Of a stretch of 64,000 nucleotides of DNA, positions 1-64,000 are shown in pieces. Source of the DNA: Rosettibacter firmus (GTDB lineage Bacteria; Bacteroidota; Ignavibacteria; Ignavibacteriales; Melioribacteraceae). The stretch's first letter is position 1; each line of letters begins with the position of its first letter. The stretch spans positions 1,178,001 through 1,242,000 of the forward strand of contig NZ_JAYKGJ010000001.1 of assembly GCF_036860695.1 (NCBI RefSeq), in the 5' to 3' direction. The position numbers were made by a program, and so were the translations under genes. A model generated the notes under the pieces. That model was not told the DNA's origin. It worked only from the letters and a program-made list of their open reading frames with translations, and made no database searches.

Positions 1-539
1 TAATTAAAAAATTAGGAGATATTCCTATACTTGCCGAAGATCTTGGAGTTATAACCAAAGAAGTAAATGAACTTAGAATGAAATTTAATTTTCCAGGAAT
101 GAAAATTTTACAATTTGCTTTTGGAAAAACTGGAGAAAAAAGATTTTTACCACACAATCACGAAAAACATTGCGTCGTTTACACTGGATCTCACGATAAT
201 GATACAACTTCAGGTTTCTTCAAAAAAGAAAAAGAAATGAACTCGGATGTATTTAAGCATGCACAATTCTATATGAATTACTATGGTGATGATATGTGTT
301 ATCAATTAATTAGACTTGCATATTCATCGGTTGCAGATATTGTCATTATCCCGATGCAGGATATATTAAATCTTGATTCCTATGCAAGAATGAATTTTCC
401 AGGGAAACCAGATGGTAACTGGACATGGAGATTTACGTGGGATCAAATTAATGATGATATTAAAAACAAAATTTCCAAACTGATTATGCTTTATGAAAGA
501 TTTCCTTCAGAAAATGAATACTCACATGTAGTATATTAA
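1..539 (+). CDS. malQ: 4-alpha-glucanotransferase (amylomaltase), C-terminal part
   Basis: This is the 3' end of a GH77 4-alpha-glucanotransferase, open from the window edge (reading frame begins at base 3) to the stop at 539. GH77 enzymes transfer maltooligosaccharide segments in cytosolic glycogen/maltodextrin metabolism. Two catalytic-region motifs are visible: ILAEDLG, which carries the acid/base Glu, and TGSHDNDT, which carries the transition-state-stabilising Asp. The tail has the usual GH77 elements (PMQDIL, RMNFPG, NWTWR). The nucleophile Asp lies upstream of the window. An ATG at 78 is internal to the domain and is not the start. The next gene is convergent, with its stop at 543, leaving almost no intergenic space. 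The family call is firm; the full length cannot be judged. Confidence 0.93.
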   Translation, partial: IKKLGDIPILAEDLGVITKEVNELRMKFNFPGMKILQFAFGKTGEKRFLPHNHEKHCVVYTGSHDNDTTSGFFKKEKEMNSDVFKHAQFYMNYYGDDMCYQLIRLAYSSVADIVIIPMQDILNLDSYARMNFPGKPDGNWTWRFTWDQINDDIKNKISKLIMLYERFPSENEYSHVVY

Positions 540-542
540 AAA

Positions 543-2471
543 TTATTTATTGATAATATTTACAAGATCGTTATACAAAGCTCTTGCACCTGGATACTGT
601 GAATTCAACTTGATTAATTTTTCTACAGTATTATATGCTTTAATATATTCTTTGTTCAATGCATATGCACCTGCTAAGTTGTACATAACCTGTGTATCTG
701 TACTATCATAAGAAATGGATTCTTCCAGAAATTTTATTGCAGGAATAATATTACCTGAACTTAATTCTATTTGTCCAAGCCACTTTGATGAAAAAGCATT
801 GGGCTTAATTTTATATTCTGCTTCTAAAATTTTAGTTGCATTTTTATAATCTTGTTTTTTAAGATAGTTTATTGCCAGCGCTTCTAATTGATATAAATTT
901 TCTTTTATAAATGGATATTGATAGATAATTGCTGTTACATGATTAAGAAAACCATCAAGATTACCATTTTTCATACATATGTTTGCTACCTTTTCATGTG
1001 CTTGCATCCATATTATTTTGTTTTTGATATAGCTGAGTGCTACTGAATCTATAAAATTTTTTGGCTTACATATTTCATCAAAACTTTTTTTCTGATTTGG
1101 ATCTATAAATGGCCAGTCATTCTTTAAAACTTTTATTCTGTAATCGGCTATAGTAGAATCTAATTTAGAAAAAATGAAATTCGAAATTGTAATACTATCC
1201 TGAATTTCATGTTTATATTTTGGTTTTGAGTCTTTTGGTAAAAAGTTTAATTCCGACATCTTTTCATAAAATAATCTTCCAATTAATTGATATCCCTTAA
1301 GAGTTGGATGAAGATGGTCTGTCATTAAATTATTTCCAACAATATTGCCTGGACTAATCGATGCAAAAAAAGAATCTACATCAACAAGAGGGATATTATA
1401 ATTTTTTGAGATTTTCCTGATTATTGAATTTATTTTTTCAGGAGCACGAAATCTTAATCCATCTAAATCTTTTGCATATCTAAATAGTGAATCTGCTTTT
1501 TTAAAATTTCCTTTTGAATATAAACTTAATGCTTCTTCATAAACAGATTGTGCTGATGGATAATTATTATTACTAACCGAAACAAATGGTGGTTGATCTT
1601 TTAAGTTACTCACAACAGTAGAGATTATTACTGGTACTCCCGAAGATTTAAGCATTTTAATTGCATCATAAATATTCTTTTCAAATTGTATTAAGCCAGC
1701 TTTATAAATTTCTGAATTATATGCTATATGTCTTTCTTTTGCCATCTTAGACATCAAAGTTCCAGATGAGTAAGGATTTTCGGACTTTGTTATTAGTGAT
1801 GTTAACCACTTCAGAATATTTTTTATTAATTGAGTTGTTTTAAATCTATTTAGAAATAACATTGCATTAATCATTTCTCTCGTACCTGTTGCTGATTCAA
1901 AAGAACCAGCACCTAATGCACCATAATATTCATTATGCCCAGCATAAATTAAAACCAAATCAGGTTTTTGTTTAATTATTTCTGGTATAAAATCTCGAAT
2001 TGTATAACTATTAGTTGCTGTTAGACTTAAATTTACAACTTCAATTTTTTTGTGAGGATAGTTTAATTCAAGTCGTCTACGTATATATCTGGAAAATGAA
2101 CCCATTGGCATATATGGATAACCTGCTGCACTACTTTCTCCTAAAACAAACACACGAAAGGCATTTTTATCTTTGATTTTATCAAAAGCATCTTCAATAG
2201 AAGATGGTGGTTTCTTTACATTAGTAAAATATCTTCTGGCAACATCAGGATTTAACATTAATTTACCACTGGATACTTCTACCCACATACTTAAATCATA
2301 TCCATAATTAAAAATGCGTAGACTTAATTCAAGAATGATGACAAATAAAACAGGAATTAAAAATAAGATGAGATAAAAATAGAAAGGTGGTTTTCTTGAA
2401 TAGTCGCTCTGTGATTTTGAATGACTATCTAATTTAGAATCTTTATTAATTTCTTTTCTTTTATATTGCAT
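543..2471 (-). CDS. Membrane-anchored SGNH/GDSL-like hydrolase with TPR repeats
   Basis: This is a 642-residue protein with a basic N-terminus, one membrane segment at about residues 29-52, and then a soluble domain presumably outside the membrane. The SGNH pattern is complete: GESSAAG (Ser about 113), GHNEYYG (Asn about 180) and TDHLHPT (Asp about 385, His about 388). Residues 309-337 and about 490-640 look like tetratricopeptide repeats. The family includes esterases and acetylhydrolases acting on glycans or lipids; the substrate here cannot be read from the sequence. The TPR tail suggests a protein-partner role. It is followed on the same strand by the gene transcribed before it, Prc, with about 50 bp between them. 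The SGNH assignment is fairly sure; the biological role is unknown. Confidence 0.8.
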   Translation of the reverse strand: MQYKRKEINKDSKLDSHSKSQSDYSRKPPFYFYLILFLIPVLFVIILELSLRIFNYGYDLSMWVEVSSGKLMLNPDVARRYFTNVKKPPSSIEDAFDKIKDKNAFRVFVLGESSAAGYPYMPMGSFSRYIRRRLELNYPHKKIEVVNLSLTATNSYTIRDFIPEIIKQKPDLVLIYAGHNEYYGALGAGSFESATGTREMINAMLFLNRFKTTQLIKNILKWLTSLITKSENPYSSGTLMSKMAKERHIAYNSEIYKAGLIQFEKNIYDAIKMLKSSGVPVIISTVVSNLKDQPPFVSVSNNNYPSAQSVYEEALSLYSKGNFKKADSLFRYAKDLDGLRFRAPEKINSIIRKISKNYNIPLVDVDSFFASISPGNIVGNNLMTDHLHPTLKGYQLIGRLFYEKMSELNFLPKDSKPKYKHEIQDSITISNFIFSKLDSTIADYRIKVLKNDWPFIDPNQKKSFDEICKPKNFIDSVALSYIKNKIIWMQAHEKVANICMKNGNLDGFLNHVTAIIYQYPFIKENLYQLEALAINYLKKQDYKNATKILEAEYKIKPNAFSSKWLGQIELSSGNIIPAIKFLEESISYDSTDTQVMYNLAGAYALNKEYIKAYNTVEKLIKLNSQYPGARALYNDLVNIINK

Positions 2472-2522
2472 TCTATACTACAAATTCATAGCAAAATAAA
2501 ACAAAGATTACTCAGCACATAC

Positions 2523-4595
2523 TTAACCTACTTTTGCAATAATTAGGTCTGCCAGAATTCTTGTACTTTCTTTTAATTCATAATCGCTTGCTTTAGAAGT
2601 TTGGGCATCAACTTCTTTTTTATCTTTTATATCCAGCTTATTTATTCTTGCACGTTCTTCATCTTTCTTTTTCTTTCTTTCTTCAGCTTTATTTTTTTCT
2701 TCTCGTCTAATCTTTTCATTTAAAGAAAAAACTTTTTTCTCTCTATTTTCTTTTATTTCTTCTATATCATCAAGCAGTAATTGATATTCAGGATCTTTCT
2801 TTGTTCGTTCTTGATGTTTTTGAATTAACAAAGGGATGAATTTTGAAATATCACCATACTTTTCATATTGAGCAGGTTGAATTTGATCCCATGGTAAAGC
2901 ACTTGGTTGAGAACTTTCACCAAATTCATCTGCACTATATGGAGATGGGAAAATAATATCAGGTTGTACACCTTTATGCTGTGTGCTACTACCAGTTATT
3001 CTATAAAACTTAGCTATAGTAAGTTTAAGTTGACCAAGTTTTTTTCCAGCTATTGGAATATGTCTATTTAGATCAAGAAGATTTTGAACAGTTCCTTTTC
3101 CATAAGTATTTTCACCAATAATAATACCACGTCCATAATCTTGAATTGCACCTGAAAAAATTTCAGATGCCGAAGCACTAAATCTATTTACAAGAACTGC
3201 AAGAGGTCCTTCATAATAAATTCCAGGATCAGGGTCTCTATCTACTTCTATAATATTCATCATATTTTTTACTTGTACAACAGGACCATCTTTAATAAAT
3301 AAACCAGTTAATTGAATAGCTTCTTGAAGTGAACCACCACCATTATTTCTTAAATCGATTATAACACCATCAACTTTTTCTTCTTTAAACTTTTTAAGAA
3401 TTTCTTTTACATCTCTGGTTGTGCTCTTATAATCGGTTTTTCCTTTTTGTTGTGCTTCGAAGTCGGTATAAAAAGAAGGAAGTTTAATAACGCCAATCTT
3501 AAAATTATATCCTTCGTGTTGAATATTCATAATTTCACTTTTAGCTGCTTGTTCTTCGAGTTTAACTTCGTCGCGTACAAGTTTAATTTCTTTTGGTATA
3601 GCATTTGGTCCATCACTTGCTTTTAGAATTAAAAGACGAACAACAGTTCCTTTTTTACCTCTAATTAATTGAATAACATCATCCAGTCTCCAGCCTATAA
3701 CATCTACCATTTCTCCATCGTCGCCTTGAGCGACTCCAACAATTTTATCTTCCTCTTGAAGCAAACCACTTTTTGCCGCTGGGCCACCAGGTACAATACC
3801 GGCAACAACAGTATAATCATTATCCTGTCTTAATGTAGCACCTATACCTTCAAGAGAAAGTTTCATACTGATATTAAAATTCTCAGATGCAGAGGGGGAT
3901 AGGTAATCAGAATGAGGATCATAAACTTGAGTTACAGAATTCATAAACAAAGAAAAAACATCTTCGGCTTCGTACTGAAGAATAATTTTATGATAATTTT
4001 GATATCGTTTTAACAAAACTTCGGAAGCTCCTTTCCAGTCTTTACCGGATAAAATTAAATTCAGTGCATCGTTTTTCAATCTCAATCTCCAGAGCTCATC
4101 GAGTTCTTCAGGAGTTTTTGCCCATTCAGCTTTTTCACGGTCTGGCGAAAATGATTCATCAATTGAAAAATCAAATTCTTTTTGCAAGCATTTATTTACA
4201 TATTTTATTCTTTCTGACAATCTTTTTTTATAAGTATTAAATATTTCAAATGGTATTGTTAATTCACCTGTGACGAGAAAATCATCAAATTGATATCTAT
4301 ATTTTTCAAAAGATTCTATATCAGACTTCAAGAAATACATTTTTGCATTATCAAGATTCTTAATATACTCATCGAAAATAATAGAAGATAAAGAATCATT
4401 CGGTTTTAATTTTTTATAATGGTAATTAGAAAGAATTTGAACAATAACCTGATCAATTCTTTTATAAGTTTCATCAGGTAAAATTACTTTTGACGAATCT
4501 AAAGTATGGTCTTTTTTAAGTACTTCTAATACATTTTGAGAATAACTAATCTCAAATAGAATAAGTAATAATATAGTAGTGAGTGTTTTTTTCAT
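2523..4595 (-). CDS. prc: Carboxy-terminal processing (tail-specific) protease, S41A family
   Basis: A 690-residue periplasmic serine protease close to the length of E. coli Prc. It has a signal peptide (about residues 1-20), an N-terminal helical region, a PDZ domain at about 240-340, the S41 catalytic domain, and a charged Lys/Glu-rich C-terminal region like the DUF3340 tail of Prc. The catalytic dyad is visible: Ser about 475 in RFSASASEIF and Lys about 500 in YGKGTVQ, the same 25-residue spacing as in Prc. Such proteases cleave substrates at nonpolar C-termini and trim murein-associated proteins. The start is an ATG just after a short AT-rich gap of about 100 bp. The family call is secure; physiological targets are unknown. 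Confidence 0.94.
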   Translation of the reverse strand: MKKTLTTILLLILFEISYSQNVLEVLKKDHTLDSSKVILPDETYKRIDQVIVQILSNYHYKKLKPNDSLSSIIFDEYIKNLDNAKMYFLKSDIESFEKYRYQFDDFLVTGELTIPFEIFNTYKKRLSERIKYVNKCLQKEFDFSIDESFSPDREKAEWAKTPEELDELWRLRLKNDALNLILSGKDWKGASEVLLKRYQNYHKIILQYEAEDVFSLFMNSVTQVYDPHSDYLSPSASENFNISMKLSLEGIGATLRQDNDYTVVAGIVPGGPAAKSGLLQEEDKIVGVAQGDDGEMVDVIGWRLDDVIQLIRGKKGTVVRLLILKASDGPNAIPKEIKLVRDEVKLEEQAAKSEIMNIQHEGYNFKIGVIKLPSFYTDFEAQQKGKTDYKSTTRDVKEILKKFKEEKVDGVIIDLRNNGGGSLQEAIQLTGLFIKDGPVVQVKNMMNIIEVDRDPDPGIYYEGPLAVLVNRFSASASEIFSGAIQDYGRGIIIGENTYGKGTVQNLLDLNRHIPIAGKKLGQLKLTIAKFYRITGSSTQHKGVQPDIIFPSPYSADEFGESSQPSALPWDQIQPAQYEKYGDISKFIPLLIQKHQERTKKDPEYQLLLDDIEEIKENREKKVFSLNEKIRREEKNKAEERKKKKDEERARINKLDIKDKKEVDAQTSKASDYELKESTRILADLIIAKVG

Positions 4596-4697
4596 TTAAA
4601 TCCCATTCTAAAATTTGAATTATCATACACTAAGATAATAGTTTTGTTTCAATATTTTTATCTTATTACAAATTTTTAATTATAAAATAAACCAGTA

Positions 4698-6389
4698 CTA
4701 AGTATAAAGATATCTTTTGATTTTCTGAGTTGGTGTTTTTTCGAATGGTTCTCTCTGTTCGATAATATTTGCCAGTCGAGAAAAAGTATTTACTTTAGAA
4801 TTAACATCCTTCAACAGTTCTGATAATATTTTATCCACTATGTTCCTTGCCGAAGATTCATTTAGTTTATGTATTTTAAATTCATTATCAATTTCATCAT
4901 AATTTAAGTAAACGCGAGCTACAAGTTTTCCATTGTTTTCGTGAACTAACGATTCAAGAACATATTTCGATTCATTGATTATAGATTCAATTTCTTCTGG
5001 ATAAATATTTTTTCCATTTGATCCAATGATTACATTTTTAGAACGTCCTTTAATAAATAGATAACCATCATTATCAATAAAGCCTAAATCTCCACTCTTA
5101 AACCAGCCATCTTCTGTAAATACAGCTTTTGTTTTTTCTGGATCTTTGTAATATCCTTTCATTACATTTGGGCCTTTAATCAATATTTCCCCTTCTCCTG
5201 TTATTTCATCTGGATTATCTATTTTTATCTTTACAGAAGGGAGAGGCTTTCCAGCCGAACGAAATTTTGCTTCTTCAGGTTTACTACCTGTAACAAGTGG
5301 AGAAGTTTCTGTTAAACCATAACCAACTGCATAAGGGAATTCTGATTCTCTTAAAAACTGTTCAACTTCTGCAGAAAGTGGTGCTCCACCAAGACATAAC
5401 ATTTTTAATTCTCCACCAAAAGTTTTCAGAAGTTTTCTGCCTGCAATTTTATTAATCTTTTTTCTTAAGAAGGGAATTTTATAAGCACTACGTAATAGTA
5501 GTTTTTTATTTATCTCGGGTAAAACTTTTAGTTTGTAAATTTTTTCTATTATCAATGGAACAGCAAGAATAATGGTAGGTTTTACTTTTAATAAAGCCGG
5601 CAGAAGTACACCAGCTGTTGGAGGTTTATTTAGATATGTTATAGAAGCACCAGCAAGTAATGGGGTCACCAATCCAAGTGTTGATTCAATAGTATGAAAT
5701 AAAGGTAAAATTGATAAAAGTCTATCTTCAGGTTTAACATCTACAATTTTTAATGTATCGAGTGCATTTGAAACAACATTTTTATGAGTTAACACAACAC
5801 CTTTAGAATGCCCAGTAGTTCCCGAGGTATATAAAATTAATGCAGGAGTCTCTTCTTCAACTTCTTCTGGAATTATACCAGCAAATTTTAATGCTGCTTC
5901 TTTAATTTTTGAAAACTCTTTTTTGCCAGATGATATTATTTCTTTAAGAAAATCATTTTTGGTTTTCAAAGGAATTATTGAGAAATCATCCAGCAATATC
6001 TGGAGATACAAATTATTATTAGAGAAATCTTCTATTTTACTAAATTGTTTAGCAGAAACAAAAATTGCTTTACTTTCTGAATGACGTAAGACATGATGAA
6101 CTTCGGCAACGCTAAATTCTGTCATAATAGGAACTGCAATAGCTCCCATCGTTGTAATAGCAAAATAAGCAATTGCCCAATTTGGCTGGTTTTCGCTTAA
6201 GATTGCAACTTTATCGCCAGCTATTATACCTTCGCTTTTAAGAAATGAAGAGACAGAATCAACTTTTCTTTTAAAATCACGGTACGTTATCGGCTGTGAA
6301 TCTATAAACGAAACTAAATTTCTATCAGCAAACTCTTCTACGCTATTATTAAGTAAATGAAGTAATGTAAATTTTTTTAAATCTTTCAA
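4698..6389 (-). CDS. Long-chain fatty acid--CoA ligase (AMP-forming)
   Basis: A 563-residue ANL-superfamily adenylate-forming enzyme that would activate a carboxylic acid, most likely a fatty acid, to its acyl-CoA via an acyl-adenylate. It has the phosphate-binding loop YTSGTTGHSKG (about 187-197), the GYGLTETSP motif, the GWFKSGDLG hinge region and a C-terminal PTQKIKR lysine motif. No signal peptide is seen, so it is cytosolic. The best start is a TTG; no suitable ATG lies near the expected N-terminus, and the following residues match the usual FadD-like beginning. Chain-length specificity cannot be deduced. It stands between Prc and a CDF transporter with roughly 80-100 bp gaps, so it may be a separate unit. 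Confidence 0.9.
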   Translation of the reverse strand: MKDLKKFTLLHLLNNSVEEFADRNLVSFIDSQPITYRDFKRKVDSVSSFLKSEGIIAGDKVAILSENQPNWAIAYFAITTMGAIAVPIMTEFSVAEVHHVLRHSESKAIFVSAKQFSKIEDFSNNNLYLQILLDDFSIIPLKTKNDFLKEIISSGKKEFSKIKEAALKFAGIIPEEVEEETPALILYTSGTTGHSKGVVLTHKNVVSNALDTLKIVDVKPEDRLLSILPLFHTIESTLGLVTPLLAGASITYLNKPPTAGVLLPALLKVKPTIILAVPLIIEKIYKLKVLPEINKKLLLRSAYKIPFLRKKINKIAGRKLLKTFGGELKMLCLGGAPLSAEVEQFLRESEFPYAVGYGLTETSPLVTGSKPEEAKFRSAGKPLPSVKIKIDNPDEITGEGEILIKGPNVMKGYYKDPEKTKAVFTEDGWFKSGDLGFIDNDGYLFIKGRSKNVIIGSNGKNIYPEEIESIINESKYVLESLVHENNGKLVARVYLNYDEIDNEFKIHKLNESSARNIVDKILSELLKDVNSKVNTFSRLANIIEQREPFEKTPTQKIKRYLYT

Positions 6390-6471
6390 TTTATATTTCT
6401 TTTTTTACAAAGTTATAATTCAAAAAGTCAATTCACAATGCATTAATTAAGTAAGATTATTTCTTAAAATA

Positions 6472-7323
6472 TTATACCGGATCAACATGCACAAAAACTT
6501 TTTGTACTTCCTCTATTTCTTCTAAAGCATAACGAACACGATTGCCAATGTTATGAGAAACTTCTGTAGGAATATTTTTATCCACTTCAATATGAATTTC
6601 AATATGAAATTTATTACCAACATAATGTGAACGTAAGTCATTAATTCCTTTAACTCCTTCGATATTCAATGTCATTTCTTTTATTTTATCATCGAATTCT
6701 TTAGTTGCGGAACGACCCATTAAATAATCTAAATTTTCTCGCCCAACTTCGTAACCAGATTTGAATATAAACAACGCTACCATTATTCCAGCTATGCTAT
6801 CAAAATAATTTAATTTATAACTTGCCCCAAACACACCAATCAATGCAATTGAAGATGCAAGTACATCATTAATGCTATCTACTGATGCAGCTTTTATTGC
6901 TGGACTATTATATTGCTTGCCAATTTTAACCTGATATCGGCTAAGAATAATTTTCGTAATAATTGTTATACTTAAAACTACATAGATTTCTGGAATAGCA
7001 TGTATATTCTGAGGTTCTATTAATCTCTTTATAGATTCTTCAACAATATTAATTCCAACAACAAAAGCAAAAACAGAAAGTATAAACGCTGCAATAGGTT
7101 GAGCAGCATTATGACCAAATTGATGTTTTTGATCAGGTTTATCTCGTGATATTTTTACAGCTATTTTTATACCGATTGAAACAAGAATATCTGTAAAAGA
7201 ATTAAGTGCTTCAGAAATAACTGCAATAGAATTTGATATTACTCCAACAATAGCTTTGATTATAAAAAGAAAAATATTAATTCCAAGAGCAATGTCTGTA
7301 GCTTGTTTTAATTTCTGTGCCAT
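6472..7323 (-). CDS. Cation diffusion facilitator, probable Mn2+ exporter type
   Basis: A 283-residue CDF transporter with about six membrane segments followed by a cytosolic ferredoxin-like C-terminal domain that ends in a VHVDPV-like motif. CDF proteins export divalent cations by proton antiport. The transport-site residues appear to be Asn41 and Asp45 in segment 2 (NSFTD) and Asp149 and Asp153 in segment 5 (DSIND). This ND-DD set differs from the HD-HD set of Zn transporters and matches the set described for streptococcal MntE, a Mn2+ exporter. The family call is secure; Mn specificity is inferred. It lies 28 bp from pepT on the same strand and may be cotranscribed with it. Confidence 0.92.
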   Translation of the reverse strand: MAQKLKQATDIALGINIFLFIIKAIVGVISNSIAVISEALNSFTDILVSIGIKIAVKISRDKPDQKHQFGHNAAQPIAAFILSVFAFVVGINIVEESIKRLIEPQNIHAIPEIYVVLSITIITKIILSRYQVKIGKQYNSPAIKAASVDSINDVLASSIALIGVFGASYKLNYFDSIAGIMVALFIFKSGYEVGRENLDYLMGRSATKEFDDKIKEMTLNIEGVKGINDLRSHYVGNKFHIEIHIEVDKNIPTEVSHNIGNRVRYALEEIEEVQKVFVHVDPV

Positions 7324-7351
7324 AACAATTTTATAAAAATATTATTTATAA

Positions 7352-8602
7352 TTACGATTTTTCTTCCCAGATTTGAGCAAGTGTAACTATCATTTTAACA
7401 GCAGCTTCCATATCCTGAACAGCAACAAATTCTGTATATGCATGAAAATTATGGCCACCTGCAAATAAATTTGGAGTTGGAAGACCCATGTAACATAATC
7501 GCGAACCATCTGTTCCGCCTCGAATTGATGATTTAATTGGTTTTATTCCAAGTCGCTCGAGAGCTTCGACAGCATAAGCTTCAACATGTGGATGTTGATC
7601 AAGAATATATTTCATATTTCTATATTGCTCAATAACTTCGAAATTAAATGAAGAATTTGGAAAATACTCTATAGCTTTATTGCATAAATTTTTGAGTAAT
7701 TCCTCATACTCTTTCAATTTTTGTGCATCAAAATCTCTTATTATAAATTTTATTGTTGTTTGTGTTTCATTCCCATTAATCGAAGTTGGATGTACATAAC
7801 CTTCTCTTTTTTCTGTTGTCTCGGGAGAAAGTGTATCTTTAGGAAGTAATTCCAGAAACTTTGCTGCAACTTTAATCGAATTAATCATCTTTCCTTTAGC
7901 ATATCCTGGATGAACATTTTTTCCATTAAATTTTATTACAACAGCATCAGCACTAAAAGTTTCCGTTTCAACTTCTCCTCGCGTACCTCCATCAATTGTA
8001 TAAGCATACTTAGCACCAAATTTTTTTACATCAAATTTTTCTGTGCCTCTTCCAACTTCTTCATCCGGTGTAAAACATACACGTATTTTACCATGTTTTA
8101 TCTCAGGATGAGTTATAAGATAATTCATAGCATCAATAATCTCTGCAATACCTGCTTTATCATCAGCTCCTAAGAGAGTTGTACCATCACTTGTAACTAT
8201 ATCATATCCTATCATTTCTTTAAGAACAGGATTACTTTCTACATCTATAACTTTTGTATTATCTCCAGGCAATACAATATTTCCACCCTGATAGTTTTTA
8301 TGAATAACTGGATTAACATTTTTTCCACTTACTGCTGGAGAAGTATCTACATGAGCAATAAATCCAATTACCGGAACATCTTTTTCTGTATTTGATGGAA
8401 GTGTAGCAGTTACATATCCATATTCATCCATTTCAACTTCCTGCATACCAATTTGTTTTAGTTCTTCTACAAGTAATCTCGATAATTCTAATTGTTTGGG
8501 ATCACTTGGAAATGTTTTGGAATCTTCATCAGATGTTGTTTCTATTTTTACATATTTAAGAAACCGATCCAATACTGTAAACTTATAATTGTTATCAAAC
8601 AT
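7352..8602 (-). CDS. pepT: Peptidase T (tripeptide aminopeptidase, M20B)
   Basis: A 416-residue zinc-dependent aminopeptidase that removes N-terminal residues from tripeptides in the cytosol; E. coli PepT is 408 residues. Visible M20 motifs are IAHVDTSP (metal ligand His about 84, followed by Asp), GADDKAG (bridging Asp), TPDEEVGRG (catalytic and metal-binding Glu pair), TIDGG and the C-terminal GGHNFHAYTEF (last His ligand). IRGGTDGSRL is also characteristic of PepT. The start is ATG, with about 200 bp of AT-rich sequence separating it from a divergent pyrimidine phosphorylase gene. The call is secure. Confidence 0.95.
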   Translation of the reverse strand: MFDNNYKFTVLDRFLKYVKIETTSDEDSKTFPSDPKQLELSRLLVEELKQIGMQEVEMDEYGYVTATLPSNTEKDVPVIGFIAHVDTSPAVSGKNVNPVIHKNYQGGNIVLPGDNTKVIDVESNPVLKEMIGYDIVTSDGTTLLGADDKAGIAEIIDAMNYLITHPEIKHGKIRVCFTPDEEVGRGTEKFDVKKFGAKYAYTIDGGTRGEVETETFSADAVVIKFNGKNVHPGYAKGKMINSIKVAAKFLELLPKDTLSPETTEKREGYVHPTSINGNETQTTIKFIIRDFDAQKLKEYEELLKNLCNKAIEYFPNSSFNFEVIEQYRNMKYILDQHPHVEAYAVEALERLGIKPIKSSIRGGTDGSRLCYMGLPTPNLFAGGHNFHAYTEFVAVQDMEAAVKMIVTLAQIWEEKS

Positions 8603-8732
8603 ATTTACCTCTATAATGATTTTATTTGTAAATGAAAGTTAATAGAAAATTCAGATGCTTTTCAATTAATTTTTTGTTTTAATAATATTCATGGTTACTG
8701 CTGGTAAGTAACATGTTTAACTCTAAAATTAA

Positions 8733-8763
8733 TTGTAAACGGTTATTTGAAAATGTAATTTTG
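8733..8763 (+). promoter_or_regulatory. Candidate Bacteroidota-type promoter before the nucleoside phosphorylase
   Basis: A TTG at 8733-8735 is followed after 20 bases by TAATTTTG at 8756-8763. This matches the TTG-N20-TAnnTTTG pattern of primary-sigma promoters known from Bacteroidota. The -7 element ends about 40 bases before the ATG at 8804. The region is AT-rich, so chance matches are possible, and it is not established that this lineage uses that pattern. Confidence 0.3.
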
Positions 8764-8803
8764 TATATACTTTATTTTCACTAAAATATAAATAGAAATT
8801 ATA

Positions 8804-10108
8804 ATGAACACAGTTGAACTTATACGAAAAAAAAGAGATGGCAAGCAATTATCGAAAGAAGAAATTGAATATCTTGTAACAAACTTTACAAAAGGAAAAA
8901 TCCCAGATTATCAATTCTCTGCTTTTTTAATGGCTGCTTTTCTGAAAGGATTGAATAAAAAAGAAACTTCATATCTTACACTTTCGATGTTAAACAGTGG
9001 CAAAGTTATTGATTTATCTTCTATTAATGGAAAAAAAATTGATAAACATTCTACAGGTGGAGTTGGCGACAAAACATCATTAATAATTACACCTATTGTA
9101 GCTGCTGCAGGAATAAACGTACCGATGATCAGTGGAAGGGGACTTGGACACACAGGTGGTACTCTTGATAAACTTGAATCGATACCGGGTTTTAAAACCA
9201 ACCTCAACATAAATCAATATAAAAACATAATTAAAAAATGTAATGCAGTAATGATTGGCCAAACCAGAGATATAGCTCCAGCAGATAAATTAATTTATGC
9301 TCTGCGAGATGTTACTGCTACAGTTGAATCCATTCCATTAATTACAGCAAGTATAATGAGTAAAAAATTAGCAGAAGGTATTGATGGTTTAGTTCTCGAT
9401 GTCAAAACTGGCTCTGGAGCTTTTATGAAAAAATATAATGATGCTTTAAGATTAGCCAATTCGCTTATAGAAACTGCAAAATCATTTAATAAAAAAGTAA
9501 TTGCATTTGTAACTGATATGAATCAACCTTTAGGAAATTATATAGGAAACTGGCTTGAAGTTTATGAATCAATAAAAATTTTGCAGGGTGAAAAAATAGA
9601 TGATTTACTCGAACTTAGCTTAAATCTTTCTGGTGCTATGATTTATTTAGGAAACAGAGCTTCTTCATTAAACGAAGGAAAAGAGATAGCTCTGGAAATG
9701 ATTTCGAGTGGCAAAGCATTTAATAAATTTTTAGAAATTGTTAAACTTCAAGGTGGAGATGTATTTTATTTAAAACATCCTGAAAAATATCCGAAAGCAA
9801 AATATCATGAGAAAATTTATTCTGAAAAATCTGGTTATGTACAAAGTATAGATACTTATCAATTAGGAATTATTTCTTCTGAACTTGGTGCAGGGAGAAT
9901 TACTAAAGAAGATAAAATCGATCCAAAAGCTGGAATTATTTTTTATCCCAAAATTGGAAGTAAAATCAAAAAAGGAGAATTAATTGCAGAAATATTTACA
10001 GATAGAAAAGAAAATATAGAAGATGCAAAAACAAAAATTTTATCTTCACTCAAATTATCAAATAACAATTTCCCAAAAATTAAACTTATTAAAAAGATTT
10101 TGAGTTAA
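8804..10108 (+). CDS. pdp: Pyrimidine-nucleoside / thymidine phosphorylase
   Basis: A 434-residue cytosolic enzyme that reversibly phosphorolyses pyrimidine nucleosides to the base and (deoxy)ribose-1-phosphate in nucleoside salvage. The family signature around KHSTGGVGDKTS (phosphate/nucleoside site) and SGRGLGHTGGTLDK is intact. SIMSKKLAEG and KTGSGAFMK are also typical, and a C-terminal alpha/beta domain follows. The length fits the family (433-440 residues). The sequence does not decide between DeoA (thymidine-preferring) and Pdp (broader). The DUF971 gene starts 22 bp downstream and is probably cotranscribed. Confidence 0.93.
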   Translation: MNTVELIRKKRDGKQLSKEEIEYLVTNFTKGKIPDYQFSAFLMAAFLKGLNKKETSYLTLSMLNSGKVIDLSSINGKKIDKHSTGGVGDKTSLIITPIVAAAGINVPMISGRGLGHTGGTLDKLESIPGFKTNLNINQYKNIIKKCNAVMIGQTRDIAPADKLIYALRDVTATVESIPLITASIMSKKLAEGIDGLVLDVKTGSGAFMKKYNDALRLANSLIETAKSFNKKVIAFVTDMNQPLGNYIGNWLEVYESIKILQGEKIDDLLELSLNLSGAMIYLGNRASSLNEGKEIALEMISSGKAFNKFLEIVKLQGGDVFYLKHPEKYPKAKYHEKIYSEKSGYVQSIDTYQLGIISSELGAGRITKEDKIDPKAGIIFYPKIGSKIKKGELIAEIFTDRKENIEDAKTKILSSLKLSNNNFPKIKLIKKILS

Positions 10109-10130
10109 TAATTAAAAGTGCTGGAATAAA

Positions 10131-10481
10131 ATGATAACACCAGTAAAAATAAAATTACATCAACAAGATTATCTTGAAATAGAATGGAATAACGGTAAGA
10201 TCTATAAATATCCATTAAAATTTTTACGTGATGAATCACCAGATGCCGGTAATAAAGGAGAAACAATTTTATGGAAACATTATCCACCTCCATCTCGAGA
10301 ACCAGATAGACCCGGAAAATACGAAATCGAAAAAATTGAACTTGTTGGTAATTATGCAATTCAAATTACATGGAAAGATGGCCATAATTATGGAATTTAT
10401 TCGTGGGATTTACTTCTAAAGTATGGAGAATACCTTGAGGTTAGAGACAATCTACATCAAGATCTTGAACATCATCATTAG
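10131..10481 (+). CDS. DUF971 domain protein
   Basis: A 116-residue protein that is almost entirely one DUF971 domain, the fold also found at the N-terminus of gamma-butyrobetaine hydroxylases. Typical elements include YLEIEWNNG, the YPLKFLRDESPDA stretch, and IQITWKDGHNYGIYSWDLL. No signal or membrane segment is seen. Stand-alone members are linked in several bacteria to iron-sulfur or metal handling, but no reaction is established and none is claimed here. It sits 22 bp after the phosphorylase and is followed by a convergent-gene terminator hairpin. Confidence 0.88.
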   Translation: MITPVKIKLHQQDYLEIEWNNGKIYKYPLKFLRDESPDAGNKGETILWKHYPPPSREPDRPGKYEIEKIELVGNYAIQITWKDGHNYGIYSWDLLLKYGEYLEVRDNLHQDLEHHH

Positions 10482-10490
10482 AAAATAAAA

Positions 10491-10513
10491 AGCCTGAGTA
10501 ACAAACTCAGGCT
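10491..10513. terminator. Bidirectional hairpin terminator between convergent genes
   Basis: A perfect 9-bp stem AGCCTGAGT (10491-10499) / ACTCAGGCT (10505-10513) with a 5-base loop. Read on the minus strand it is followed by TTTTATTTTC, a good rho-independent tail for the TlpA-like gene. On the plus strand the tail is weaker (GATAATTAATT). It lies between the stops of the two convergent genes. Confidence 0.85.
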
Positions 10514-10522
10514 GATAATTAA

Positions 10523-11113
10523 TTATAAACCTAAAATTTTCTTTATGTGATTTTCATACGTAACTTTTGGAACTAAACCTTCGTAGCTTGCAACAATTTT
10601 TCCTTCTTTATCAATTACAAAAGTCGTTGGTATTGCTCTAATTCCACCATATTGCATATAAACATTTTGATTCCCATAAACAACAGGGTAATTAATACCT
10701 TTCTCTTTAATAAACGGAATAACTTCTGGTTTTGTATCAGTATCTACAGAAACTCCGATTATTTCAACTCCTTTTGAGCCATACTTTTTCTTTATATCAA
10801 TTAAATCAGGAATTCCTTTTCTACATGGTGGACACCAGGTAGCCCAGAAATCTATTATTACAACTTTACCTCTGTAATCGGATAATCTTAAAACTTTGCC
10901 ATCGGTAGTTGGTAAAGCAAAATCGGGAGCCAGTACACTATTTCTTTGAGCAGCAGGAACATAGTTTGGTGGATACGGTCCTCTCTCGGGTTCGTTACCA
11001 CTATTATTTACAACAAACAGTACAAGTATCAAACCAATAAAAAATCCAGTGTAAATCCAGCTACGTTGTTTTTTAGTTAAACCTTTTGGTGCGTTTATTT
11101 TTTGCTGTTTCAT
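10523..11113 (-). CDS. TlpA/ResA-like membrane-anchored thiol-disulfide oxidoreductase
   Basis: A 196-residue protein with one N-terminal membrane anchor (about residues 19-36) and a periplasmic thioredoxin fold. The redox motif is WCPPC (Cys94, Cys97) with the cis-proline segment AIPTTF later. TlpA/ResA proteins keep cysteines reduced outside the cytoplasm, for instance in apocytochrome c or copper-site maturation. The DFALPTTDGK / LSDYRGKVVIIDFWATWC arrangement is typical. It lies about 70 bp downstream of a run of other Cys-motif genes on the same strand, which suggests a thiol-redox group. The specific client is unknown. Confidence 0.92.
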   Translation of the reverse strand: MKQQKINAPKGLTKKQRSWIYTGFFIGLILVLFVVNNSGNEPERGPYPPNYVPAAQRNSVLAPDFALPTTDGKVLRLSDYRGKVVIIDFWATWCPPCRKGIPDLIDIKKKYGSKGVEIIGVSVDTDTKPEVIPFIKEKGINYPVVYGNQNVYMQYGGIRAIPTTFVIDKEGKIVASYEGLVPKVTYENHIKKILGL

Positions 11114-11181
11114 TTTTCACCCTGTTTTATTCTAATTATATAAATTTAAGCAACGCTCAGTTAAAAATTCATTATATATTA

Positions 11182-11412
11182 CTATTTCTTTTCCAGCAAA
11201 GATAAGAACATATTATTCAATTCTTCAACAAAGATATTTATCTCCTCATCAGAAAATCCTTTTTCTTTTGCAGCGGTTTCCAGAGTTCCCCATATTGGTT
11301 CGCCACATTGCAGGCATCTTATACCTTTTTCCATTAAATAAGTTACAGATGCTGGAAAAAGTTCTACTAAATCTTCGATATAAATTTCTTTAGTTATTTT
11401 TTGATTGTTCAT
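11182..11412 (-). CDS. DUF1858 small redox protein
   Basis: A 76-residue protein matching the DUF1858 (hybrid-cluster-protein-associated redox disulfide) pattern: ITKEIYIEDLVELFP, then a CxxC (Cys33, Cys36), then ETAAKEKGFSDEEI. Members are small cytosolic proteins with a presumed redox-active or metal-binding Cys pair; no enzymatic activity is established. Its start lies inside the end of the next upstream gene (about 23-bp overlap), so translation is probably coupled. Confidence 0.85.
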   Translation of the reverse strand: MNNQKITKEIYIEDLVELFPASVTYLMEKGIRCLQCGEPIWGTLETAAKEKGFSDEEINIFVEELNNMFLSLLEKK

Positions 11413-11599
11413 TGTCTTTCTTTTTGTTTGGTAATATCCAGATTAATCCAATTAATGCTCCATATAAAGTTGATATATATGGATTTCCACTTATTGGGCA
11501 TGCACCATTATAACATCCAATAAAATAATAATAAGCATAACCAAGCAGAGCACCAATTAATACTGGCAAAGATTTTTTTATAATTGTTTTTTTATTCAT
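11390..11599 (-). CDS. Small DUF6132-like membrane protein
   Basis: A 69-residue protein with two hydrophobic segments (about 11-28 and 44-56) separated by a loop reading GCYNGACPISGNPYIS, a conserved pattern of the DUF6132 family. The two loop cysteines are placed as in relatives. The function is unknown. It overlaps the DUF1858 gene downstream and abuts the two-CxxC oxidoreductase upstream (1-base overlap at 11599), so the three form one translationally coupled unit. A role in moving sulfur, thiols or electrons across the membrane is only a contextual guess. Confidence 0.8.
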   Translation of the reverse strand: MNKKTIIKKSLPVLIGALLGYAYYYFIGCYNGACPISGNPYISTLYGALIGLIWILPNKKKDNEQSKNN

Positions 11600-12255
11600 T
11601 ATACACTGACAATATTTAATGCTTCTTTAACTTTATCAAGAACCATATATTCTGGAGCTGCTCCTTCGATAAATGTGTTTTCGTTAATAACAGTTCTTGG
11701 AACACCACGAACATTATACTTATATGAAAGATGTGGAAATTCTGTTGCTTCAATCATATCACTTTTAATTTTATCATTCAAATAAGCAAATTTATGAGCA
11801 GTTATTACAGCCTGTGGACAATATGGACAGGTTGGAGTTACAAATACCTGCATATGAACATCGGCATTAATTTTTTTAACTTCTTCTTCAAAATCTTTTG
11901 AAAATCCTGTGTTGCCAGTTCCAATTAATTTTATATCTTCAAGAAGAGAAGCAAATTCATAACCGCTTGGAATTCCATAAAATTTAATTCCATAGTCTTT
12001 ATCATTTTCATCGAGTAAAACTGTAGCTGGAATTTTATCAACACCATATTTAGCTGCTTCTTCTTTATCAATTACAAAATTTTTTACATCGAGCGAAAGT
12101 TTATCTGAAATTTCTACAAGTTCAGAAAGAATTGCTTTTGTTTCTCTGCAATACTGGCATTCAAGTTCTTGAGTAAAGTATACAAGCTTTACATTTTTAG
12201 TTAATACCGAAAGCACTTTTTTAAGTTCAGCTTTCAATTGTTCATCTATGTACAT
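11599..12255 (-). CDS. Protein disulfide oxidoreductase with two thioredoxin folds
   Basis: A 218-residue tandem thioredoxin/glutaredoxin-like protein. The first fold carries CQYC (Cys33, Cys36) with KIPATVLL as its cis-Pro segment; the second carries CPYC (Cys143, Cys146) with RGVPRTVI. This layout matches the PDO family, which is common in thermophiles and forms or isomerises disulfides in the cytosol. No signal peptide is visible. It heads the unit PDO-DUF6132-DUF1858 on the minus strand. The fold and motifs are clear; whether it acts as oxidase or reductase is not. Confidence 0.9.
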   Translation of the reverse strand: MYIDEQLKAELKKVLSVLTKNVKLVYFTQELECQYCRETKAILSELVEISDKLSLDVKNFVIDKEEAAKYGVDKIPATVLLDENDKDYGIKFYGIPSGYEFASLLEDIKLIGTGNTGFSKDFEEEVKKINADVHMQVFVTPTCPYCPQAVITAHKFAYLNDKIKSDMIEATEFPHLSYKYNVRGVPRTVINENTFIEGAAPEYMVLDKVKEALNIVSV

Positions 12256-12322
12256 TTTTACCTCTTAATTAAATTTTCAAACTATATGATGAAATAATAT
12301 CAAAAAGGGTTCAAATAAATTT

Positions 12323-12781
12323 TTACTTTTTGCCTTTTCCCCATTCAAGTACCTCAATTTTTACCTTTGCTAAACCAGCCTCTACAAAATCCAATGCTTT
12401 TGCAGCTGCAAGTGAAAGATCGATAATTCTATCATCATATTTAGGCATTCTATCATTTATTCTTAAAATCACTTTTTTATTATTTGAAAGATTTGTAACA
12501 CGAACAATAGTATTCATTGGATAAACAGGATGTGCTGCAGAAATTTTGTTCATATCATAAATTTCTCCACCATAAGTAATTCTACCATGATATTTATCTG
12601 CATAAAAAGATGCTATCCCATAAACAGTCTCGAGAGATGAATAATTTTCATAAGCTGAAAAATCTTCGGAATTTTTTAGTTCTTCGTTTTTGTAATTGTT
12701 TGATGTAAATCGTGGTACAGACGAACATCCAGTAAAGATTATTATAATGATTGTGATTATAAATAATCGTAATTTTATCAT
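12323..12781 (-). CDS. rlpA: RlpA-like septal ring lytic transglycosylase lipoprotein
   Basis: A 152-residue lipoprotein: a hydrophobic leader ends in a TGCSS lipobox, and a double-psi beta-barrel follows. RlpA motifs are visible: GIASFYADKYHGRITYGGEIYD, AAHPVYPMNT and RINDRMPKYDDRIIDLS, which contains the key Asp. RlpA proteins cleave or bind denuded peptidoglycan strands at the septum. There is no C-terminal SPOR domain, so this is the short form. It is divergent from the sensor kinase gene, with about 48 bp between starts. Confidence 0.92.
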   Translation of the reverse strand: MIKLRLFIITIIIIIFTGCSSVPRFTSNNYKNEELKNSEDFSAYENYSSLETVYGIASFYADKYHGRITYGGEIYDMNKISAAHPVYPMNTIVRVTNLSNNKKVILRINDRMPKYDDRIIDLSLAAAKALDFVEAGLAKVKIEVLEWGKGKK

Positions 12782-12829
12782 AAATCAATGAAATAAGTTT
12801 GTAAAAGATAATTAAAAATATTTATTGTT

Positions 12830-14947
12830 ATGAATTTTACAATGATAAACTTCTGGAATTATATATTTATTGCTGCAACGGCTGTTTCTGCACTCGGTCT
12901 TATTTTTATTATATATTCACGATCAACACATAATATTACTTCCAAATTATTTATTGTTACTTTAACACTGGTAATAGGTTATTTAATTTCTCATACAGTT
13001 CATTTTGTTTTGATGCCTTCTCATGATGTAACTTTATTTGATAAATCATGTCATTCTTTTCTTTTAATGATACTTTTATTAATAACTTTCTTAACCTTCA
13101 GTTTTCCTTATCCACAAAAAATTGGTATAATCAGTGGTTTGTCGATTATCATTCCTTCTATTATCATAATAATTCTCTTATGGAGCGAGAATTTAATTTA
13201 TGTATCTTATGCACACAAAGAACATTTTACTGCACATTTTACATCTCTTTATATTTTCTATGTAATCTGGTACTTATTACTCATCATCATAAATATCATT
13301 TTGCTTATAATAAAATATAAAAAATACAACGATACAGAAATTAAAAAACAATTACTTCTTTATTTGTTTGGATTAATAATAACAAATACTACTACTTTTG
13401 TCTTTGGTATTTTACTTCCCTGGATTCTTGGCTTTTACTATCTCGTAGAAATAAGTCCTCTTGCATTTTTAATTGGTTTTATATTTTTTACATCAATTGC
13501 AATTGGCAAATACAATTTACTCCCGGCAACTGCACAAAAAGTTAATGCTCTTAGTTTAAACAAAAAAATATTGTTTGCAGCTCTTGTTCTTATCCCAATT
13601 ATAATTTTATTAATATTAATTCCCTTAAGCAGAGTATTTTTCAGGATTGATACTTATCATAGTCTCATAAATTTTTTTGTGAACAGCATTTTTATAGGTC
13701 TGGCAGTAAGTTTAATTTTATCGTTTATTGTTTCAAGAATAATAACACATCCAATCTCATTGTTAAAAGAAAAAGTATTACAGATTGAAAGTGGTAATTA
13801 TGATGTAAAGGTTGAAATAAACTCTGCAGATGAAATTGGAGAATTAGCAAATGCTTTCAACAAAATGGCAAATACACTAAATAAACATCGAAATGAATTA
13901 ATCCAGCGGGAAGAAAGAATCTTAGTACTTTTGAATGCTTTCGAAAAATCTCCTGCTGCAATTGCAATCGTTGATAACAATTTTCAGCTAATAGAAGCAA
14001 ATGCAAAATTTTTTGATTTAACTGGAACACAAAAAAATATAAATCATAGCCAGAAAATTAATGAGCTTCAATTTCATAATAATCAGGAACTATTTGATCG
14101 AATTATAAACGAAGTAAATAATAAAGGCTTTTATTCAGGTGAATTGAAAGTAACAAATAAAGAAGGAAATAAAATTGATTTATTGCTTTCCATTACAAAA
14201 ATTCTATCTAATAATAACTCAAAAGGTTATTTATTTGTTGAAATAGATATAACAGAAAAAAAGAAAATGGAAGCAGAAATTTCGAGAGCTGAAAAGCTTT
14301 CTGTACTCGGAAAAATGTCTGCTATTCTTGCACACGAAATTAAAACTCCACTCACATCCATAAAAATGAATGTTGATATGCTCGCACAATCTTTACAATT
14401 AAATCAATACGATAAAGAGTCTTTTGAGATAATTAAAAAAGAAACGAACAGATTAACCAATCTTGTAAAAGAAGTATTGCAATTTTCACGAACATCGGAT
14501 CTAATGCTTTCAAAAATTAAACTTCATCATTTTATAGACGAAGTATTTCAACTTGCCAGAGCCAATGTTTCCAATAAACAAATTACTTTTACCAATAAAA
14601 CTGATGATATATACTTGAGAGTAGATCCAGATAAATTCAAGCAAGTTTTATTAAATTTAATCCAAAACTCTATTGATGCAATTGAAACACACGGAAAAAT
14701 TGAAATAAGCTCAATGCAAAATGAATCATCAGTTTCTATCTATTTTAAAGATGACGGAACTGGAATAAGTGAACCAGAAAAAATTTTTGATCCATTTTTC
14801 ACTACAAAAAGTTCTGGCACTGGACTTGGCTTATCTGTATCGCAAAGAATAATTGAACAGCACAAAGGTTCATTAAAATTAATTTCATCAAGAAAAGGGG
14901 AAACCATATTTGAGATTAATTTACCACTAAACGATTCACAGGATTAA
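12830..14947 (+). CDS. Membrane sensor histidine kinase, probably metal-responsive
   Basis: A 705-residue kinase. The first 300 residues contain about nine membrane segments, including a 7TM-type N-terminal sensor region with a His-rich stretch (HTVHF, PSHD, CHSF). A HAMP region (about 300-355), a PAS domain (about 365-480), a HisKA helix with the phosphoacceptor in LAHEIKTPLTS, and a HATPase with NLIQNSIDAIE, DDGTGI and GTGLGLS follow. It is followed after 2 bases by a sigma-54 response regulator, its obvious partner. Downstream lies a copper efflux operon with a sigma-54 promoter, so sensing of Cu/Ag or envelope stress is inferred. No canonical metal-sensing periplasmic domain is present. 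The start lacks a clear Shine-Dalgarno; an ATG 12 bases later is an alternative. Confidence 0.92.
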   Translation: MNFTMINFWNYIFIAATAVSALGLIFIIYSRSTHNITSKLFIVTLTLVIGYLISHTVHFVLMPSHDVTLFDKSCHSFLLMILLLITFLTFSFPYPQKIGIISGLSIIIPSIIIIILLWSENLIYVSYAHKEHFTAHFTSLYIFYVIWYLLLIIINIILLIIKYKKYNDTEIKKQLLLYLFGLIITNTTTFVFGILLPWILGFYYLVEISPLAFLIGFIFFTSIAIGKYNLLPATAQKVNALSLNKKILFAALVLIPIIILLILIPLSRVFFRIDTYHSLINFFVNSIFIGLAVSLILSFIVSRIITHPISLLKEKVLQIESGNYDVKVEINSADEIGELANAFNKMANTLNKHRNELIQREERILVLLNAFEKSPAAIAIVDNNFQLIEANAKFFDLTGTQKNINHSQKINELQFHNNQELFDRIINEVNNKGFYSGELKVTNKEGNKIDLLLSITKILSNNNSKGYLFVEIDITEKKKMEAEISRAEKLSVLGKMSAILAHEIKTPLTSIKMNVDMLAQSLQLNQYDKESFEIIKKETNRLTNLVKEVLQFSRTSDLMLSKIKLHHFIDEVFQLARANVSNKQITFTNKTDDIYLRVDPDKFKQVLLNLIQNSIDAIETHGKIEISSMQNESSVSIYFKDDGTGISEPEKIFDPFFTTKSSGTGLGLSVSQRIIEQHKGSLKLISSRKGETIFEINLPLNDSQD

Positions 14948-14949
14948 TT

Positions 14950-16293
14950 ATGAAAGAAAAAATATTAGTAATAGATGATGATGAATCTATACGTCAGACT
15001 TTAACAAACTTTTTAAAGAGACTTAACTATTCCGTCATTACTGCTGAGAATGGTAATGCTGGTTTTGAAATGCTCAAAAAATATTCGCCCGATCTCATCA
15101 TTTCAGATATCAGAATGCCTGGACTTTCAGGTTTAGAACTTTTAAAGAAAATAAAAGAAGTTGATATAAACTCAAAAGTAATTTTAATTACAGCACACGA
15201 TGATATTCAAACAACAATTGAATCGATACAGAATGGAGCTTATGATTATTTTGAAAAACCACTCGATGTAGAAAAACTAAAAATTGTTGTACAACGTGCT
15301 CTCGAATCAAAATCTTTGAGCGAAAGGATAGAATCTTTTGTAACCGAAGAAGCAGAAGAGTATCAAATTGAAAAAAAGATTATTGGAAAATCACCATTAA
15401 TGAAAGAAGTTTATAAAAAAATTGGACACGTTTCTAATAATCGTGTTACAGTATTCATCGTAGGTGAAAGTGGAACTGGAAAAGAACTTGTTGCAAAAAC
15501 AATTCATTACAGTGGAATAACAAAAAATCATCCTTTCGTTGCAGTAAATTGTTCTGCTATTTCAGAAACATTACTTGAAAGCGAACTCTTTGGTCACGAA
15601 AAAGGAGCTTTTACTGGAGCCGATAGACTAAAAAAAGGCAAATTCGAACTTGCTGGCGAAGGAACTATTTTTCTTGATGAAATTTCTGAAATGTCGCCCG
15701 ACTTACAAGCCAAACTTCTCCGTGTTCTTCAAGAAAGAGAATTTGAACGAGTAGGTGGAGAATATAGCATTCCAATGAAGGCACGAATTATTACTGCTAC
15801 TAACAAAAATATCGAACTGCTTATTAATGAAGGTAAATTTAGAGAAGATTTATTTTTTAGATTAAACGTTGTTACAATAAAACTACCACCATTAAGAGAA
15901 AGAAAAGAAGACATCCCTTTGCTTGTTAATTACTTCTTAAATAGAATTAACAAAGAACTTCACAAAAATGTAACAAAAGTTCCAGACGAAGTAATGAAAA
16001 TGTTAATCGATTATGATTGGATTGGTAATGTTCGTGAACTTGAAAACGTATTAACACAGGCAGTAGTTCTTTCAACAGATAATGTACTCCATCCAGAAAA
16101 TATTTTATTAAAATATCCTGTTAATAAAAAAGAAGAACATTTACTATCTCTTCAGGAAGTTGAAAAAAAACATATTAAATTGGTACTTGAACATACAAAC
16201 TGGAATAAACCAGAAGCAGCAAAAATACTTGGTATTTCTCTTCCTACACTTTATGCTAAAATTGAACACTACAATCTTTCCAGAGAAAAATAA
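14950..16293 (+). CDS. Sigma-54-dependent response regulator (NtrC/ZraR class)
   Basis: A 447-residue activator: a receiver domain with phosphoacceptor Asp53 in ISDIRMPG, an AAA+ domain with Walker A GESGTGKE, the sigma-54 contact loop GAFTGA and Walker B IFLDEI, then a Fis-type helix-turn-helix ([21 protein letters not shown]). It opens promoter complexes for RpoN polymerase when phosphorylated by the adjacent kinase. The intergenic region directly after it carries a near-consensus -24/-12 element and inverted repeats suited to be its binding sites. Control of the downstream copper efflux operon is therefore likely. Confidence 0.95.
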
Positions 16294-16340
16294 TTTAATT
16301 CAAAAACTCATTTTTCTGAATTCCAATACTGTACACAAGG

Positions 16341-16378
16341 TTTTAAGATTTTTAAAAATATCTTAAAAAATCTTAAAA
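16341..16378 (+). promoter_or_regulatory. Candidate upstream activator sites for the copper operon
   Basis: TTTTAAGAT (16341-16349) and ATCTTAAAA (16360-16368) form a perfect 9-bp inverted repeat with a 10-base spacer. A further copy of ATCTTAAAA follows at 16370-16378. The block sits about 50-90 bases before the -24 element, a normal distance for NtrC-type enhancer sites. The AT-rich background lowers certainty. Confidence 0.55.
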
Positions 16379-16427
16379 ATATTCTTCAACAAGAGTTCTT
16401 TTTCAATTAAAAAATAGTAATTTCTCA

Positions 16428-16443
16428 TGGCATATTACTTGCA
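16428..16443 (+). promoter_or_regulatory. Sigma-54 (-24/-12) promoter of the copper efflux operon
   Basis: TGGCAT-N5-TTGCA at 16428-16443 matches the RpoN consensus TGGCAC-N5-TTGCW with one change and exact spacing. It follows a sigma-54 response regulator gene and precedes the efflux genes. The predicted RNA start is near 16453-16455. Confidence 0.85.
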
Positions 16444-16455
16444 AATACTCCTATC

Positions 16456-16563
16456 ATGAGAAACGAATTATTATATAGTGCTTGTCTTATAATTTATTTA
16501 CTTATCGTAACTGGTATAATTTTTATACTAATACGAATAACAAAAAAATCAAAGTTGAAATAA
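16456..16563 (+). CDS. Possible 35-residue single-span membrane microprotein
   Basis: A short frame of 35 codons: a polar start (MRNELL), one hydrophobic segment of about 20 residues and a basic tail ending KKSKLK, the profile of a small inner-membrane protein. It starts within a few bases of the predicted sigma-54 RNA start, so it would be leaderless or nearly so. No Shine-Dalgarno is visible. It ends 10 bases before the CusC gene. RND metal-efflux systems sometimes have small membrane partners, but no homology is recognised; it could be chance. Confidence 0.4.
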   Translation: MRNELLYSACLIIYLLIVTGIIFILIRITKKSKLK

Positions 16564-16573
16564 AGGTAGATTT

Positions 16574-17845
16574 ATGAAAAATGCTGTAATAACAATTCTA
16601 ATTTTAATAGCTTTTCATTCTCTTCATGCTCAAACCACAAATACATATCTCGATTCGCTTATATCAGAAGCATTATTAAATAATCCACAATTAAAAGCGG
16701 CAAGATTTAAGTATTTAAGTGAAGAGAAAAAAATCAAACAGGTAACTTCCTGGGAAGCTCCACAAATTGGAATAGAATTTTTCCAGATTCCAACTACTTC
16801 ATTCCCCAATCCACTAAAAAATAATATGGAAATGGATTATTACATTCAGCAAATGATTCCATTTCCTGGAAAATTAAAAGCGATGGGATTATCAGCTGCA
16901 AATAATGCAAAGATGAGAGAAGAACAATTTAATGCATTAAAGAACAAAATTATTAGAGATTTAAAAAGTACATTTTATGAACTTTATTTTGTTCAACGAA
17001 AAATTGAAATAAATAAAGAAAATCAAGAACTATTAAAACAATTTATCGAGATAGCAAAAAAACAATATGAAGTTGGAATGGGAAAACAGCCAGATATTAT
17101 ACGAGCACAAACTGAGCTTTCATCTTTAATAAATGATGAAATAAATCTTTACAAAGAAAAAAGAGATGTTGAAACAATGCTTAACACAATTTTAAATCGT
17201 CCCCCTTATCAACCATTTAATAAAATAGAAAAAATATATGAAGAAATTCCTGAATATAATTACCAGCAATTACTTTCACTTGCATTATCAACCAGACCCG
17301 AATTACAGGAAATGAATTATAACATCGAAATGTATAAAAGCGAATTAAAAGCATCCAAACTTGAATTCTATCCAGATATAATGGCAAGAGTAATGTATAA
17401 AAATATGATAGATACAAAAAATGATTTCTGGTCTGCAATGGTTGGTGTAAATATTCCCATAGCATTCTGGTCGAAAGATAAATATGGTGGTAAAGTTGAA
17501 GAAAATGAGTTGAATATTAAAACAGCAGAAGAACAATATAATTCAATGAAAAACATGATTTCATACGAAGTACAAAATGCAGTTGTAAAATTAGAAACAA
17601 ACAGAAATTTATATGAATTAAATAAAAACACAGTTGTACCACAGGCTGAACAAACACTTCAATCTACATTAGCAGCATATAAAACTGGGAAAACAGAATT
17701 TTTAATGTTAATAGATGCTTATAGAATGCTTTTTATGGCAAAATTAGATTTATATATGAGTGAAATGAATCTAATGCAGGCGGTATCACAGCTTGAACAG
17801 GCTGTTGGTTTACCACTAAATAAAATTAAAGAAAGTTTAGAATAG
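16574..17845 (+). CDS. cusC: TolC-family outer membrane efflux protein (CusC/CzcC type)
   Basis: A 423-residue outer membrane channel protein with a signal peptide (ending near AQTTNTYL) and two long alpha-helical repeats of the OEP family, as in CzcC and CusC. It would form the outer tunnel of a tripartite metal pump with the adaptor and RND pump encoded next. Sequences such as NPQLKAARFKYLSEEKK and a second helical hairpin (SELKASKLEFYPDIMAR) support this. An AAAGGT ribosome site lies before the ATG. The metal assignment comes from the neighbours. Confidence 0.92.
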   Translation: MKNAVITILILIAFHSLHAQTTNTYLDSLISEALLNNPQLKAARFKYLSEEKKIKQVTSWEAPQIGIEFFQIPTTSFPNPLKNNMEMDYYIQQMIPFPGKLKAMGLSAANNAKMREEQFNALKNKIIRDLKSTFYELYFVQRKIEINKENQELLKQFIEIAKKQYEVGMGKQPDIIRAQTELSSLINDEINLYKEKRDVETMLNTILNRPPYQPFNKIEKIYEEIPEYNYQQLLSLALSTRPELQEMNYNIEMYKSELKASKLEFYPDIMARVMYKNMIDTKNDFWSAMVGVNIPIAFWSKDKYGGKVEENELNIKTAEEQYNSMKNMISYEVQNAVVKLETNRNLYELNKNTVVPQAEQTLQSTLAAYKTGKTEFLMLIDAYRMLFMAKLDLYMSEMNLMQAVSQLEQAVGLPLNKIKESLE

Positions 17846-17865
17846 TAAATAAGGGAGAAACCTTG

Positions 17866-19566
17866 ATGAAAAAGAATATTATAACAGCAATTATTTTTCT
17901 CATTATAGGATTAGGTATTGGATGGTTTATTTTTAATTCCAGAACAACTACTGAAAAGAAAAGTGAAAGAAAAATACTTTACTACAGAAATCCAATGGAT
18001 CCGACTCAAACTTCACCTACTCCTAAGAAAGCACCAGATGGAATGGACTACGTTCCTGTCTATGCAGATGAAGAGACTAAAAGTGGAGAAAGAAAAATTG
18101 CTTATTACAAAGATCCAATGCATCCCTGGTATACATCGGATAAACCTGGTATTGCACCAGATTGCGGAATGGAATTAGTTCCAGTTTACGAAGGTGAAAG
18201 CGATGTCAAGGGAATTAAGATAGATCCTGTTGTTGTACAGAATATTGGCGTACGTGTTGAAACTGTTAAAAAACAAAAACTTCAAAAAATTATTAGAACC
18301 ACAGCTAAAATAGATTATGATGAAAGAAGAGTTACTGCTGTAACAACAAAAATAATGGGCTGGATAGAAAAACTTTATGTTGATTATACTGGCAAATATG
18401 TCTCTAAAGGTCAACCACTTTTTGAAATTTACAGTCCAGAACTTGTAAGTACACAAGAAGAATATCTTCAAGCAATTCGCTATTTAAAGAAAGTTTCTGC
18501 ACAAGGCTCTAAAGAAGTAATAGAAGGTGCACAGGAATTAGTCAACAGTGCAAAAAGAAGATTACTTTACTGGGACATTTCAGAAAAAGATATAAATGAA
18601 ATTGAAAAATATAATTCACCTAAAAAAACTCTAACAATTTACTCACCTGTTAATGGCATTGTTGTAGAAAAAATGGTTTATCAAGGTCAACAGGTGATGG
18701 CTGGAATGGATTTGTATAAAATTGCAGATTTATCAGTCGTATGGGCAATAGCCGATATTTATCAAATGGATTTACCCTGGATTAAATTAGGTCAAAATGT
18801 TGAACTTGAATTATCATATTTACCTGGCAAAAAATATCAGGGCAAAGTTACGTACATATATCCATTCTTGAATGATGAAACCAAAACTGTAAAGGTAAGA
18901 ACAGAAGTAAGAAATACATCTAACTATGATTTTAAACCAGGAATGTTTGCCACTGTGAAATTTGTTTCGCCTGTTTCAATTAATGCCATTGTTGTTCCTT
19001 CGCAAGCAATTATTAGATCTGGAGAAAGAAATATTGCTGTTATTTCATTAGGCGGTGGTTACTTTGAACCAAGAGAAGTTAAATTAGGAGTAGAATCCGA
19101 AGGCTTGGTTCAGGTGCTTGAAGGCATACGTGAAGGCGAAAATATTGTAGTTTCTTCTCAGTTCTTAATTGATTCAGAAAGTAATCTCAAAGCAGCAATT
19201 CAGCAGATGAGTGGACATGCAGGAATGGATATGAGCAAACCTATGAATGAATCTAAGAAATCAAAAGCAGAAGAAATGGATCATAGTAAAATGAATCATG
19301 AAGGAATGGATCATAACAAAATGAATCATGAACAAACGAAGAGTAAGAAAGAAAAAAGTGAAACTTCATCCATAATCAGAAAAGGTGTAATTGACCTTAA
19401 ATCAATTGATAAGAATAAAGATGGAAAAGTTTTTCAGGATCAAATGGATTGGAATGTAATTTCTGATAAACCAGGCAAATGCCCAATTTGTGGAATGACA
19501 TTAAAAGAGTCTACTCTGGAAGAAGCAAAAGCAAATTTGATAAAACATGGATTTAAAGTAAAATGA
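17866..19566 (+). CDS. cusB: CusB-type RND periplasmic adaptor with three metal-binding modules
   Basis: A 566-residue membrane fusion protein. After an N-terminal membrane anchor come two heavy-metal-binding domains (about 37-68 with YYRNPMDP, and 78-112 with YYKDPMHP and DCGMELVP), then barrel-sandwich/lipoyl and beta-barrel adaptor domains to about 440. A Met/His-rich linker (MDHSKMNHEGMDHNKMNHE) leads to a C-terminal third module with CPICGM. Such adaptors pick up Cu(I)/Ag(I) in the periplasm and pass it to the pump. The ATG at 17866 is preferred over the TTG one codon earlier because GGGAG lies 8 bases before it. The last 65 residues are nearly duplicated in the protein at 23276-23704. 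It is cotranscribed with the CusC and CusA genes. Confidence 0.93.
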   Translation: MKKNIITAIIFLIIGLGIGWFIFNSRTTTEKKSERKILYYRNPMDPTQTSPTPKKAPDGMDYVPVYADEETKSGERKIAYYKDPMHPWYTSDKPGIAPDCGMELVPVYEGESDVKGIKIDPVVVQNIGVRVETVKKQKLQKIIRTTAKIDYDERRVTAVTTKIMGWIEKLYVDYTGKYVSKGQPLFEIYSPELVSTQEEYLQAIRYLKKVSAQGSKEVIEGAQELVNSAKRRLLYWDISEKDINEIEKYNSPKKTLTIYSPVNGIVVEKMVYQGQQVMAGMDLYKIADLSVVWAIADIYQMDLPWIKLGQNVELELSYLPGKKYQGKVTYIYPFLNDETKTVKVRTEVRNTSNYDFKPGMFATVKFVSPVSINAIVVPSQAIIRSGERNIAVISLGGGYFEPREVKLGVESEGLVQVLEGIREGENIVVSSQFLIDSESNLKAAIQQMSGHAGMDMSKPMNESKKSKAEEMDHSKMNHEGMDHNKMNHEQTKSKKEKSETSSIIRKGVIDLKSIDKNKDGKVFQDQMDWNVISDKPGKCPICGMTLKESTLEEAKANLIKHGFKVK

Positions 19567-19595
19567 GCAAATATTAATAGTTCTGGAGAGTAAAA

Positions 19596-22500
19596 ATGTT
19601 AGAAAAAATTATAGAGTTTTCGATAAGAAATAAATTCCTTGTAATCCTTTCAACAATATTTTTGATTGGATATGGTATATATTCTTTATTGAATACACCA
19701 ATTGACGCAATACCAGATTTGAGTGATGTTCAGGTAATAATTTATACAGAATATCCAGGTCAATCACCAAGAATAGTAGAAGATCAGGTAACATATCCTT
19801 TAACAACTGCAATGGTTTCTGTCCCTGGTTCTAAAGTAGTAAGAGGTTATTCATTCTTTGGCTTTTCATTGGTATATATAATTTTTGAAGATGGTACAGA
19901 TATTTACTGGGCAAGAAGCAGAGTACTTGAGTATTTAAATTATGCACAGAAAAGACTTCCTAAAAATGTTGTTCCAACATTAGGTCCTGATGCAACTGGT
20001 GTTGGATGGGTTTATGAATATAAGCTTACATCAAAGACTAGATCTCTTCAAGAATTACGTTCAATTCAAGATTGGTATCTTAAATATGCATTAACTTCTG
20101 TTGAAGGTGTAGCCGAAGTTGCAAGCATTGGTGGTTATGTTAAACAATATCAGGTGACTGTTGACCCTGCAAAGTTACTGGCATATAACATTCCAATTGA
20201 TATGATAGAAATGGCAATAATGAAATCGAACAATGACGTTGGTGGCGAAGTAATTGAAATGGGCGAAATGGAATTTATGGTACGAGGTCTCGGTTACATA
20301 AAATCAATTGAAGATTTAGAAAATATTCCATTAATGGTTGACAAAAAAACAAACACTCCAGTTTATTTAAAAGATGTTGCTGATATAACACTTGGACCTT
20401 TAATGAGAAGAGGTCTGGCAGAATCAAACGGCGAAGGTGAGGTAGTCGGTGGTATAATTGTTATGAGATATGGAGATAATGCACTCAAAGTAATTGAAAA
20501 TGTGAAGAAAAAGATTGAGGAGTTAAAAGCAGGACTTCCACCTGATGTTAAAATAGAACCTGTATATGATCGTTCTGGATTAATTGAAAGAGCTATTGAT
20601 ACTTTAAAAGAAAAATTAATAGAAGAAATATTAATCGTTGCACTTGTATGCATAATATTTTTATTGCATGCAAGAAGTGCTTTTGTAGCAATCTTTACAC
20701 TACCTACAGCTATTTTAATGTCGTTTATAATAATGCGCTGGCAGGGAATAAATGCAAACATAATGTCACTGGGTGGAATTGCAATAGCCATTGGTGCTAT
20801 GGTGGATGCAGCAATAATTATGATTGAAAATGCTCACAAACACATTGAACACGAAGCCTTAAAACCACCAGAACAAAGAAGAAATAGATGGCAGTTAATA
20901 ATTGATGCATCAAAAGAAGTTGGTCCTTCATTATTTTATTCATTACTCGTAATTACTGTATCATTCATCCCGGTATTTACACTCGAAGCTCAAGAAGGAA
21001 GATTATTTAAACCACTTGCATTTACAAAAACTTATTCAATGGCAGCTGCCGCAATTTTATCTATAACCATTGTTCCAATATTAATGGGTTACTGGATACG
21101 TGGAAAAATAATGCCAGAAGAAAAAAATCCCATCAACAGATTTTTAATTAAAATTTATCACCCGGTTGTAGATTTTGTTATAAAATATAACAAATTCGTT
21201 ATAGCTGCAGTTATAATAATACTTGCATTAACAATAATTCCATTTAAAAAAATTGGTTCTGAATTTATGCCTCCACTCTACGAAGGCGACTTACTTTATA
21301 TGCCTACTACTATGCCAGGTATGTCAATAACCAAAGCGAGAGAATTACTTCAACAAACAGATAAAATAATTAAACAATTTCCAGAAGTACATCACGTATT
21401 TGGAAAAATTGGAAGAGCCGAAACTGCAACCGATCCTGCTGGTTTGGATATGGTTGAAACTACAATAATGTTAAAACCCGAAAGTGAATGGCGACCTGGA
21501 ATGACTCCTAAAAAACTGATTGATGAAATGGATCGCGCAATTCAATTTCCTGGGGTTACAAATGCATGGACAATGCCAATTAAGACAAGAGTTGACATGC
21601 TAAGTACTGGAATAAAAACTCCAGTTGGAATTAAAATCTCAGGACCCAATTTAGATACCTTGCAAGAAATTGGAAGAGAAGTAGAAGCTGTTATGCGCAC
21701 TGTGCCCGGAACCTTGAGTGCTTTTGCTGAGAGAGCTGTGGGTGGAAATTATCTTGATATTGAAATCAATAGAAAAGAAGCTGCACGATATGGATTAACT
21801 ATTGATGATGTTCAAAAAGTAATTCAAACTGCAATGGGTGGAATGGCTATAACAAATACTATTGAAGGTTTAGAAAGGTATACAGTAAATCTTCGTTACA
21901 GTAGAGAATTAAGAGATAATATCGAAGCATTAAAAAGAGTTCTTATACCAACTCCAACAGGTGAACAGGTTCCGTTTGGACATCTTGCAACTTTTATAAC
22001 TCGTAAAGCACCGATGGTAATTAGAAGCGAAGATACACGTCCAAATGCCTGGGTCTATGTTGATATAAAAGATATTGATATTGGTACTTATGTACAAAAT
22101 GCTCAGAAGATTGTGTCAGAAAAAATTAAACTGCCTGCTGGTTATAATATTACCTGGAGCGGTGAATATGAATATATGTTAAGAGCTCAACAGAAATTGA
22201 TGATTGTTATACCTATGACTTTATTTATCATTTTCGTAATTATCTATCTAAATACACGCTCACTCACAAAAGTAGCAATTGTTTTCCTTGCTGTTCCTTT
22301 CTCACTGGTTGGAACATTCTGGTTGCTTTATTTACTGGGTTACAATTTAAGTATTGCCGTCTGGGTTGGTATAATAGCTCTTGCAGGTTTAGACGCAGAA
22401 ACTGGAGTAGTAATGTTACTTTATCTTGACATTGCATTGAAAGAATGGAAAGAAAAAGGATTACTTACGGGATTAAAAGGATTAAAAGAAGCCATTCATC

Positions 22501-22748
22501 ATGGTGCTGTAAAACGTGTTAGACCAAAAATTATGACTGCTTCAGTTATAATTGCAGGACTTATTCCAATTATGTGGAGTCATGGAACAGGGGCAGATGT
22601 AATGAAACGTATCGCAGCTCCTATGCTTGGTGGTGTTGTTACTTCTGTATTAATGGAATTGGCTGTTTATCCGGTGATTTATTACCTGTGGAGATCATGG
22701 GAAATGAAGAGAGAAGCCAAGAAAAAAGGAATTGCATTAGAATCTTAA
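19596..22748 (+). CDS. cusA: CusA/CzcA heavy-metal efflux RND pump
   Basis: A 1050-residue proton-driven RND transporter with 12 predicted membrane segments and two large periplasmic loops. Proton-relay residues are visible: Asp in AMVDAAIIMIENAH, Glu in AGLDAETGVVMLLY and Lys in VRPKIMTAS. Motifs GKIGRAETATDPAG and RVDMLSTGIKTPVGIKISG match the CusA side of the family more than CzcA. Methionines in RVDML and in APMVIRSED align with two of the three methionines of the CusA Cu/Ag site; the third is uncertain. The start follows a CTGGAGAG ribosome site. Monovalent Cu/Ag export is the best guess. Confidence 0.95.
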   Translation: MLEKIIEFSIRNKFLVILSTIFLIGYGIYSLLNTPIDAIPDLSDVQVIIYTEYPGQSPRIVEDQVTYPLTTAMVSVPGSKVVRGYSFFGFSLVYIIFEDGTDIYWARSRVLEYLNYAQKRLPKNVVPTLGPDATGVGWVYEYKLTSKTRSLQELRSIQDWYLKYALTSVEGVAEVASIGGYVKQYQVTVDPAKLLAYNIPIDMIEMAIMKSNNDVGGEVIEMGEMEFMVRGLGYIKSIEDLENIPLMVDKKTNTPVYLKDVADITLGPLMRRGLAESNGEGEVVGGIIVMRYGDNALKVIENVKKKIEELKAGLPPDVKIEPVYDRSGLIERAIDTLKEKLIEEILIVALVCIIFLLHARSAFVAIFTLPTAILMSFIIMRWQGINANIMSLGGIAIAIGAMVDAAIIMIENAHKHIEHEALKPPEQRRNRWQLIIDASKEVGPSLFYSLLVITVSFIPVFTLEAQEGRLFKPLAFTKTYSMAAAAILSITIVPILMGYWIRGKIMPEEKNPINRFLIKIYHPVVDFVIKYNKFVIAAVIIILALTIIPFKKIGSEFMPPLYEGDLLYMPTTMPGMSITKARELLQQTDKIIKQFPEVHHVFGKIGRAETATDPAGLDMVETTIMLKPESEWRPGMTPKKLIDEMDRAIQFPGVTNAWTMPIKTRVDMLSTGIKTPVGIKISGPNLDTLQEIGREVEAVMRTVPGTLSAFAERAVGGNYLDIEINRKEAARYGLTIDDVQKVIQTAMGGMAITNTIEGLERYTVNLRYSRELRDNIEALKRVLIPTPTGEQVPFGHLATFITRKAPMVIRSEDTRPNAWVYVDIKDIDIGTYVQNAQKIVSEKIKLPAGYNITWSGEYEYMLRAQQKLMIVIPMTLFIIFVIIYLNTRSLTKVAIVFLAVPFSLVGTFWLLYLLGYNLSIAVWVGIIALAGLDAETGVVMLLYLDIALKEWKEKGLLTGLKGLKEAIHHGAVKRVRPKIMTASVIIAGLIPIMWSHGTGADVMKRIAAPMLGGVVTSVLMELAVYPVIYYLWRSWEMKREAKKKGIALES

Positions 22749-22761
22749 ATAAGGAATGAAA

Positions 22762-22857
22762 ATGAAAATTGTAATGTTGGGAATCTTTTTAATAGCATTG
22801 TTTTTAGTTGTACTGAAGATAAAAAGCATGATAAATAAAAATAAATCTTGCCATTAA
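22762..22857 (+). CDS. Possible 31-residue membrane microprotein
   Basis: A 31-codon frame with AAGGA 6 bases before its ATG, a hydrophobic segment of about 17 residues (MLGIFLIALFLVVL) and a Lys-rich tail ending KSCH. It sits between the CusA and DUF1573 genes, 13 bases after CusA and 15 before the next start. The good ribosome site and tight packing favour a real gene. No family is recognised; the C-terminal Cys-His could bind metal, which is speculation. Confidence 0.5.
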   Translation: MKIVMLGIFLIALFLVVLKIKSMINKNKSCH

Positions 22858-22872
22858 ATTCTGGAGAATAAA

Positions 22873-23250
22873 ATGAAATCTAAACTATTATTCTTATTAG
22901 CAATTCCAGTTTTATTGGGTAATATTTATGCACAACCTAAAGCAGTTTTTAAACCTATGAGTTACGATTTCGGTAATATTGTGCAGGATTCTGTAGTCGA
23001 AAAAATATTTGTTATTACAAACGAAGGCAACGATACACTTAAAATCCACGATATCAAAGTATCCTGCGGATGTACTGCAGCAGTTATTGGAAAAAAAGAA
23101 CTTGCTCCTTCCATCTCAACCGAAATTAAAGTTACATTTGATTCAAAAGGGAGATTGGGTAAGCAAAATAAAATTATATCTGTTTATACAAACGATCCTG
23201 ATAATAGTGTTATAAGATTAACTTTAAAAGGGAATGTTCTAAAAAAATAA
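22873..23250 (+). CDS. Exported DUF1573 domain protein
   Basis: A 125-residue protein with a signal peptide (about residues 1-20, ending YAQ) and one DUF1573/ASH-like immunoglobulin-type domain: FKPMSYDFGNIVQDS, FVITNEGNDTLKI, and a SCGCTAAV motif. DUF1573 proteins are common in Bacteroidota relatives as periplasmic or surface proteins; their role is unknown. The Cys-Gly-Cys pair could be a metal or disulfide site, which would suit this copper operon, but the motif is general in the family. A CTGGAGAA ribosome site precedes the ATG. Confidence 0.87.
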   Translation: MKSKLLFLLAIPVLLGNIYAQPKAVFKPMSYDFGNIVQDSVVEKIFVITNEGNDTLKIHDIKVSCGCTAAVIGKKELAPSISTEIKVTFDSKGRLGKQNKIISVYTNDPDNSVIRLTLKGNVLKK

Positions 23251-23275
23251 AACCAAACTAAAAAAGGAGTTAAAG

Positions 23276-23704
23276 ATGAAAGCAATAAAAATTTTCACAA
23301 ATATGTTCTTGGTTGTAATGTTTCTAACTAGTGTGGTACTGGCTCAAGAAAAAAAAGATTCAACTAAAGAAGACCACAAAATGATGAAACATGATATAAT
23401 GAGAGATTCATCTAAGCAACATAAAATGCACGATATGAAGATGATGAAAGATTCAACTCATCAAAAGATGAAGAACAAAAAAGAAATGATGGACAAAAAG
23501 AAATCACCTCTTATAAGAGAAGGAGAAATTGACTTAGAAGCTATTGATGAAAACAAGGATGGTAAAGTTTTTCAGGATCAAATGGATTTTAATGTTATCT
23601 CTGATAAACCTGGCGAATGCCCGGTATGCGGTATGAAATTAAAAGAGGTTACTCTTGAAAAAGCAAAAGAAAATTTGCTCGAACATGGATTTAAGGTTAA
23701 GTAA
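23276..23704 (+). CDS. Exported Met/His-rich heavy-metal-binding protein
   Basis: A 142-residue exported protein: a signal peptide (ending near VLAQE), a middle part dense in Met, His, Lys and Asp (KMMKHD, HKMHDMKMMKD, HQKMKNKKEMM), and a C-terminal module with an EF-hand-like DENKDGK loop and CPVCGM. The last 65 residues match the C-terminus of the CusB adaptor at 49 positions. It probably binds Cu(I)/Ag(I) in the periplasm and may play the part of CusF, the metallochaperone that is otherwise absent here. A GGAG ribosome site precedes the start, and a hairpin terminator follows the stop. Confidence 0.85.
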   Translation: MKAIKIFTNMFLVVMFLTSVVLAQEKKDSTKEDHKMMKHDIMRDSSKQHKMHDMKMMKDSTHQKMKNKKEMMDKKKSPLIREGEIDLEAIDENKDGKVFQDQMDFNVISDKPGECPVCGMKLKEVTLEKAKENLLEHGFKVK

Positions 23705-23711
23705 TAAATCT

Positions 23712-23747
23712 GGCGGTGATTCCAGAAAAATTATTTGGGTCACCGCC
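23712..23747 (+). terminator. Terminator of the copper efflux operon
   Basis: GGCGGTGA (23712-23719) pairs with TCACCGCC (23740-23747) around a 20-base loop and is followed by TTTAATTAAT. It begins 8 bases after the stop of the Met/His-rich gene. The long loop and short T-run make it less than ideal, but the GC-rich 8-bp stem stands out in this AT-rich DNA. Confidence 0.75.
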
Positions 23748-23760
23748 TTTAATTAATAAA

Positions 23761-23843
23761 TGCTGCTATCTTTTTAAGAAGAATTGTTTTCTAATTATGA
23801 ATACAATGTTTAGAGAAGATATGTCCTGAAAAAGCTGGCAGCA
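23761..23843 (+). other. Imperfect long stem in the leader of the zinc-ribbon/ABC operon
   Basis: TGCTGC-TAT-CTTTTT (23761-23775) can pair with AAAAAG-CTG-GCAGCA (23829-23843): two 6-bp helices flanking a 3x3 internal loop, closing a 53-base loop. It ends about 26 bases before the next ATG. It could be a leader RNA structure; no known riboswitch class was recognised. Confidence 0.3.
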
Positions 23844-23869
23844 TAGATAACATAAATATGAGGTAATTT

Positions 23870-24589
23870 ATGAAATGTAATCGATGCGGAGCTGAGAATA
23901 ATGATGCAAATAAATTTTGTACGAATTGCGGGAATGAATTAATTCATGAAAATAACCCACAGGAAATTATTTGTGAATCATGTGGTGCAAAAAACAAACC
24001 AGAAAATAATTATTGTATTTTGTGTGGAGAGCGTCTTAGATCAACTGTGAGTTCAAATGTTACTAAACTAAATTTACAAAGGCAATATCATGATAATAGA
24101 AAGAAGAATAAAAAGAGAAGTAATAACCTATCTACTGCTCAAAACAAAAATTATCCACAAGCAAAAAAGATTGAACTAAGACCTTTTTTGATTACTGCAG
24201 TTGTTATAATTGTTTCTTATATCACAGTTACATTAATCAACAACCGGGAAAATACAAATACTATAGTCCCTACCACAGAAATTAAAAGTACAAATCCTGC
24301 TGTCGAAGCAATTGTTTATGAAATTGCATCAAAGTTTGTTTGCTCGTGTGGTTCATGTAATGAAGAATCTCTTGAAAAATGTACATGTCCACGTGCAGTT
24401 GAAGAGCGACAGTTTATTCGAGATTATGTTGAAAAGAATGGGCAACAGAAAAATATTGTAGTTGCTTTAGCAAATAGATACGGTTATCTGAAATCGGAAT
24501 ATGCTAAAGATTATAAAGTAGATGCTTCTAAAATATGGCAAAGTGATGCTTCAAATTCTTTTTCAAATTCAAAAGGTATTATCAAATAA
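23870..24589 (+). CDS. Double zinc-ribbon membrane protein with CcmH-like C-terminal domain
   Basis: A 239-residue protein with two N-terminal zinc ribbons (CNRCGAENNDANKFCTNCG and CESCGAKNKPENNYCILCG), a basic linker, one membrane segment (about 103-121) and an extracytoplasmic domain. That domain contains CSCGSCNEESLEKCTC, followed by helices ending in VALANRYGYLKSEY. The Cys-bearing loop followed by a helical hairpin recalls the CcmH haem-lyase/redox domain of cytochrome c maturation, but the match is by eye and moderate. It is the first gene of an operon with a DUF2318 protein and an ABC exporter pair. Function is unknown; thiol or metal delivery is plausible. Confidence 0.7.
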   Translation: MKCNRCGAENNDANKFCTNCGNELIHENNPQEIICESCGAKNKPENNYCILCGERLRSTVSSNVTKLNLQRQYHDNRKKNKKRSNNLSTAQNKNYPQAKKIELRPFLITAVVIIVSYITVTLINNRENTNTIVPTTEIKSTNPAVEAIVYEIASKFVCSCGSCNEESLEKCTCPRAVEERQFIRDYVEKNGQQKNIVVALANRYGYLKSEYAKDYKVDASKIWQSDASNSFSNSKGIIK

Positions 24590-24607
24590 ATTAATGATGG
24601 GGTAAAA

Positions 24608-25288
24608 ATGTCAAAAATAAATTTCTGTCCACATTGCGGTATAAAAATTCAAGAGGAAGGAAATTTTTGTCCCGAATGCGGTTCAAAGTTATATGAGCAA
24701 TCACATAAAACTAACAGAGTCACCAATAATAAGAAAGAACGTGTATTAAAGAATACTTCTGCTAAAAATAAAAATATTTATTGGTGGGCTGCAGGGACTG
24801 CTGTAATATTATTTGTAATTATTTACTACTTATCACAGCCAACTAAAGAGTATAAAATTATAAAAGAACAACAGCAAGTTGTAAGTTCTGTTTCATATCC
24901 TTTATCGCGTTATGATGCAAGTTATTCGATTGCTTTTTCAAAAGGTGGCAAAATTATCCTTCCTCTTGATGAAGTTAAAGAAAAGAAGATGGTGAAATTT
25001 GATTATTTCATCCAAAATACATCTATACCAATTCTTGCATATTTATCTGAAGAAGGAAAAATAATTACCGCAATCAGTATGTGCGAGCCATGCGACTCAA
25101 AAGATTTCCATATTCGAGGTAGCAATCTCATCTGCAATTCGTGTGGAACTACATGGAATCTGAACAACCTTGAAGCTATAAGCGGAGCGTGTGGTAAATA
25201 TCCACCAGATCCAATACCAAGTAAGGTTGTGGGTAATGAAATTCAAATTGATGAATCTCTTGTCTTGAACTGGAAAAGACGAGTATAA
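24608..25288 (+). CDS. Zinc-ribbon membrane protein with DUF2318 domain
   Basis: A 226-residue protein: an N-terminal zinc ribbon (CPHCGIKI / CPECGSKL), a membrane segment at about 58-76, and a DUF2318 domain with CEPCDSKDFHIRGSNLICNSCGTTWN and the closing SGACGKYPPDPIP. DUF2318 proteins accompany FTR1/P19-type iron systems and FtsX-type ABC transporters, for example the Campylobacter p19 locus. Their Cys-rich fold is thought to hold metal or an Fe-S centre. Here the permease gene begins 3 bases downstream. The zinc ribbon fused on the cytosolic side is shared with the preceding gene. The domain call is good; the transported substrate is unknown. Confidence 0.83.
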   Translation: MSKINFCPHCGIKIQEEGNFCPECGSKLYEQSHKTNRVTNNKKERVLKNTSAKNKNIYWWAAGTAVILFVIIYYLSQPTKEYKIIKEQQQVVSSVSYPLSRYDASYSIAFSKGGKIILPLDEVKEKKMVKFDYFIQNTSIPILAYLSEEGKIITAISMCEPCDSKDFHIRGSNLICNSCGTTWNLNNLEAISGACGKYPPDPIPSKVVGNEIQIDESLVLNWKRRV

Positions 25289-25291
25289 AAA

Positions 25292-26452
25292 ATGAAACTA
25301 TATACTATATCGATTCAAAGCTTAAGAAGAAGAAAATCAAGAACAGCATTTCTTTTGTTTGGACTCGTTCTCTCAATAGCATTAGTTATAATGTTGATAA
25401 CATTAAGTGAAAGTATTAATGCAAGTGTTTCGCAGAAATTGGATGAATTTGGAGCTAATATTATTGTTACACCTAAAAGTGAACAATTGCTAATCAATTA
25501 TGGCGGAATGATGATTGGAGATATATCATATAATAATTCGCAATTAAAAGAAACAGATATAGCCCGCATCCGCTCGATTAAAAACAGCAAAAATATTTCA
25601 ACCATTTCACCAAAGTTGCTGGAAATAGCAGATGTAAATGGTAAGAAAACTATTATCGCAGGTATTATATTCGAGAACGAACTTCGATTGAAAAAATGGT
25701 GGCATATAAAAGGAAATATACCCGAATCTAAAAATCAAATATTAATAGGAAATAATGTTTCAACACATAGACAAATTAATATTAACGATACCATAAAAAT
25801 TAAAAATGAGATTTTTGTAGTAAGTGGAATTCTTGATAACACCGGTTCGCAAGATGATGATTTTATCTTTATGAATCTTTCTTCTGCACAAAAATTATTT
25901 AATAAACCCGGAACTATTTCACTCATTGAAATTTCTGCTTTGTGTTACGACTGTCCAATTGAAGAAATTGTAGCTCAGACTTCTAAAGCAATCCCTGCAG
26001 CAAAAGTTACACCAATTAAGCAAACCATAGAAGCAAGAATGTCAGCTGTTCATAGTTTTGAACATTTTTCAATTGGGATATCGATGATAATTCTTGTTAT
26101 TAGTTTCTTAATTGTTTTTATAAATGTAAATGCTTCTGTAAACGAAAGAACAAAGGAAATCGGAATATTTAAATCGGTTGGCTTTAGACAAATACATATC
26201 TTAAAAATAATTCTATTTGAGATTTTTATAATAAGTCTAATATCTGGATTGGCAGGATATTTCATTGGTACAAATTCAGCAAAATTTCTACTACCACATT
26301 TAAGTATGTTTGCTGCCAATGAATTAATTATTAGACCAATATTACTTTGGGAAACAGTTTTGCTCTCACTTATTGTAAGTCTATTAGCCTGTATTTATCC
26401 AGCACTTAAAGCAGCAAAACTCGACCCAACTGTTGCATTCAGGTACATCTAA
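25292..26452 (+). CDS. FtsX/MacB-type ABC transporter permease
   Basis: A 386-residue permease with the four-segment FtsX/MacB layout: one N-terminal membrane helix, a large MacB periplasmic domain (about 45-235) and three C-terminal helices, ending in the typical YPALKAAKLDPTVAFRY motif. MacB-type systems do not move substrates through the membrane but work mechanically on periplasmic partners or lipids. Two cysteines in the periplasmic domain (CYDC) may contact the DUF2318 partner. The ATPase gene follows after 16 bases. Iron or copper handling is inferred from the DUF2318 neighbour. Confidence 0.9.
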   Translation: MKLYTISIQSLRRRKSRTAFLLFGLVLSIALVIMLITLSESINASVSQKLDEFGANIIVTPKSEQLLINYGGMMIGDISYNNSQLKETDIARIRSIKNSKNISTISPKLLEIADVNGKKTIIAGIIFENELRLKKWWHIKGNIPESKNQILIGNNVSTHRQININDTIKIKNEIFVVSGILDNTGSQDDDFIFMNLSSAQKLFNKPGTISLIEISALCYDCPIEEIVAQTSKAIPAAKVTPIKQTIEARMSAVHSFEHFSIGISMIILVISFLIVFINVNASVNERTKEIGIFKSVGFRQIHILKIILFEIFIISLISGLAGYFIGTNSAKFLLPHLSMFAANELIIRPILLWETVLLSLIVSLLACIYPALKAAKLDPTVAFRYI

Positions 26453-26468
26453 AATTTAAGGACGACAA

Positions 26469-27182
26469 ATGAGTTTAGTTGAAATAAATCAAATATCAAA
26501 AGTGTACGAAACTGGTGGAGTAAAAATTACAGCAGTTAATAATGTTTCATTTACTATATCGAACAATGAATTAATTACCATTATGGGAGAATCTGGCTCT
26601 GGTAAAACTACACTACTTACAATTATGGGAGGTTTATGCAAACCGACATCGGGAAAAGTGATTGTAGATGGTCTGGATATTTATTCTCTTAACCAGAATA
26701 GTCTGGCAGATTTTAGAAAGGAATATCTGGGCTTTGTCTTTCAAACATTTCAACTTATTCCGTATTTAACAGTTGAAGAAAATGTAATGCTACCACTTGC
26801 AATAAGTGATCTGAGAAAAAAGCAGAAAAAAGAAATTGTTTATTCAATACTTGAAAAAGTTCATATTAAAGATAAATCGAAAAGATTGATAAATGAACTT
26901 AGTGGCGGTGAACAACAGCGAGTTGCAATAGCAAGAGCACTGGTAAATGATCCTTTGATTATTCTTGCAGATGAGCCAACCGGTAATCTTGATTCTAAGA
27001 CAAGTAAAGAGATCATCAATATTTTTCTTTCTCTTGTCTCAGAAGGTAAAACTGTTGTAATGGTAACACATAATAAAGAATATACAAAATATGCAACAAG
27101 AGTTATTGAACTATCAGATGGTAAAATAATTAAAGAAAATTATATCTCACTTTCTGAGGTTACTCACCCTGTTAGTGTTTGA
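26469..27182 (+). CDS. ABC transporter ATP-binding protein (LolD/MacB class)
   Basis: A 237-residue ATPase with Walker [11 protein letters not shown]-loop [13 protein letters not shown], signature LSGGEQQR, Walker [14 protein letters not shown] and switch His in VTHN. The TGNLDS extension is typical of the MacB/LolD/FtsE group that partners FtsX-like permeases such as the one encoded directly upstream. It drives that permease from the cytosolic face. The operon context with DUF2318 suggests a metal-related role. Confidence 0.95.
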
Positions 27183-27206
27183 TAAAAATAAATTAATAAC
27201 ATTAAT

Positions 27207-27932
27207 ATGAATTCGAAATTTTTGATAAGGATGGTAATGATAATTTTTCCTGTGTTAATGCTTGATGTGATAAATGCACAAAATGGATGGTCCATTGCAA
27301 TTAATCTACAACTTGTAGGTGGTAGTTATACTTTTGACAAAAATAATTTCAATAAAAATAAAATTATCTATTATTATAGTGGCCTGGGAAATTGGGCTAT
27401 TAGTTTATTGGCTCCATTAAAGACTTATGAAATTACACCACAGCGTGCTGATTCCCTTATATTCCCTTTTATTAAAGAAACATATACTGGCAATATTATT
27501 AACGACATTTTTTTCCCGCCAGCATTTAATATAAACACTTATGTTAAACTTCCTATGATACCATATTCTAAAAAGAAAGGTGAATATAATTATGGTTTCT
27601 CGGTAACTCTCAGGAAATTAAATAAAGTTTTTTTTGGATTTGCTAATCTGGGGTATATCGTTATATCTAATCCTTTACATAACAATCATCGAAATCCGTT
27701 GAGTTATGGTTTTGGAATAGGGAAATATTTTTATGAAAAGTTACTAACATCTTGGGTATTTTATCACAGTTATTCAGCAATCGTTGAAGATTACAAACCA
27801 CCCACCCTCATTTCTATTGGTGTTAACTACAAAATTTATAGAGATGTAATCATTTATCTTATTGACACTTTAGAAGTAAGTAAAAGTTATTCTGGAAATT
27901 CGTTTTCAGGAGGATTGAGATGGAATTTATAA
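27207..27932 (+). CDS. Putative outer-membrane beta-barrel protein, paralogue of 28486-29340
   Basis: A 241-residue exported protein: a signal peptide (ending about INAQ), an NGWSIAINLQLVGGSYTF opening, alternating hydrophobic strands rich in Tyr and Gly, and an aromatic-containing C-terminus (FSGGLRWNL). This is typical of an outer-membrane barrel or barrel-like protein of unknown function. Its beginning and end clearly resemble those of the protein encoded at 28486-29340, so the two are paralogues. It follows the ABC ATPase gene by 24 bases. An ATG 24 bases inside the frame is an alternative start. Confidence 0.7.
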   Translation: MNSKFLIRMVMIIFPVLMLDVINAQNGWSIAINLQLVGGSYTFDKNNFNKNKIIYYYSGLGNWAISLLAPLKTYEITPQRADSLIFPFIKETYTGNIINDIFFPPAFNINTYVKLPMIPYSKKKGEYNYGFSVTLRKLNKVFFGFANLGYIVISNPLHNNHRNPLSYGFGIGKYFYEKLLTSWVFYHSYSAIVEDYKPPTLISIGVNYKIYRDVIIYLIDTLEVSKSYSGNSFSGGLRWNL

Positions 27933-27965
27933 ACAGATTAATCTAAACAATCAGGGAGTTATAGA

Positions 27966-28481
27966 ATGAAAAAACATAATTTAAATATCACTAACAAAGT
28001 AATGCAAATGTGCTTTGTAATAACATTATATCTTATAGCATATACAAGCTCATTTTATGCCCAGCATCAACATGGAAACATGAGTGGCAATCAACAAATT
28101 CAAATGCAGCACAACATGAATACAATGATGGAAAACATGCAAACAATGATGAATCAAATGAATCAGCTTGCTGAAAAGAGCAACAAAATGCTTCTTGTTA
28201 TGAAGTCAAGCATTAATCAAAATCAGAATGATATGCATTCATTGAATATGCATGCAAAATCCATGACAACTTTAATGCAAAATATGAGTGAAATGTCTGG
28301 CAGTATGAAAAACATAATTGAAGACATGAACAAAGTTATTCATGATTCTGAAATGATGAAGAATGATGAAATAAAAACACACATGGAAGATATGATGAAA
28401 ACTATGAAAAACATGATTAATGAATACGAAGACATGCTTAATAAGATGGAAAAGATGCAATCAAAAGAACAAAGTAGATAA
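27966..28481 (+). CDS. Exported Met-rich coiled-coil protein
   Basis: A 171-residue exported protein with a signal peptide (about residues 1-33, ending FYAQ), then a His/Met-containing start (HQHGNMSG) and a long helical region with exceptional Met and Asn/Gln content (repeated MM, NMNTMMENMQTMMNQM). The pattern is that of a coiled coil with methionines at many heptad positions. Met-rich periplasmic proteins often bind Cu(I) or Ag(I); that role is inferred from composition and from the nearby copper locus. No family is recognised. A CAGGGAG ribosome site precedes the ATG. It lies between two paralogous outer-membrane proteins. Confidence 0.75.
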   Translation: MKKHNLNITNKVMQMCFVITLYLIAYTSSFYAQHQHGNMSGNQQIQMQHNMNTMMENMQTMMNQMNQLAEKSNKMLLVMKSSINQNQNDMHSLNMHAKSMTTLMQNMSEMSGSMKNIIEDMNKVIHDSEMMKNDEIKTHMEDMMKTMKNMINEYEDMLNKMEKMQSKEQSR

Positions 28482-28485
28482 AGTC

Positions 28486-29340
28486 ATGAGACATAAAAAT
28501 AAACTATTGCCCTTTGCCCTCTATATTGTTATAACACTCACCTCTTCAAGCCTCAAGAACTACGCCCAGGAAGGCTGGTCTTTAAAAGCCAGCCTTCAAT
28601 TTTCAGGAGGAAATTATTCTTACAACAATTCAAGTAAAATATTTTATTTTTACGGCGAAGCCAGTTATCAAAAAAATAACTGGAGCTTCAATGTTTCTGT
28701 ACCTGTTGTTGCTCAGAATGCAGGTGGTGTTGGTCAGGTAGGAGGCATGATGCTTCCAAATGGAAATAATGATGAAGATAATCATTATAACATGATGACT
28801 GGTAATGAAAATAATAGTAACTTTATGAACAATCATTCAATGTCCTCATTCAACCATTTTGGTCTTGGAGATATTTCTCTCTATGGTTCATATAATATTT
28901 TTGAAGATAATGCTTCACTGTTTTCGCTGAGTTTAAATTCATTTTTTAAAATTCCTACTGCAAGTTACAGCCTTGGTTTAGGTACAGGAAAATTTGATTT
29001 GGGAATTTCAGCAACAATTAGAAAAATGCTGGATAGCTACATTGGTTTTCTAGACCTTGGTTATATTGAAATTGGAGATCCACCTAATATTAAATATAAT
29101 AATCCGCTAAGTATTGGACTAGGTTTAGGAAAGTTTTTTGATGAAGGTAATTATTCTCTTTTGCTTTATTATCAGGCATATACAAAAATAATTGATGGTT
29201 ATCCTGCCCCTCAATTATTATCACTTGGATTTAATTACAAAATTAATTCCAGCCTCACCCTTTCTTTGATTGGAGCCGCAGGATTAAGTAAAATAACTTC
29301 TAATTTTTCTTTTTCTAGTGGTCTGGAATGGAACCTTTAA
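28486..29340 (+). CDS. Putative outer-membrane beta-barrel protein
   Basis: A 284-residue exported protein. The frame is open further upstream, but the ATG at 28486 gives a clean signal peptide (basic start, hydrophobic core, AQ cleavage) and starts 4 bases after the previous stop, so it is preferred over 28420. The mature part begins EGWSLKASLQFSGGNYSY, is rich in Gly, Tyr and Asn, carries a Met/Asn-rich loop (about residues 85-120) and ends FSSGLEWNL. It resembles the 27207-27932 product at both ends. It is probably an outer-membrane protein linked with the Met-rich partner encoded just before it; function is unknown. Confidence 0.72.
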   Translation: MRHKNKLLPFALYIVITLTSSSLKNYAQEGWSLKASLQFSGGNYSYNNSSKIFYFYGEASYQKNNWSFNVSVPVVAQNAGGVGQVGGMMLPNGNNDEDNHYNMMTGNENNSNFMNNHSMSSFNHFGLGDISLYGSYNIFEDNASLFSLSLNSFFKIPTASYSLGLGTGKFDLGISATIRKMLDSYIGFLDLGYIEIGDPPNIKYNNPLSIGLGLGKFFDEGNYSLLLYYQAYTKIIDGYPAPQLLSLGFNYKINSSLTLSLIGAAGLSKITSNFSFSSGLEWNL

Positions 29341-29361
29341 TAAAAAATGAAAGGAATTATT

Positions 29362-30441
29362 ATGCAATTATTACCAGATTGGGCACCAAATATTCATCCA
29401 ATGATAGTTCACTTTCCACTTGTCCTTTTGATCTTTGCAGTGTTATTTGACTTTACAGGTTTGGTATTAACAAAATTCGAATGGATTAAAAAGTCTGCAT
29501 TATTATTATACTTTTTAGGAACAATAGCAGCAGTGATTGCTTTTATTACTGGCAATGGAGCATCGGATAGTATAAATATTCCGTCTAATGCTTTTTCTGC
29601 TGTGAATGAACATGCTGATTGGGCAGAAATTACTTTATGGTTTTTCATCATTTATACAATAGTTCGTTTAATCTTTGCATTTGGATTTAAATATATACCA
29701 TTTGCAAAAATTATTATAATTCCTGTTGTACTTAGTGGATTTATTGGCATCTACTTTTTATACAATACTGGTGATCATGGTGCAAAGTTAGTTTATGGAT
29801 ATGGATTGGGAACCGGTAATATTTTAAAATCGGAAAAAACATTACAAACTGCAGAAAGTAAATTTGTTTCTGATTCAACTTTCTCTGTAAGAAAAGATGG
29901 CTCATGGAGATTAATCGCAGATGAAAATGTTATTAAAGTTCTATCTCAAAAATTTAAGTGGATCGAAGGTTCTCTACAAGAACTCAATCCAATGTACGAA
30001 TCCTCCGAATCTATATTAATGTTTCATCTTGGCGAAGAAAATCCAATTATAGCTGGATTTATTTATGATAATAAAATCAAGAGTGTTCAAACTACAGTAA
30101 AAATTAATCTCGATAATTTTAATGGTGAACTGGAATTGATTCATAATTTTGTAGATAAAAATAATTACGACTTACTCGGCTTAAAAAAGGATGAAATTTA
30201 TCTTGCAAGAAAAACTAATGGAGAAACAAAAATCTTTGAGAAAAAAAGCTTGCAAAGTAAACAAATTGATGGATTGCTTGAAATAAAAGTTGTAAGTGAA
30301 GGAACTCATTTCAGAGGCTATATAAATAATAAATTGTATATACACGGACATGGAAGTGTTCCTCAGCCAGGTAGTGCAGGAATTAAATTCTCTGGCACAG
30401 GCATCATCAACATTAAATCAATTAATGTTGAATCTCTATAA
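29362..30441 (+). CDS. DUF2231 membrane protein with C-terminal LamG-like domain
   Basis: A protein of about 359 residues. The first 140 residues are a DUF2231 domain with four membrane segments and the typical start PNIHPMIVHFPLVLL plus an HADWAE motif. The remainder is soluble and beta-rich, ending with IKFSGTGIINIKSINVES, and looks like a concanavalin/LamG-type domain (GTHFRGYINNKLYIHGHG). The ATG at 29362 has AAAGGA at a good distance, while the in-frame ATG at 29347 has none, so the later start is preferred. DUF2231 proteins often accompany haem or copper proteins, and conserved His residues could bind haem; this is inference. Confidence 0.8.
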   Translation: MQLLPDWAPNIHPMIVHFPLVLLIFAVLFDFTGLVLTKFEWIKKSALLLYFLGTIAAVIAFITGNGASDSINIPSNAFSAVNEHADWAEITLWFFIIYTIVRLIFAFGFKYIPFAKIIIIPVVLSGFIGIYFLYNTGDHGAKLVYGYGLGTGNILKSEKTLQTAESKFVSDSTFSVRKDGSWRLIADENVIKVLSQKFKWIEGSLQELNPMYESSESILMFHLGEENPIIAGFIYDNKIKSVQTTVKINLDNFNGELELIHNFVDKNNYDLLGLKKDEIYLARKTNGETKIFEKKSLQSKQIDGLLEIKVVSEGTHFRGYINNKLYIHGHGSVPQPGSAGIKFSGTGIINIKSINVESL

Positions 30442-30722
30442 TTACCAATTATGATTCTTCTAAAATTGAAAAACAATTATTAATACATTTAATGGACATG
30501 GTTGATTCATCAGAGAATTTTTAATTTAAGAAGAATAATTATGATTTGATAAAAGTATTTTTGTAGTTAGAAATTATTTTTGAAGTTGATTCTTCTATCT
30601 GATAATCAACCACAAATAAGAAGTTATATTTCCAATTAATCTTAATCACCCATTATTTTAATTACCTTTAATACATTATTTTTGAGTACATTAAAAAATA
30701 CTTTCTTATATAGAGGTTCATT
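30442..30722. other. AT-rich intergenic region with no gene seen
   Basis: A stretch of 281 bases between the DUF2231 and DsrE genes. A 7-bp inverted repeat GTTGATT (30585-30591) / AATCAAC (30604-30610) is the only structure noticed. It should hold the promoter of the DsrE-like gene, but no convincing promoter element was found. Confidence 0.6.
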
Positions 30723-31076
30723 ATGAAATATTTATTTATTATAAACGATGCACCTTACGGAACAGAAAAAGCTTATAATGCACTTCGCCTTGCTATGCAA
30801 TTACAAAAAGACTTTGAAAACACAGTAATAAGAATATTTTTAATGGCTGATGCTGTAACCTGTGCGTTACCAAGTCAAACAACTCCAAATGGTTATTATA
30901 ATATTGAAAGAATGCTTAAGTCAATAATAACAAAAGGTGGTGAAGTAAAAATTTGTGGAACATGTGCAGATGCTCGTGGAATAAGAAATCTTAATTTAAT
31001 TGATGGATGTCAGATAAGTAACATGTCAGAATTAGCAAAATGGACAGAAGATTCAGATAAAGTAATTGTATTTTAA
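30723..31076 (+). CDS. DsrE/DsrF-like sulfur-relay family protein
   Basis: A 117-residue cytosolic protein of the DsrE superfamily: a YLFIINDAPYGTEKAYNALRLAMQL start, an IRIFLMADAV strand, and cysteines in VTCALP and ICGTCADARG, the latter containing the conserved active-site type Cys. Members relay persulfide sulfur or act as small thiol proteins. It is a single gene, convergent with the hydrogenase large subunit gene with only 6 bases between stops. Ribosome site AGAGG precedes the ATG. Its substrate is unknown; no other sulfur-oxidation gene is present nearby. Confidence 0.88.
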   Translation: MKYLFIINDAPYGTEKAYNALRLAMQLQKDFENTVIRIFLMADAVTCALPSQTTPNGYYNIERMLKSIITKGGEVKICGTCADARGIRNLNLIDGCQISNMSELAKWTEDSDKVIVF

Positions 31077-31082
31077 TAGTTA

Positions 31083-32561
31083 CTAATATCTTCTTTTATA
31101 ATTAATTAAATTTCCATTTGAATCATAAATACAAAGTTCAAGTGGCATTTGACCTGGTAATGAATGAGTTGCACAACCAAAACATGGATCGTATGCACGG
31201 AATGCCATTTCAATCATATTTAAAACAGAATCGGTAATTTCTGTTCCTTTTTTAATTAATCCTTTTGCTGCTCTTTTTATCGACATTGAAATTGCAGCGT
31301 GATTATTGGTTGTTCCTACAATTAAATTTGCTTTCTGAATAATTCCTCTTTCATCAGTAATATAATGATGTGTTAATGTACCACGTGGTGCTTCAACAAT
31401 ACCAATTCCTTCGGATGGAATTTCAGTAGGTATTTTTCTGATTTCTTTAGATGTAATTTCTGGATCATTAATTAATTGATTTGCTCTTTCGGCAGCATAC
31501 ATAAGTTCAATAATCCTTGCCCAGTGTGTAGCCAGTGTATGATGAACTGGGATTTTACCTGTATGATCTCCCGTAAATGTTTCATAAAATTTTTCATACT
31601 CTTCCTGTGCTAATGGAGTTGCCATTCCATCAGAAACATTTAATCTTGATAGTGGAGTTGCAATGTAAACTCCACTTTCTTTACCATCTACAAATCCTTT
31701 CCAGCCTATTTTTTTGAGATATGGAAATTTAAGATAACTCCAACTTTCTATATGCTCTGCAACATGATTTAGATATTCATTGGGTTCATATTTACAAAAT
31801 TCATTACCATCAGGATCAACAACTCGAACTTTTCCATCATAAAAATTGACTTTATTATTTTCATCAACCAAACCCATGTAGTAAGTTTTTTGAGTATAAT
31901 TATCAGATAGAATCAGATCAATATATTTTGAATTTTTTAAGACATAATCATCGAAGACCTTAAAAGTAAATTTTGCAAACTCAATAAAGTATTCTAAATC
32001 TTTAGCAAACATTTCTCGTTCTTCTTCGCTCAGACCTCGAGTTATGCCACCTGGAATAGCAGTAACCTGATGAATTTTTTTGCCTCCCAGTGTTTGAATA
32101 ATATTTTGTGCAATAGAACGAAGTTTAATTACTTTTTTTCCTGCTTCAATTCCAACTTTATTAATAACACCTAAAATATTTCTTTCGGATTTTTCAGCCT
32201 CTGGACCAACTACAAAATCTGGTCCTCCTAAAGCATAGAAATGAACAGTATGATCTGCACAAAAGAATACAGAATAAAGTAGCTCTCTTAATTTCTTAGC
32301 AGCTGATGGAATTTCAACTTTATAAACTGCATCGCATGCTTTAGCAGATGCCATATGATGAGCTTCGGGACATACACCACAAATCCTCGTTGTAATTCTT
32401 GGCATTTCTTCAACTGGTCTACCCTGAACAAATTTTTCGAATCCTCTTAACTCGGGAACTATGAAATAACAATTTTCAACTTCACCATCATCATTAAGAA
32501 AAATATCAATTCTTCCGTGACCTTCGAGTCGTGTAATCGGATCAATTTTTATATGTTTCAT
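31083..32561 (-). CDS. mvhA: [NiFe] hydrogenase large subunit, group 3c (Mvh) type
   Basis: A 492-residue catalytic subunit carrying the Ni-Fe site. The L1 motif RICGVCPEAHH (Cys61, Cys64) and L2 motif DPCFGCATH (Cys460, Cys463, His466) are complete. The 26 residues after His466 form the C-terminal extension normally cut off by a maturation endopeptidase, and a gene for such a protease heads this operon. The protein is soluble and lacks a Tat signal. With MvhG, MvhD and HdrABC in the same operon it should take electrons from H2 into an electron-bifurcating complex. It is the last gene of the operon. Confidence 0.96.
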   Translation of the reverse strand: MKHIKIDPITRLEGHGRIDIFLNDDGEVENCYFIVPELRGFEKFVQGRPVEEMPRITTRICGVCPEAHHMASAKACDAVYKVEIPSAAKKLRELLYSVFFCADHTVHFYALGGPDFVVGPEAEKSERNILGVINKVGIEAGKKVIKLRSIAQNIIQTLGGKKIHQVTAIPGGITRGLSEEEREMFAKDLEYFIEFAKFTFKVFDDYVLKNSKYIDLILSDNYTQKTYYMGLVDENNKVNFYDGKVRVVDPDGNEFCKYEPNEYLNHVAEHIESWSYLKFPYLKKIGWKGFVDGKESGVYIATPLSRLNVSDGMATPLAQEEYEKFYETFTGDHTGKIPVHHTLATHWARIIELMYAAERANQLINDPEITSKEIRKIPTEIPSEGIGIVEAPRGTLTHHYITDERGIIQKANLIVGTTNNHAAISMSIKRAAKGLIKKGTEITDSVLNMIEMAFRAYDPCFGCATHSLPGQMPLELCIYDSNGNLINYKRRY

Positions 32562-32575
32562 ATTTGTCTCTCTAA

Positions 32576-33559
32576 TTAATGATTGTAATCAAAATGTTTT
32601 CTTTTCAGAGTTGAGCCAGCTAATGAAAATCTATACAATGTACCAATGGGATCAACCAGTTTTTCAAATATTTTTCTTATTTCATCAGTTGAAGTTGCAT
32701 CGATAACAGAACTTAGAGCAGATATCATTTTAGCACCTTGATCTCTCACATTTGGTGGAGGACCATAACATCCTCTACAGGGAACATTTGCTTTAACACA
32801 TAAAGCACCACAACCACTTCGCGTTGCTGGTCCCATACATAATATTCCCTGATCGAGCAGACATTCATTTTCATCTGGTATTATTTCATGAGGTCTATAA
32901 AATTCTTTAATCTTCTTTTCTTTTCTTGTACGTGGACATTCATCGCAACAGGTTTTATTATCAGTACCAAGCACCGTCCCTTTAGGAGGTAATTCCTTTC
33001 CAGTTTTTAATATATCAATAACTGCAAGAATCACAGCTGTTACTTGAAATGATTGAGGTGGACAACCGGGAATAAAATAATCTACATCTACTACATCTTT
33101 TAATGTTTTAACATTATTCCAGAATTCAGGTAATTCTGTTTCTCCTTCTGGATGTTCTGTTTTTAGTTGAGGGAAAATTCCCTTACTCTGTTCATCAACA
33201 CTTGGTGAATCTTTAAACACAAAATCAAAGATTTCATTTCTATCAAATAAATTTGCTAAACCAGGAATACAGCCTTCCATAGCACACGAACCAAATGCTA
33301 CTAAAAGTTTAGATTTTTTTCTCAAAAGTTTTGCAATATGTTCATTTTCATCGTTACGGATTGCACCATTAAAAAGTGTTAAATCGATAGTGCCATCTTC
33401 CATAGCTTCGACATCGCTATATTTAAAATCCATTGCACATGGCCAGAAGACTATATCAAAAAATTCAGCCACATCAAGAATTTTTTCTTCGATATCAAGA
33501 ATTGTAATTTCGCAACCACCACAACTTGCAGCCCAGTATAATGCAAGTTTGGGTTTCAT
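32576..33559 (-). CDS. mvhG: [NiFe] hydrogenase small subunit (Mvh type)
   Basis: A 327-residue electron-transfer subunit. The proximal-cluster motif CGGCE (Cys13, Cys16) is present, with further cysteines in FGSCAMEGC and PGCPP. A Cys-rich region after residue 205 (CCDECP, CLLDQGILC, SGCGALC, CRGCYGPPP) should bind the medial and distal Fe-S clusters. No Tat signal is present, so the enzyme is cytosolic, as in F420-non-reducing Mvh hydrogenases. It is encoded 14 bases before mvhA and 10 bases after mvhD. Confidence 0.95.
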   Translation of the reverse strand: MKPKLALYWAASCGGCEITILDIEEKILDVAEFFDIVFWPCAMDFKYSDVEAMEDGTIDLTLFNGAIRNDENEHIAKLLRKKSKLLVAFGSCAMEGCIPGLANLFDRNEIFDFVFKDSPSVDEQSKGIFPQLKTEHPEGETELPEFWNNVKTLKDVVDVDYFIPGCPPQSFQVTAVILAVIDILKTGKELPPKGTVLGTDNKTCCDECPRTRKEKKIKEFYRPHEIIPDENECLLDQGILCMGPATRSGCGALCVKANVPCRGCYGPPPNVRDQGAKMISALSSVIDATSTDEIRKIFEKLVDPIGTLYRFSLAGSTLKRKHFDYNH

Positions 33560-33569
33560 CGTTATTCCC

Positions 33570-33983
33570 TCATAAATTTAATTTTAATGGACCCAGTTTT
33601 CTTATTTCTTCTGTAAATTCAAAAGAAACTTTAGCATACTTTTCTGATTCAGAAGCCGAAATCCATTCAAGTCGTAATCTTTTTTCGTCAATACCAAATT
33701 GCTTTAAAATCATTTTAAGAAATTCTACTCTTCTAAGAGTTTTAAAATTTCCTTCGAGATAATGACAATCACCAAAGTGACAACCTGCAATTAAAACACC
33801 ATCAGCTCCTCGTTTAAATGCTTCGAACACAAAAGAAGGATCAACACGACCAGAACACATTGTTCTTATTATTCTAATATTAGGTGAAGATTTAAGTCTC
33901 GACACACCGGCTAAATCGGCTCCTGAATATGCACACCAATTACAAAGGAACCCAACAATTTTAGGTTCAAATACTTCGTTCAT
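33570..33983 (-). CDS. mvhD: MvhD-type [2Fe-2S] hydrogenase/Hdr linker subunit
   Basis: A 137-residue subunit that bridges the hydrogenase to HdrA. The family pattern is plain: FLCNWCAYSGADLAG, then RTMCSGRVDP and IAGCHFGDCHYLEGN, giving five cysteines of which four bind a [2Fe-2S] cluster. Its position between the hdrA and mvhG genes fits its physical place in Mvh-Hdr complexes. Confidence 0.95.
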   Translation of the reverse strand: MNEVFEPKIVGFLCNWCAYSGADLAGVSRLKSSPNIRIIRTMCSGRVDPSFVFEAFKRGADGVLIAGCHFGDCHYLEGNFKTLRRVEFLKMILKQFGIDEKRLRLEWISASESEKYAKVSFEFTEEIRKLGPLKLNL

Positions 33984-34001
33984 ATTTTTTAGCTCATTGT
34001 T

Positions 34002-37000
34002 TTATATTTCTAATATCCCTTCTAATTCTGCATAAATTTGATCATCAGAGAATCCCATGCCTGTAATTGCACCTGCAGGACAGGCTGCTACACAGGTTCC
34101 ACATCCTTTGCATAATGCTTCGTTAACAAATGATATTTTTTTATCTTCATTAAACTCAATGGCATTAAAAGGACATAAATTATTGCATATGCGGCATCCT
34201 GAACAATATTTTTCATCTATGTATGCACGAATAGGTTCAATCTCAACTTCTCCTTTTGAAATTAATGAGAGGGTTCTTCCAGCCGCAGCACTTGCTTGAG
34301 CAACAGTATCTGGAATATCTTTAGGTCCTTGTGCACATCCAACGATATAAATTCCATCACTCATTGTCGAGAAAGGATCGAGTTTTGGATGACGTTCGAG
34401 AAAGAATCCATCTGGACTTCTTGATAAGCCTAAAACTTTTGCAATTTTTTCTGCACTCCTATTTGGTTGAAGTGCATTGCAAAGTATAACCATATCAACT
34501 GGAATTTCTCTAAACTTTCCAATTAGAGTATCTTCGCATTTTACCACAAGGAATTTCTCGCCATCTAAAGATTTTCTTTCAACAACTTCTGCTACTTTAC
34601 CACGAATCACATTTATTCCTTCGTTCAATATTCTCGAATAAAATTCTTCATAACCTTTTCCATAAGCTCTCATATCAATATAAAATTGATAAACTTCTGC
34701 ATTAGTTCTTTCTTTTACTAAATGTGCAAATTTCAATGCATACATACAGCATACACGAGAACAATATTTATTGAAATTAGAATCACGTGAACCAACACAA
34801 TGAATAATTGCAACTGCTCTTGGACTTTTTCCATTTCTTAAAACTACTTTTCCACCAGTTGGACCAGTTGAAGAAAGTATTCTTTCAAACTCAAGTGATG
34901 AATAAACATTTTCTAATCTTCCATAACCATACGGAAAAAGTTTTGATGCATCAATTATTTCATATCCGGTTGCAACTATGATTTGACCAACTTTAATTTC
35001 AACGATTTCATCTTTCATTGTATAATCAATAGCATTTGGTTGACATACTCTCTGACATTCATGGCATTCAACACAAACACCACAATTTAAGCATCTTGAT
35101 GCTTCTCGAACTGCCTGTTCTTCTGTAAATCCAAGTTCAACTTCTTCGAAATTTGTTTTTCTATAAACAGGATCAAGTTTTGATATAACTTCTCTTTCAA
35201 TTTTGGGAGTTTCTTTATATGTAGGTGCGTATGTGTGTGGTCTAAAACTTTCTCCTCTTAGAACATCTAATTTTACCATATGAGTTTTATAATTTTCAAG
35301 AGGTTCGCCATTAAGATATTTTTCAATTGATTCAGCTGCACGTCTTCCATGTCCCATTGAAGCTATAACTGTCGATGGTCCAAGTACAACATCTCCGCCA
35401 GCAAAAATTCCTTTAATATTTGTCTCAAGTGTTTCAAGATTTACCTGAAGAGTTCCCCATTTTGTTGTCAGAAAACGAGTTCCAGTATTAATAGGCGATA
35501 AATCTGGCATCTGACTTATTGCAACAATTACTTTATCAAATTCCAGAATATGTTCACTTTGAGGAACTGGAATAGGTCTTCTACGACCCGAAGAATCTGG
35601 TTCACCTAAAGTCATTCTAATACATTTAACTGCTTTAACATTTCCATTTTCGTGAATAATTTCAACTGGAGCAGTTAAATAAGAAATATGAATTCCTTCG
35701 GCTTCGGCATCGGCAATTTCTTCTTCAGAGGCTGGCATTTCATATTTTGATCGTCTATAAAGAATTGTAACTCTTCGAGCCCCTAAACGAAGAGCAGTTC
35801 TTGCAACATCAATTGCAGTATTACCCCCGCCAATAACCGCCACATTCTTTCCAATATCCACTCCAATACCTACATTAACCTTTCTTAAAAAGTCAATCCC
35901 GTGCAGCACCCCTTCAGCATCTTCTCCCGGAATATCCAATTTTACACTTTTATGTGCACCAATAGCCAGAAAAATTGCAGAATATCCTTCGGCAAATAAA
36001 TCATCAATAGTTATATCAGTTCCAATTTTTACATTGGTTCTAAATTGAATACCAAGATCTTTAAGGTAATTAATTTCTAATGCCAAGAATTGTTTTGGTA
36101 ATCGATATTCAGGAATTCCAATTGCAAGCATACCACCGGGAATGGAGTATTGTTCAAACACAGTAACTTGAAAACCTTTCATTGCAAGATCGTGAGCACA
36201 AACTAAACCAGCAGGTCCAGAACCAACAATTGCTACTTTTTCATTCCTTTGATTTTCAATTTTGGGTGGAACAAATTTTCCATAGTTTTTCAATTCCCAA
36301 TCAAGAGCAAAGCGTTTTAAATGTTGAATTGCAATGGGTTTATCAACATGACCACGATTACATTCACTTTCGCATGGATGATAACAAATTCTTCCACAAA
36401 TAAATGCAAGTGGATTTCTTTTATGAATCAATTGTGCTGCTTCATGAAATTTTCTATTTCTTATTAAAGCTATATAACCAGCTGCTTCTTGACGAATAGG
36501 GCATGCTTCTATACATGGAGGTCTTTCCTGACGATCGATTACATAAGTATTAGGAACTGCTTGAGGAAAAGCCTTGTGAATGGCTGTTCGCATTTGTTTA
36601 AATTCATCAAACCAGTTAGGAACTTTAACAGGGCATACTTTAGTACATTCTCCACACGAAGTGCATTTTGATGTAACATACCTTGCTTTTTTTCTTATTC
36701 TTACAGAAAAATTACCAATATAACCACTAACTTTTTCCACTTCGGATAGAGTCATCAATTCAATATTTTTTCTATGACTAACGGAAACCATTTTAGGTGT
36801 AAGAATACAGGCAGCACAGTCAAGTGTAGGAAATGTTTTATCGAACTTTGCCATTTGTCCACCAATAGTCGATTCTTTTTCAACCAAATAAACTTTATTA
36901 CCAGATTCTGCAATTTCCAGTGCAGCCTGTATTCCTGCAATTCCACCACCAATTATAAGAGTATCGGGATTAATTTTACTTTTACTGACTTCTAAGGGAG

Positions 37001-37397
37001 TATGATTTTTTACTCTTTTATAAGCAGCATTTATTAATGCAAGTGCTTTTGTTGTTGCTTTTTCTACATCATCATGAACCCATGAACATTGTTCTCTTAT
37101 ATTTGCCATCTGGAATAGATATCGATTTAATCCAGCTCTTTCACATGTATTACGAAAAGTTAATTCGTGCATCTGTGGAGAACATGCTGCTACAATAATT
37201 CTATTTAATCCTTTTTCTCTTATATCTTTTTCGATCATTTGTTGTCCGGGATCGGAACACATAAATTTATATGAGGTAGAAACTTCTACGTATGGCTTGT
37301 CTCTCATTTTTTCAGCAATTTCTTCAACTCTAACAGTTTGTGCGATATTAACTCCACAGTGACAAATATAAATACCAATTTTAATATCATTATTCAT
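34002..37397 (-). CDS. hdrA: HdrA with inserted GltD/NfnB-like flavoprotein module
   Basis: A 1131-residue fused flavoprotein. Residues 1-290 are HdrA-like: CHCGVN start, FAD motif IIGGGIAGIQAAL (about 147-160), TLDCAACILTPKM and a [4Fe-4S] motif at Cys245/248/251/255. Residues about 290-770 are a complete GltD-like unit: cysteines at 295, 299, 334, 338, 342 and 346, a second FAD motif VAIVGSGPAGL (about 388-398) and an NAD(P)-type motif AVIGGGNTAIDVA (about 520-532). Residues about 770-1131 resume HdrA, ending in two ferredoxin motifs (Cys1065-1075 and 1096-1106). It is the likely bifurcating core linking H2 oxidation to HdrBC and possibly NAD(P). Ordinary HdrA is about 650 residues. Confidence 0.93.
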   Translation of the reverse strand: MNNDIKIGIYICHCGVNIAQTVRVEEIAEKMRDKPYVEVSTSYKFMCSDPGQQMIEKDIREKGLNRIIVAACSPQMHELTFRNTCERAGLNRYLFQMANIREQCSWVHDDVEKATTKALALINAAYKRVKNHTPLEVSKSKINPDTLIIGGGIAGIQAALEIAESGNKVYLVEKESTIGGQMAKFDKTFPTLDCAACILTPKMVSVSHRKNIELMTLSEVEKVSGYIGNFSVRIRKKARYVTSKCTSCGECTKVCPVKVPNWFDEFKQMRTAIHKAFPQAVPNTYVIDRQERPPCIEACPIRQEAAGYIALIRNRKFHEAAQLIHKRNPLAFICGRICYHPCESECNRGHVDKPIAIQHLKRFALDWELKNYGKFVPPKIENQRNEKVAIVGSGPAGLVCAHDLAMKGFQVTVFEQYSIPGGMLAIGIPEYRLPKQFLALEINYLKDLGIQFRTNVKIGTDITIDDLFAEGYSAIFLAIGAHKSVKLDIPGEDAEGVLHGIDFLRKVNVGIGVDIGKNVAVIGGGNTAIDVARTALRLGARRVTILYRRSKYEMPASEEEIADAEAEGIHISYLTAPVEIIHENGNVKAVKCIRMTLGEPDSSGRRRPIPVPQSEHILEFDKVIVAISQMPDLSPINTGTRFLTTKWGTLQVNLETLETNIKGIFAGGDVVLGPSTVIASMGHGRRAAESIEKYLNGEPLENYKTHMVKLDVLRGESFRPHTYAPTYKETPKIEREVISKLDPVYRKTNFEEVELGFTEEQAVREASRCLNCGVCVECHECQRVCQPNAIDYTMKDEIVEIKVGQIIVATGYEIIDASKLFPYGYGRLENVYSSLEFERILSSTGPTGGKVVLRNGKSPRAVAIIHCVGSRDSNFNKYCSRVCCMYALKFAHLVKERTNAEVYQFYIDMRAYGKGYEEFYSRILNEGINVIRGKVAEVVERKSLDGEKFLVVKCEDTLIGKFREIPVDMVILCNALQPNRSAEKIAKVLGLSRSPDGFFLERHPKLDPFSTMSDGIYIVGCAQGPKDIPDTVAQASAAAGRTLSLISKGEVEIEPIRAYIDEKYCSGCRICNNLCPFNAIEFNEDKKISFVNEALCKGCGTCVAACPAGAITGMGFSDDQIYAELEGILEI

Positions 37398-37412
37398 GCT
37401 TCATTCACCTTT

Positions 37413-38300
37413 TCATTTCTGATGGTTTAATGATACTTTATATAATGATTCTAATTTGTCGCACTTATAAAAATTTTGTTCGAGACCTAATTCGCCAACA
37501 TCAATACCAAGTGCAACACCAAGTATCTGAGTAAAAAAAAGAATGGGTATTTTATATGTAGTAGAATATATTCTATTAATTTTATTCTGATATCCTTCAA
37601 GATTCATTTGACAGAGAGGACAGGTGGTAGCAATGCAATCAGCTCCATTTTCTTGAGCACATTCAAGAATTTCTTTAGTTAGATTAAGAGAAGAACTTTG
37701 ATAAGTTGTCATTAACATACCACCGCAACAACGGAGTTTATAAGGAAAATAAACATCTTCTGCTCCTATGTTTTCAAAAAGATTTTCCATAGACATTGGA
37801 TTTTCTCTATCATCAAATCCTTTTTCGGGTCTAACTATTTGACAGCCATAGTAATTTGCAATTCTTAATCCTATGAGTGGTATTTTGACATTTAATTTGA
37901 TTATTTCAATTCCTATATCATTTACAAGAATATCAAGTGGATGACGAACTCGAACTGTGCCATTATACGATAATCCTGCTTCTTTAAGACAAAGATTAAC
38001 TTTATCAAAAACTTCATTATTACTTTTTAAATACTTATTAGCTTTATTCAGAATTGTATAACAAGAGCTACAGGGAGTAACAATATCATATCCAATTCTT
38101 TCTGCCAGAGCAAGATTGCGTGCAGCTACTGCAAGTGCCGTTATTTCTTTGATTGACATGTAGATTGTTGCACCACAGCAGTTCCAGTCCTCAAGTTCTA
38201 CAAGTTCACAATTAAGTGCATTAAATACAGCTCTGCACGATTTGTCGTAATTATTATTTACTGTGTGAAGACTACAACCCGGATAATATGCATATTTCAT
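37413..38300 (-). CDS. hdrB: HdrB-like heterodisulfide reductase subunit
   Basis: A 295-residue protein with two CCG domains: Cys9, Cys41-Cys42, Cys77, Cys80 and Cys153, Cys191-Cys192, Cys227, Cys230. These complete sets are the ligands for the two noncubane [4Fe-4S] clusters that cleave disulfides in methanogen HdrB. Methanogen coenzymes are not expected in this organism, so the disulfide or other acceptor is unknown. It is encoded between the hdrC and hdrA genes, 15 bases from hdrA. Confidence 0.92.
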   Translation of the reverse strand: MKYAYYPGCSLHTVNNNYDKSCRAVFNALNCELVELEDWNCCGATIYMSIKEITALAVAARNLALAERIGYDIVTPCSSCYTILNKANKYLKSNNEVFDKVNLCLKEAGLSYNGTVRVRHPLDILVNDIGIEIIKLNVKIPLIGLRIANYYGCQIVRPEKGFDDRENPMSMENLFENIGAEDVYFPYKLRCCGGMLMTTYQSSSLNLTKEILECAQENGADCIATTCPLCQMNLEGYQNKINRIYSTTYKIPILFFTQILGVALGIDVGELGLEQNFYKCDKLESLYKVSLNHQK

Positions 38301-38318
38301 TTTTTCCTCTTACTTATG

Positions 38319-38975
38319 TTAACTCACAGCTTTGTATCCAACAGCTTCGGGGATGTAAGCTAATTCTTCTTTTTCTGGTGGTAATTCAAAAGTTTCGGCT
38401 TTTTTAATAATCTTTCTTAAATCATTTATTGCCTTTATTTTTTCAGAAGTCAGTTTTATTCTTCTTTTTGTAATTAATTTTATTCCCAGTGGAATTAGAT
38501 TTATAATTTTCCATAATCCTGTTCTTAAATAAAATCTTAGAATTAATTGCGCTTCATTCAATCTTCCGTATTTATAAATACATTTCATAAAAGAATATGA
38601 TAATGCATAAGTTGGTATATTCTTATTGAATAGTTTCTTTTCCATTGCAGTTCTTTTAAGTGCATAAAGTATATCTGTAACTTTTATTAGCGAAGGACAT
38701 CGAGTTTGACAGGTATAACAAGAAGCACAAATCCAGATAGATTTACTTCTTAATATTGATTCCATATCACCAGCTCTAAACAATGCTATTAATTTTCTTG
38801 GAGTAATATCCATAGCATATGAAAGAGGGCATGAACCCGTGCACGTGCCACATTGAATACAAAGTTTAATTCGTTCTCCCTGTGGAATTACTTTTGTTCG
38901 ATATAGAAATGAATTACGTAATAAAACTTCTTTTTCTGGATGCACTCCAGGTAATATTTCACTTTCTACTGTCAT
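38319..38975 (-). CDS. hdrC: HdrC-like iron-sulfur subunit
   Basis: A 218-residue protein with two [4Fe-4S] motifs, CIQCGTCTGSCP (Cys39, 42, 45, 49) and CASCYTCQTRCP (Cys83, 86, 89, 93), followed by a helical C-terminal half. HdrC passes electrons from HdrA to the HdrB active site. No membrane segment is obvious, consistent with a soluble HdrABC-Mvh complex. It lies 1 base after the ferritin-like gene and 18 bases before hdrB. Confidence 0.92.
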   Translation of the reverse strand: MTVESEILPGVHPEKEVLLRNSFLYRTKVIPQGERIKLCIQCGTCTGSCPLSYAMDITPRKLIALFRAGDMESILRSKSIWICASCYTCQTRCPSLIKVTDILYALKRTAMEKKLFNKNIPTYALSYSFMKCIYKYGRLNEAQLILRFYLRTGLWKIINLIPLGIKLITKRRIKLTSEKIKAINDLRKIIKKAETFELPPEKEELAYIPEAVGYKAVS

Positions 38976-38976
38976 T

Positions 38977-39489
38977 CTATTCCCTTTCTTTTCTTAAACT
39001 ATTTTCAACTTCCCAGCTTTTGAGTTCACCAAAATACTGTGGATATTTTTCGACCATTTCATATTCGGCAGAAATTATCATTTGATGTGAAAATTCCATA
39101 TCGGCAAGAAATCTAAATATTCTTTTACCTGATAAATCTGTAACATATTCAGCACAATCGAGATAAAAATCTCTTGCTCTTTTTTCTTCATCAATTGCAA
39201 TTTTTAAAACATCTTTAAGACTCATCTTTTTTCTGGCGGCAGATGAATTAATATGTTTTGGCATTTGACTTTCAGGAAGTTTCAAAGGAACATCTGGAAA
39301 CATTTCATTATATTTTTTTTCGAGAATTAATTGATGTTGCTTCTCTTCTTTTACAAGGTTTAAGAAACGTTCTTTAAGCAATTCATTTTGAGAGAGATCG
39401 GCTAAATCCTGATAAATTTCCTGAGCATCAATTTCACTTCGTATTGCCACTCCTAAAGCTTCAAGAGCTGTAAGGTCTTCGGCTATCAT
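38977..39489 (-). CDS. Ferritin-like (rubrerythrin-type) diiron protein
   Basis: A 170-residue four-helix protein with the symmetrical diiron ligand set: Glu in SEIDAQEIY, EKQH (Glu49, His52), Glu in DEEKRARDFY and EFSH (Glu132, His135). It lacks the C-terminal rubredoxin domain of classical rubrerythrins. Relatives reduce peroxide or handle iron. Its position inside the hydrogenase operon, 1 base from hdrC and 3 bases from the protease gene, suggests protection of Fe-S clusters from oxygen or iron supply; this is inference. Confidence 0.85.
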   Translation of the reverse strand: MIAEDLTALEALGVAIRSEIDAQEIYQDLADLSQNELLKERFLNLVKEEKQHQLILEKKYNEMFPDVPLKLPESQMPKHINSSAARKKMSLKDVLKIAIDEEKRARDFYLDCAEYVTDLSGKRIFRFLADMEFSHQMIISAEYEMVEKYPQYFGELKSWEVENSLRKERE

Positions 39490-39492
39490 GTG

Positions 39493-39993
39493 TTATACCC
39501 TTGTTAATTGTAAATTCTCTTTTTTTAATTCATTGAACACAAATGAATAAATTTCATCAGCACATTTATTTATTGCATACTTAACTTCTACAGATATCTT
39601 ATAAGTAAATTCACTAATTGATTTTGATTCTATTGCATAAATAAAAATTTCTTCGGGCATCGGAATTCCAATTTTTTTAGCAAACTCAATAGCAGTTGAA
39701 AAATTAAGATTATGATACGAAACCATTTTAATCGAATTAACAAAATCTTTATTAGAAAATTTATGAATATAGCCAGCAGGTTTAAGACCTGTTCTTATAG
39801 AATCAATCAAGATTGCTGAATTATAATTTTTTAAAAAATCAATTATTCTCAATCCTCCTAAAGATGTTGATTCCACTTTAATTAGGGAAAAATCTTTTAG
39901 CTTCTTTCCAAGTTTTTCTGCAACTAAAATTCCAGCAGCATCATCTCCCAGAATATTATTGCCCAAACCGAGAATTATTAGTGGTAATTTCAT
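39493..39993 (-). CDS. [NiFe] hydrogenase maturation endopeptidase
   Basis: A 166-residue protease of the HyaD/HycI/FrcD family. The family start ILGLGNNILGDDAAG contains the first nickel-sensing acidic residue, with DSIRTG and SYHNLN further on providing the usual Asp and His. It would cut the C-terminal extension of MvhA after nickel insertion. It is the first gene of the hydrogenase operon, beginning about 24 bases from the -12 element of a sigma-54 promoter. The specific symbol is left blank because subgroup assignment needs an alignment. Confidence 0.92.
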   Translation of the reverse strand: MKLPLIILGLGNNILGDDAAGILVAEKLGKKLKDFSLIKVESTSLGGLRIIDFLKNYNSAILIDSIRTGLKPAGYIHKFSNKDFVNSIKMVSYHNLNFSTAIEFAKKIGIPMPEEIFIYAIESKSISEFTYKISVEVKYAINKCADEIYSFVFNELKKENLQLTRV

Positions 39994-40016
39994 TGTTTTG
40001 TTTTTTTCAAATAAAA

Positions 40017-40032
40017 TGCAACCGATATGCCA
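40017..40032 (-). promoter_or_regulatory. Sigma-54 (-24/-12) promoter of the hydrogenase-Hdr operon
   Basis: On the minus strand TGGCAT-N5-TTGCA (40032 down to 40017) matches the RpoN consensus with exact spacing. Both core hexamers are identical to those of the copper operon promoter. The predicted RNA start is near 40006, about 13 bases before the protease ATG at 39993. A sigma-54 activator gene lies immediately upstream. Confidence 0.85.
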
Positions 40033-40087
40033 GTTATCTGAACATTCAAAAAATCAGAAAAAAGAAAGTTTAATAGAAAAGAAAGTA

Positions 40088-40121
40088 GCGGGATTTCGCA
40101 ATTAAAGTGCAGATTTCCGCA
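40088..40121 (-). promoter_or_regulatory. Candidate activator binding sites of the hydrogenase operon
   Basis: Two related blocks, GCGGGATTTCGCA (40088-40100) and TGCAGATTTCCGCA (40108-40121), share GATTTC(C)GCA as a direct repeat about two helical turns apart. They also form a loose palindrome through their GCGG/CCGC ends. They sit 56-90 bases upstream of the -24 element, are GC-richer than the surroundings, and lie between the activator gene and its presumed target. Confidence 0.55.
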
Positions 40122-40127
40122 GGTTAA

Positions 40128-41090
40128 TTAATCAAGATTATACTTTTTTAATTTATCCCTCAAAGTAGAAAGACTCAATCCAAGAAGTCTTGCTGCGTGA
40201 GTTCTATTGCCTTCCGAAATTTTAAGTGCTTGCTGTAATAGTTGAGTTTCAACACATTTAATCACTTCTTCAAAATTCATCTTTTTATTTTCAAAACATG
40301 AAATACATCTTCTAATAAAATTATCAAAATGTTGCTTTTGTTTTATTTCGTTTGGTAGCACATCGAGAGTAACTTTTCCATCGGTAAATAATACAATTCT
40401 CTGGATTATATTTTTCAATTCCCTCACATTACCAGGCCATGAATAATTCTGAAGAGCTTCGAGTGCTGCTTCGGAAATTTCAATTGGTTTATTTGGTTCA
40501 TAAAGTTTCAAAAAATAATCAACCAGCAAAGGGATATCGTCTTTTCTTTCTCTTAATGGTGGTATTTCAATTGGGAAGACATTTATTCTAAAGAATAAAT
40601 CCATACGAAATTTTTCTTGAGTTACAAGTTTACTTAAATCAATTTTAGATGAAGTAATTAATCTTATATCTAATGGTATAGAATTTTGTGCACCAATTCT
40701 TTTTATTTCTTTATTTTCAATTACTCTTAACAATTTTGGTTGAAGTTCGAGGGGGAAGTCGTCAATATCATCAAGATAAATTGTTCCTTTGTCTGCGATT
40801 TCAAATAGTCCTTTTTTTTCGTAGAGTGAACCAGTAAAAGCACCTTTTTCATAACCAAACAATTCACTTTCAATTAGATTGGGAGGTAATGTAGAAAGAG
40901 ATACTTTAACAAGAGGATAGTGACTGCGATTACTTTTTTTATGAATATATTCGGCAAATAATTCTTTACCAACTCCTGTTTCACCAATCAATAGTATAGA
41001 GCAATCACTTTGAGCTATCTTATCGATTTTATCGATGATTTCTAAAATTTTTTTGTTCTTACCAATAATTATGTTTCTTTCAACTTCCAT
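40128..41090 (-). CDS. Sigma-54 activator without sensory domain, probable hydrogenase regulator
   Basis: A 320-residue AAA+ activator that starts directly with the ATPase: Walker A GETGVGKE (36-43), sigma-54 loop GAFTGS (83-88, Ser replacing the last Ala), Walker B YLDDID (105-110, Asp replacing the usual Glu), WPGNVRELKN, and a C-terminal Fis-type helix-turn-helix (HAARLLGLSLSTLRDKLKKY). There is no receiver, PAS or GAF domain, as in PspF, so control must come from a partner protein or from expression level. A CxxC (Cys262, Cys265) lies in the linker before the DNA-binding domain. It is encoded 15 bases after hypE, so it is probably the last gene of the hyp operon, and faces the RpoN promoter of the hydrogenase operon. 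Confidence 0.9.
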   Translation of the reverse strand: MEVERNIIIGKNKKILEIIDKIDKIAQSDCSILLIGETGVGKELFAEYIHKKSNRSHYPLVKVSLSTLPPNLIESELFGYEKGAFTGSLYEKKGLFEIADKGTIYLDDIDDFPLELQPKLLRVIENKEIKRIGAQNSIPLDIRLITSSKIDLSKLVTQEKFRMDLFFRINVFPIEIPPLRERKDDIPLLVDYFLKLYEPNKPIEISEAALEALQNYSWPGNVRELKNIIQRIVLFTDGKVTLDVLPNEIKQKQHFDNFIRRCISCFENKKMNFEEVIKCVETQLLQQALKISEGNRTHAARLLGLSLSTLRDKLKKYNLD

Positions 41091-41104
41091 TTCAACTTTA
41101 CCTT

Positions 41105-42157
41105 TTAACAGATTCTTGGCAGTTGTTCACCTGAAATCATGTCTACTATTCTTGTTGTTCCAATAATAGTTTTCATATAAACAAGATTAAATTGGTCTTC
41201 AATTAATTCGCCAATAATTTGGGAGTCTTTTCCTAAAGGGTGTTGCCGCATTGTATTTAATACTAAATCTGCATCCTTTGAATCAACAATAACAACAAGT
41301 TTTCCTTCGTTAGCAACATACAAAGGATCGAGTCCCAGCAATTCACAAATGCTTTTTACATCCTCTCTAATTCTAATTTTATCTTCATAAATAAGCATTC
41401 CCACTTTTGCAGATTGAGCAATTTCATTCAAACAACTTGATAATCCTCCTCGTGTTGGATCACGCATCATATGAATATTTTTACTAACATTAATAATTTT
41501 TTCAACCAAGGAATTTAATGGAGCTGTATCACTCTCAATATTTGTTTCCAATTCAAAATTGTTTCTTGATACTAAAATTGAAATTCCATGTTCACCAATA
41601 CTTCCACTTAAAATAATTTTATCTCCTGCTTTACATTTAGAAGGATTTATTTCGATTTGATTTTCTATAATACCTATACCGGTTGTATTAATGAAAATTT
41701 TATCGCAACTACCTTTTTCAACTACTTTTGTATCGCCCGTTATAATTTTAACATCAGCAATTTCAGTTGCCTGTTTAATTGATAATAAAATTTTTTTGAA
41801 ATCTTCAATTGGGAATCCTTCTTCGATAATAAATGATAAAGAAATAAATACTGGTTTTGCACCAGCTACAGATAGGTCGTTTACTGTGCCATAAACAGCG
41901 AGTTTGCCAATGTCGCCTCCGGGGAAATAAATTGGATTAACAACAAATGAATCAGTTGTAAATGCAAATTTCGTATTCGAAATTTCAAATATTGCACTAT
42001 CATGTTTTTGTGATAGTATTTCATTATCAAAGAGCGGATAAATATATTGTTCCAATAAATTTTTACTGAATTTTCCTCCACCACCATGAGCCATTAATAT
42101 TCTATCGTATTCAGTTTGGGGAACTGGACAACTATTAATATTAATTTGTTCGTTCAT
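41105..42157 (-). CDS. hypE: Hydrogenase maturation protein HypE
   Basis: A 350-residue ATP-dependent enzyme that dehydrates the carbamoyl group on its C-terminal Cys to thiocyanate, the cyanide donor for the Ni-Fe site. The C-terminus reads LPRIC, the essential PRIC tail. AIRS/PurM-type motifs GGGGKFSKNLLEQYI and HDSAIF near the N-terminus and MRDPTRGGLSSCLNE in the middle are typical. It is encoded 1 base after hypD. Confidence 0.96.
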   Translation of the reverse strand: MNEQININSCPVPQTEYDRILMAHGGGGKFSKNLLEQYIYPLFDNEILSQKHDSAIFEISNTKFAFTTDSFVVNPIYFPGGDIGKLAVYGTVNDLSVAGAKPVFISLSFIIEEGFPIEDFKKILLSIKQATEIADVKIITGDTKVVEKGSCDKIFINTTGIGIIENQIEINPSKCKAGDKIILSGSIGEHGISILVSRNNFELETNIESDTAPLNSLVEKIINVSKNIHMMRDPTRGGLSSCLNEIAQSAKVGMLIYEDKIRIREDVKSICELLGLDPLYVANEGKLVVIVDSKDADLVLNTMRQHPLGKDSQIIGELIEDQFNLVYMKTIIGTTRIVDMISGEQLPRIC

Positions 42158-42158
42158 T

Positions 42159-43256
42159 TTAATTGTTAATTTTTACTGAGCCAAATTTATAATATGCATT
42201 ACACGATCCTTCAGAAGAAACCATTGGAGCTCCCAATGGATTTTCTGGTGTACATTTTCTTGCAAAGTTCAAACAATCAACAGGCTTTTTAATTCCCTGT
42301 AGAATTAATCCTGCAATGCATTCAGTATCTATCTCGTCTATCTGTGTATTTAATGAAAATACTTTTTCTGCATCCATATCTTCAAACTCTTTTTTTATTT
42401 TTAAGCCGCTATTATTAATAAATCCAATTCCTCTCCATTTTCTATCAACAACTTCAAAGACATCAAACATTATTTTTTTTGCACTCATATTTCCCTCTTC
42501 TCGCACAGCTCTTTTATACTGGTTTTCTACATCATATCTACCTTCTTCTAATTGCTTTACTGTCATAAATATTCCTAAAAGAAGATCATTTGGCTCAAAG
42601 CCTGTTACAACAATTGGTACTTTATATTTTTTAGCAATAGGAATATACTCCTTAAATCCCATTACAGTGCACACATGTCCAGCGGCAATTATTCCATCTA
42701 TTTTTGTTAACTGCGATTTAAGAAGAATTTCAATTGCAGGAGGCACAAGAACATGAGCACAAAGAACAAAAAAGTTTTTTAGACCCATTTTTCTTGCTTG
42801 AATAATTGAACTTGCTGTAGCTGGTGCAGTAGTTTCGAACCCTATTGCAAAAAATATAATTTTTTTATCGGGATAATCTTTTGCTAATTTTAATGCATCT
42901 ATAGGTGAATAAATAGTTTTTACATTTGCACCAATTGATTTTGAATATAAAAGACTATATTTAGTACCCGGAACTCTAAGCATGTCACCATATGAAGTTA
43001 AAATTACATCTTTATGAAATGAAAGTTGAATTGCTTTATCTATAAATTCTACAGATGTAACACAAACAGGACAACCAGGACCATGGAGTAAAGTAATCTT
43101 CTCTGGTAGAATTTCTTCCAATCTATATTTCAAGATTGTGTGAGTTTGTCCACCACAAATTTCCATTATATACCAGTTATGCCTTAATATATTTTTAATT
43201 TTATCAACAATTCTTTTTGAATCATCTGCATTTCTATATTCATCAATAAATTTCAT
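42159..43256 (-). CDS. hypD: Hydrogenase maturation protein HypD
   Basis: A 365-residue Fe-S protein that, with HypC, builds the Fe(CN)2CO unit. Conserved motifs CGGQTHTI, GPGCPVCVT, GFETTAPATA and the C-terminal Cys-containing stretch around KPVDCLNFARKC are present. The length fits the family (about 370). It starts 2 bases after the hypC stop. Confidence 0.96.
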   Translation of the reverse strand: MKFIDEYRNADDSKRIVDKIKNILRHNWYIMEICGGQTHTILKYRLEEILPEKITLLHGPGCPVCVTSVEFIDKAIQLSFHKDVILTSYGDMLRVPGTKYSLLYSKSIGANVKTIYSPIDALKLAKDYPDKKIIFFAIGFETTAPATASSIIQARKMGLKNFFVLCAHVLVPPAIEILLKSQLTKIDGIIAAGHVCTVMGFKEYIPIAKKYKVPIVVTGFEPNDLLLGIFMTVKQLEEGRYDVENQYKRAVREEGNMSAKKIMFDVFEVVDRKWRGIGFINNSGLKIKKEFEDMDAEKVFSLNTQIDEIDTECIAGLILQGIKKPVDCLNFARKCTPENPLGAPMVSSEGSCNAYYKFGSVKINN

Positions 43257-43258
43257 TT

Positions 43259-43489
43259 TTAATTTTCTTCCAGGTTTTTAATTGTATTTAAAATCTCTTC
43301 TGCTTCTTTTTCATCCAATTTATTTAAGGCAAATCCAACATGAACCAAAACATAGTCTCCAATTTTAATATCTGGAATCCAATCAACACATACTTCGCGT
43401 ATGACACCACCAAAATCTACTTTTGCTATTTTTGATTCGGTATCCGTGTTACTTATAGAAATTACTCTACCTGGTATTGCAAGACACAT
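43259..43489 (-). CDS. hypC: Hydrogenase maturation chaperone HypC
   Basis: A 76-residue chaperone that carries the Fe(CN)2CO precursor and binds the large subunit. The start is set at the ATG giving Met-Cys-Leu-Ala-Ile-Pro, because Cys2 is the iron ligand; the in-frame TTG three codons earlier would bury it. AAAGGA lies 9 bases before this ATG. The start overlaps the end of hypF by 23 bases, which suggests translational coupling. Confidence 0.95.
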   Translation of the reverse strand: MCLAIPGRVISISNTDTESKIAKVDFGGVIREVCVDWIPDIKIGDYVLVHVGFALNKLDEKEAEEILNTIKNLEEN

Positions 43490-45815
43490 GTTTTTCAATC
43501 CTTTCTTTAATAATGCTATGATTTGAACAACTTGATATTTTACCTTTGGTAAGTAAATAGGCAGCTATTTGTCCAGCTGAAATACCACCATCATTTGGTG
43601 GAATTTTTTGATGACAATAAACTTTTATATTATTATTACTCAATAACTCAATTGTTTTTTCTGTAAGTAATTTATTCTGGAAACAACCACCACTTAATAG
43701 AACTTTATTAGAGTTAGTAATCTTAGCAACTTCCAAAATTATATTAGCCAATGTATTATGAAACTTTGCAGCAATTATAAATTTACTTACTCCATTATCT
43801 ATATCACTCATTGCTTCTAAAAAAATTTTTTGCCAATCGATTATAATTTTGTCTTTAAATATTATTTCATAATCATAACTTTCATTTATTTTTTCGTCTG
43901 CTGCAAATTCGAGCATCATTGCGGCCTGTCCTTCGTAAGATGAGATATGACAAATATTCAACAAAGAAGAAAAAGCATCAAATAATCTTCCCACACTGGA
44001 AGTTTGTGGAGTATTTATTTTATTAATAACAGCTTTTTTAATTATTTCCAGTTCGTTAATTGTAAAAGAATTCAATAAGAATCTTAACTGGTTATTGTTC
44101 AATGAATAATTAAAAATCTCAAATAAAATTCCTGCAAGAGTTCTTCGAGGTTCTCGAATTGCAATTTCGCCACCTGGCAATGGAAATGTTTTGAATTGAC
44201 CTATATGGATTGCTTTGTTTTCATCCACAATAAAAAATTCTCCACCCCAAATATTGCCATCAAGTCCATAACCAGTACCATCCCAGCTTATACCGAGAGC
44301 TAATCCTTCAACTTCATTTTCTAATTTACAGGCAGCTACATGTGCATAATGATGCTGAATATGAATTATATTTTTACTTATTGATTCTCCATACTTAGTA
44401 GATAAATATTCTGGATGAATATCACATAAAATTAAAGGATTCGATGAAAGTTTATTTAATTCTGTCAAGTTATTAATGGTTTTAATAAATGCATTATATG
44501 TTTCGGAAGTTGATAAATCACCAATATGTTGACTTAAAATAATTGCATTATTCTTTTTTATTGCTATTGTATTTTTAATGTGTGAACCTAAAGCCAAAAT
44601 TTCTTTTTCTGATGAAACTTTTTCATCGATTAAAATTGGTAAAGGTGCAAAGCCTCTTGCTCTTCTAAGAATTACCTGTTTGTTATTTATAATTCTTACA
44701 ATCGAATCATCCACATGTCTTACAATTGGTCTATTATGAACGACGAAATAATCAGCAATATTTTTCAGTCTTATTAAAGCTTCTTCATTTTCGATGCAAA
44801 TTGGTTCTTCAGAAAGGTTTCCACTTGTTGCAACAACTGGTTTATTTAATTTATTCATTAATAAATGATGCAAAGGTGAATAAGGTAACATAATACCGAG
44901 ATATGGATTATGTGGTGCACATTCATCTGAGATTATTTTTTGATCGATATTTTTTCTTTTTAATAAAACTATTGGACTTTCATTAGAAAGCAAAGCTCTT
45001 TTTTCTAAAGTAGATACATAACAGATTTCTTCTACATAATTATAATTCGGAAACATGAGAGCAAATGGTTTTTCACTTCGTTGTTTACGAACTCTTAATC
45101 TCTTAATAGCATCTGAATTAGAAGCATCAACAATTAATTGAAATCCACCAATACCTTTTAATGCAACAATATTTCCTTTAAGAATTAATTCTGCTGCATA
45201 ACTAATTACTTCATTCCCTTCAATCAAACAAAAACCATTTTTATCCCAGAGTTGAAGTTTTGGTCCACATACTGGACAGGCAATTGGTTCGGCATGAAAT
45301 CTTCGATCAAAAGGATTTTCATACTTTGCACGACATTCGTTGCACATATTAAAAATTTTCATTGATGTATTCTCTCTATCATACGGCATTGATTCAATAA
45401 TCGAATAGCGAGGACCACAGTTTGTACAATTTATGAAGGGATATAAATATCGTCGATTGTTTTTATCAAACATTTCATTCAAACATTCACTGCATACAGC
45501 AATGTCGGGGGGAATTATAATATTAAATTTGCCATCAGTTTTACTTTCAATTATCTTGAACTCCGAGTAACCAATTAAATCTAATTCAGAGTATTCAAGT
45601 CCAGATATAAATGAAATTTCTGGTTTATTAGTATAAATTGAAGAAATGAAATTTTTCAGTGATTCTTCATTTCCCTCTACATCAATAAGAACACCAGGCA
45701 GTGAATTACATACATATCCCTTCAAATCATAAATTGAGGCTAATCTATAAATAAAAGGTCTAAAACCAACACCCTGTACTTTGCCTCTTATTTCAATTTT
45801 GAACCTTGTTTTCAC
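43467..45815 (-). CDS. hypF: Carbamoyltransferase HypF
   Basis: A 782-residue enzyme that makes the carbamoyl group passed to HypE. Domains in order are acylphosphatase (RGKVQGVGFRPFIYRLA), two zinc fingers (CSECL...CTNCG and CNECR...CPVCG), YrdC-like (residues about 200-380) and a Kae1/HypF carbamoyltransferase domain containing HYAHVAACK and ISWDGTGYG. The start is GTG at 45815, overlapping the hypB end by 23 bases. No better ATG exists near the acylphosphatase start. Confidence 0.96.
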   Translation of the reverse strand: MKTRFKIEIRGKVQGVGFRPFIYRLASIYDLKGYVCNSLPGVLIDVEGNEESLKNFISSIYTNKPEISFISGLEYSELDLIGYSEFKIIESKTDGKFNIIIPPDIAVCSECLNEMFDKNNRRYLYPFINCTNCGPRYSIIESMPYDRENTSMKIFNMCNECRAKYENPFDRRFHAEPIACPVCGPKLQLWDKNGFCLIEGNEVISYAAELILKGNIVALKGIGGFQLIVDASNSDAIKRLRVRKQRSEKPFALMFPNYNYVEEICYVSTLEKRALLSNESPIVLLKRKNIDQKIISDECAPHNPYLGIMLPYSPLHHLLMNKLNKPVVATSGNLSEEPICIENEEALIRLKNIADYFVVHNRPIVRHVDDSIVRIINNKQVILRRARGFAPLPILIDEKVSSEKEILALGSHIKNTIAIKKNNAIILSQHIGDLSTSETYNAFIKTINNLTELNKLSSNPLILCDIHPEYLSTKYGESISKNIIHIQHHYAHVAACKLENEVEGLALGISWDGTGYGLDGNIWGGEFFIVDENKAIHIGQFKTFPLPGGEIAIREPRRTLAGILFEIFNYSLNNNQLRFLLNSFTINELEIIKKAVINKINTPQTSSVGRLFDAFSSLLNICHISSYEGQAAMMLEFAADEKINESYDYEIIFKDKIIIDWQKIFLEAMSDIDNGVSKFIIAAKFHNTLANIILEVAKITNSNKVLLSGGCFQNKLLTEKTIELLSNNNIKVYCHQKIPPNDGGISAGQIAAYLLTKGKISSCSNHSIIKERIEKHVSCNTR

Positions 45816-46458
45816 TTTTTATATTTAAAATCCACTCACACAAATTTTCAACACCAATGTTCTCAGTACAGGAAGTTTCAAAAATTTTTAATCTCGGGTT
45901 TATGGATAATGCATTATTTTTTATTACTTCAATTGAAGAATTTATATATGGCAATAAATCTATTTTATTTATAACTAATGCGGAAGATTTCAAGAAGGCT
46001 AATGGATATTTTAGTGGTTTATCATCTCCTTCGGTAGTGCTCAGTATAATAACTTTAATATTTTCACCAAGATCAAAACCTGCTGGACATACAAGATTAC
46101 CAACATTTTCTATAATCAAAATATCAAAATCATAATCGCATAATTTTAAGAAAGCTTCTTTAACCAAAATTGCATCAAGATGACAGGCACCATTTGTTAT
46201 TATCTGTGTAACTGGTACTCCATATTTTTCAATTCTTTCTGCATCCAGTTTTGTTTGAAGGTCTCCCTCAATAACTGCAATCCTGATTTTATTACGAAGG
46301 AATTCTATCATTCTTTCTATTAAACTTGTTTTCCCTGAACCTGGAGAACTCAGCATATTAATTGCAAAAATATTTTTTTCTTCAAATGCTTTTCTGTTTG
46401 ACTGTGCTACAATATCGTTCTTTTCTAAAATTTTTCTTTCAACAACTTTTATACTCAT
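45793..46458 (-). CDS. hypB: Hydrogenase nickel incorporation GTPase HypB
   Basis: A 221-residue GTPase of the SIMIBI class that drives nickel insertion into the large subunit. P-loop SPGSGKTS, switch region GDLQTKLDAERI, and the metal-binding CH pair in TNGACHLDA are visible, with NKIDLLPY for base recognition. The N-terminal CxxCGC high-affinity nickel motif and a His-rich stretch are both absent, so it is the minimal form. The start overlaps the hypA stop by 4 bases (ATGA). Confidence 0.96.
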   Translation of the reverse strand: MSIKVVERKILEKNDIVAQSNRKAFEEKNIFAINMLSSPGSGKTSLIERMIEFLRNKIRIAVIEGDLQTKLDAERIEKYGVPVTQIITNGACHLDAILVKEAFLKLCDYDFDILIIENVGNLVCPAGFDLGENIKVIILSTTEGDDKPLKYPLAFLKSSALVINKIDLLPYINSSIEVIKNNALSINPRLKIFETSCTENIGVENLCEWILNIKSENKVQN

Positions 46459-46817
46459 TTATTCAACTCCATTTCATCATCTAATTCTAATTCATCAATA
46501 TAAAGTTCTAAGCCATTTATTATACTTACATCATACGAACCGCAATCGGGACAGCAAATAATATTCTCTTCTAATTCAACTTCTTTATTACATTGAGAGC
46601 ATTTTATTCTAACAGGTATAATCTGAACTATCAGCTCAGCATTTCTCAAGGATGAGTTTTCTGTCAACAGTTTAAAACAAAATTGCAAAGAATCAACACA
46701 AACATTGCTCAGCTTTCCAATTTTTAGCTTAACAGATTTTACGGGAACAGTATTTTCTTGGGGGAGATATTGTTCAGAAATTTCTATTATCTCCTGAGCA
46801 ATGCTTAATTCATGCAT
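46455..46817 (-). CDS. hypA: Hydrogenase nickel metallochaperone HypA
   Basis: A 120-residue zinc protein that delivers nickel with HypB. The N-terminal MHEL contains the nickel-binding His2, and the zinc site is CSQC...CCPDC. It is the first gene of the order hypA-B-F-C-D-E on the minus strand, all tightly packed or overlapping. Confidence 0.95.
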   Translation of the reverse strand: MHELSIAQEIIEISEQYLPQENTVPVKSVKLKIGKLSNVCVDSLQFCFKLLTENSSLRNAELIVQIIPVRIKCSQCNKEVELEENIICCPDCGSYDVSIINGLELYIDELELDDEMELNK

Positions 46818-46926
46818 TTTGTGCTCAGTTTAACTTGCAAATCTAAATTTAATATATGAATTTTAAATAAAAGATAACAGTGTATAATTTAAATGAATAA
46901 TCTATCTTTTTATCATCTAAATTATT

Positions 46927-47622
46927 ATGAATAATTCATTATTATTTCTCTCAATTACAACTGCCTTTGTAGGTTTTTCTCACACAGTTTTAGGACCAGA
47001 TCATTATCTTCCTTTTATAGCAATTGCAAAATCAAGAAATTGGTCATTAAAAAAGACAATCTTTATAACTTTTTTATGTGGTATAGGTCATATTCTTAGC
47101 TCTGTGATTATTAGTTTCATTGGAATAATATTTGGGTTTGCCCTGAACAGTCTAAAAATAATTGACTCAATTCGTGCAGAAATTGCAGCATGGTTATTAA
47201 TATGCTTTGGATTAATTTATTTTTTATTGGGTATAAAAAAATGCTGGAGAAAAAAATCTAAAATAGTGGTTGATAATTATCATTCTAACCTGGATGTGAT
47301 TAAAACAAAAAATAATTTTGAAGAAAAACTTGATAAGAAAAATGTTACAGCATGGATACTCTTTATTATTTTCATATTTGGTCCCTGTGAAAGTTTAATC
47401 CCTCTTTTACTTTATCCTTCTATACAAAACAATTTGTTTGCAATAATAATTATCACGTTAATATTCTCAATTACAACTATTGGAACAATGTTAATCATAG
47501 TGATAACAATATACTCAGGTTTGTCACTAATAAAACTGGAAAGTTTAGAAAAATACTCTTTTATAGCTGCTGGCTTTTTAATACTTATTTGTGGATTAGC
47601 CATTGAATTCTTGGGATTATAA
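46927..47622 (+). CDS. UreH/NicO-like membrane protein, probable nickel permease
   Basis: A 231-residue protein with about six membrane segments. The first segment region contains HTVLGPDHYLPF (His19, Asp25, His26) and the second GIGHILSS (His55), a pattern of the UreH/NicO-type transporter superfamily in which His and Asp residues select nickel or cobalt. It is transcribed divergently from hypA, with starts about 110 bases apart. Together these suggest nickel uptake for the hydrogenase. The sulfite-exporter/TauE-like clan is related, so other substrates cannot be excluded. Confidence 0.78.
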   Translation: MNNSLLFLSITTAFVGFSHTVLGPDHYLPFIAIAKSRNWSLKKTIFITFLCGIGHILSSVIISFIGIIFGFALNSLKIIDSIRAEIAAWLLICFGLIYFLLGIKKCWRKKSKIVVDNYHSNLDVIKTKNNFEEKLDKKNVTAWILFIIFIFGPCESLIPLLLYPSIQNNLFAIIIITLIFSITTIGTMLIIVITIYSGLSLIKLESLEKYSFIAAGFLILICGLAIEFLGL

Positions 47623-47734
47623 ATACATCTATGTCAATTGAATAGCTTTGCCAATTTAATCTCTTTATTAAAATTACTTGTCAATAGAAGAACTTATTTT
47701 TCAAATAAACATTTCAAGAAGTTTAAAAAGTAAT

Positions 47735-48049
47735 TTATTTAATCATCACCAGAAGCATCTTCGACTTTTGTAATGCTTTTAAACCATGTGGAATATTTGC
47801 TGGCATAACTATCATTTCTCCAGTTGTTATGTTATAAATTTCGTCTCCAATCTTAATTTCCATTTCTCCTTCTATTAAATAAACAAAAGCATTATATGGT
47901 GATGTATGCTCAGAAAGTGATTCGTCTTTATCAAATGCAAATAGTGTAAGATTACCACATTGATTTTTAATTATTTGTTTGCTGACAATTGAACCTTCTT
48001 GAAATGCAATGGCTTCAATCAATTTTTGCTTCTGAATATTTTCTGTCAT
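47735..48049 (-). CDS. Cupin-domain protein
   Basis: A 104-residue single-domain cupin: SLSEHTSPYNAFVYLIEGEMEIKIG gives cupin motif 1 with two of the usual metal ligands, and MIVMPANIPHGLKA gives motif 2 with the final His. Small cupins of this kind bind metals or small molecules and often act as sensors; no specific activity can be assigned. It has no signal peptide. Confidence 0.88.
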   Translation of the reverse strand: MTENIQKQKLIEAIAFQEGSIVSKQIIKNQCGNLTLFAFDKDESLSEHTSPYNAFVYLIEGEMEIKIGDEIYNITTGEMIVMPANIPHGLKALQKSKMLLVMIK

Positions 48050-48157
48050 TGTTTCACCTAATTTTAATGTAAATGCTGGTTAAGAGAATTTTCAACATGA
48101 TGAATAAAATGCATATTAAAATATTTTTTCCTCATTTATAATATTTATTTCATAATC

Positions 48158-48511
48158 TTAATCATATATATCTTCTATTATTTCTGAAAGTGCTCGAGCA
48201 TTATTTAGTTTTAGTTCTTTTGAAGAAAAAAGAAGTGTTATAGTTTTATGTTCTTTTTCTAATTTTTTTATTTGCTTCAATAAATCCTCTTTTCCAGAAA
48301 GTTCTTTCTTATATTTTTCTTTAAATAATTCCCACTTTTTATGGTCATGCGAATACCATTTTCTTAATTCATTACTTGGTGCAATATCTTTTAGCCATAA
48401 ATCGACTTTTGCTTTTTCTTTTTTTAATCCTCTTGCCCAGAGTCTATCAACAAGAATTCTAAATCCATCATCATCAGATGGCTTATCGTAAACACGTTTA
48501 ATTTTTATCAT
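48158..48511 (-). CDS. DUF488 family protein
   Basis: A 117-residue cytosolic protein of the DUF488/YeaO type: [27 protein letters not shown], then [20 protein letters not shown] and a closing [16 protein letters not shown]. The family is widespread and structurally known, but has no established activity. It lies 8 bases downstream of pncA and is likely part of that operon. Confidence 0.92.
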
Positions 48512-48519
48512 AATTATTT

Positions 48520-49062
48520 TTATGAAATATTGTCAGATGTTATAATTATTGCACCTGCATTTTCCATATCTTTAAATGCATTTTCTACATCATCTTCGTG
48601 TTGATAAATTCCTTCTACTCCATCTTTTATTACATAAGTTTTGAATCCATATTTTATAGCATCGAGAACTGTTTGCTTTACACAATATTCTGCTGTCAAA
48701 CCAGTTACATAAAATTCATCAATATTATTTTTCTTAAGATAGTCAACTAAATTTTCATTGGTGGCTTCGAATGCTGAATAACCATCATCTTTATCACCAG
48801 TTCCTTTAAGAAATATTTTGTTAATTTTATCTGTATTTAATCTTGCTGGAAAATCTGCACCATAAGTTCCCTGGATACAATGTTTAGGCCATTTATTAAA
48901 GTGAACAGAATTTTCAGGATGCCAATCTTTTGATGCAAGTACAAAGTCAAATTTGTCCATAATTTTATTAATTACAGGAATTATAATATCACCTTTTGGT
49001 GTTGGAAGTGCGCCTCCAGGGCAGAAATCATTTTGTAAATCAACTATAAATAGAGCTCTCAT
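48520..49062 (-). CDS. pncA: Nicotinamidase
   Basis: A 180-residue isochorismatase-fold amidase converting nicotinamide to nicotinate in NAD salvage. The catalytic triad is Asp8 (IVDLQNDF), Lys in FLKGT and Cys in TAEYCVKQ; the metal-binding [10 protein letters not shown] is present. Its ATG overlaps the pncB stop (ATGA), so the two consecutive salvage enzymes are coupled. Confidence 0.95.
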
Positions 49063-50477
49063 TTCACACCTCCTTTCATTTTTCTAATAAATTCATCTCG
49101 CAAGTTTTTCAATTTTGTACTTATACCAACTTTATAAACATGTGGATATTCAAATCGCTTATGTTCTTCGGGAAGGAGCGAAAATCTATAATTAGTAAAT
49201 TCAGCAATTTCTTTTGTCGATTTAATGTTCATTAAAACTTTTCCACTTTCATACACTTTAGAAATTAACAATTCTTTTTTCAAACCTGTTAAGTTACATT
49301 GTTTATAAATATCAAAAGGATGATGCATGATATCAATTTCATCTTCATCATTTAATGCAATACAATCTGCATAAAATTTATTTTCGCCATTGTAATATCT
49401 GAAAATTGTTTTAATACCTGGAAGTGTAACTTTACTTACATCATCAGATACTTTTATTACTGGTTTATTATCTGTCATACTGATTTTATAAACACCATCA
49501 AGTGCTGCATCATTTTTACCTGTAATTAAATTTGTTCCGACACCAAAAGCATCAATAGGAGCTCCCTGTTCAATTAGACTTTTTATTAAATATTCATCAA
49601 GTTGATTTGAAGCAATTATTTTAACATAATTCAATCCTGCATCATCAAGCATTTTTCTTGCTTTTTTTGATAAATAAGCTAAATCACCACTATCAAGTCT
49701 AATTGCACTGAGTTTATAACCTTTTTCTTCTAATTCTTTTGCAACTTTAATTGCATTTGGAATCCCACTTTTCAATGTATCAAAAGTATCAACTAACAAA
49801 ACACAATTTTGGGGATAAAGTTCTGCAAATTTTCTAAACGCAATCAATTCATCTTCAAAGCTTTGTATCCAAGAATGAGCTTGTGTACCTGTAGGATTAA
49901 TATCATAAATAAATGCACTCAAAACATTTGATGTGTTATCAACTCCACCTATCACAGCAGCTCGACTTGCAAAGATTGCAGAAAGTCCCTGTGCTCTTCT
50001 CAAACCAAAGTCGGCTACTTTTCTATTACCAGCCGAGTATCTTATTCTTCTTGCTTTTGTTGCAATGAGTGATTCAAAGTTAATTACATTCAATAAAAGT
50101 GATTCAATAAGTTGAGTTTCGATTATATTTCCTTCTACTCTTACTACAGGTTCATACGGAAAAACAATTTCGCCTTCGTTTACAGAAAAAATAGTTCCTT
50201 TAAATGAAAAACTTTTTAAATAATCAATAAATTCATCTTTAAAACCAAGTTGATTTAAATAATCAATTGATTCGTCATCAAACTTAAAATCGTTGAGCAA
50301 TTCAAAAAGATCATTTAAACCAGCAAAAATTGTATAGCCAGATTTAAAAGGATTATTTCTGAAAAAGTAATCAAAATTAGCTTTTAAGTTACCTCTTCCA
50401 GTAAGGAAGTATCCCTGTGCCATTGTTAATTCATAAAAGTCAAGATATAAGCCCAGTGATTTTTTAATAATACTCAT
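49059..50477 (-). CDS. pncB: Nicotinate phosphoribosyltransferase
   Basis: A protein of about 472 residues converting nicotinate and PRPP to nicotinate mononucleotide. Motifs LYLDFYELTMAQGYF, FGLRRAQG, GTQAHSW (phosphorylatable His) and IRLDSGDL are typical. The ATG at 50477 is preferred; an in-frame GTG eight codons earlier (50501) is possible, but the protein family starts near the later one. With pncA it forms the two-step nicotinamide-to-NAMN route. Confidence 0.95.
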   Translation of the reverse strand: MSIIKKSLGLYLDFYELTMAQGYFLTGRGNLKANFDYFFRNNPFKSGYTIFAGLNDLFELLNDFKFDDESIDYLNQLGFKDEFIDYLKSFSFKGTIFSVNEGEIVFPYEPVVRVEGNIIETQLIESLLLNVINFESLIATKARRIRYSAGNRKVADFGLRRAQGLSAIFASRAAVIGGVDNTSNVLSAFIYDINPTGTQAHSWIQSFEDELIAFRKFAELYPQNCVLLVDTFDTLKSGIPNAIKVAKELEEKGYKLSAIRLDSGDLAYLSKKARKMLDDAGLNYVKIIASNQLDEYLIKSLIEQGAPIDAFGVGTNLITGKNDAALDGVYKISMTDNKPVIKVSDDVSKVTLPGIKTIFRYYNGENKFYADCIALNDEDEIDIMHHPFDIYKQCNLTGLKKELLISKVYESGKVLMNIKSTKEIAEFTNYRFSLLPEEHKRFEYPHVYKVGISTKLKNLRDEFIRKMKGGVK

Positions 50478-50650
50478 AATTTGATTTTTTTGATTAAACA
50501 CATATTAAATTATAGAAATATGAAAAAAATTGCACAACAATAACTAACATAACTATGGCTAAAACATAAACCTTCTTCATTCTCTCACAAAAATACAAAC
50601 ACACCAGTAATAAATATTTTTACAGTAATTGAACTAATAAATTTTAATAT

Positions 50651-50662
50651 ATGTTATAACAT
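50651..50662. promoter_or_regulatory. Palindrome before the YceI-MarR pair, candidate MarR operator
   Basis: ATGTTATAACAT is a perfect 12-base palindrome 43 bases before the YceI ATG, within the probable promoter region. MarR-family regulators usually bind such AT-rich inverted repeats and often control their own operon. Confidence 0.4.
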
Positions 50663-50705
50663 TTGTATTAATTAGTAATAATATTTAAAAATAATTGGAG
50701 GTAAA

Positions 50706-51284
50706 ATGAAAAAGTTATTATTCATATTATTAGCTTTATCAATCACATCACTGCAGGCACAAACCAAATGGACTTTTGATAAAGCACATTCAAAAGTACA
50801 GTTCAAAGTTGCTCATATGGTTATTTCAGAAGTTACAGGTCAATTTAAAAGTTATGATGGTACAGTAGAAACAACAAAAGACGATTTTACTGATGCCAAA
50901 GTAAATTTCACAATTGATGTTAATAGCATTGATACAGATAACGAACAGAGAGATAAACACCTTAAATCTGACGACTTCTTCAATGCTGAGAAGTTTCCCA
51001 AGATTACTTTTGTAAGTAAGTCATTTAAAAAAGTAGGAGACAAGAAATATAAATTAACAGGTGATTTAACAATTCGAAATTTCACAAAACAAGTAGAATT
51101 AGATGTAACCTATAATGGTACTGTTAAAGATCCATGGGGCAATACACGAGCAGGTTTCAAAGTTACAGGAAGAATAAATCGTTTTGATTATGGTCTCAAA
51201 TGGAATGCATTACTTGAATTAGGTGGAGCTGTTGCTGGAGAAAATGTCGATATAATAATAGACGCAGAAATAATAAAATCATAA
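50706..51284 (+). CDS. YceI-family periplasmic lipid-binding protein
   Basis: A 192-residue exported protein: a signal peptide ending QAQ, then the YceI lipocalin-like barrel with WTFDKAHSKVQFKVAHMVIS, an SID...RDKHLKSDDFFNAEKFP motif, and TIRNFTKQVELDV. YceI proteins bind polyisoprenoids or amphiphiles in the periplasm and are often linked to stress. A TTGGAGGT ribosome site precedes the ATG. The MarR-type gene overlaps its stop by one base. Confidence 0.94.
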   Translation: MKKLLFILLALSITSLQAQTKWTFDKAHSKVQFKVAHMVISEVTGQFKSYDGTVETTKDDFTDAKVNFTIDVNSIDTDNEQRDKHLKSDDFFNAEKFPKITFVSKSFKKVGDKKYKLTGDLTIRNFTKQVELDVTYNGTVKDPWGNTRAGFKVTGRINRFDYGLKWNALLELGGAVAGENVDIIIDAEIIKS

Positions 51285-51733
51285 TGAAACTTGAAAAAGA
51301 AATAAAGCAAAAAAAATTCAGAAATGAATTTCATAAGCTGGCTGTGAATATTATTTATACTCACAGCTTGCTTCAATATTATCATAAAAAAATCTTCGAC
51401 AGGTTTGATATTACAGGAATTCAATTCAATATACTGAGAATTTTACGAGGTCAATATCCTGAACCAGCAAGTATCAACTTAATTAAAGAGAGAATGCTCG
51501 ATAAAATGAGTGATGTCTCTCGATTGGTTGATAGACTTGTTACAAAAGAACTTGTTGAAAGGAATATTTGTCCAAATAACAGAAGAAAAGTTGATGTTAA
51601 AATTACCGATAAGGGATTAAAACTGCTTTCTGAAATCGATAAGTTGAACGAAACATTTGACAATATTTTTCAGAACATAACAAAAAAAGAAGCTAAAACC
51701 ATTAATGATTTACTTGATAAACTTAGAGGATGA
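51284..51733 (+). CDS. MarR-family transcriptional regulator
   Basis: A 149-residue winged-helix regulator: FDITGIQFNILRIL for the helix entering the DNA-binding domain, then KERMLDKMSDVSRLVDRLVTKELVER for the recognition region, and RRKVDVKITDKGLKLL for the wing. Such proteins repress envelope or efflux genes and release DNA on binding small ligands. Its start overlaps the YceI stop (TAATGA), so both are one operon; a palindrome upstream may be its operator. Confidence 0.92.
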   Translation: MKLEKEIKQKKFRNEFHKLAVNIIYTHSLLQYYHKKIFDRFDITGIQFNILRILRGQYPEPASINLIKERMLDKMSDVSRLVDRLVTKELVERNICPNNRRKVDVKITDKGLKLLSEIDKLNETFDNIFQNITKKEAKTINDLLDKLRG

Positions 51734-51819
51734 ATTTTTAATTCTCCAAAAGTTTATTTGTATAGCATATAATTCAAACTTATTAAAAACTTTAGTTCTG
51801 TAATTCCAGAGAATTAATA

Positions 51820-52491
51820 TCAATAATTATATCTATCAAAATATAGATTAATCTTTTGAATACCTTCTATTTTTTGAAGTTCATCCATTATTAATTTACT
51901 ATCAAATCTTTTATGCACTCGTAAATAAATATTATAATCAATACTACCATCCGCATTAGATTTTATGTTTAATGTTTCATAGCTTTTACAATATTTCAAT
52001 AATATTCTCGATAAGCTTTCGGTTAAAGGTTTATCATTGAGATATGAAAAACTTAGCATATATTGATTTGTAAAGAAATATCTATAATTAAATTTAGAAA
52101 ATGCAATTAGAACAAATCCTATCAATATAGTTCCAGCAATTGCAAGTTTATGATAACCAACTCCTGCTGCCATTCCAATTGCGAGACTGAAAAATATATA
52201 AACTATATCAACCGTATCTTTAATTGCCGTTCTAAAACGAATGATTGACAATGCACCCACAAGTCCAAATGCACGGGCAAGATTATTCCCGATAACCATT
52301 ATAACAAAAGCAGTGATAATAGATAAATAAATCAGTGAATGGACAAAACTTTCCGTATAACCTGGTCCTCTATATGTAAATCGATAGATAAGAGATACAA
52401 CAAAACTACACACAAGACTTATCAATATATTTGTAATAATTTCTATTAGTGTAGGCGGAAATACACTAATAGATTGTAAATTTTCAAACAT
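51820..52491 (-). CDS. DUF4956 membrane protein
   Basis: A 223-residue protein with four membrane segments in its first 130 residues, then a cytosolic domain. The stretch GNNLARAFGLVGALSIIRFRTAIKDTVDIVYIFFSLAIGMAAGVG is a hallmark of DUF4956. This family is frequently encoded beside VTC-type polyphosphate polymerase domains, as here (the next gene upstream, 30 bases away). Function is unknown, possibly membrane delivery of the VTC product. Confidence 0.9.
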   Translation of the reverse strand: MFENLQSISVFPPTLIEIITNILISLVCSFVVSLIYRFTYRGPGYTESFVHSLIYLSIITAFVIMVIGNNLARAFGLVGALSIIRFRTAIKDTVDIVYIFFSLAIGMAAGVGYHKLAIAGTILIGFVLIAFSKFNYRYFFTNQYMLSFSYLNDKPLTESLSRILLKYCKSYETLNIKSNADGSIDYNIYLRVHKRFDSKLIMDELQKIEGIQKINLYFDRYNY

Positions 52492-52521
52492 TCCTCTCTC
52501 TCAAGAATTTTATTATTTATT

Positions 52522-53235
52522 TTATAAAACTTTATCGACGCTCAATGTATACTTTGATATTGCCTCTTTCTTTAAATTATATTTATTTATTACTACCCGA
52601 AGCCAGGAAGGTAATGCTTTATAAAGTTTAATTTCCAATATAAAGTAGTTATTAAAAATTAATTCTGTCTTCTGGTTACTAAAAAGATTTTCGATATCAT
52701 TTGTTAAGAAACATCTGAGATTCATATCAAAAGTAACTCTTAATCCTGATCCAAATTTACATTCAAACGCTTCCCTTTCATAAATAACATTGACTACTGG
52801 TTGTAAATTATTTCCTATGTAATAAAAAATAAAATTTTTTGCTGCTTTTATTCTATCTTCATATTCTATGCTATGATTAACAATTTTTGATAAGTCTTGT
52901 GAAATCAAAAATTCCTTAACATCACTGAACCGAATAGGAAAGCGATTCTTCGAAATATAATTTTCATTTTTTCTTTTTATTTCCAAGAAAACATTTACAT
53001 CTTCATTGAATTCATTATAACCACGTATACGAAACTTATTTCTTATTTTTAATCCAGATAATTTTTCATGATATGATGTTAAGTCTGGTGTGTCAAGATA
53101 AATACTTCTAACTGTATATACTTTATTTGTACTTAAAGCAGAATGTATATCATAATCAAAATAAGGAATTATATCTTCTTTTAATTTCTCTTTAAGTTCT
53201 ACTGGAACTAAATATTTTAATTCGATTCTCTGCAT
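52522..53235 (-). CDS. VTC-domain (polyphosphate polymerase-like) protein
   Basis: A 237-residue protein of the VTC/CYTH tunnel fold. The RIELKYLVP start, the YTVRSIYLDTPDL strand, RNKFRIRGYN, FLEIKRKNEN and the late ILEIKLYKALP give the ring of basic and acidic residues that binds polyphosphate and metal in yeast Vtc4. Bacterial members next to DUF4956 are common but their product is unproven. It starts 1 base from the HlyD-like stop. Confidence 0.88.
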   Translation of the reverse strand: MQRIELKYLVPVELKEKLKEDIIPYFDYDIHSALSTNKVYTVRSIYLDTPDLTSYHEKLSGLKIRNKFRIRGYNEFNEDVNVFLEIKRKNENYISKNRFPIRFSDVKEFLISQDLSKIVNHSIEYEDRIKAAKNFIFYYIGNNLQPVVNVIYEREAFECKFGSGLRVTFDMNLRCFLTNDIENLFSNQKTELIFNNYFILEIKLYKALPSWLRVVINKYNLKKEAISKYTLSVDKVL

Positions 53236-54297
53236 TTATGAGTTTAGTAATCTTTTAATTGATTCCAGAAGTGAAATTTTTCGAACATTAATTTCAGAGT
53301 TAACCAGCATTCCAGGCAAAAATATTCCTTCTTTATTATTTAATTTAATTGAAATAAAAATCACCTGTTGATTATTTAGTAACTTCACTTCATTACTTAT
53401 TGCAACTATTGTAGCAGTGTAATTCTTCTTTAAATCCGGGAAAAATATATTTACCGATTGATTGTTCTTCAATGCTTCGAGATCTGTAATTCTTATTGGA
53501 ACATGGAGAATTACTTCATTAATATTAATTAAGGTCATTAGTGTGTCGGGGGAATAAACATTTTCTTTATAACCTGAGATAGGGGATGTAATTATTAAAT
53601 TAGTTTTTCTGTTTTTCAAAATTTTTAATCTGTTTTCAAGTGCAATAATTTGTGTTTTTATTAAACTAATTTCTTGCGGCTTAACACCTGTAGATAAGTT
53701 TTCGAGTTGTGCTTTATAAATGTTTTTTTCGATTTCATATAAATCAAGCAACCATTTTTGCGTTTCAAATTCCTGCTTTGAAATTAAATCTTTCTCGTAC
53801 AACGAATTTGCTCTCTGAAAAAGTATTTTTTGCTGATTTATTTTTTCTTCAATATAATTTAATTTATTCCTTGCTTCTTTAATCAAAGATTCTTTTTGAC
53901 CTGTTGATTGAGCAACTAAATTTTCTTTTGCTATTTTAAATTCTCCTTCTAATTCAGATAATCTTTCTTCTACATTACTTGATAAAATTGTAAGTATAGT
54001 ATCTCCCTTATTAAAGTATTTTTTCTTTTTTGCATCAAAAGATAACTTTAGAGATACAAACTCACCTCTTTCAAATTGATTAAGATTATATTGAATAACA
54101 TGCCCGCTTTCATAATCAATTAATCGTGAAGTAATTTGACCATTATTACCTCTTTCAAGTATCCATTTTTCTTTTGGAAATACTTCTCCAATTGATTCAA
54201 TTGAGAAATTAAATTTCACATAAAATGAGAGGAATAATATTATAATCCCTAATGGGATCAATAAATAAAGTAGAAGTTTTTTTGACGAGTAATTCAT
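53236..54297 (-). CDS. HlyD-like membrane fusion protein
   Basis: A 353-residue protein with one membrane segment (about 8-25), a barrel-sandwich half (YFNKGDTILTI), a long coiled-coil hairpin (about 90-205) and the returning SPISGYKENVY lipoyl half with a beta-barrel. The ATG at 54297 is chosen; the frame extends three codons to a TTG. HlyD proteins connect inner-membrane transporters to the outer membrane, but no transporter gene is adjacent. The immediate neighbours are VTC-domain and DUF4956 genes, so it may serve surface-polymer handling. Confidence 0.85.
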   Translation of the reverse strand: MNYSSKKLLLYLLIPLGIIILFLSFYVKFNFSIESIGEVFPKEKWILERGNNGQITSRLIDYESGHVIQYNLNQFERGEFVSLKLSFDAKKKKYFNKGDTILTILSSNVEERLSELEGEFKIAKENLVAQSTGQKESLIKEARNKLNYIEEKINQQKILFQRANSLYEKDLISKQEFETQKWLLDLYEIEKNIYKAQLENLSTGVKPQEISLIKTQIIALENRLKILKNRKTNLIITSPISGYKENVYSPDTLMTLININEVILHVPIRITDLEALKNNQSVNIFFPDLKKNYTATIVAISNEVKLLNNQQVIFISIKLNNKEGIFLPGMLVNSEINVRKISLLESIKRLLNS

Positions 54298-54369
54298 TAT
54301 TAACAATAATTAAGAATATGTTCTTAACAAAGATATCCAATTTTTTACATTTATTATTGAAAAAACTAA

Positions 54370-54464
54370 AAGGCTGTCCTAAAAGTAATTAAATAAAAAT
54401 GACATCCTTATTTTCTATAATGCATTTAGAATAGAAAGAAAAGAATTACTTTTAAGACAACCTT
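54370..54464. repeat. 95-bp element with 21-bp imperfect inverted repeats
   Basis: The left arm at 54370-54390 (starting AAGGCTGTCCTAAAAG) and right arm at 54444-54464 match as inverted repeats at 19 of 21 positions. A smaller inner stem (54411-54418 with 54431-54438) is also present. The arms resemble transposon termini, so it may be a MITE-like remnant. Because it begins 3 bases after the glycosidase stop, it may equally serve as a terminator. No target-site duplication is evident. Confidence 0.65.
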
Positions 54465-54467
54465 AAT

Positions 54468-56390
54468 TCATTCAATAAGCAACATTTTTTTTGTATCAGA
54501 AAAATTTCCGGCTTGGATTCTATAATAATAAACTCCTGCGGATAATTTAGAACCATCAAATATTACATCATACTTACCGGGATGTTTCACACCGTTAACT
54601 AATGTTTTTATTTCTCTACCAAGTATATCATAAACTTTTATTGTAACATAATTAATTGTAGACAATCGATAACTTATTATTGTTTGAGGATTAAAAGGAT
54701 TGGGATAATTTTGAAAAAGTTGAGTTTCTCTATTCAATAAATTTTTTTCTGTCTCTTTAATTGAAACATTAATACCTGGCTCAATCAAAATAAATTGAAC
54801 TGAACGGGCAGGAGAATTAAATTTGATTCCACCATTTGAATTATAAGCAAAAGCAGGAATGGTTTCTAAATTCTCAAGGGGTCCCCATGCTTTGCCAGTA
54901 GGTTCAAACTGATTTATAAAAACATATTGAGAAAAATCGGGATTGTCTGTACCACCAGTTAGAGAATAAATGTAATAATCTCCAAAACCAAAATTTAATG
55001 GTTTAATTTCTGCTAACAAATCACTTTTCGATTTATTAATAACAGTTAAACCAAGATGTCCTGAACTAAAAATTGTTGCATAAGCAAGTAAATCACTATT
55101 TCCGGTTACCGAAGCATTAACAGAATGGTCGCCAGTAAATTTTTGTAAATAATAAATGTAATAGAAATCAGGTCTCGGATTCCATTTGGGGATTGATGTA
55201 TTATTTCCCCTGTAAAACATACCATCACTTTCCCAATTTGCAAGTAACCATCGACAACTCATTGAATAATTTAATTTAATAAACTCATTAAATAGAATTA
55301 CAGCTTGCATACCATTGATAATAGAAGTTTTTCCTAAATCACTTCCTGATTGATCCATATTCCATTCAGTTATTGCAACTGGTTTTAAATATGCATTTTT
55401 CTTAGTGATATCAAGTTTAATAAAATCCATCATCTGTTTAGGAACTTGAGAAGCAATATCGAGGAGCGACTTAGCATTTGAGTTTTTACCAAAGTAATTA
55501 TGAATTACATAAAAATCTGCAGCATCACCAATTTCTTTAAATACACCTTCGTTCCATTTTCTATCTGCAACATTCCAGCTATTTGTTCCATCGAAATGAA
55601 GAATTTGTGCTCCTATATAAATTTTGTTATCTCTTTCTGCAGCAGCTTTTCGCATCGAATCAGCAAATACTTTAAAATGTTTCCCGTATAATTCACCTGT
55701 TATAATTTCTGGTTGACCATCCTTATTAAGCGATGTATCTATTCTCCACCCAGCTTCCCATGGGCCACCATTTTCATTCCCAATTTCCCAGAATTTAGTT
55801 CGTCCATCATCATATCTAACCCATTGAGCTGCATAGTGAGCTGCCTGAGCTACGGGATCTTCACCAGTTCCATAACGAGCATAGCTATAATTGATAGTAA
55901 TCAATCCATCGGTTGCAACTTCATCTAAAATTCTATAATAATTATCTACAGTAGTAGGCCAGCTATTTTTTCCAAATTGTGGTGTAAAATTAATCCATTT
56001 ATTTTGATTACCATCCCAAACAGTAGGAGGTATATTTTCAGCTTTTCCATCCCAGAAAAAAATATCTGACCAGCTTCCACCTGGATAACGAATGAGTGTT
56101 GGCGAAAGCATTTGAACCTGTCTTACGAATACAGGATCGTTTATAGGATCGTTTCCTATCCATGCTGCAAGTGCATTACCGAATATATATTTTGATATTC
56201 TCCCGAGTGTATCTGCAACATTTACTGTTATTGTAACAGAGGGATTTCCTTCTGGTTTTTCTTTTGATATAAAAGGAGGAATTTCTGCATATTTTAATTC
56301 AGAATTTTCGAGAAAGCAATTTGATATTTGCTGAGCAGTTGTATTCAGTAATAAACCAAAGAAGAAAATGATTGATAATTTTTTAATCAT
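54468..56390 (-). CDS. Secreted clan GH-A glycoside hydrolase with type IX sorting domain
   Basis: A 640-residue exported enzyme. The ATG at 56390 gives a clean signal peptide with GGAGAAA upstream; a frame open to 56435 would put 15 basic residues ahead of it. The TIM-barrel region contains LIRYPGGSWSD, acid/base candidate Glu206 in WEIGNEN and nucleophile candidate Glu342 in AITEWNMD, as in GH51/GH30/GH39-like enzymes; the exact family is not resolved. The last 80 residues (NYPNPFNP, YDILGREIKTL, SAGVYYYRI) are a type A type-IX secretion sorting domain. The enzyme is therefore exported across the outer membrane, probably attacking arabinose- or glucan-containing polysaccharide. Confidence 0.87.
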   Translation of the reverse strand: MIKKLSIIFFFGLLLNTTAQQISNCFLENSELKYAEIPPFISKEKPEGNPSVTITVNVADTLGRISKYIFGNALAAWIGNDPINDPVFVRQVQMLSPTLIRYPGGSWSDIFFWDGKAENIPPTVWDGNQNKWINFTPQFGKNSWPTTVDNYYRILDEVATDGLITINYSYARYGTGEDPVAQAAHYAAQWVRYDDGRTKFWEIGNENGGPWEAGWRIDTSLNKDGQPEIITGELYGKHFKVFADSMRKAAAERDNKIYIGAQILHFDGTNSWNVADRKWNEGVFKEIGDAADFYVIHNYFGKNSNAKSLLDIASQVPKQMMDFIKLDITKKNAYLKPVAITEWNMDQSGSDLGKTSIINGMQAVILFNEFIKLNYSMSCRWLLANWESDGMFYRGNNTSIPKWNPRPDFYYIYYLQKFTGDHSVNASVTGNSDLLAYATIFSSGHLGLTVINKSKSDLLAEIKPLNFGFGDYYIYSLTGGTDNPDFSQYVFINQFEPTGKAWGPLENLETIPAFAYNSNGGIKFNSPARSVQFILIEPGINVSIKETEKNLLNRETQLFQNYPNPFNPQTIISYRLSTINYVTIKVYDILGREIKTLVNGVKHPGKYDVIFDGSKLSAGVYYYRIQAGNFSDTKKMLLIE

Positions 56391-56415
56391 TCTTAATTTT
56401 CTCCAGAATTTGAAT

Positions 56416-58830
56416 CTACCTGGTTTCCAGTTCAATTGTTGAAGGTAATAAATTTTCTGATTTTGCTGTTAACTTAATTTTACCTGGTTTCTCATTTGAT
56501 TGAATAACAACCAAACACAATCCATTAAAAGCTCTTCTGTAATTTGCTTTAAATGGTTCGTGACTTGTCTGGCTTCCGTTATCCACACCAATAATTTTTC
56601 CTTCACCTTCAATTTCAAAATTCACAAGGTTATCTGCATATGGAACAAGTGTATTATTTTCGTCAAGTATTTTTACTGTTACAAAAGATAAATCTTTTCC
56701 ATCGGCTTTAATAATTTTACGATCGGCTTCAAGTGCAATTTTATAAGGTTCTTTTGCTGTTTTAATTTCTCTTACAAGAATCTCTTTCCCATTTTTTCTT
56801 CCGATTGCTTTAAGCACACCTGGACTAAATTTAATTCGCCACATTAAATGTAAGTCATCTCCCGTTTTTCTTTTAGTACCAAGTGAATTTCCATTAAGAA
56901 ATAATTCAACTTCATCACAATTTGTATAAGCCCATACATCAATAATTTGACCTTCTTTCCAGTTCCAGTGAGGGAAAACATGAAGGACAGGTTTATCTGT
57001 CCATTCACTCTGGTACATGTAATAAACATCTTTTGGAAAACCAGCTAAATCAACAATTCCAAAATAAGAACTTCTTGATGGCCATGAATATGGTGTTGGT
57101 TCGCCGAGATAATCAAAGCCAGTCCATATAAACATTCCAGAAAGAAAATCATGTTTCTTAATTATTTTCCAGGTTTCTTCGTGAGTTGAACCCCAGGGGG
57201 CACTACAATTATCATATGCAGAACAAGTATTATCTGGATTTCCATCTTCGAGTGGTAAATCCCATCTCTTTGGCCAGCGTCTTATACTATCTGATGGCAT
57301 ATCATAATGTCCACGAGTAGCAAGTGCAGATGTAGTTTCTGTTGCAATAAATTTTTTACCTGGATAAGTTTTGGGAAATTCTTCAAATAAATGATGATGA
57401 TAATTAAAACCAATTAAGTCAAGCACATCAGCTTTTATTAATGGATTTTCTGGTTCAGGTCCATTACATGCTGCTGTAACTGGACGAGTAGGATCAAGAT
57501 TTTTTACAATTTTTGTTAATTCTTTTGTTAGAACTATACCAATGCTATCATCTCTAATCCATTGTTCCATAACTTCGTTACCAATACTCCATATAAAAAT
57601 CGAAGGATGATTTCTATCACGCAATATCATATCTTCCAGATCTCGCTTATACCATTTATCCCAATCCATTGCATAGTCGTATTCTGTTTTTTTAGTTTTC
57701 CACATATCAAAAGCTTCGTCCATTACAATAAAACCCATTTTATCACAAAGATTTAAGAGTTCTGGTGCAGGAGGATTATGTGATGTTCTTATTGCATTTA
57801 CTCCCATCGCCTTCATTATTTCTAATTGTCTTTCAATTGCTCTTTCGTTAATTGCAGCACCAAGACAACCTAAATCATGATGATTGCACACTCCTTTTAT
57901 CTTAACATGTTTTCCATTTAAGAAAAATCCTTTTTGAGGATGAAATTCAAAAGTTCTGATACCAAAAGTTGTTTCATAATCATCAAATATTTTTCCTTCT
58001 ACTTCGATGATAGTTAGAGCTTTATAAAGTTCTGGATTTTCGATTGACCATAATTCTGGATTTGCAATTTCTATTTCTTGATTTATCACTGCTACAGAAT
58101 CTGATTTGATTTCTTTAAGAGTTTCTGATTCTGCTACAATTTTATCTTTGCTATTAATTATTCTTGTCTTAACACCAACAGGAATAATTTTATCATAACG
58201 ATTTCTCACTTTAATTTGAATTGATACTTTTGCATAATTTTTATTAACAACAGGTGTTGTAATATATGTGCCCCAGTGATCAACAAAGACTTTATTTGTT
58301 TTTACAAGCCAAACATTTCTATATATACCTGAGCCAGAATACCATCGTGAATTTGGTTGAAGTGAATTATCTACTTTTACAGCAATAATATTTTTCTCAC
58401 CAAATTTTAGATATGGTGTAAGTTCATATCTGAAAGAGCTATAACCATAGGGACGTTTACCAAGATAATTTCCATTAATCCAGACTTCGCTATTACGATA
58501 GACACCATCAAAATCAATAAAAAATAATTTTTCTTTATCGTCGCTGGATACAAAAAAAGATTTTCTATACCAGCCAATTCCACCAGGAAGAGCTCCACCA
58601 CCAGGAGTTGCAGGATGATCTTTACTAAATTCTCCTTCAATGCTCCAATCATGAGGTAAGTTTAGCAATCGCCAATTATTATCATTTAGGGAAGGATCGT
58701 TACCATTTGCAATATCACCAAGATGAAATTTCCAGTCTTTACAGAAATTTTCGACTATTCTAATTTTAGTTTGTGCATTGATTGTAAATACAAATAGTAA
58801 TAAAAAAATTACAATAAAAAATTTTTTCAT
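56416..58830 (-). CDS. Glycoside hydrolase family 2, probable beta-galactosidase
   Basis: An 804-residue enzyme with a signal peptide (about 1-20). Domains in order are the GH2 sugar-binding domain (RKSFFV, VWINGNYLGKRPYGY), the immunoglobulin-like domain (about 185-290), the TIM barrel (IKGVCNHHD, RTSHNPP) with acid/base Glu419 in WSIGNEV and nucleophile Glu498 in ATETTS, and C-terminal DUF4982/Ig-like domains. It lies between the GH31 and clan-A enzyme genes, an arrangement like xyloglucan loci. Beta-galactosidase is the likeliest activity; beta-mannosidase or glucuronidase activity cannot be excluded without alignment. Confidence 0.9.
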   Translation of the reverse strand: MKKFFIVIFLLLFVFTINAQTKIRIVENFCKDWKFHLGDIANGNDPSLNDNNWRLLNLPHDWSIEGEFSKDHPATPGGGALPGGIGWYRKSFFVSSDDKEKLFFIDFDGVYRNSEVWINGNYLGKRPYGYSSFRYELTPYLKFGEKNIIAVKVDNSLQPNSRWYSGSGIYRNVWLVKTNKVFVDHWGTYITTPVVNKNYAKVSIQIKVRNRYDKIIPVGVKTRIINSKDKIVAESETLKEIKSDSVAVINQEIEIANPELWSIENPELYKALTIIEVEGKIFDDYETTFGIRTFEFHPQKGFFLNGKHVKIKGVCNHHDLGCLGAAINERAIERQLEIMKAMGVNAIRTSHNPPAPELLNLCDKMGFIVMDEAFDMWKTKKTEYDYAMDWDKWYKRDLEDMILRDRNHPSIFIWSIGNEVMEQWIRDDSIGIVLTKELTKIVKNLDPTRPVTAACNGPEPENPLIKADVLDLIGFNYHHHLFEEFPKTYPGKKFIATETTSALATRGHYDMPSDSIRRWPKRWDLPLEDGNPDNTCSAYDNCSAPWGSTHEETWKIIKKHDFLSGMFIWTGFDYLGEPTPYSWPSRSSYFGIVDLAGFPKDVYYMYQSEWTDKPVLHVFPHWNWKEGQIIDVWAYTNCDEVELFLNGNSLGTKRKTGDDLHLMWRIKFSPGVLKAIGRKNGKEILVREIKTAKEPYKIALEADRKIIKADGKDLSFVTVKILDENNTLVPYADNLVNFEIEGEGKIIGVDNGSQTSHEPFKANYRRAFNGLCLVVIQSNEKPGKIKLTAKSENLLPSTIELETR

Positions 58831-58839
58831 AGTGCCTTC

Positions 58840-61674
58840 TTAATTATTGTTTAATTTGATGATAACTTTTTTTCCATTGTAATTAACTTTGAAATCCGGA
58901 TCTTTTTGAAAATCGATAATCTCTGGTTTTTCTTTGCTAACATACACGATTTCAAATATTCTATTCTTCAACATGCCGGGGAAACTGCCACTTCTTTTTT
59001 CTATAGTTAATGTTTTATCACTTTCTTTATAAATAAATTCAATTGTTGAGTATAGACCTTTTTCATAATTGTAGTTTATATTTTCATCTTCATAAAGAGT
59101 AAAAGAAGCATCTTTTCCTGTGTAAATATAAAGTCTGATTGGATTTGCTGGTTTTTCATCTGAGTATTGAATTTCGGGACCAAATGGAATTATAGAGCCT
59201 TCTTTAACAAAGATTGGCAAATCTTCATAAGGTGCATTTGCAATAATAGTTTGTCCACCATCAAAAAATTTTCCTGTGTGAAAATCATACCAGCCATATC
59301 CAGCAGGAAGATAAACTTTTCTTTGACGAGCTTTATATTCTGTAACAGGATTAATTAAAAGCGATGGACCAAACATAAATTGGTCAGAAATATTTAGAAC
59401 ATTTTTATCGTAACCAAAATCCATAATCAATGCACGCATTATTGTATAGTCTTTATGTGTAACCATTCCTGTAAGAGAATAGATGTATGGCATTAATCTA
59501 TAACGAAGTTTATCGTACTTAAGCATGGATTGATAAGCTGGATGATTTTCTGGAGCTATATTAAACATTTCACGATAAGGATATTGACCATGAACTCTGA
59601 ACAATGGACAAAAAGCACCAAACTGAAACCATCTTGTATTTAATTCACGCCATTCATCGAGATCTTTTTCGGTTGGATTTTCAAATCTTGGTTCAACTGC
59701 AAAGCCGCCAATATCTGTAGTCCAGTAAGGAATTCCCGAAAGAGAAAAATTTAGTCCAGCAGGAATTTGATTTTTAAGGTCAAACCAACGTGCAGCAACA
59801 TCACCACTCCATGTTGCAGCAGAATATTTTTGTTGTCCAGCAAATGCTGATCGTGTTAAAATAAATACACGTTGATTTGGTTTTGTTTTTCTTTGACCTT
59901 CATATACTGCTTTTGAATTCATTAAAGAATATGTATTTAAGTATCTTGCAGAAGTCCCGAGAGCAGTTGGTCCTATTCTTAGTAACCATTCATTAAAAGA
60001 AAGATTCGATTGAAGATCTGGTTCTGTAGAATCGAGCCACCATGCATCGAATCCAAGAGAGAAAAGTTTTTTGTTAATTTGATTCCAGTAAAGTTTACGA
60101 GCTCCTTCACTATAGGGATCATAAAAAGTAGAAACATATCCTGGTCCAACCCAATCTTTTTGTCCAACTTCAACATTACGCATATAAAGCCATCCATTCT
60201 TTTTAAATTCATCAAAATGCTTTGTACCAACATAAAACTTAGGCCATACAGAAATCATTATTCTTGTATGATATTTCTCATGAAGTTCTTTAACCATTCT
60301 TTCTGGATCTGGATAACGATCTTTATCAAATTCGTGGCTACCCCATTGATCTTCTTTCCAGTAAAACCAATCCTGAACAATATTATCTAAAGGAATCTTT
60401 CTTTTACGAAATTCTTTTACAATAGATATTAATTCATCTTGAGTTTTATATCTTTCACGGCACTGCCATAGACCCATTGCCCACTTAGGCATCATGGGCA
60501 CTTTACCTGTTAATTTTCTATAACCACTTATAACTTCATCTAAGTTTTGACCATAAATAAAATAATAATCAATTTGCTCGCCTACATCTGAGTATAACGA
60601 CAATAATTTTTTATAATCAAGTTCTGATGGACTTAATGCTCTTAAACCAATGTAACCACCTGAATGAATCCACTCAATTTTAATTTTGTGTCTTTGACCT
60701 GGTTTTGTTTCAATATTATAAAAATGTGTCCACGGTAACCAGTTTTGACGCCATGAATCTACAATTAATGAATCATCAATCCACATTTTTGTATAACCAG
60801 AACAATATAATCTGAGTTTGTACACTCCTGAATCATTTGTTTCTAATTCACCACTCCATCTCACAGCTTTTACATTTTCATTGAAGCCTGTAGGGTAAGG
60901 ATCGTTCACATCAATATGTTCATGTTCTATTTTTGATTCTATCTGAGTTGTATATAGATTTTTAAAATTCTCATCGGTGAAATATTCTGCTTTTAAGCCA
61001 CCCGGATTACCAGCATCATAAAGTGTAAAGACTTTATTAATTGATTGATAATCTCTTATATCACCAAATTTTGTTCTTGAATAGTTATCCCAGAGAATTC
61101 CATAGTTTTTACTTGATACAAGAAAAGGAATAACATCAACAATGTTATATTGCCATAAATCAACATCATGACCTTTATAATTCATTACTCCATTTTGATG
61201 AGCTCCCAGACCATAAAATGCTTCATCTTCTGGTGAATCAAAAATTTGTTGAATATGAAATGTTTTTTCTCCCATTACTTCGGCGGGAGTAAATATTTTG
61301 CTAACGTTTGCATGCTCATTTAAAAGTAAATTTCCAGTTTTATCAAAAAACGAAACCTTTCCATTTTCTTTATTAATTTTTATAGTAAGCTTCGATGTAA
61401 GTATTTCAACAAAATTATCATTCTCTTTTTCTTCCCATTTAGAAAAATTCCAATCACTCTTTTCAATTATTAAACTCTTCTGATTCGAAAAAGAATTTAA
61501 TGGAGTAGAAACAATTCTAACTATATTATCAGCTATCAATTGAACCTTTAGCAGGTGTAGATCAGTTTCATTTGTTTTTTTGAATTGAAATATTAATCCA
61601 TCTTTTTGTTTTTCATAAGGGAAGATGGATTGAATTAACAAAAAGGTAAAAAACAGGCAGATAATTTTATTCAC
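58840..61674 (-). CDS. Glycoside hydrolase family 31 with inserted PA14 domain, probable alpha-xylosidase
   Basis: A 944-residue exported enzyme with a signal peptide and a GTG start preceded by AGGTGA. After the N-terminal beta domain a PA14 module is inserted (about 225-350, GGLKAEYFTDENF to YIGLRAL), then the barrel. Catalytic residues are the nucleophile Asp548 in WWLDSTEPD and acid/base Asp625 in WSGDVAARW. The spacing and the PA14 insert match the alpha-xylosidase of Bacteroides xyloglucan loci (BoGH31A). It would remove xylose from xyloglucan oligosaccharides. The family is certain, the activity inferred. Confidence 0.92.
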   Translation of the reverse strand: MNKIICLFFTFLLIQSIFPYEKQKDGLIFQFKKTNETDLHLLKVQLIADNIVRIVSTPLNSFSNQKSLIIEKSDWNFSKWEEKENDNFVEILTSKLTIKINKENGKVSFFDKTGNLLLNEHANVSKIFTPAEVMGEKTFHIQQIFDSPEDEAFYGLGAHQNGVMNYKGHDVDLWQYNIVDVIPFLVSSKNYGILWDNYSRTKFGDIRDYQSINKVFTLYDAGNPGGLKAEYFTDENFKNLYTTQIESKIEHEHIDVNDPYPTGFNENVKAVRWSGELETNDSGVYKLRLYCSGYTKMWIDDSLIVDSWRQNWLPWTHFYNIETKPGQRHKIKIEWIHSGGYIGLRALSPSELDYKKLLSLYSDVGEQIDYYFIYGQNLDEVISGYRKLTGKVPMMPKWAMGLWQCRERYKTQDELISIVKEFRKRKIPLDNIVQDWFYWKEDQWGSHEFDKDRYPDPERMVKELHEKYHTRIMISVWPKFYVGTKHFDEFKKNGWLYMRNVEVGQKDWVGPGYVSTFYDPYSEGARKLYWNQINKKLFSLGFDAWWLDSTEPDLQSNLSFNEWLLRIGPTALGTSARYLNTYSLMNSKAVYEGQRKTKPNQRVFILTRSAFAGQQKYSAATWSGDVAARWFDLKNQIPAGLNFSLSGIPYWTTDIGGFAVEPRFENPTEKDLDEWRELNTRWFQFGAFCPLFRVHGQYPYREMFNIAPENHPAYQSMLKYDKLRYRLMPYIYSLTGMVTHKDYTIMRALIMDFGYDKNVLNISDQFMFGPSLLINPVTEYKARQRKVYLPAGYGWYDFHTGKFFDGGQTIIANAPYEDLPIFVKEGSIIPFGPEIQYSDEKPANPIRLYIYTGKDASFTLYEDENINYNYEKGLYSTIEFIYKESDKTLTIEKRSGSFPGMLKNRIFEIVYVSKEKPEIIDFQKDPDFKVNYNGKKVIIKLNNN

Positions 61675-61712
61675 TTTATTTCACCTAAATTTATTTTTCA
61701 ATATAATAAATC

Positions 61713-62903
61713 TTAATAATAAGGTGCACTAACCATTCCCATATCTACACGATAAACTGTCCATTCCTGACCTGCTGCTGTATCACCGATTATTAAATAA
61801 AGATAATTTCCATTACCCCAGTGAAATTGTTTACAGTAAGGGGGAATAATTCCTTTATAAAAATAATCAATTTGATTTGTAGATAAATCTAAAATCAGTA
61901 ATGGATTTGGAGAATCTGTAGCAATAAACATTTTGCCATCAGATGAGAATGCAATATTTCTAACTGCTCTAGATGAAAATTCAGAGCTTGTGCTGAAATC
62001 AAATACTAATTCTCTTTGACCCAGACTTCCTGGATTTAGAATTGGATGTCGCCATATTTTTGCTGGTTCTTGAGTTCCTGATTTTCGTGATGCTAAATAA
62101 ACATAATTATTAAACACACGAATTGCTAATATCTCATCACCAGAATAAAGTCCTGCATAACTCAATGATAAATCTGGTGCAATGATAACAAGATCAGTTC
62201 TTGTACCACCTGTATAGAAATATCCATTTTGATCGAAATCGCCAAACTTTACAACTTTTCCAGCAGGTAATCTCAACCAGTCTTTTGTTACTCCTGTATT
62301 AACATCAGTCATATCTATTGAACGATTATTGCCACACATATAAAGTTTTCCATCTGGACCAAACTTAGCATCTGTTGGTGCACGAGATGCAACTCCAACA
62401 GTAGATTTTTGACCATCTGGTGAAACCTTTATAATATTTCTTGAAGCTGTTTCAATAACAAAAACATTTTCGTTTTTATCAACTGCAATTGCACTTAATT
62501 GAAGATTTTCCAGAAACGAACCATATTTATCCAGAACCTTATCTATTTTATATGGACCATATTTAGCAACAACAAGAGCTTGATTAGGAACTACTTTGAT
62601 ATAGCAACCTTCAGTAACAAGATTTGGTCTTCTTACAACAATTTTATCTGGTGTTACAGATACCATTTCAGCTGTAATATTATCAAAATATACAGTGGTA
62701 CCGTTAACATCAAGATTTTCACCCTGAATTGTAATTGTATTTACACCTGGTGAAGCCTGTGTGGGAATTACTTGAGTTATCTTAGGAATTGGAGCATCAT
62801 TAAATTCTTTATCCCACATCGGTTCTGCAACGTCATATTTACATGCTGTTAAAAATTTTATAATTACAATGATTGATAAAAATATTGTAAATGTTTTCTT
62901 CAT
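61713..62903 (-). CDS. TIG-domain / beta-propeller lipoprotein
   Basis: A 396-residue lipoprotein: a leader ending in LTACKYD with a lipobox Cys, an IPT/TIG domain (ITQVIPTQASPGVNTITIQGENL to about residue 125), then repeated blades resembling NHL/SMP30-type propellers (DKNENVFVIETASRNIIKVSPDG, GPDGKLYMCGNN). Surface-exposed TIG lipoproteins in saccharolytic loci often bind glycans. A GGGAG ribosome site precedes the ATG. Its operon with three glycosidases favours glycan capture or sensing; this is inference. Confidence 0.85.
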   Translation of the reverse strand: MKKTFTIFLSIIVIIKFLTACKYDVAEPMWDKEFNDAPIPKITQVIPTQASPGVNTITIQGENLDVNGTTVYFDNITAEMVSVTPDKIVVRRPNLVTEGCYIKVVPNQALVVAKYGPYKIDKVLDKYGSFLENLQLSAIAVDKNENVFVIETASRNIIKVSPDGQKSTVGVASRAPTDAKFGPDGKLYMCGNNRSIDMTDVNTGVTKDWLRLPAGKVVKFGDFDQNGYFYTGGTRTDLVIIAPDLSLSYAGLYSGDEILAIRVFNNYVYLASRKSGTQEPAKIWRHPILNPGSLGQRELVFDFSTSSEFSSRAVRNIAFSSDGKMFIATDSPNPLLILDLSTNQIDYFYKGIIPPYCKQFHWGNGNYLYLIIGDTAAGQEWTVYRVDMGMVSAPYY

Positions 62904-62950
62904 TTTATTCTCCCTTAACTCTAAGAGATTAACTCATAAATTTTTTAATT

Positions 62951-63955
62951 CTACAATGAAAATCTTGCAGTAAATCTTTGAACTTTATCAAACACACCAA
63001 ATGGTGTATATGAATAATCAAATGTAAATCCATATTTAGAAATACCTAATCCATATGTAAATGCACTTTCAAAGTTATTTGACATGTAACCAACTCTAAT
63101 AGAAAATGCATTAAAAATTTTATAATCTATTCCAACTTTAATCTGTTCTGGATGATCACGATGATGAGAAGCATCAACACTTAAATAAAGTGATTGATTA
63201 TATGGAAGTTCGTTTATCAAATCTAATAAGTTCATTGATATTCCGAGTGTAAAAACTAATGGTGCCTGAAATCCTTCTTTTGCATATTTAACTTCACTCG
63301 AGAAATTTCTTACAGACATTCCAAATACCAAACTTTTAAATCCTGTTCTATATTGTGTACCAAAATCAAAAACAAGTGGTGATAGTTTATTTGATATTTT
63401 TTCCTGTGATGTATCAACGCCAGTGTTAATTACTGGAATTATACTTTCTCCAAGATCTTGATGAACCCATCGTATTTGACCACCAACGCTAAATTTATCA
63501 CTAAGTTGTTTTGCATAACCTATGCCAATTGCAAGTGCACTCAGCTTAAATATACCAATATCATCATAACCTAAAGGAGATGCTTTATTAACTCTTGTTC
63601 CATAAAATTCACCATAATCAACACTCTGAATAGTAAAACCAATTACACCATAATTTCCATTATAAGGATTTATTGCAAGACTCAAAGTATAATGATTGAT
63701 ATCTGCAATCCATTTATTTGAACTTACAGATACATCAACAAATGTTTGCATATCCGACATACCAGCTGGATTAAAGAATAATGCACTTGATCCAAATTGT
63801 AAACTGGTCATTGCTTCGCCCATTGCAGAAGCTTTTGCATCTGAAACTACACTCAAGAATTGAAAACCACTTTGAGCTAATTTTTGTTTTTGTTGAGCTT
63901 GTAAAATTCCTGCAAGCACGTAAACTAAAATCAACAGGAGCTTTATAGTTTTCAT
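62951..63955 (-). CDS. PorV/UPF0164-type outer membrane protein
   Basis: A 334-residue exported beta-barrel with a signal peptide ending LQAQ. The opening FLSVVSDAKASAMGEAMTSL...SALFFNPAGMSDM is the characteristic PorV/PorQ/FadL-like start, followed by regular amphipathic strands and a C-terminal aromatic pattern (FTARFSL). PorV-like proteins shuttle cargo of the type IX secretion system; the locus also encodes a protein with the matching sorting domain. It is probably a paralogue dedicated to this operon. The ATG has an ideal AAGGAG 7 bases upstream. Confidence 0.88.
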   Translation of the reverse strand: MKTIKLLLILVYVLAGILQAQQKQKLAQSGFQFLSVVSDAKASAMGEAMTSLQFGSSALFFNPAGMSDMQTFVDVSVSSNKWIADINHYTLSLAINPYNGNYGVIGFTIQSVDYGEFYGTRVNKASPLGYDDIGIFKLSALAIGIGYAKQLSDKFSVGGQIRWVHQDLGESIIPVINTGVDTSQEKISNKLSPLVFDFGTQYRTGFKSLVFGMSVRNFSSEVKYAKEGFQAPLVFTLGISMNLLDLINELPYNQSLYLSVDASHHRDHPEQIKVGIDYKIFNAFSIRVGYMSNNFESAFTYGLGISKYGFTFDYSYTPFGVFDKVQRFTARFSL

Positions 63956-63962
63956 TTATAAT

Positions 63963-63988
63963 CTCCTTATCTAATTACAACAAATTTA
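63963..63988 (-). promoter_or_regulatory. Ribosome site and possible -7 element of the PorV-led operon
   Basis: On the minus strand AAGGAG (63968-63963) lies 7 bases before the ATG and fixes the start. Further upstream TAAATTTG (63988-63981) fits the TAnnTTTG -7 element of Bacteroidota promoters; the matching -33 would fall outside the window. Confidence 0.4.
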
Positions 63989-64000
63989 CGTATAACCGAA

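Follow-up and report, generated by a model that had tools for sequence, protein, structure and literature searches.

A conserved, cysteine-rich membrane module in a probable copper-efflux operon of Rosettibacter firmus

Four adjacent genes of Rosettibacter firmus join an FtsX-type ABC transporter to two membrane-anchored, cysteine-rich proteins, one of which carries a DUF2318 domain. Does this locus, whose core recalls the P19 iron locus of Campylobacter, handle iron, or is the same core used here for something else? DUF2318 genes are described as lying almost always in FTR1/P19-type clusters (PMC6083913). The original prediction, made from the DNA alone, found FTR1 and P19 missing and proposed a distinct transport or redox system. 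Here, we followed it up in the window (the whole stretch of 64,000 nucleotides that was analysed), in the rest of the genome and in related loci. The evidence gives good support to a conserved, cysteine-rich membrane module within a copper-efflux operon, and not an iron-uptake locus.

Results

The module comprises four forward-strand genes at 23870-27182, separated by gaps of 18, 3 and 16 bp (ORF coordinates):

23870..24589, + strand: ZR1, a cytosolic double zinc ribbon, a transmembrane segment (TM, ~104-127) and an extracytoplasmic CcmH-fold domain with C158, C160, C163, C171 and C173 (Pfam, predicted structure, alignment)
24608..25288, + strand: DUF2318/FtrD-like protein, a cytosolic zinc ribbon, TM ~55-75 and an extracytoplasmic domain of Rieske-like predicted fold with C159, C162, C176, C179 and C195 (Pfam, predicted structure, alignment)
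25292..26452, + strand: FtsX/MacB-type permease with a periplasmic CxxCP motif, C218 and C221 (Pfam, alignment)
26469..27182, + strand: ABC ATPase of the LolD/MacB type (ABC_tran in Pfam, structure-database comparison)

The flanking genes on the same strand are as follows:

12830..14947, + strand: membrane sensor histidine kinase (HAMP, PAS, HisKA and HATPase domains), the putative operon sensor by its position
14950..16293, + strand: NtrC-type sigma-54-dependent response regulator (domains)
16428..16443, + strand: perfect match to a sigma-54 (-24/-12) promoter, TGGCATATTACTTGCA, 130 bp upstream of cusC (exact motif match)
16574..17845, + strand: CusC-like outer-membrane efflux protein (domains)
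17863..19566, + strand: CusB-like adaptor with heavy-metal-binding domains (domains)
19596..22748, + strand: CusA-like RND pump retaining M569, M619 and M668 (alignment to E. coli CusA)
22873..23250, + strand: DUF1573 secreted protein (Pfam)
23276..23704, + strand: Met/His-rich heavy-metal-binding-domain (HMBD) protein (Pfam, composition)
27207..27932, + strand: secreted or outer-membrane-type protein with relatives near the module in loci L034 and L085 (ORF, neighbourhoods)
27966..28481, + strand: Met-rich (19% Met) secreted protein, a module companion in other loci (composition, neighbourhoods)
28420..29340, + strand: outer-membrane-type protein (Phenol_MetA_deg), a module companion in other loci (Pfam, neighbourhoods)
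29347..30441, + strand: DUF2231 membrane protein, which closes the probable operon; a module companion in other loci (Pfam, neighbourhoods)

Together, the module and cusCBA likely form one operon behind the two-component system and the sigma-54 site. Two exact sigma-54 promoter matches occur in the window against 0.17 expected, and the one upstream of cusC is a candidate regulatory site. The RND pump scores 1253 bits as CusA compared with 563 bits as a ZneA/CzcA-like protein, and Met is present at all three positions aligned with the Cu/Ag-site triad of E. coli CusA (M573, M623 and M672). Because cusCBA and copper-type metal-binding genes lie directly upstream here and in most relatives, the metal context points to copper/silver efflux rather than iron, and as a reading of gene content it is well supported. 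The resemblance to the P19 locus that had first been noticed is real (a DUF2318 cysteine pattern of CxxC-x13-CxxC-x15-C as in FetA, an FtsX-type permease and an ATPase), but the copper-efflux neighbourhood had been missed. A whole-genome search gave no match to FTR1 (PF03239), and P19 (PF10634) is missing both from this genome and from all 197 genomes of a class sample, so that the reported absence of both extends well beyond the locus and neither is encoded elsewhere as a displaced partner.

The class sample contains 13 loci with the complete ZR1-DUF2318-FtsX-ATPase module, and a scan of named genomes yielded 42 related DUF2318 loci with FtsX and ATPase genes, among which ZR1 is nearby in 32, CusA in 28 and a CcmF heme lyase in 16. 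Because complete modules recur in this way, the four-gene arrangement is not due to chance. The rule on DUF2318 clusters (PMC6083913) fails in Ignavibacteria, Calditrichota and their relatives. The gene contexts of relatives are themselves related and mostly of copper type, dominated by efflux genes (CusCBA, P-type ATPase). With the missing FTR1 and P19, this conservation and the copper operon favor the distinct system proposed at the outset. Plasmid pPRO1 of Pelobacter propionicus groups a CsoR-family repressor, a P-type ATPase (CopA), an HMA protein, DUF2318, FtsX and ATPase genes, a two-component system and CusCBA; a tblastn search of plasmids with DUF2318 gave no match, and the permease query led to this plasmid. 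CusA is absent nearby in most Thermodesulfobacteriota and Bacillota relatives, and therefore the core may not be tied to copper everywhere. Other neighbours include CcmF with a TPR protein, and DsbA-like, TlpA-like and DsbD_TM/CcdA-like proteins. In several relatives, ZR1 and DUF2318 are separated by TonB-receptor-type genes, and in Desulfosporosinus the core is preceded by genes for a polyferredoxin and a YtkA-like protein.

The outer domain of ZR1 adopts a predicted CcmH fold with five invariant cysteines, a combination that is new here. Its Pfam match to CcmH (23.1 bits) lies just below the 25-bit cut-off and reaches 25.2 bits in the whole-genome search, alongside a double zinc ribbon match and a weak NrfF match. 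The AlphaFold model and a structural search confirm the fold: the outer-domain model aligns with P. aeruginosa CcmH (2hl7) with a Z score of 9.2 and 2.4 Å over 72 residues and with 2kw0 at 7.8, with the next unrelated entry at 4.2. The CxxC pair C160/C163 and the three further cysteines are invariant (39 of 39 for the pair). Of the 16 matches to CcmH-like domains, which come from only 15 of the 197 class genomes, 12 belong to copies of the module and the remaining four also lie in metal-resistance neighbourhoods. ZR1-type proteins sit in copper-type clusters even where CcmF or DUF2318 is lacking.

The second accessory protein matches a zinc ribbon and DUF2318/FtrD-like (PF10080, 82 bits) in Pfam, and each cysteine of its C159-x2-C162-x13-C176-x2-C179-x15-C195 pattern is kept in at least 51 of 53 relatives. 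The structural model of its DUF2318 domain has a best Rieske match with a Z score of 10.0 and 2.4 Å over 105 residues, and the best 50 entries of that search are all of Rieske type. By sequence alone the link is weak (probability 12%), and comparing the zinc-ribbon DUF2318 alignment with solved structures by sequence gave only ribbon-type and other weak matches. We predict from the model, with high confidence, that DUF2318 is a Rieske fold in which both His ligands are replaced by Cys, an assignment that is new here.

The permease matches FtsX and MacB_PCD in Pfam, its closest solved structure is MacB, and the closest ATPases are of Lol/MacB type. As a single permease gene is present, the transporter is probably a permease homodimer plus ATPase. 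Alignment places a periplasmic CxxCP in 36 of 38 permease relatives, with no counterpart in the aligned MacB; this predicted conserved motif is likewise new. Replacement of CcmAB by the FtsX and ATPase pair is ruled out, because 192 of the 197 class genomes encode CcmB, that of R. firmus among them. Alignments and models thus show a MacB/LolCDE-type ABC machine co-inherited with an anchored DUF2318 domain of predicted Rieske fold and an anchored five-Cys domain of predicted CcmH fold.

The paired architecture first proposed for the accessory proteins holds, with a zinc ribbon, one TM and an extracytoplasmic Cys-rich domain in each, and the charge pattern fits a cytosolic location of the ribbons. 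The ribbon cysteines are kept in 46-47 of 53 DUF2318 relatives, and a zinc ribbon and TM N-terminus is also found on a TPR protein of the same genome and, in Thermodesulfobacteriota, on a SurA-like one, which marks it as a shared and optional module.

In the 16 loci with linked CcmF, this gene occupies two separate positions in separate clades and retains the WWD-region Trp and conserved His. In 5/5 genomes tested it is a second CcmF besides the canonical one. Neither a CcmF nor a TPR gene flanks the locus in the window, and the canonical CcmF is encoded elsewhere in the same genome. Across the loci searched, no gene for a dedicated CxxCH substrate is repeatedly found next to the module.

Discussion

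Our best explanation, at a probability of about 0.45, is that the module is an envelope machine for copper(I)/silver(I) stress, transcribed with CusCBA, which relays thiols or Cu(I) and has its core in common with FetA-FetBCD. The copper part of this reading is well supported, and the relay is how we infer that it works. The transporter would move no small solute across the membrane; ATP use would instead open and close a periplasmic assembly, as in mechanotransmission ABC proteins, while its Cys sites pass electrons, thiols or Cu(I) between one another. Envelope Cys sites, whether they handle copper or are CxxCH thiols in c-type apocytochromes, could thus be kept reduced and copper-free, with Cu(I) handed on to CusCBA. 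About 40% of related loci have gained a CcmF paralogue of their own, several of them with a TPR protein as well, which may create a CcmF-CcmH-CcmI-like heme-attachment unit beside the copper pump. With FTR1/P19, the same DUF2318-permease-ATPase core serves iron uptake in the Fet system.

The linked CcmF genes also suit a specialised, NrfEFG-like heme lyase, in which ZR1 acts as CcmH/NrfF, the TPR protein as NrfG/CcmI and the CcmF paralogue as NrfE, the DUF2318-FtsX-ATPase part supplies reductant or moves heme or apocytochrome, and the metal genes are only neighbours. The predicted CcmH fold and weak NrfF match of ZR1, the two positions and retained residues of CcmF and its status as a second copy all speak for this. 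Still, we consider it unlikely, as a linked CcmF is missing in the window and from more than half of the loci, ZR1-type proteins are found in copper-type clusters independently of CcmF or DUF2318, the transporter is no CcmAB substitute and a recurring substrate gene is lacking. The MacB and Lol affinities of the transporter, together with an outer-membrane factor gene in the operon, would fit expulsion or extraction of a substrate (peptide, metallophore or lipoprotein) from the periplasm or membrane, perhaps via the CusC channel; such MacAB/Lol-type export is quite unlikely given that the operon has no MacA-type adaptor apart from CusB and that the permease cysteines, DUF2318 and the CcmH-like protein would be left without a role.

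A NosDFY-like role in importing copper or metallating cuproenzymes could account for the TonB-receptor-type genes and the Desulfosporosinus arrangement described above, but efflux genes dominate the neighbourhoods and no cuproenzyme gene was identified beside the module, making this improbable. Iron uptake that dispenses with FTR1/P19 draws on the shared FetA-FetBCD core and DUF2318 Cys spacing (PMC6083913); we regard it as very improbable beside a genome devoid of both proteins, a class sample devoid of P19 and copper-type operons here and in relatives. Least credible is transmembrane signalling via the zinc ribbons, raised originally together with metal/thiol hand-over. Two operon proteins do share the ribbon and TM design, and the charge pattern suits ribbons in the cytosol, but several DUF2318 relatives lack them, unrelated partners carry them and a two-component system is already encoded upstream. 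Ribbons that are optional and common to other proteins are weak evidence for signalling, whereas the metal/thiol half of that idea fits.

Returning to the copper-stress machine, its loci suggest that copper efflux and cytochrome c maturation are genetically linked; a 2015 study reportedly connected copper with cytochrome c assembly. A Fet-like core in copper-efflux operons further suggests a general metal/thiol-handling machine that is not iron-specific. FetABCD is required for C. jejuni growth under iron limitation, which counts against a copper-only reading of the core, and its authors state that the biochemical function of FetA is not known and the FetBCD substrate unclear (PMC10783030). 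The predicted Rieske fold and permease CxxC turn this question into testable chemistry: which cofactor, and which thiols. As a doubtful extension, DUF2318 might found a class of all-Cys Rieske folds. Paired with a mechanotransmission ABC transporter that bears a CxxC, they might form a machine that uses ATP to move reducing power or Cu(I) on the outer side of the membrane, and different partners would direct it to iron uptake in Fet, to copper efflux in this locus or to copper-protected heme attachment in the CcmF loci.

Comparison with known systems

DUF2318 shares with Rieske proteins the predicted fold and cluster-loop register, with CxxC-G in place of CxxH-G, but has CxxC...CxxC rather than CxH...CxxH and a fifth invariant Cys. 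ZR1 resembles CcmH/NrfF of cytochrome c maturation System I in its predicted three-helix N-terminal fold and retained CxxC. It differs in having five invariant cysteines (CxCxxC-x7-CxC) instead of one pair, a zinc-ribbon N-terminus and a metal-cluster setting; ZR1-type proteins also often have two tandem CcmH-like domains, compared with one in the window. The transporter has the FtsX C-terminal domain, MacB-like periplasmic core and LolD-type ATPase of MacB/LolCDE/FtsEX, unlike which it combines a conserved periplasmic CxxCP with anchored Cys-rich accessory proteins and has no MacA or lipoprotein-release context. DUF2318 proteins also appear in a copper setting in the inferred CsoR regulon of gut Firmicutes, which includes HMA-DsbD_2-DUF2318 fusions (PMC4938975); these are fused membrane proteins with no FtsX/ATPase described.

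Relative to Fet (FetMP-FetABCDEF of Campylobacter jejuni; FetMP-Fls), the module lacks FTR1, P19 and the FetE/F thioredoxins and adds the CcmH-like protein and the copper-efflux operon. Its DUF2318 protein has one TM and a zinc ribbon but no YHS domain, whereas FetA comprises 8 TM, DUF2318 and YHS. One permease and one ATPase replace the two permeases (FetB, FetC) and FetD, and two permeases are found only in Bacillota relatives (L138 and L145). In some relatives, a YHS gene follows the ATPase, recalling the YHS domain of FetA, and both systems share the CxxC-x13-CxxC-x14/15-C DUF2318 domain, the ABC permease and the ATPase (PMC6083913, PMC10783030, PMC7285068).

Results

The four genes originally predicted as a unit at 23870–27182 are borne out by open reading frames, all on the plus strand and spaced by 18, 3 and 16 bp.

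Genes of the module (window positions)
23870–24589, plus strand: ZR1, two zinc ribbons, one TM helix and a CcmH-like domain
24608–25288, plus strand: DUF2318/FtrD-like protein, one zinc ribbon and one TM helix
25292–26452, plus strand: permease, FtsX and MacB_PCD
26469–27182, plus strand: ABC ATPase, LolD/MacB type

Because positive charge precedes each TM helix, the ribbons of both accessory proteins are placed in the cytosol and their Cys domains outside, as proposed originally. The ribbon cysteines are less conserved (46–47 of 53 DUF2318 proteins). A zinc ribbon and TM N-terminus is a module common to several R. firmus proteins, and a further one, with TPR repeats, lies 3′ of an HU-like gene (contig C5, locus L072:8482–9198). 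Six Thermodesulfobacteriota loci (L133–L136, L139, L140) encode an extra protein immediately 5′ of DUF2318, in most cases combining a zinc ribbon, TM helix, SurA-like domain and Cys-rich C terminus.

Conserved Cys sites are present in all the extracytoplasmic parts, as seen from the patterns in DUF2318, ZR1 and the permease. The DUF2318 domain, modeled by AlphaFold with block-mean pLDDT of 93–98, is predicted to adopt a Rieske fold, matching Rieske proteins by both Foldseek and VIA (Z 10.0, 2.4 Å, 105 residues); all 50 entries listed by VIA either are of Rieske type or include a Rieske-type domain. In a profile alignment to a Rieske protein of the same genome, whose sequence score is weak by itself, C159 and C176 fall on the first and second Rieske Cys, C179 on the second ligand His, and C162 one residue past the first. 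Of 53 relatives, at least 51 retain each of the five DUF2318 cysteines. For ZR1, the predicted fold of the outer domain is that of CcmH, with Z 9.2 against 2hl7, 7.8 against 2kw0 and 4.2 for the next entry, and its CxCxxC-x7-CxC is invariant (39/39). Most relatives have two such domains, whereas the window protein has one. The permease periplasmic domain carries a CxxCP in 36 of 38 relatives, the two exceptions each being one of a pair in two-permease Bacillota loci, and aligned MacB has no Cys at this site.

The probable operon holding the module is a copper-efflux operon. On the same strand, cusC, cusB, cusA, a DUF1573 gene and an HMBD gene lie 5′ of the module, and OMP-type genes, a Met-rich secreted protein and a DUF2231 protein lie 3′, with no intergenic gap above 165 bp from cusC to DUF2231. 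CusA scores 1253 bits against E. coli CusA versus 563 bits against the CzcA-like ZneA, and has Met at all three positions that align with the Cu/Ag site residues. Histidine kinase and NtrC-type regulator genes lie 5′ of cusC, and a perfect sigma-54 promoter match (16428–16443) sits 130 bp 5′ of it; the window holds two exact matches versus 0.17 expected by chance. Between the HMBD gene and ZR1 the gap is 165 bp and holds a weak hairpin, so an additional internal promoter is possible there.

The only other perfect sigma-54 site (40017–40032, minus strand) lies just 5′ of a gene run (31083–39993, minus strand) encoding hydrogenase large and small subunits, small MvhD-like, HdrA-, HdrB- and HdrC-like, rubrerythrin-like and hydrogenase-protease-like proteins. 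The HdrA-like protein is very large (1131 aa), apparently with an NADPH-oxidoreductase-like insert, and the run may encode an electron-bifurcating hydrogenase under sigma-54 control.

Complete modules occur at 13 loci in the class sample, and a scan of named genomes recovered 62 related loci across Melioribacteraceae, other Ignavibacteria, Kryptonium, Calditrichota, Chlorobiota, Thermodesulfobacteriota and Bacillota, the nearest in Stygiobacter electus (81% identity). Neighbors were counted, as loci rather than independent events, at the 42 loci that have FtsX and ATPase and flanks of 2.5 kb or more on either side: ZR1 occurs at 32, CusA at 28, CcmF at 16, a TPR protein at 10 and a YHS protein at 8. 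On Pelobacter propionicus plasmid pPRO1, DUF2318-FtsX-ATPase is flanked on one side by a CsoR-family repressor, P-type ATPase and HMA protein, and on the other by a two-component system and CusCBA. DUF2318 proteins of gut Firmicutes, some fused to HMA and DsbD_2, belong to the inferred regulon of the copper repressor CsoR (PMC4938975). Counting against a copper context, DUF2318 genes are described as "almost always" in FTR1/P19-type clusters (PMC6083913). Overall, a copper/silver-efflux context is well supported.

At five loci (L089, L097, L106, L118, L124), ZR1 and DUF2318 are separated by a TonB-receptor-type gene that includes a carboxypeptidase-regulatory-like domain. Cysteine-synthase-like and Cys/Met-metabolism PLP enzyme genes 3′ of the ATPase at L109 (Kryptonium) and L041:5403–7560 hint at a low-molecular-weight thiol link.

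Where CcmF adjoins the module, it lies 3′ in Melioribacteraceae and others and 5′ in Calditrichota. These CcmFs form two separate clades, retain the WWD-region Trp and conserved His, and come in addition to canonical CcmF in all five genomes that were tested. Across the 197 class genomes, CcmH domains were detected in just 15; of the 16 matches, 12 are ZR1s of modules and the remaining four sit in metal-type clusters. The R. firmus genome yielded no CcmH match besides ZR1, and its ccmC, ccmE and ccmF lie away from the module, in a canonical operon (L077:7002–10655) with no ccmA or ccmB alongside; a CcmB match is present in the genome. As CcmB is nearly universal in the class, substitution of CcmAB by the FtsX/ATPase pair was ruled out. 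Thermodesulfobacteriota module neighbors include DsbA-like, TlpA-like and DsbD_TM proteins. Zinc-ribbon DUF2318 genes without FtsX/ATPase, some also with an HMA protein, are convergent to canonical ccm operons at L068, L069, L070 and L124:14218–14871.

Discussion

Most economically, we infer a mechanotransmission complex powered by ATP, in which periplasmic Cys sites would relay thiol electrons or Cu(I), neither of which we prefer. Such a relay could protect envelope thiols and feed CusCBA, and at loci joined by CcmF the complex may be coupled to heme attachment. A specialized heme-lyase system is the foremost rival, ahead of MacAB/Lol-type export and then copper import or metallation. Iron uptake ranks below these, FTR1 and P19, originally noted as missing, being absent from the whole R. 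firmus genome, and P19 from all 197 class genomes. Signaling ranks last.

The original likening to the Campylobacter P19 locus stands in part. FTR1 and P19 were sought in the whole genome and not found, and the DUF2318 protein does not have the 8-TM form of FetA, so this is not a Fet system; the likeness lies in the DUF2318-FtsX-ATPase core, which the module shares with FetA-FetBCD.
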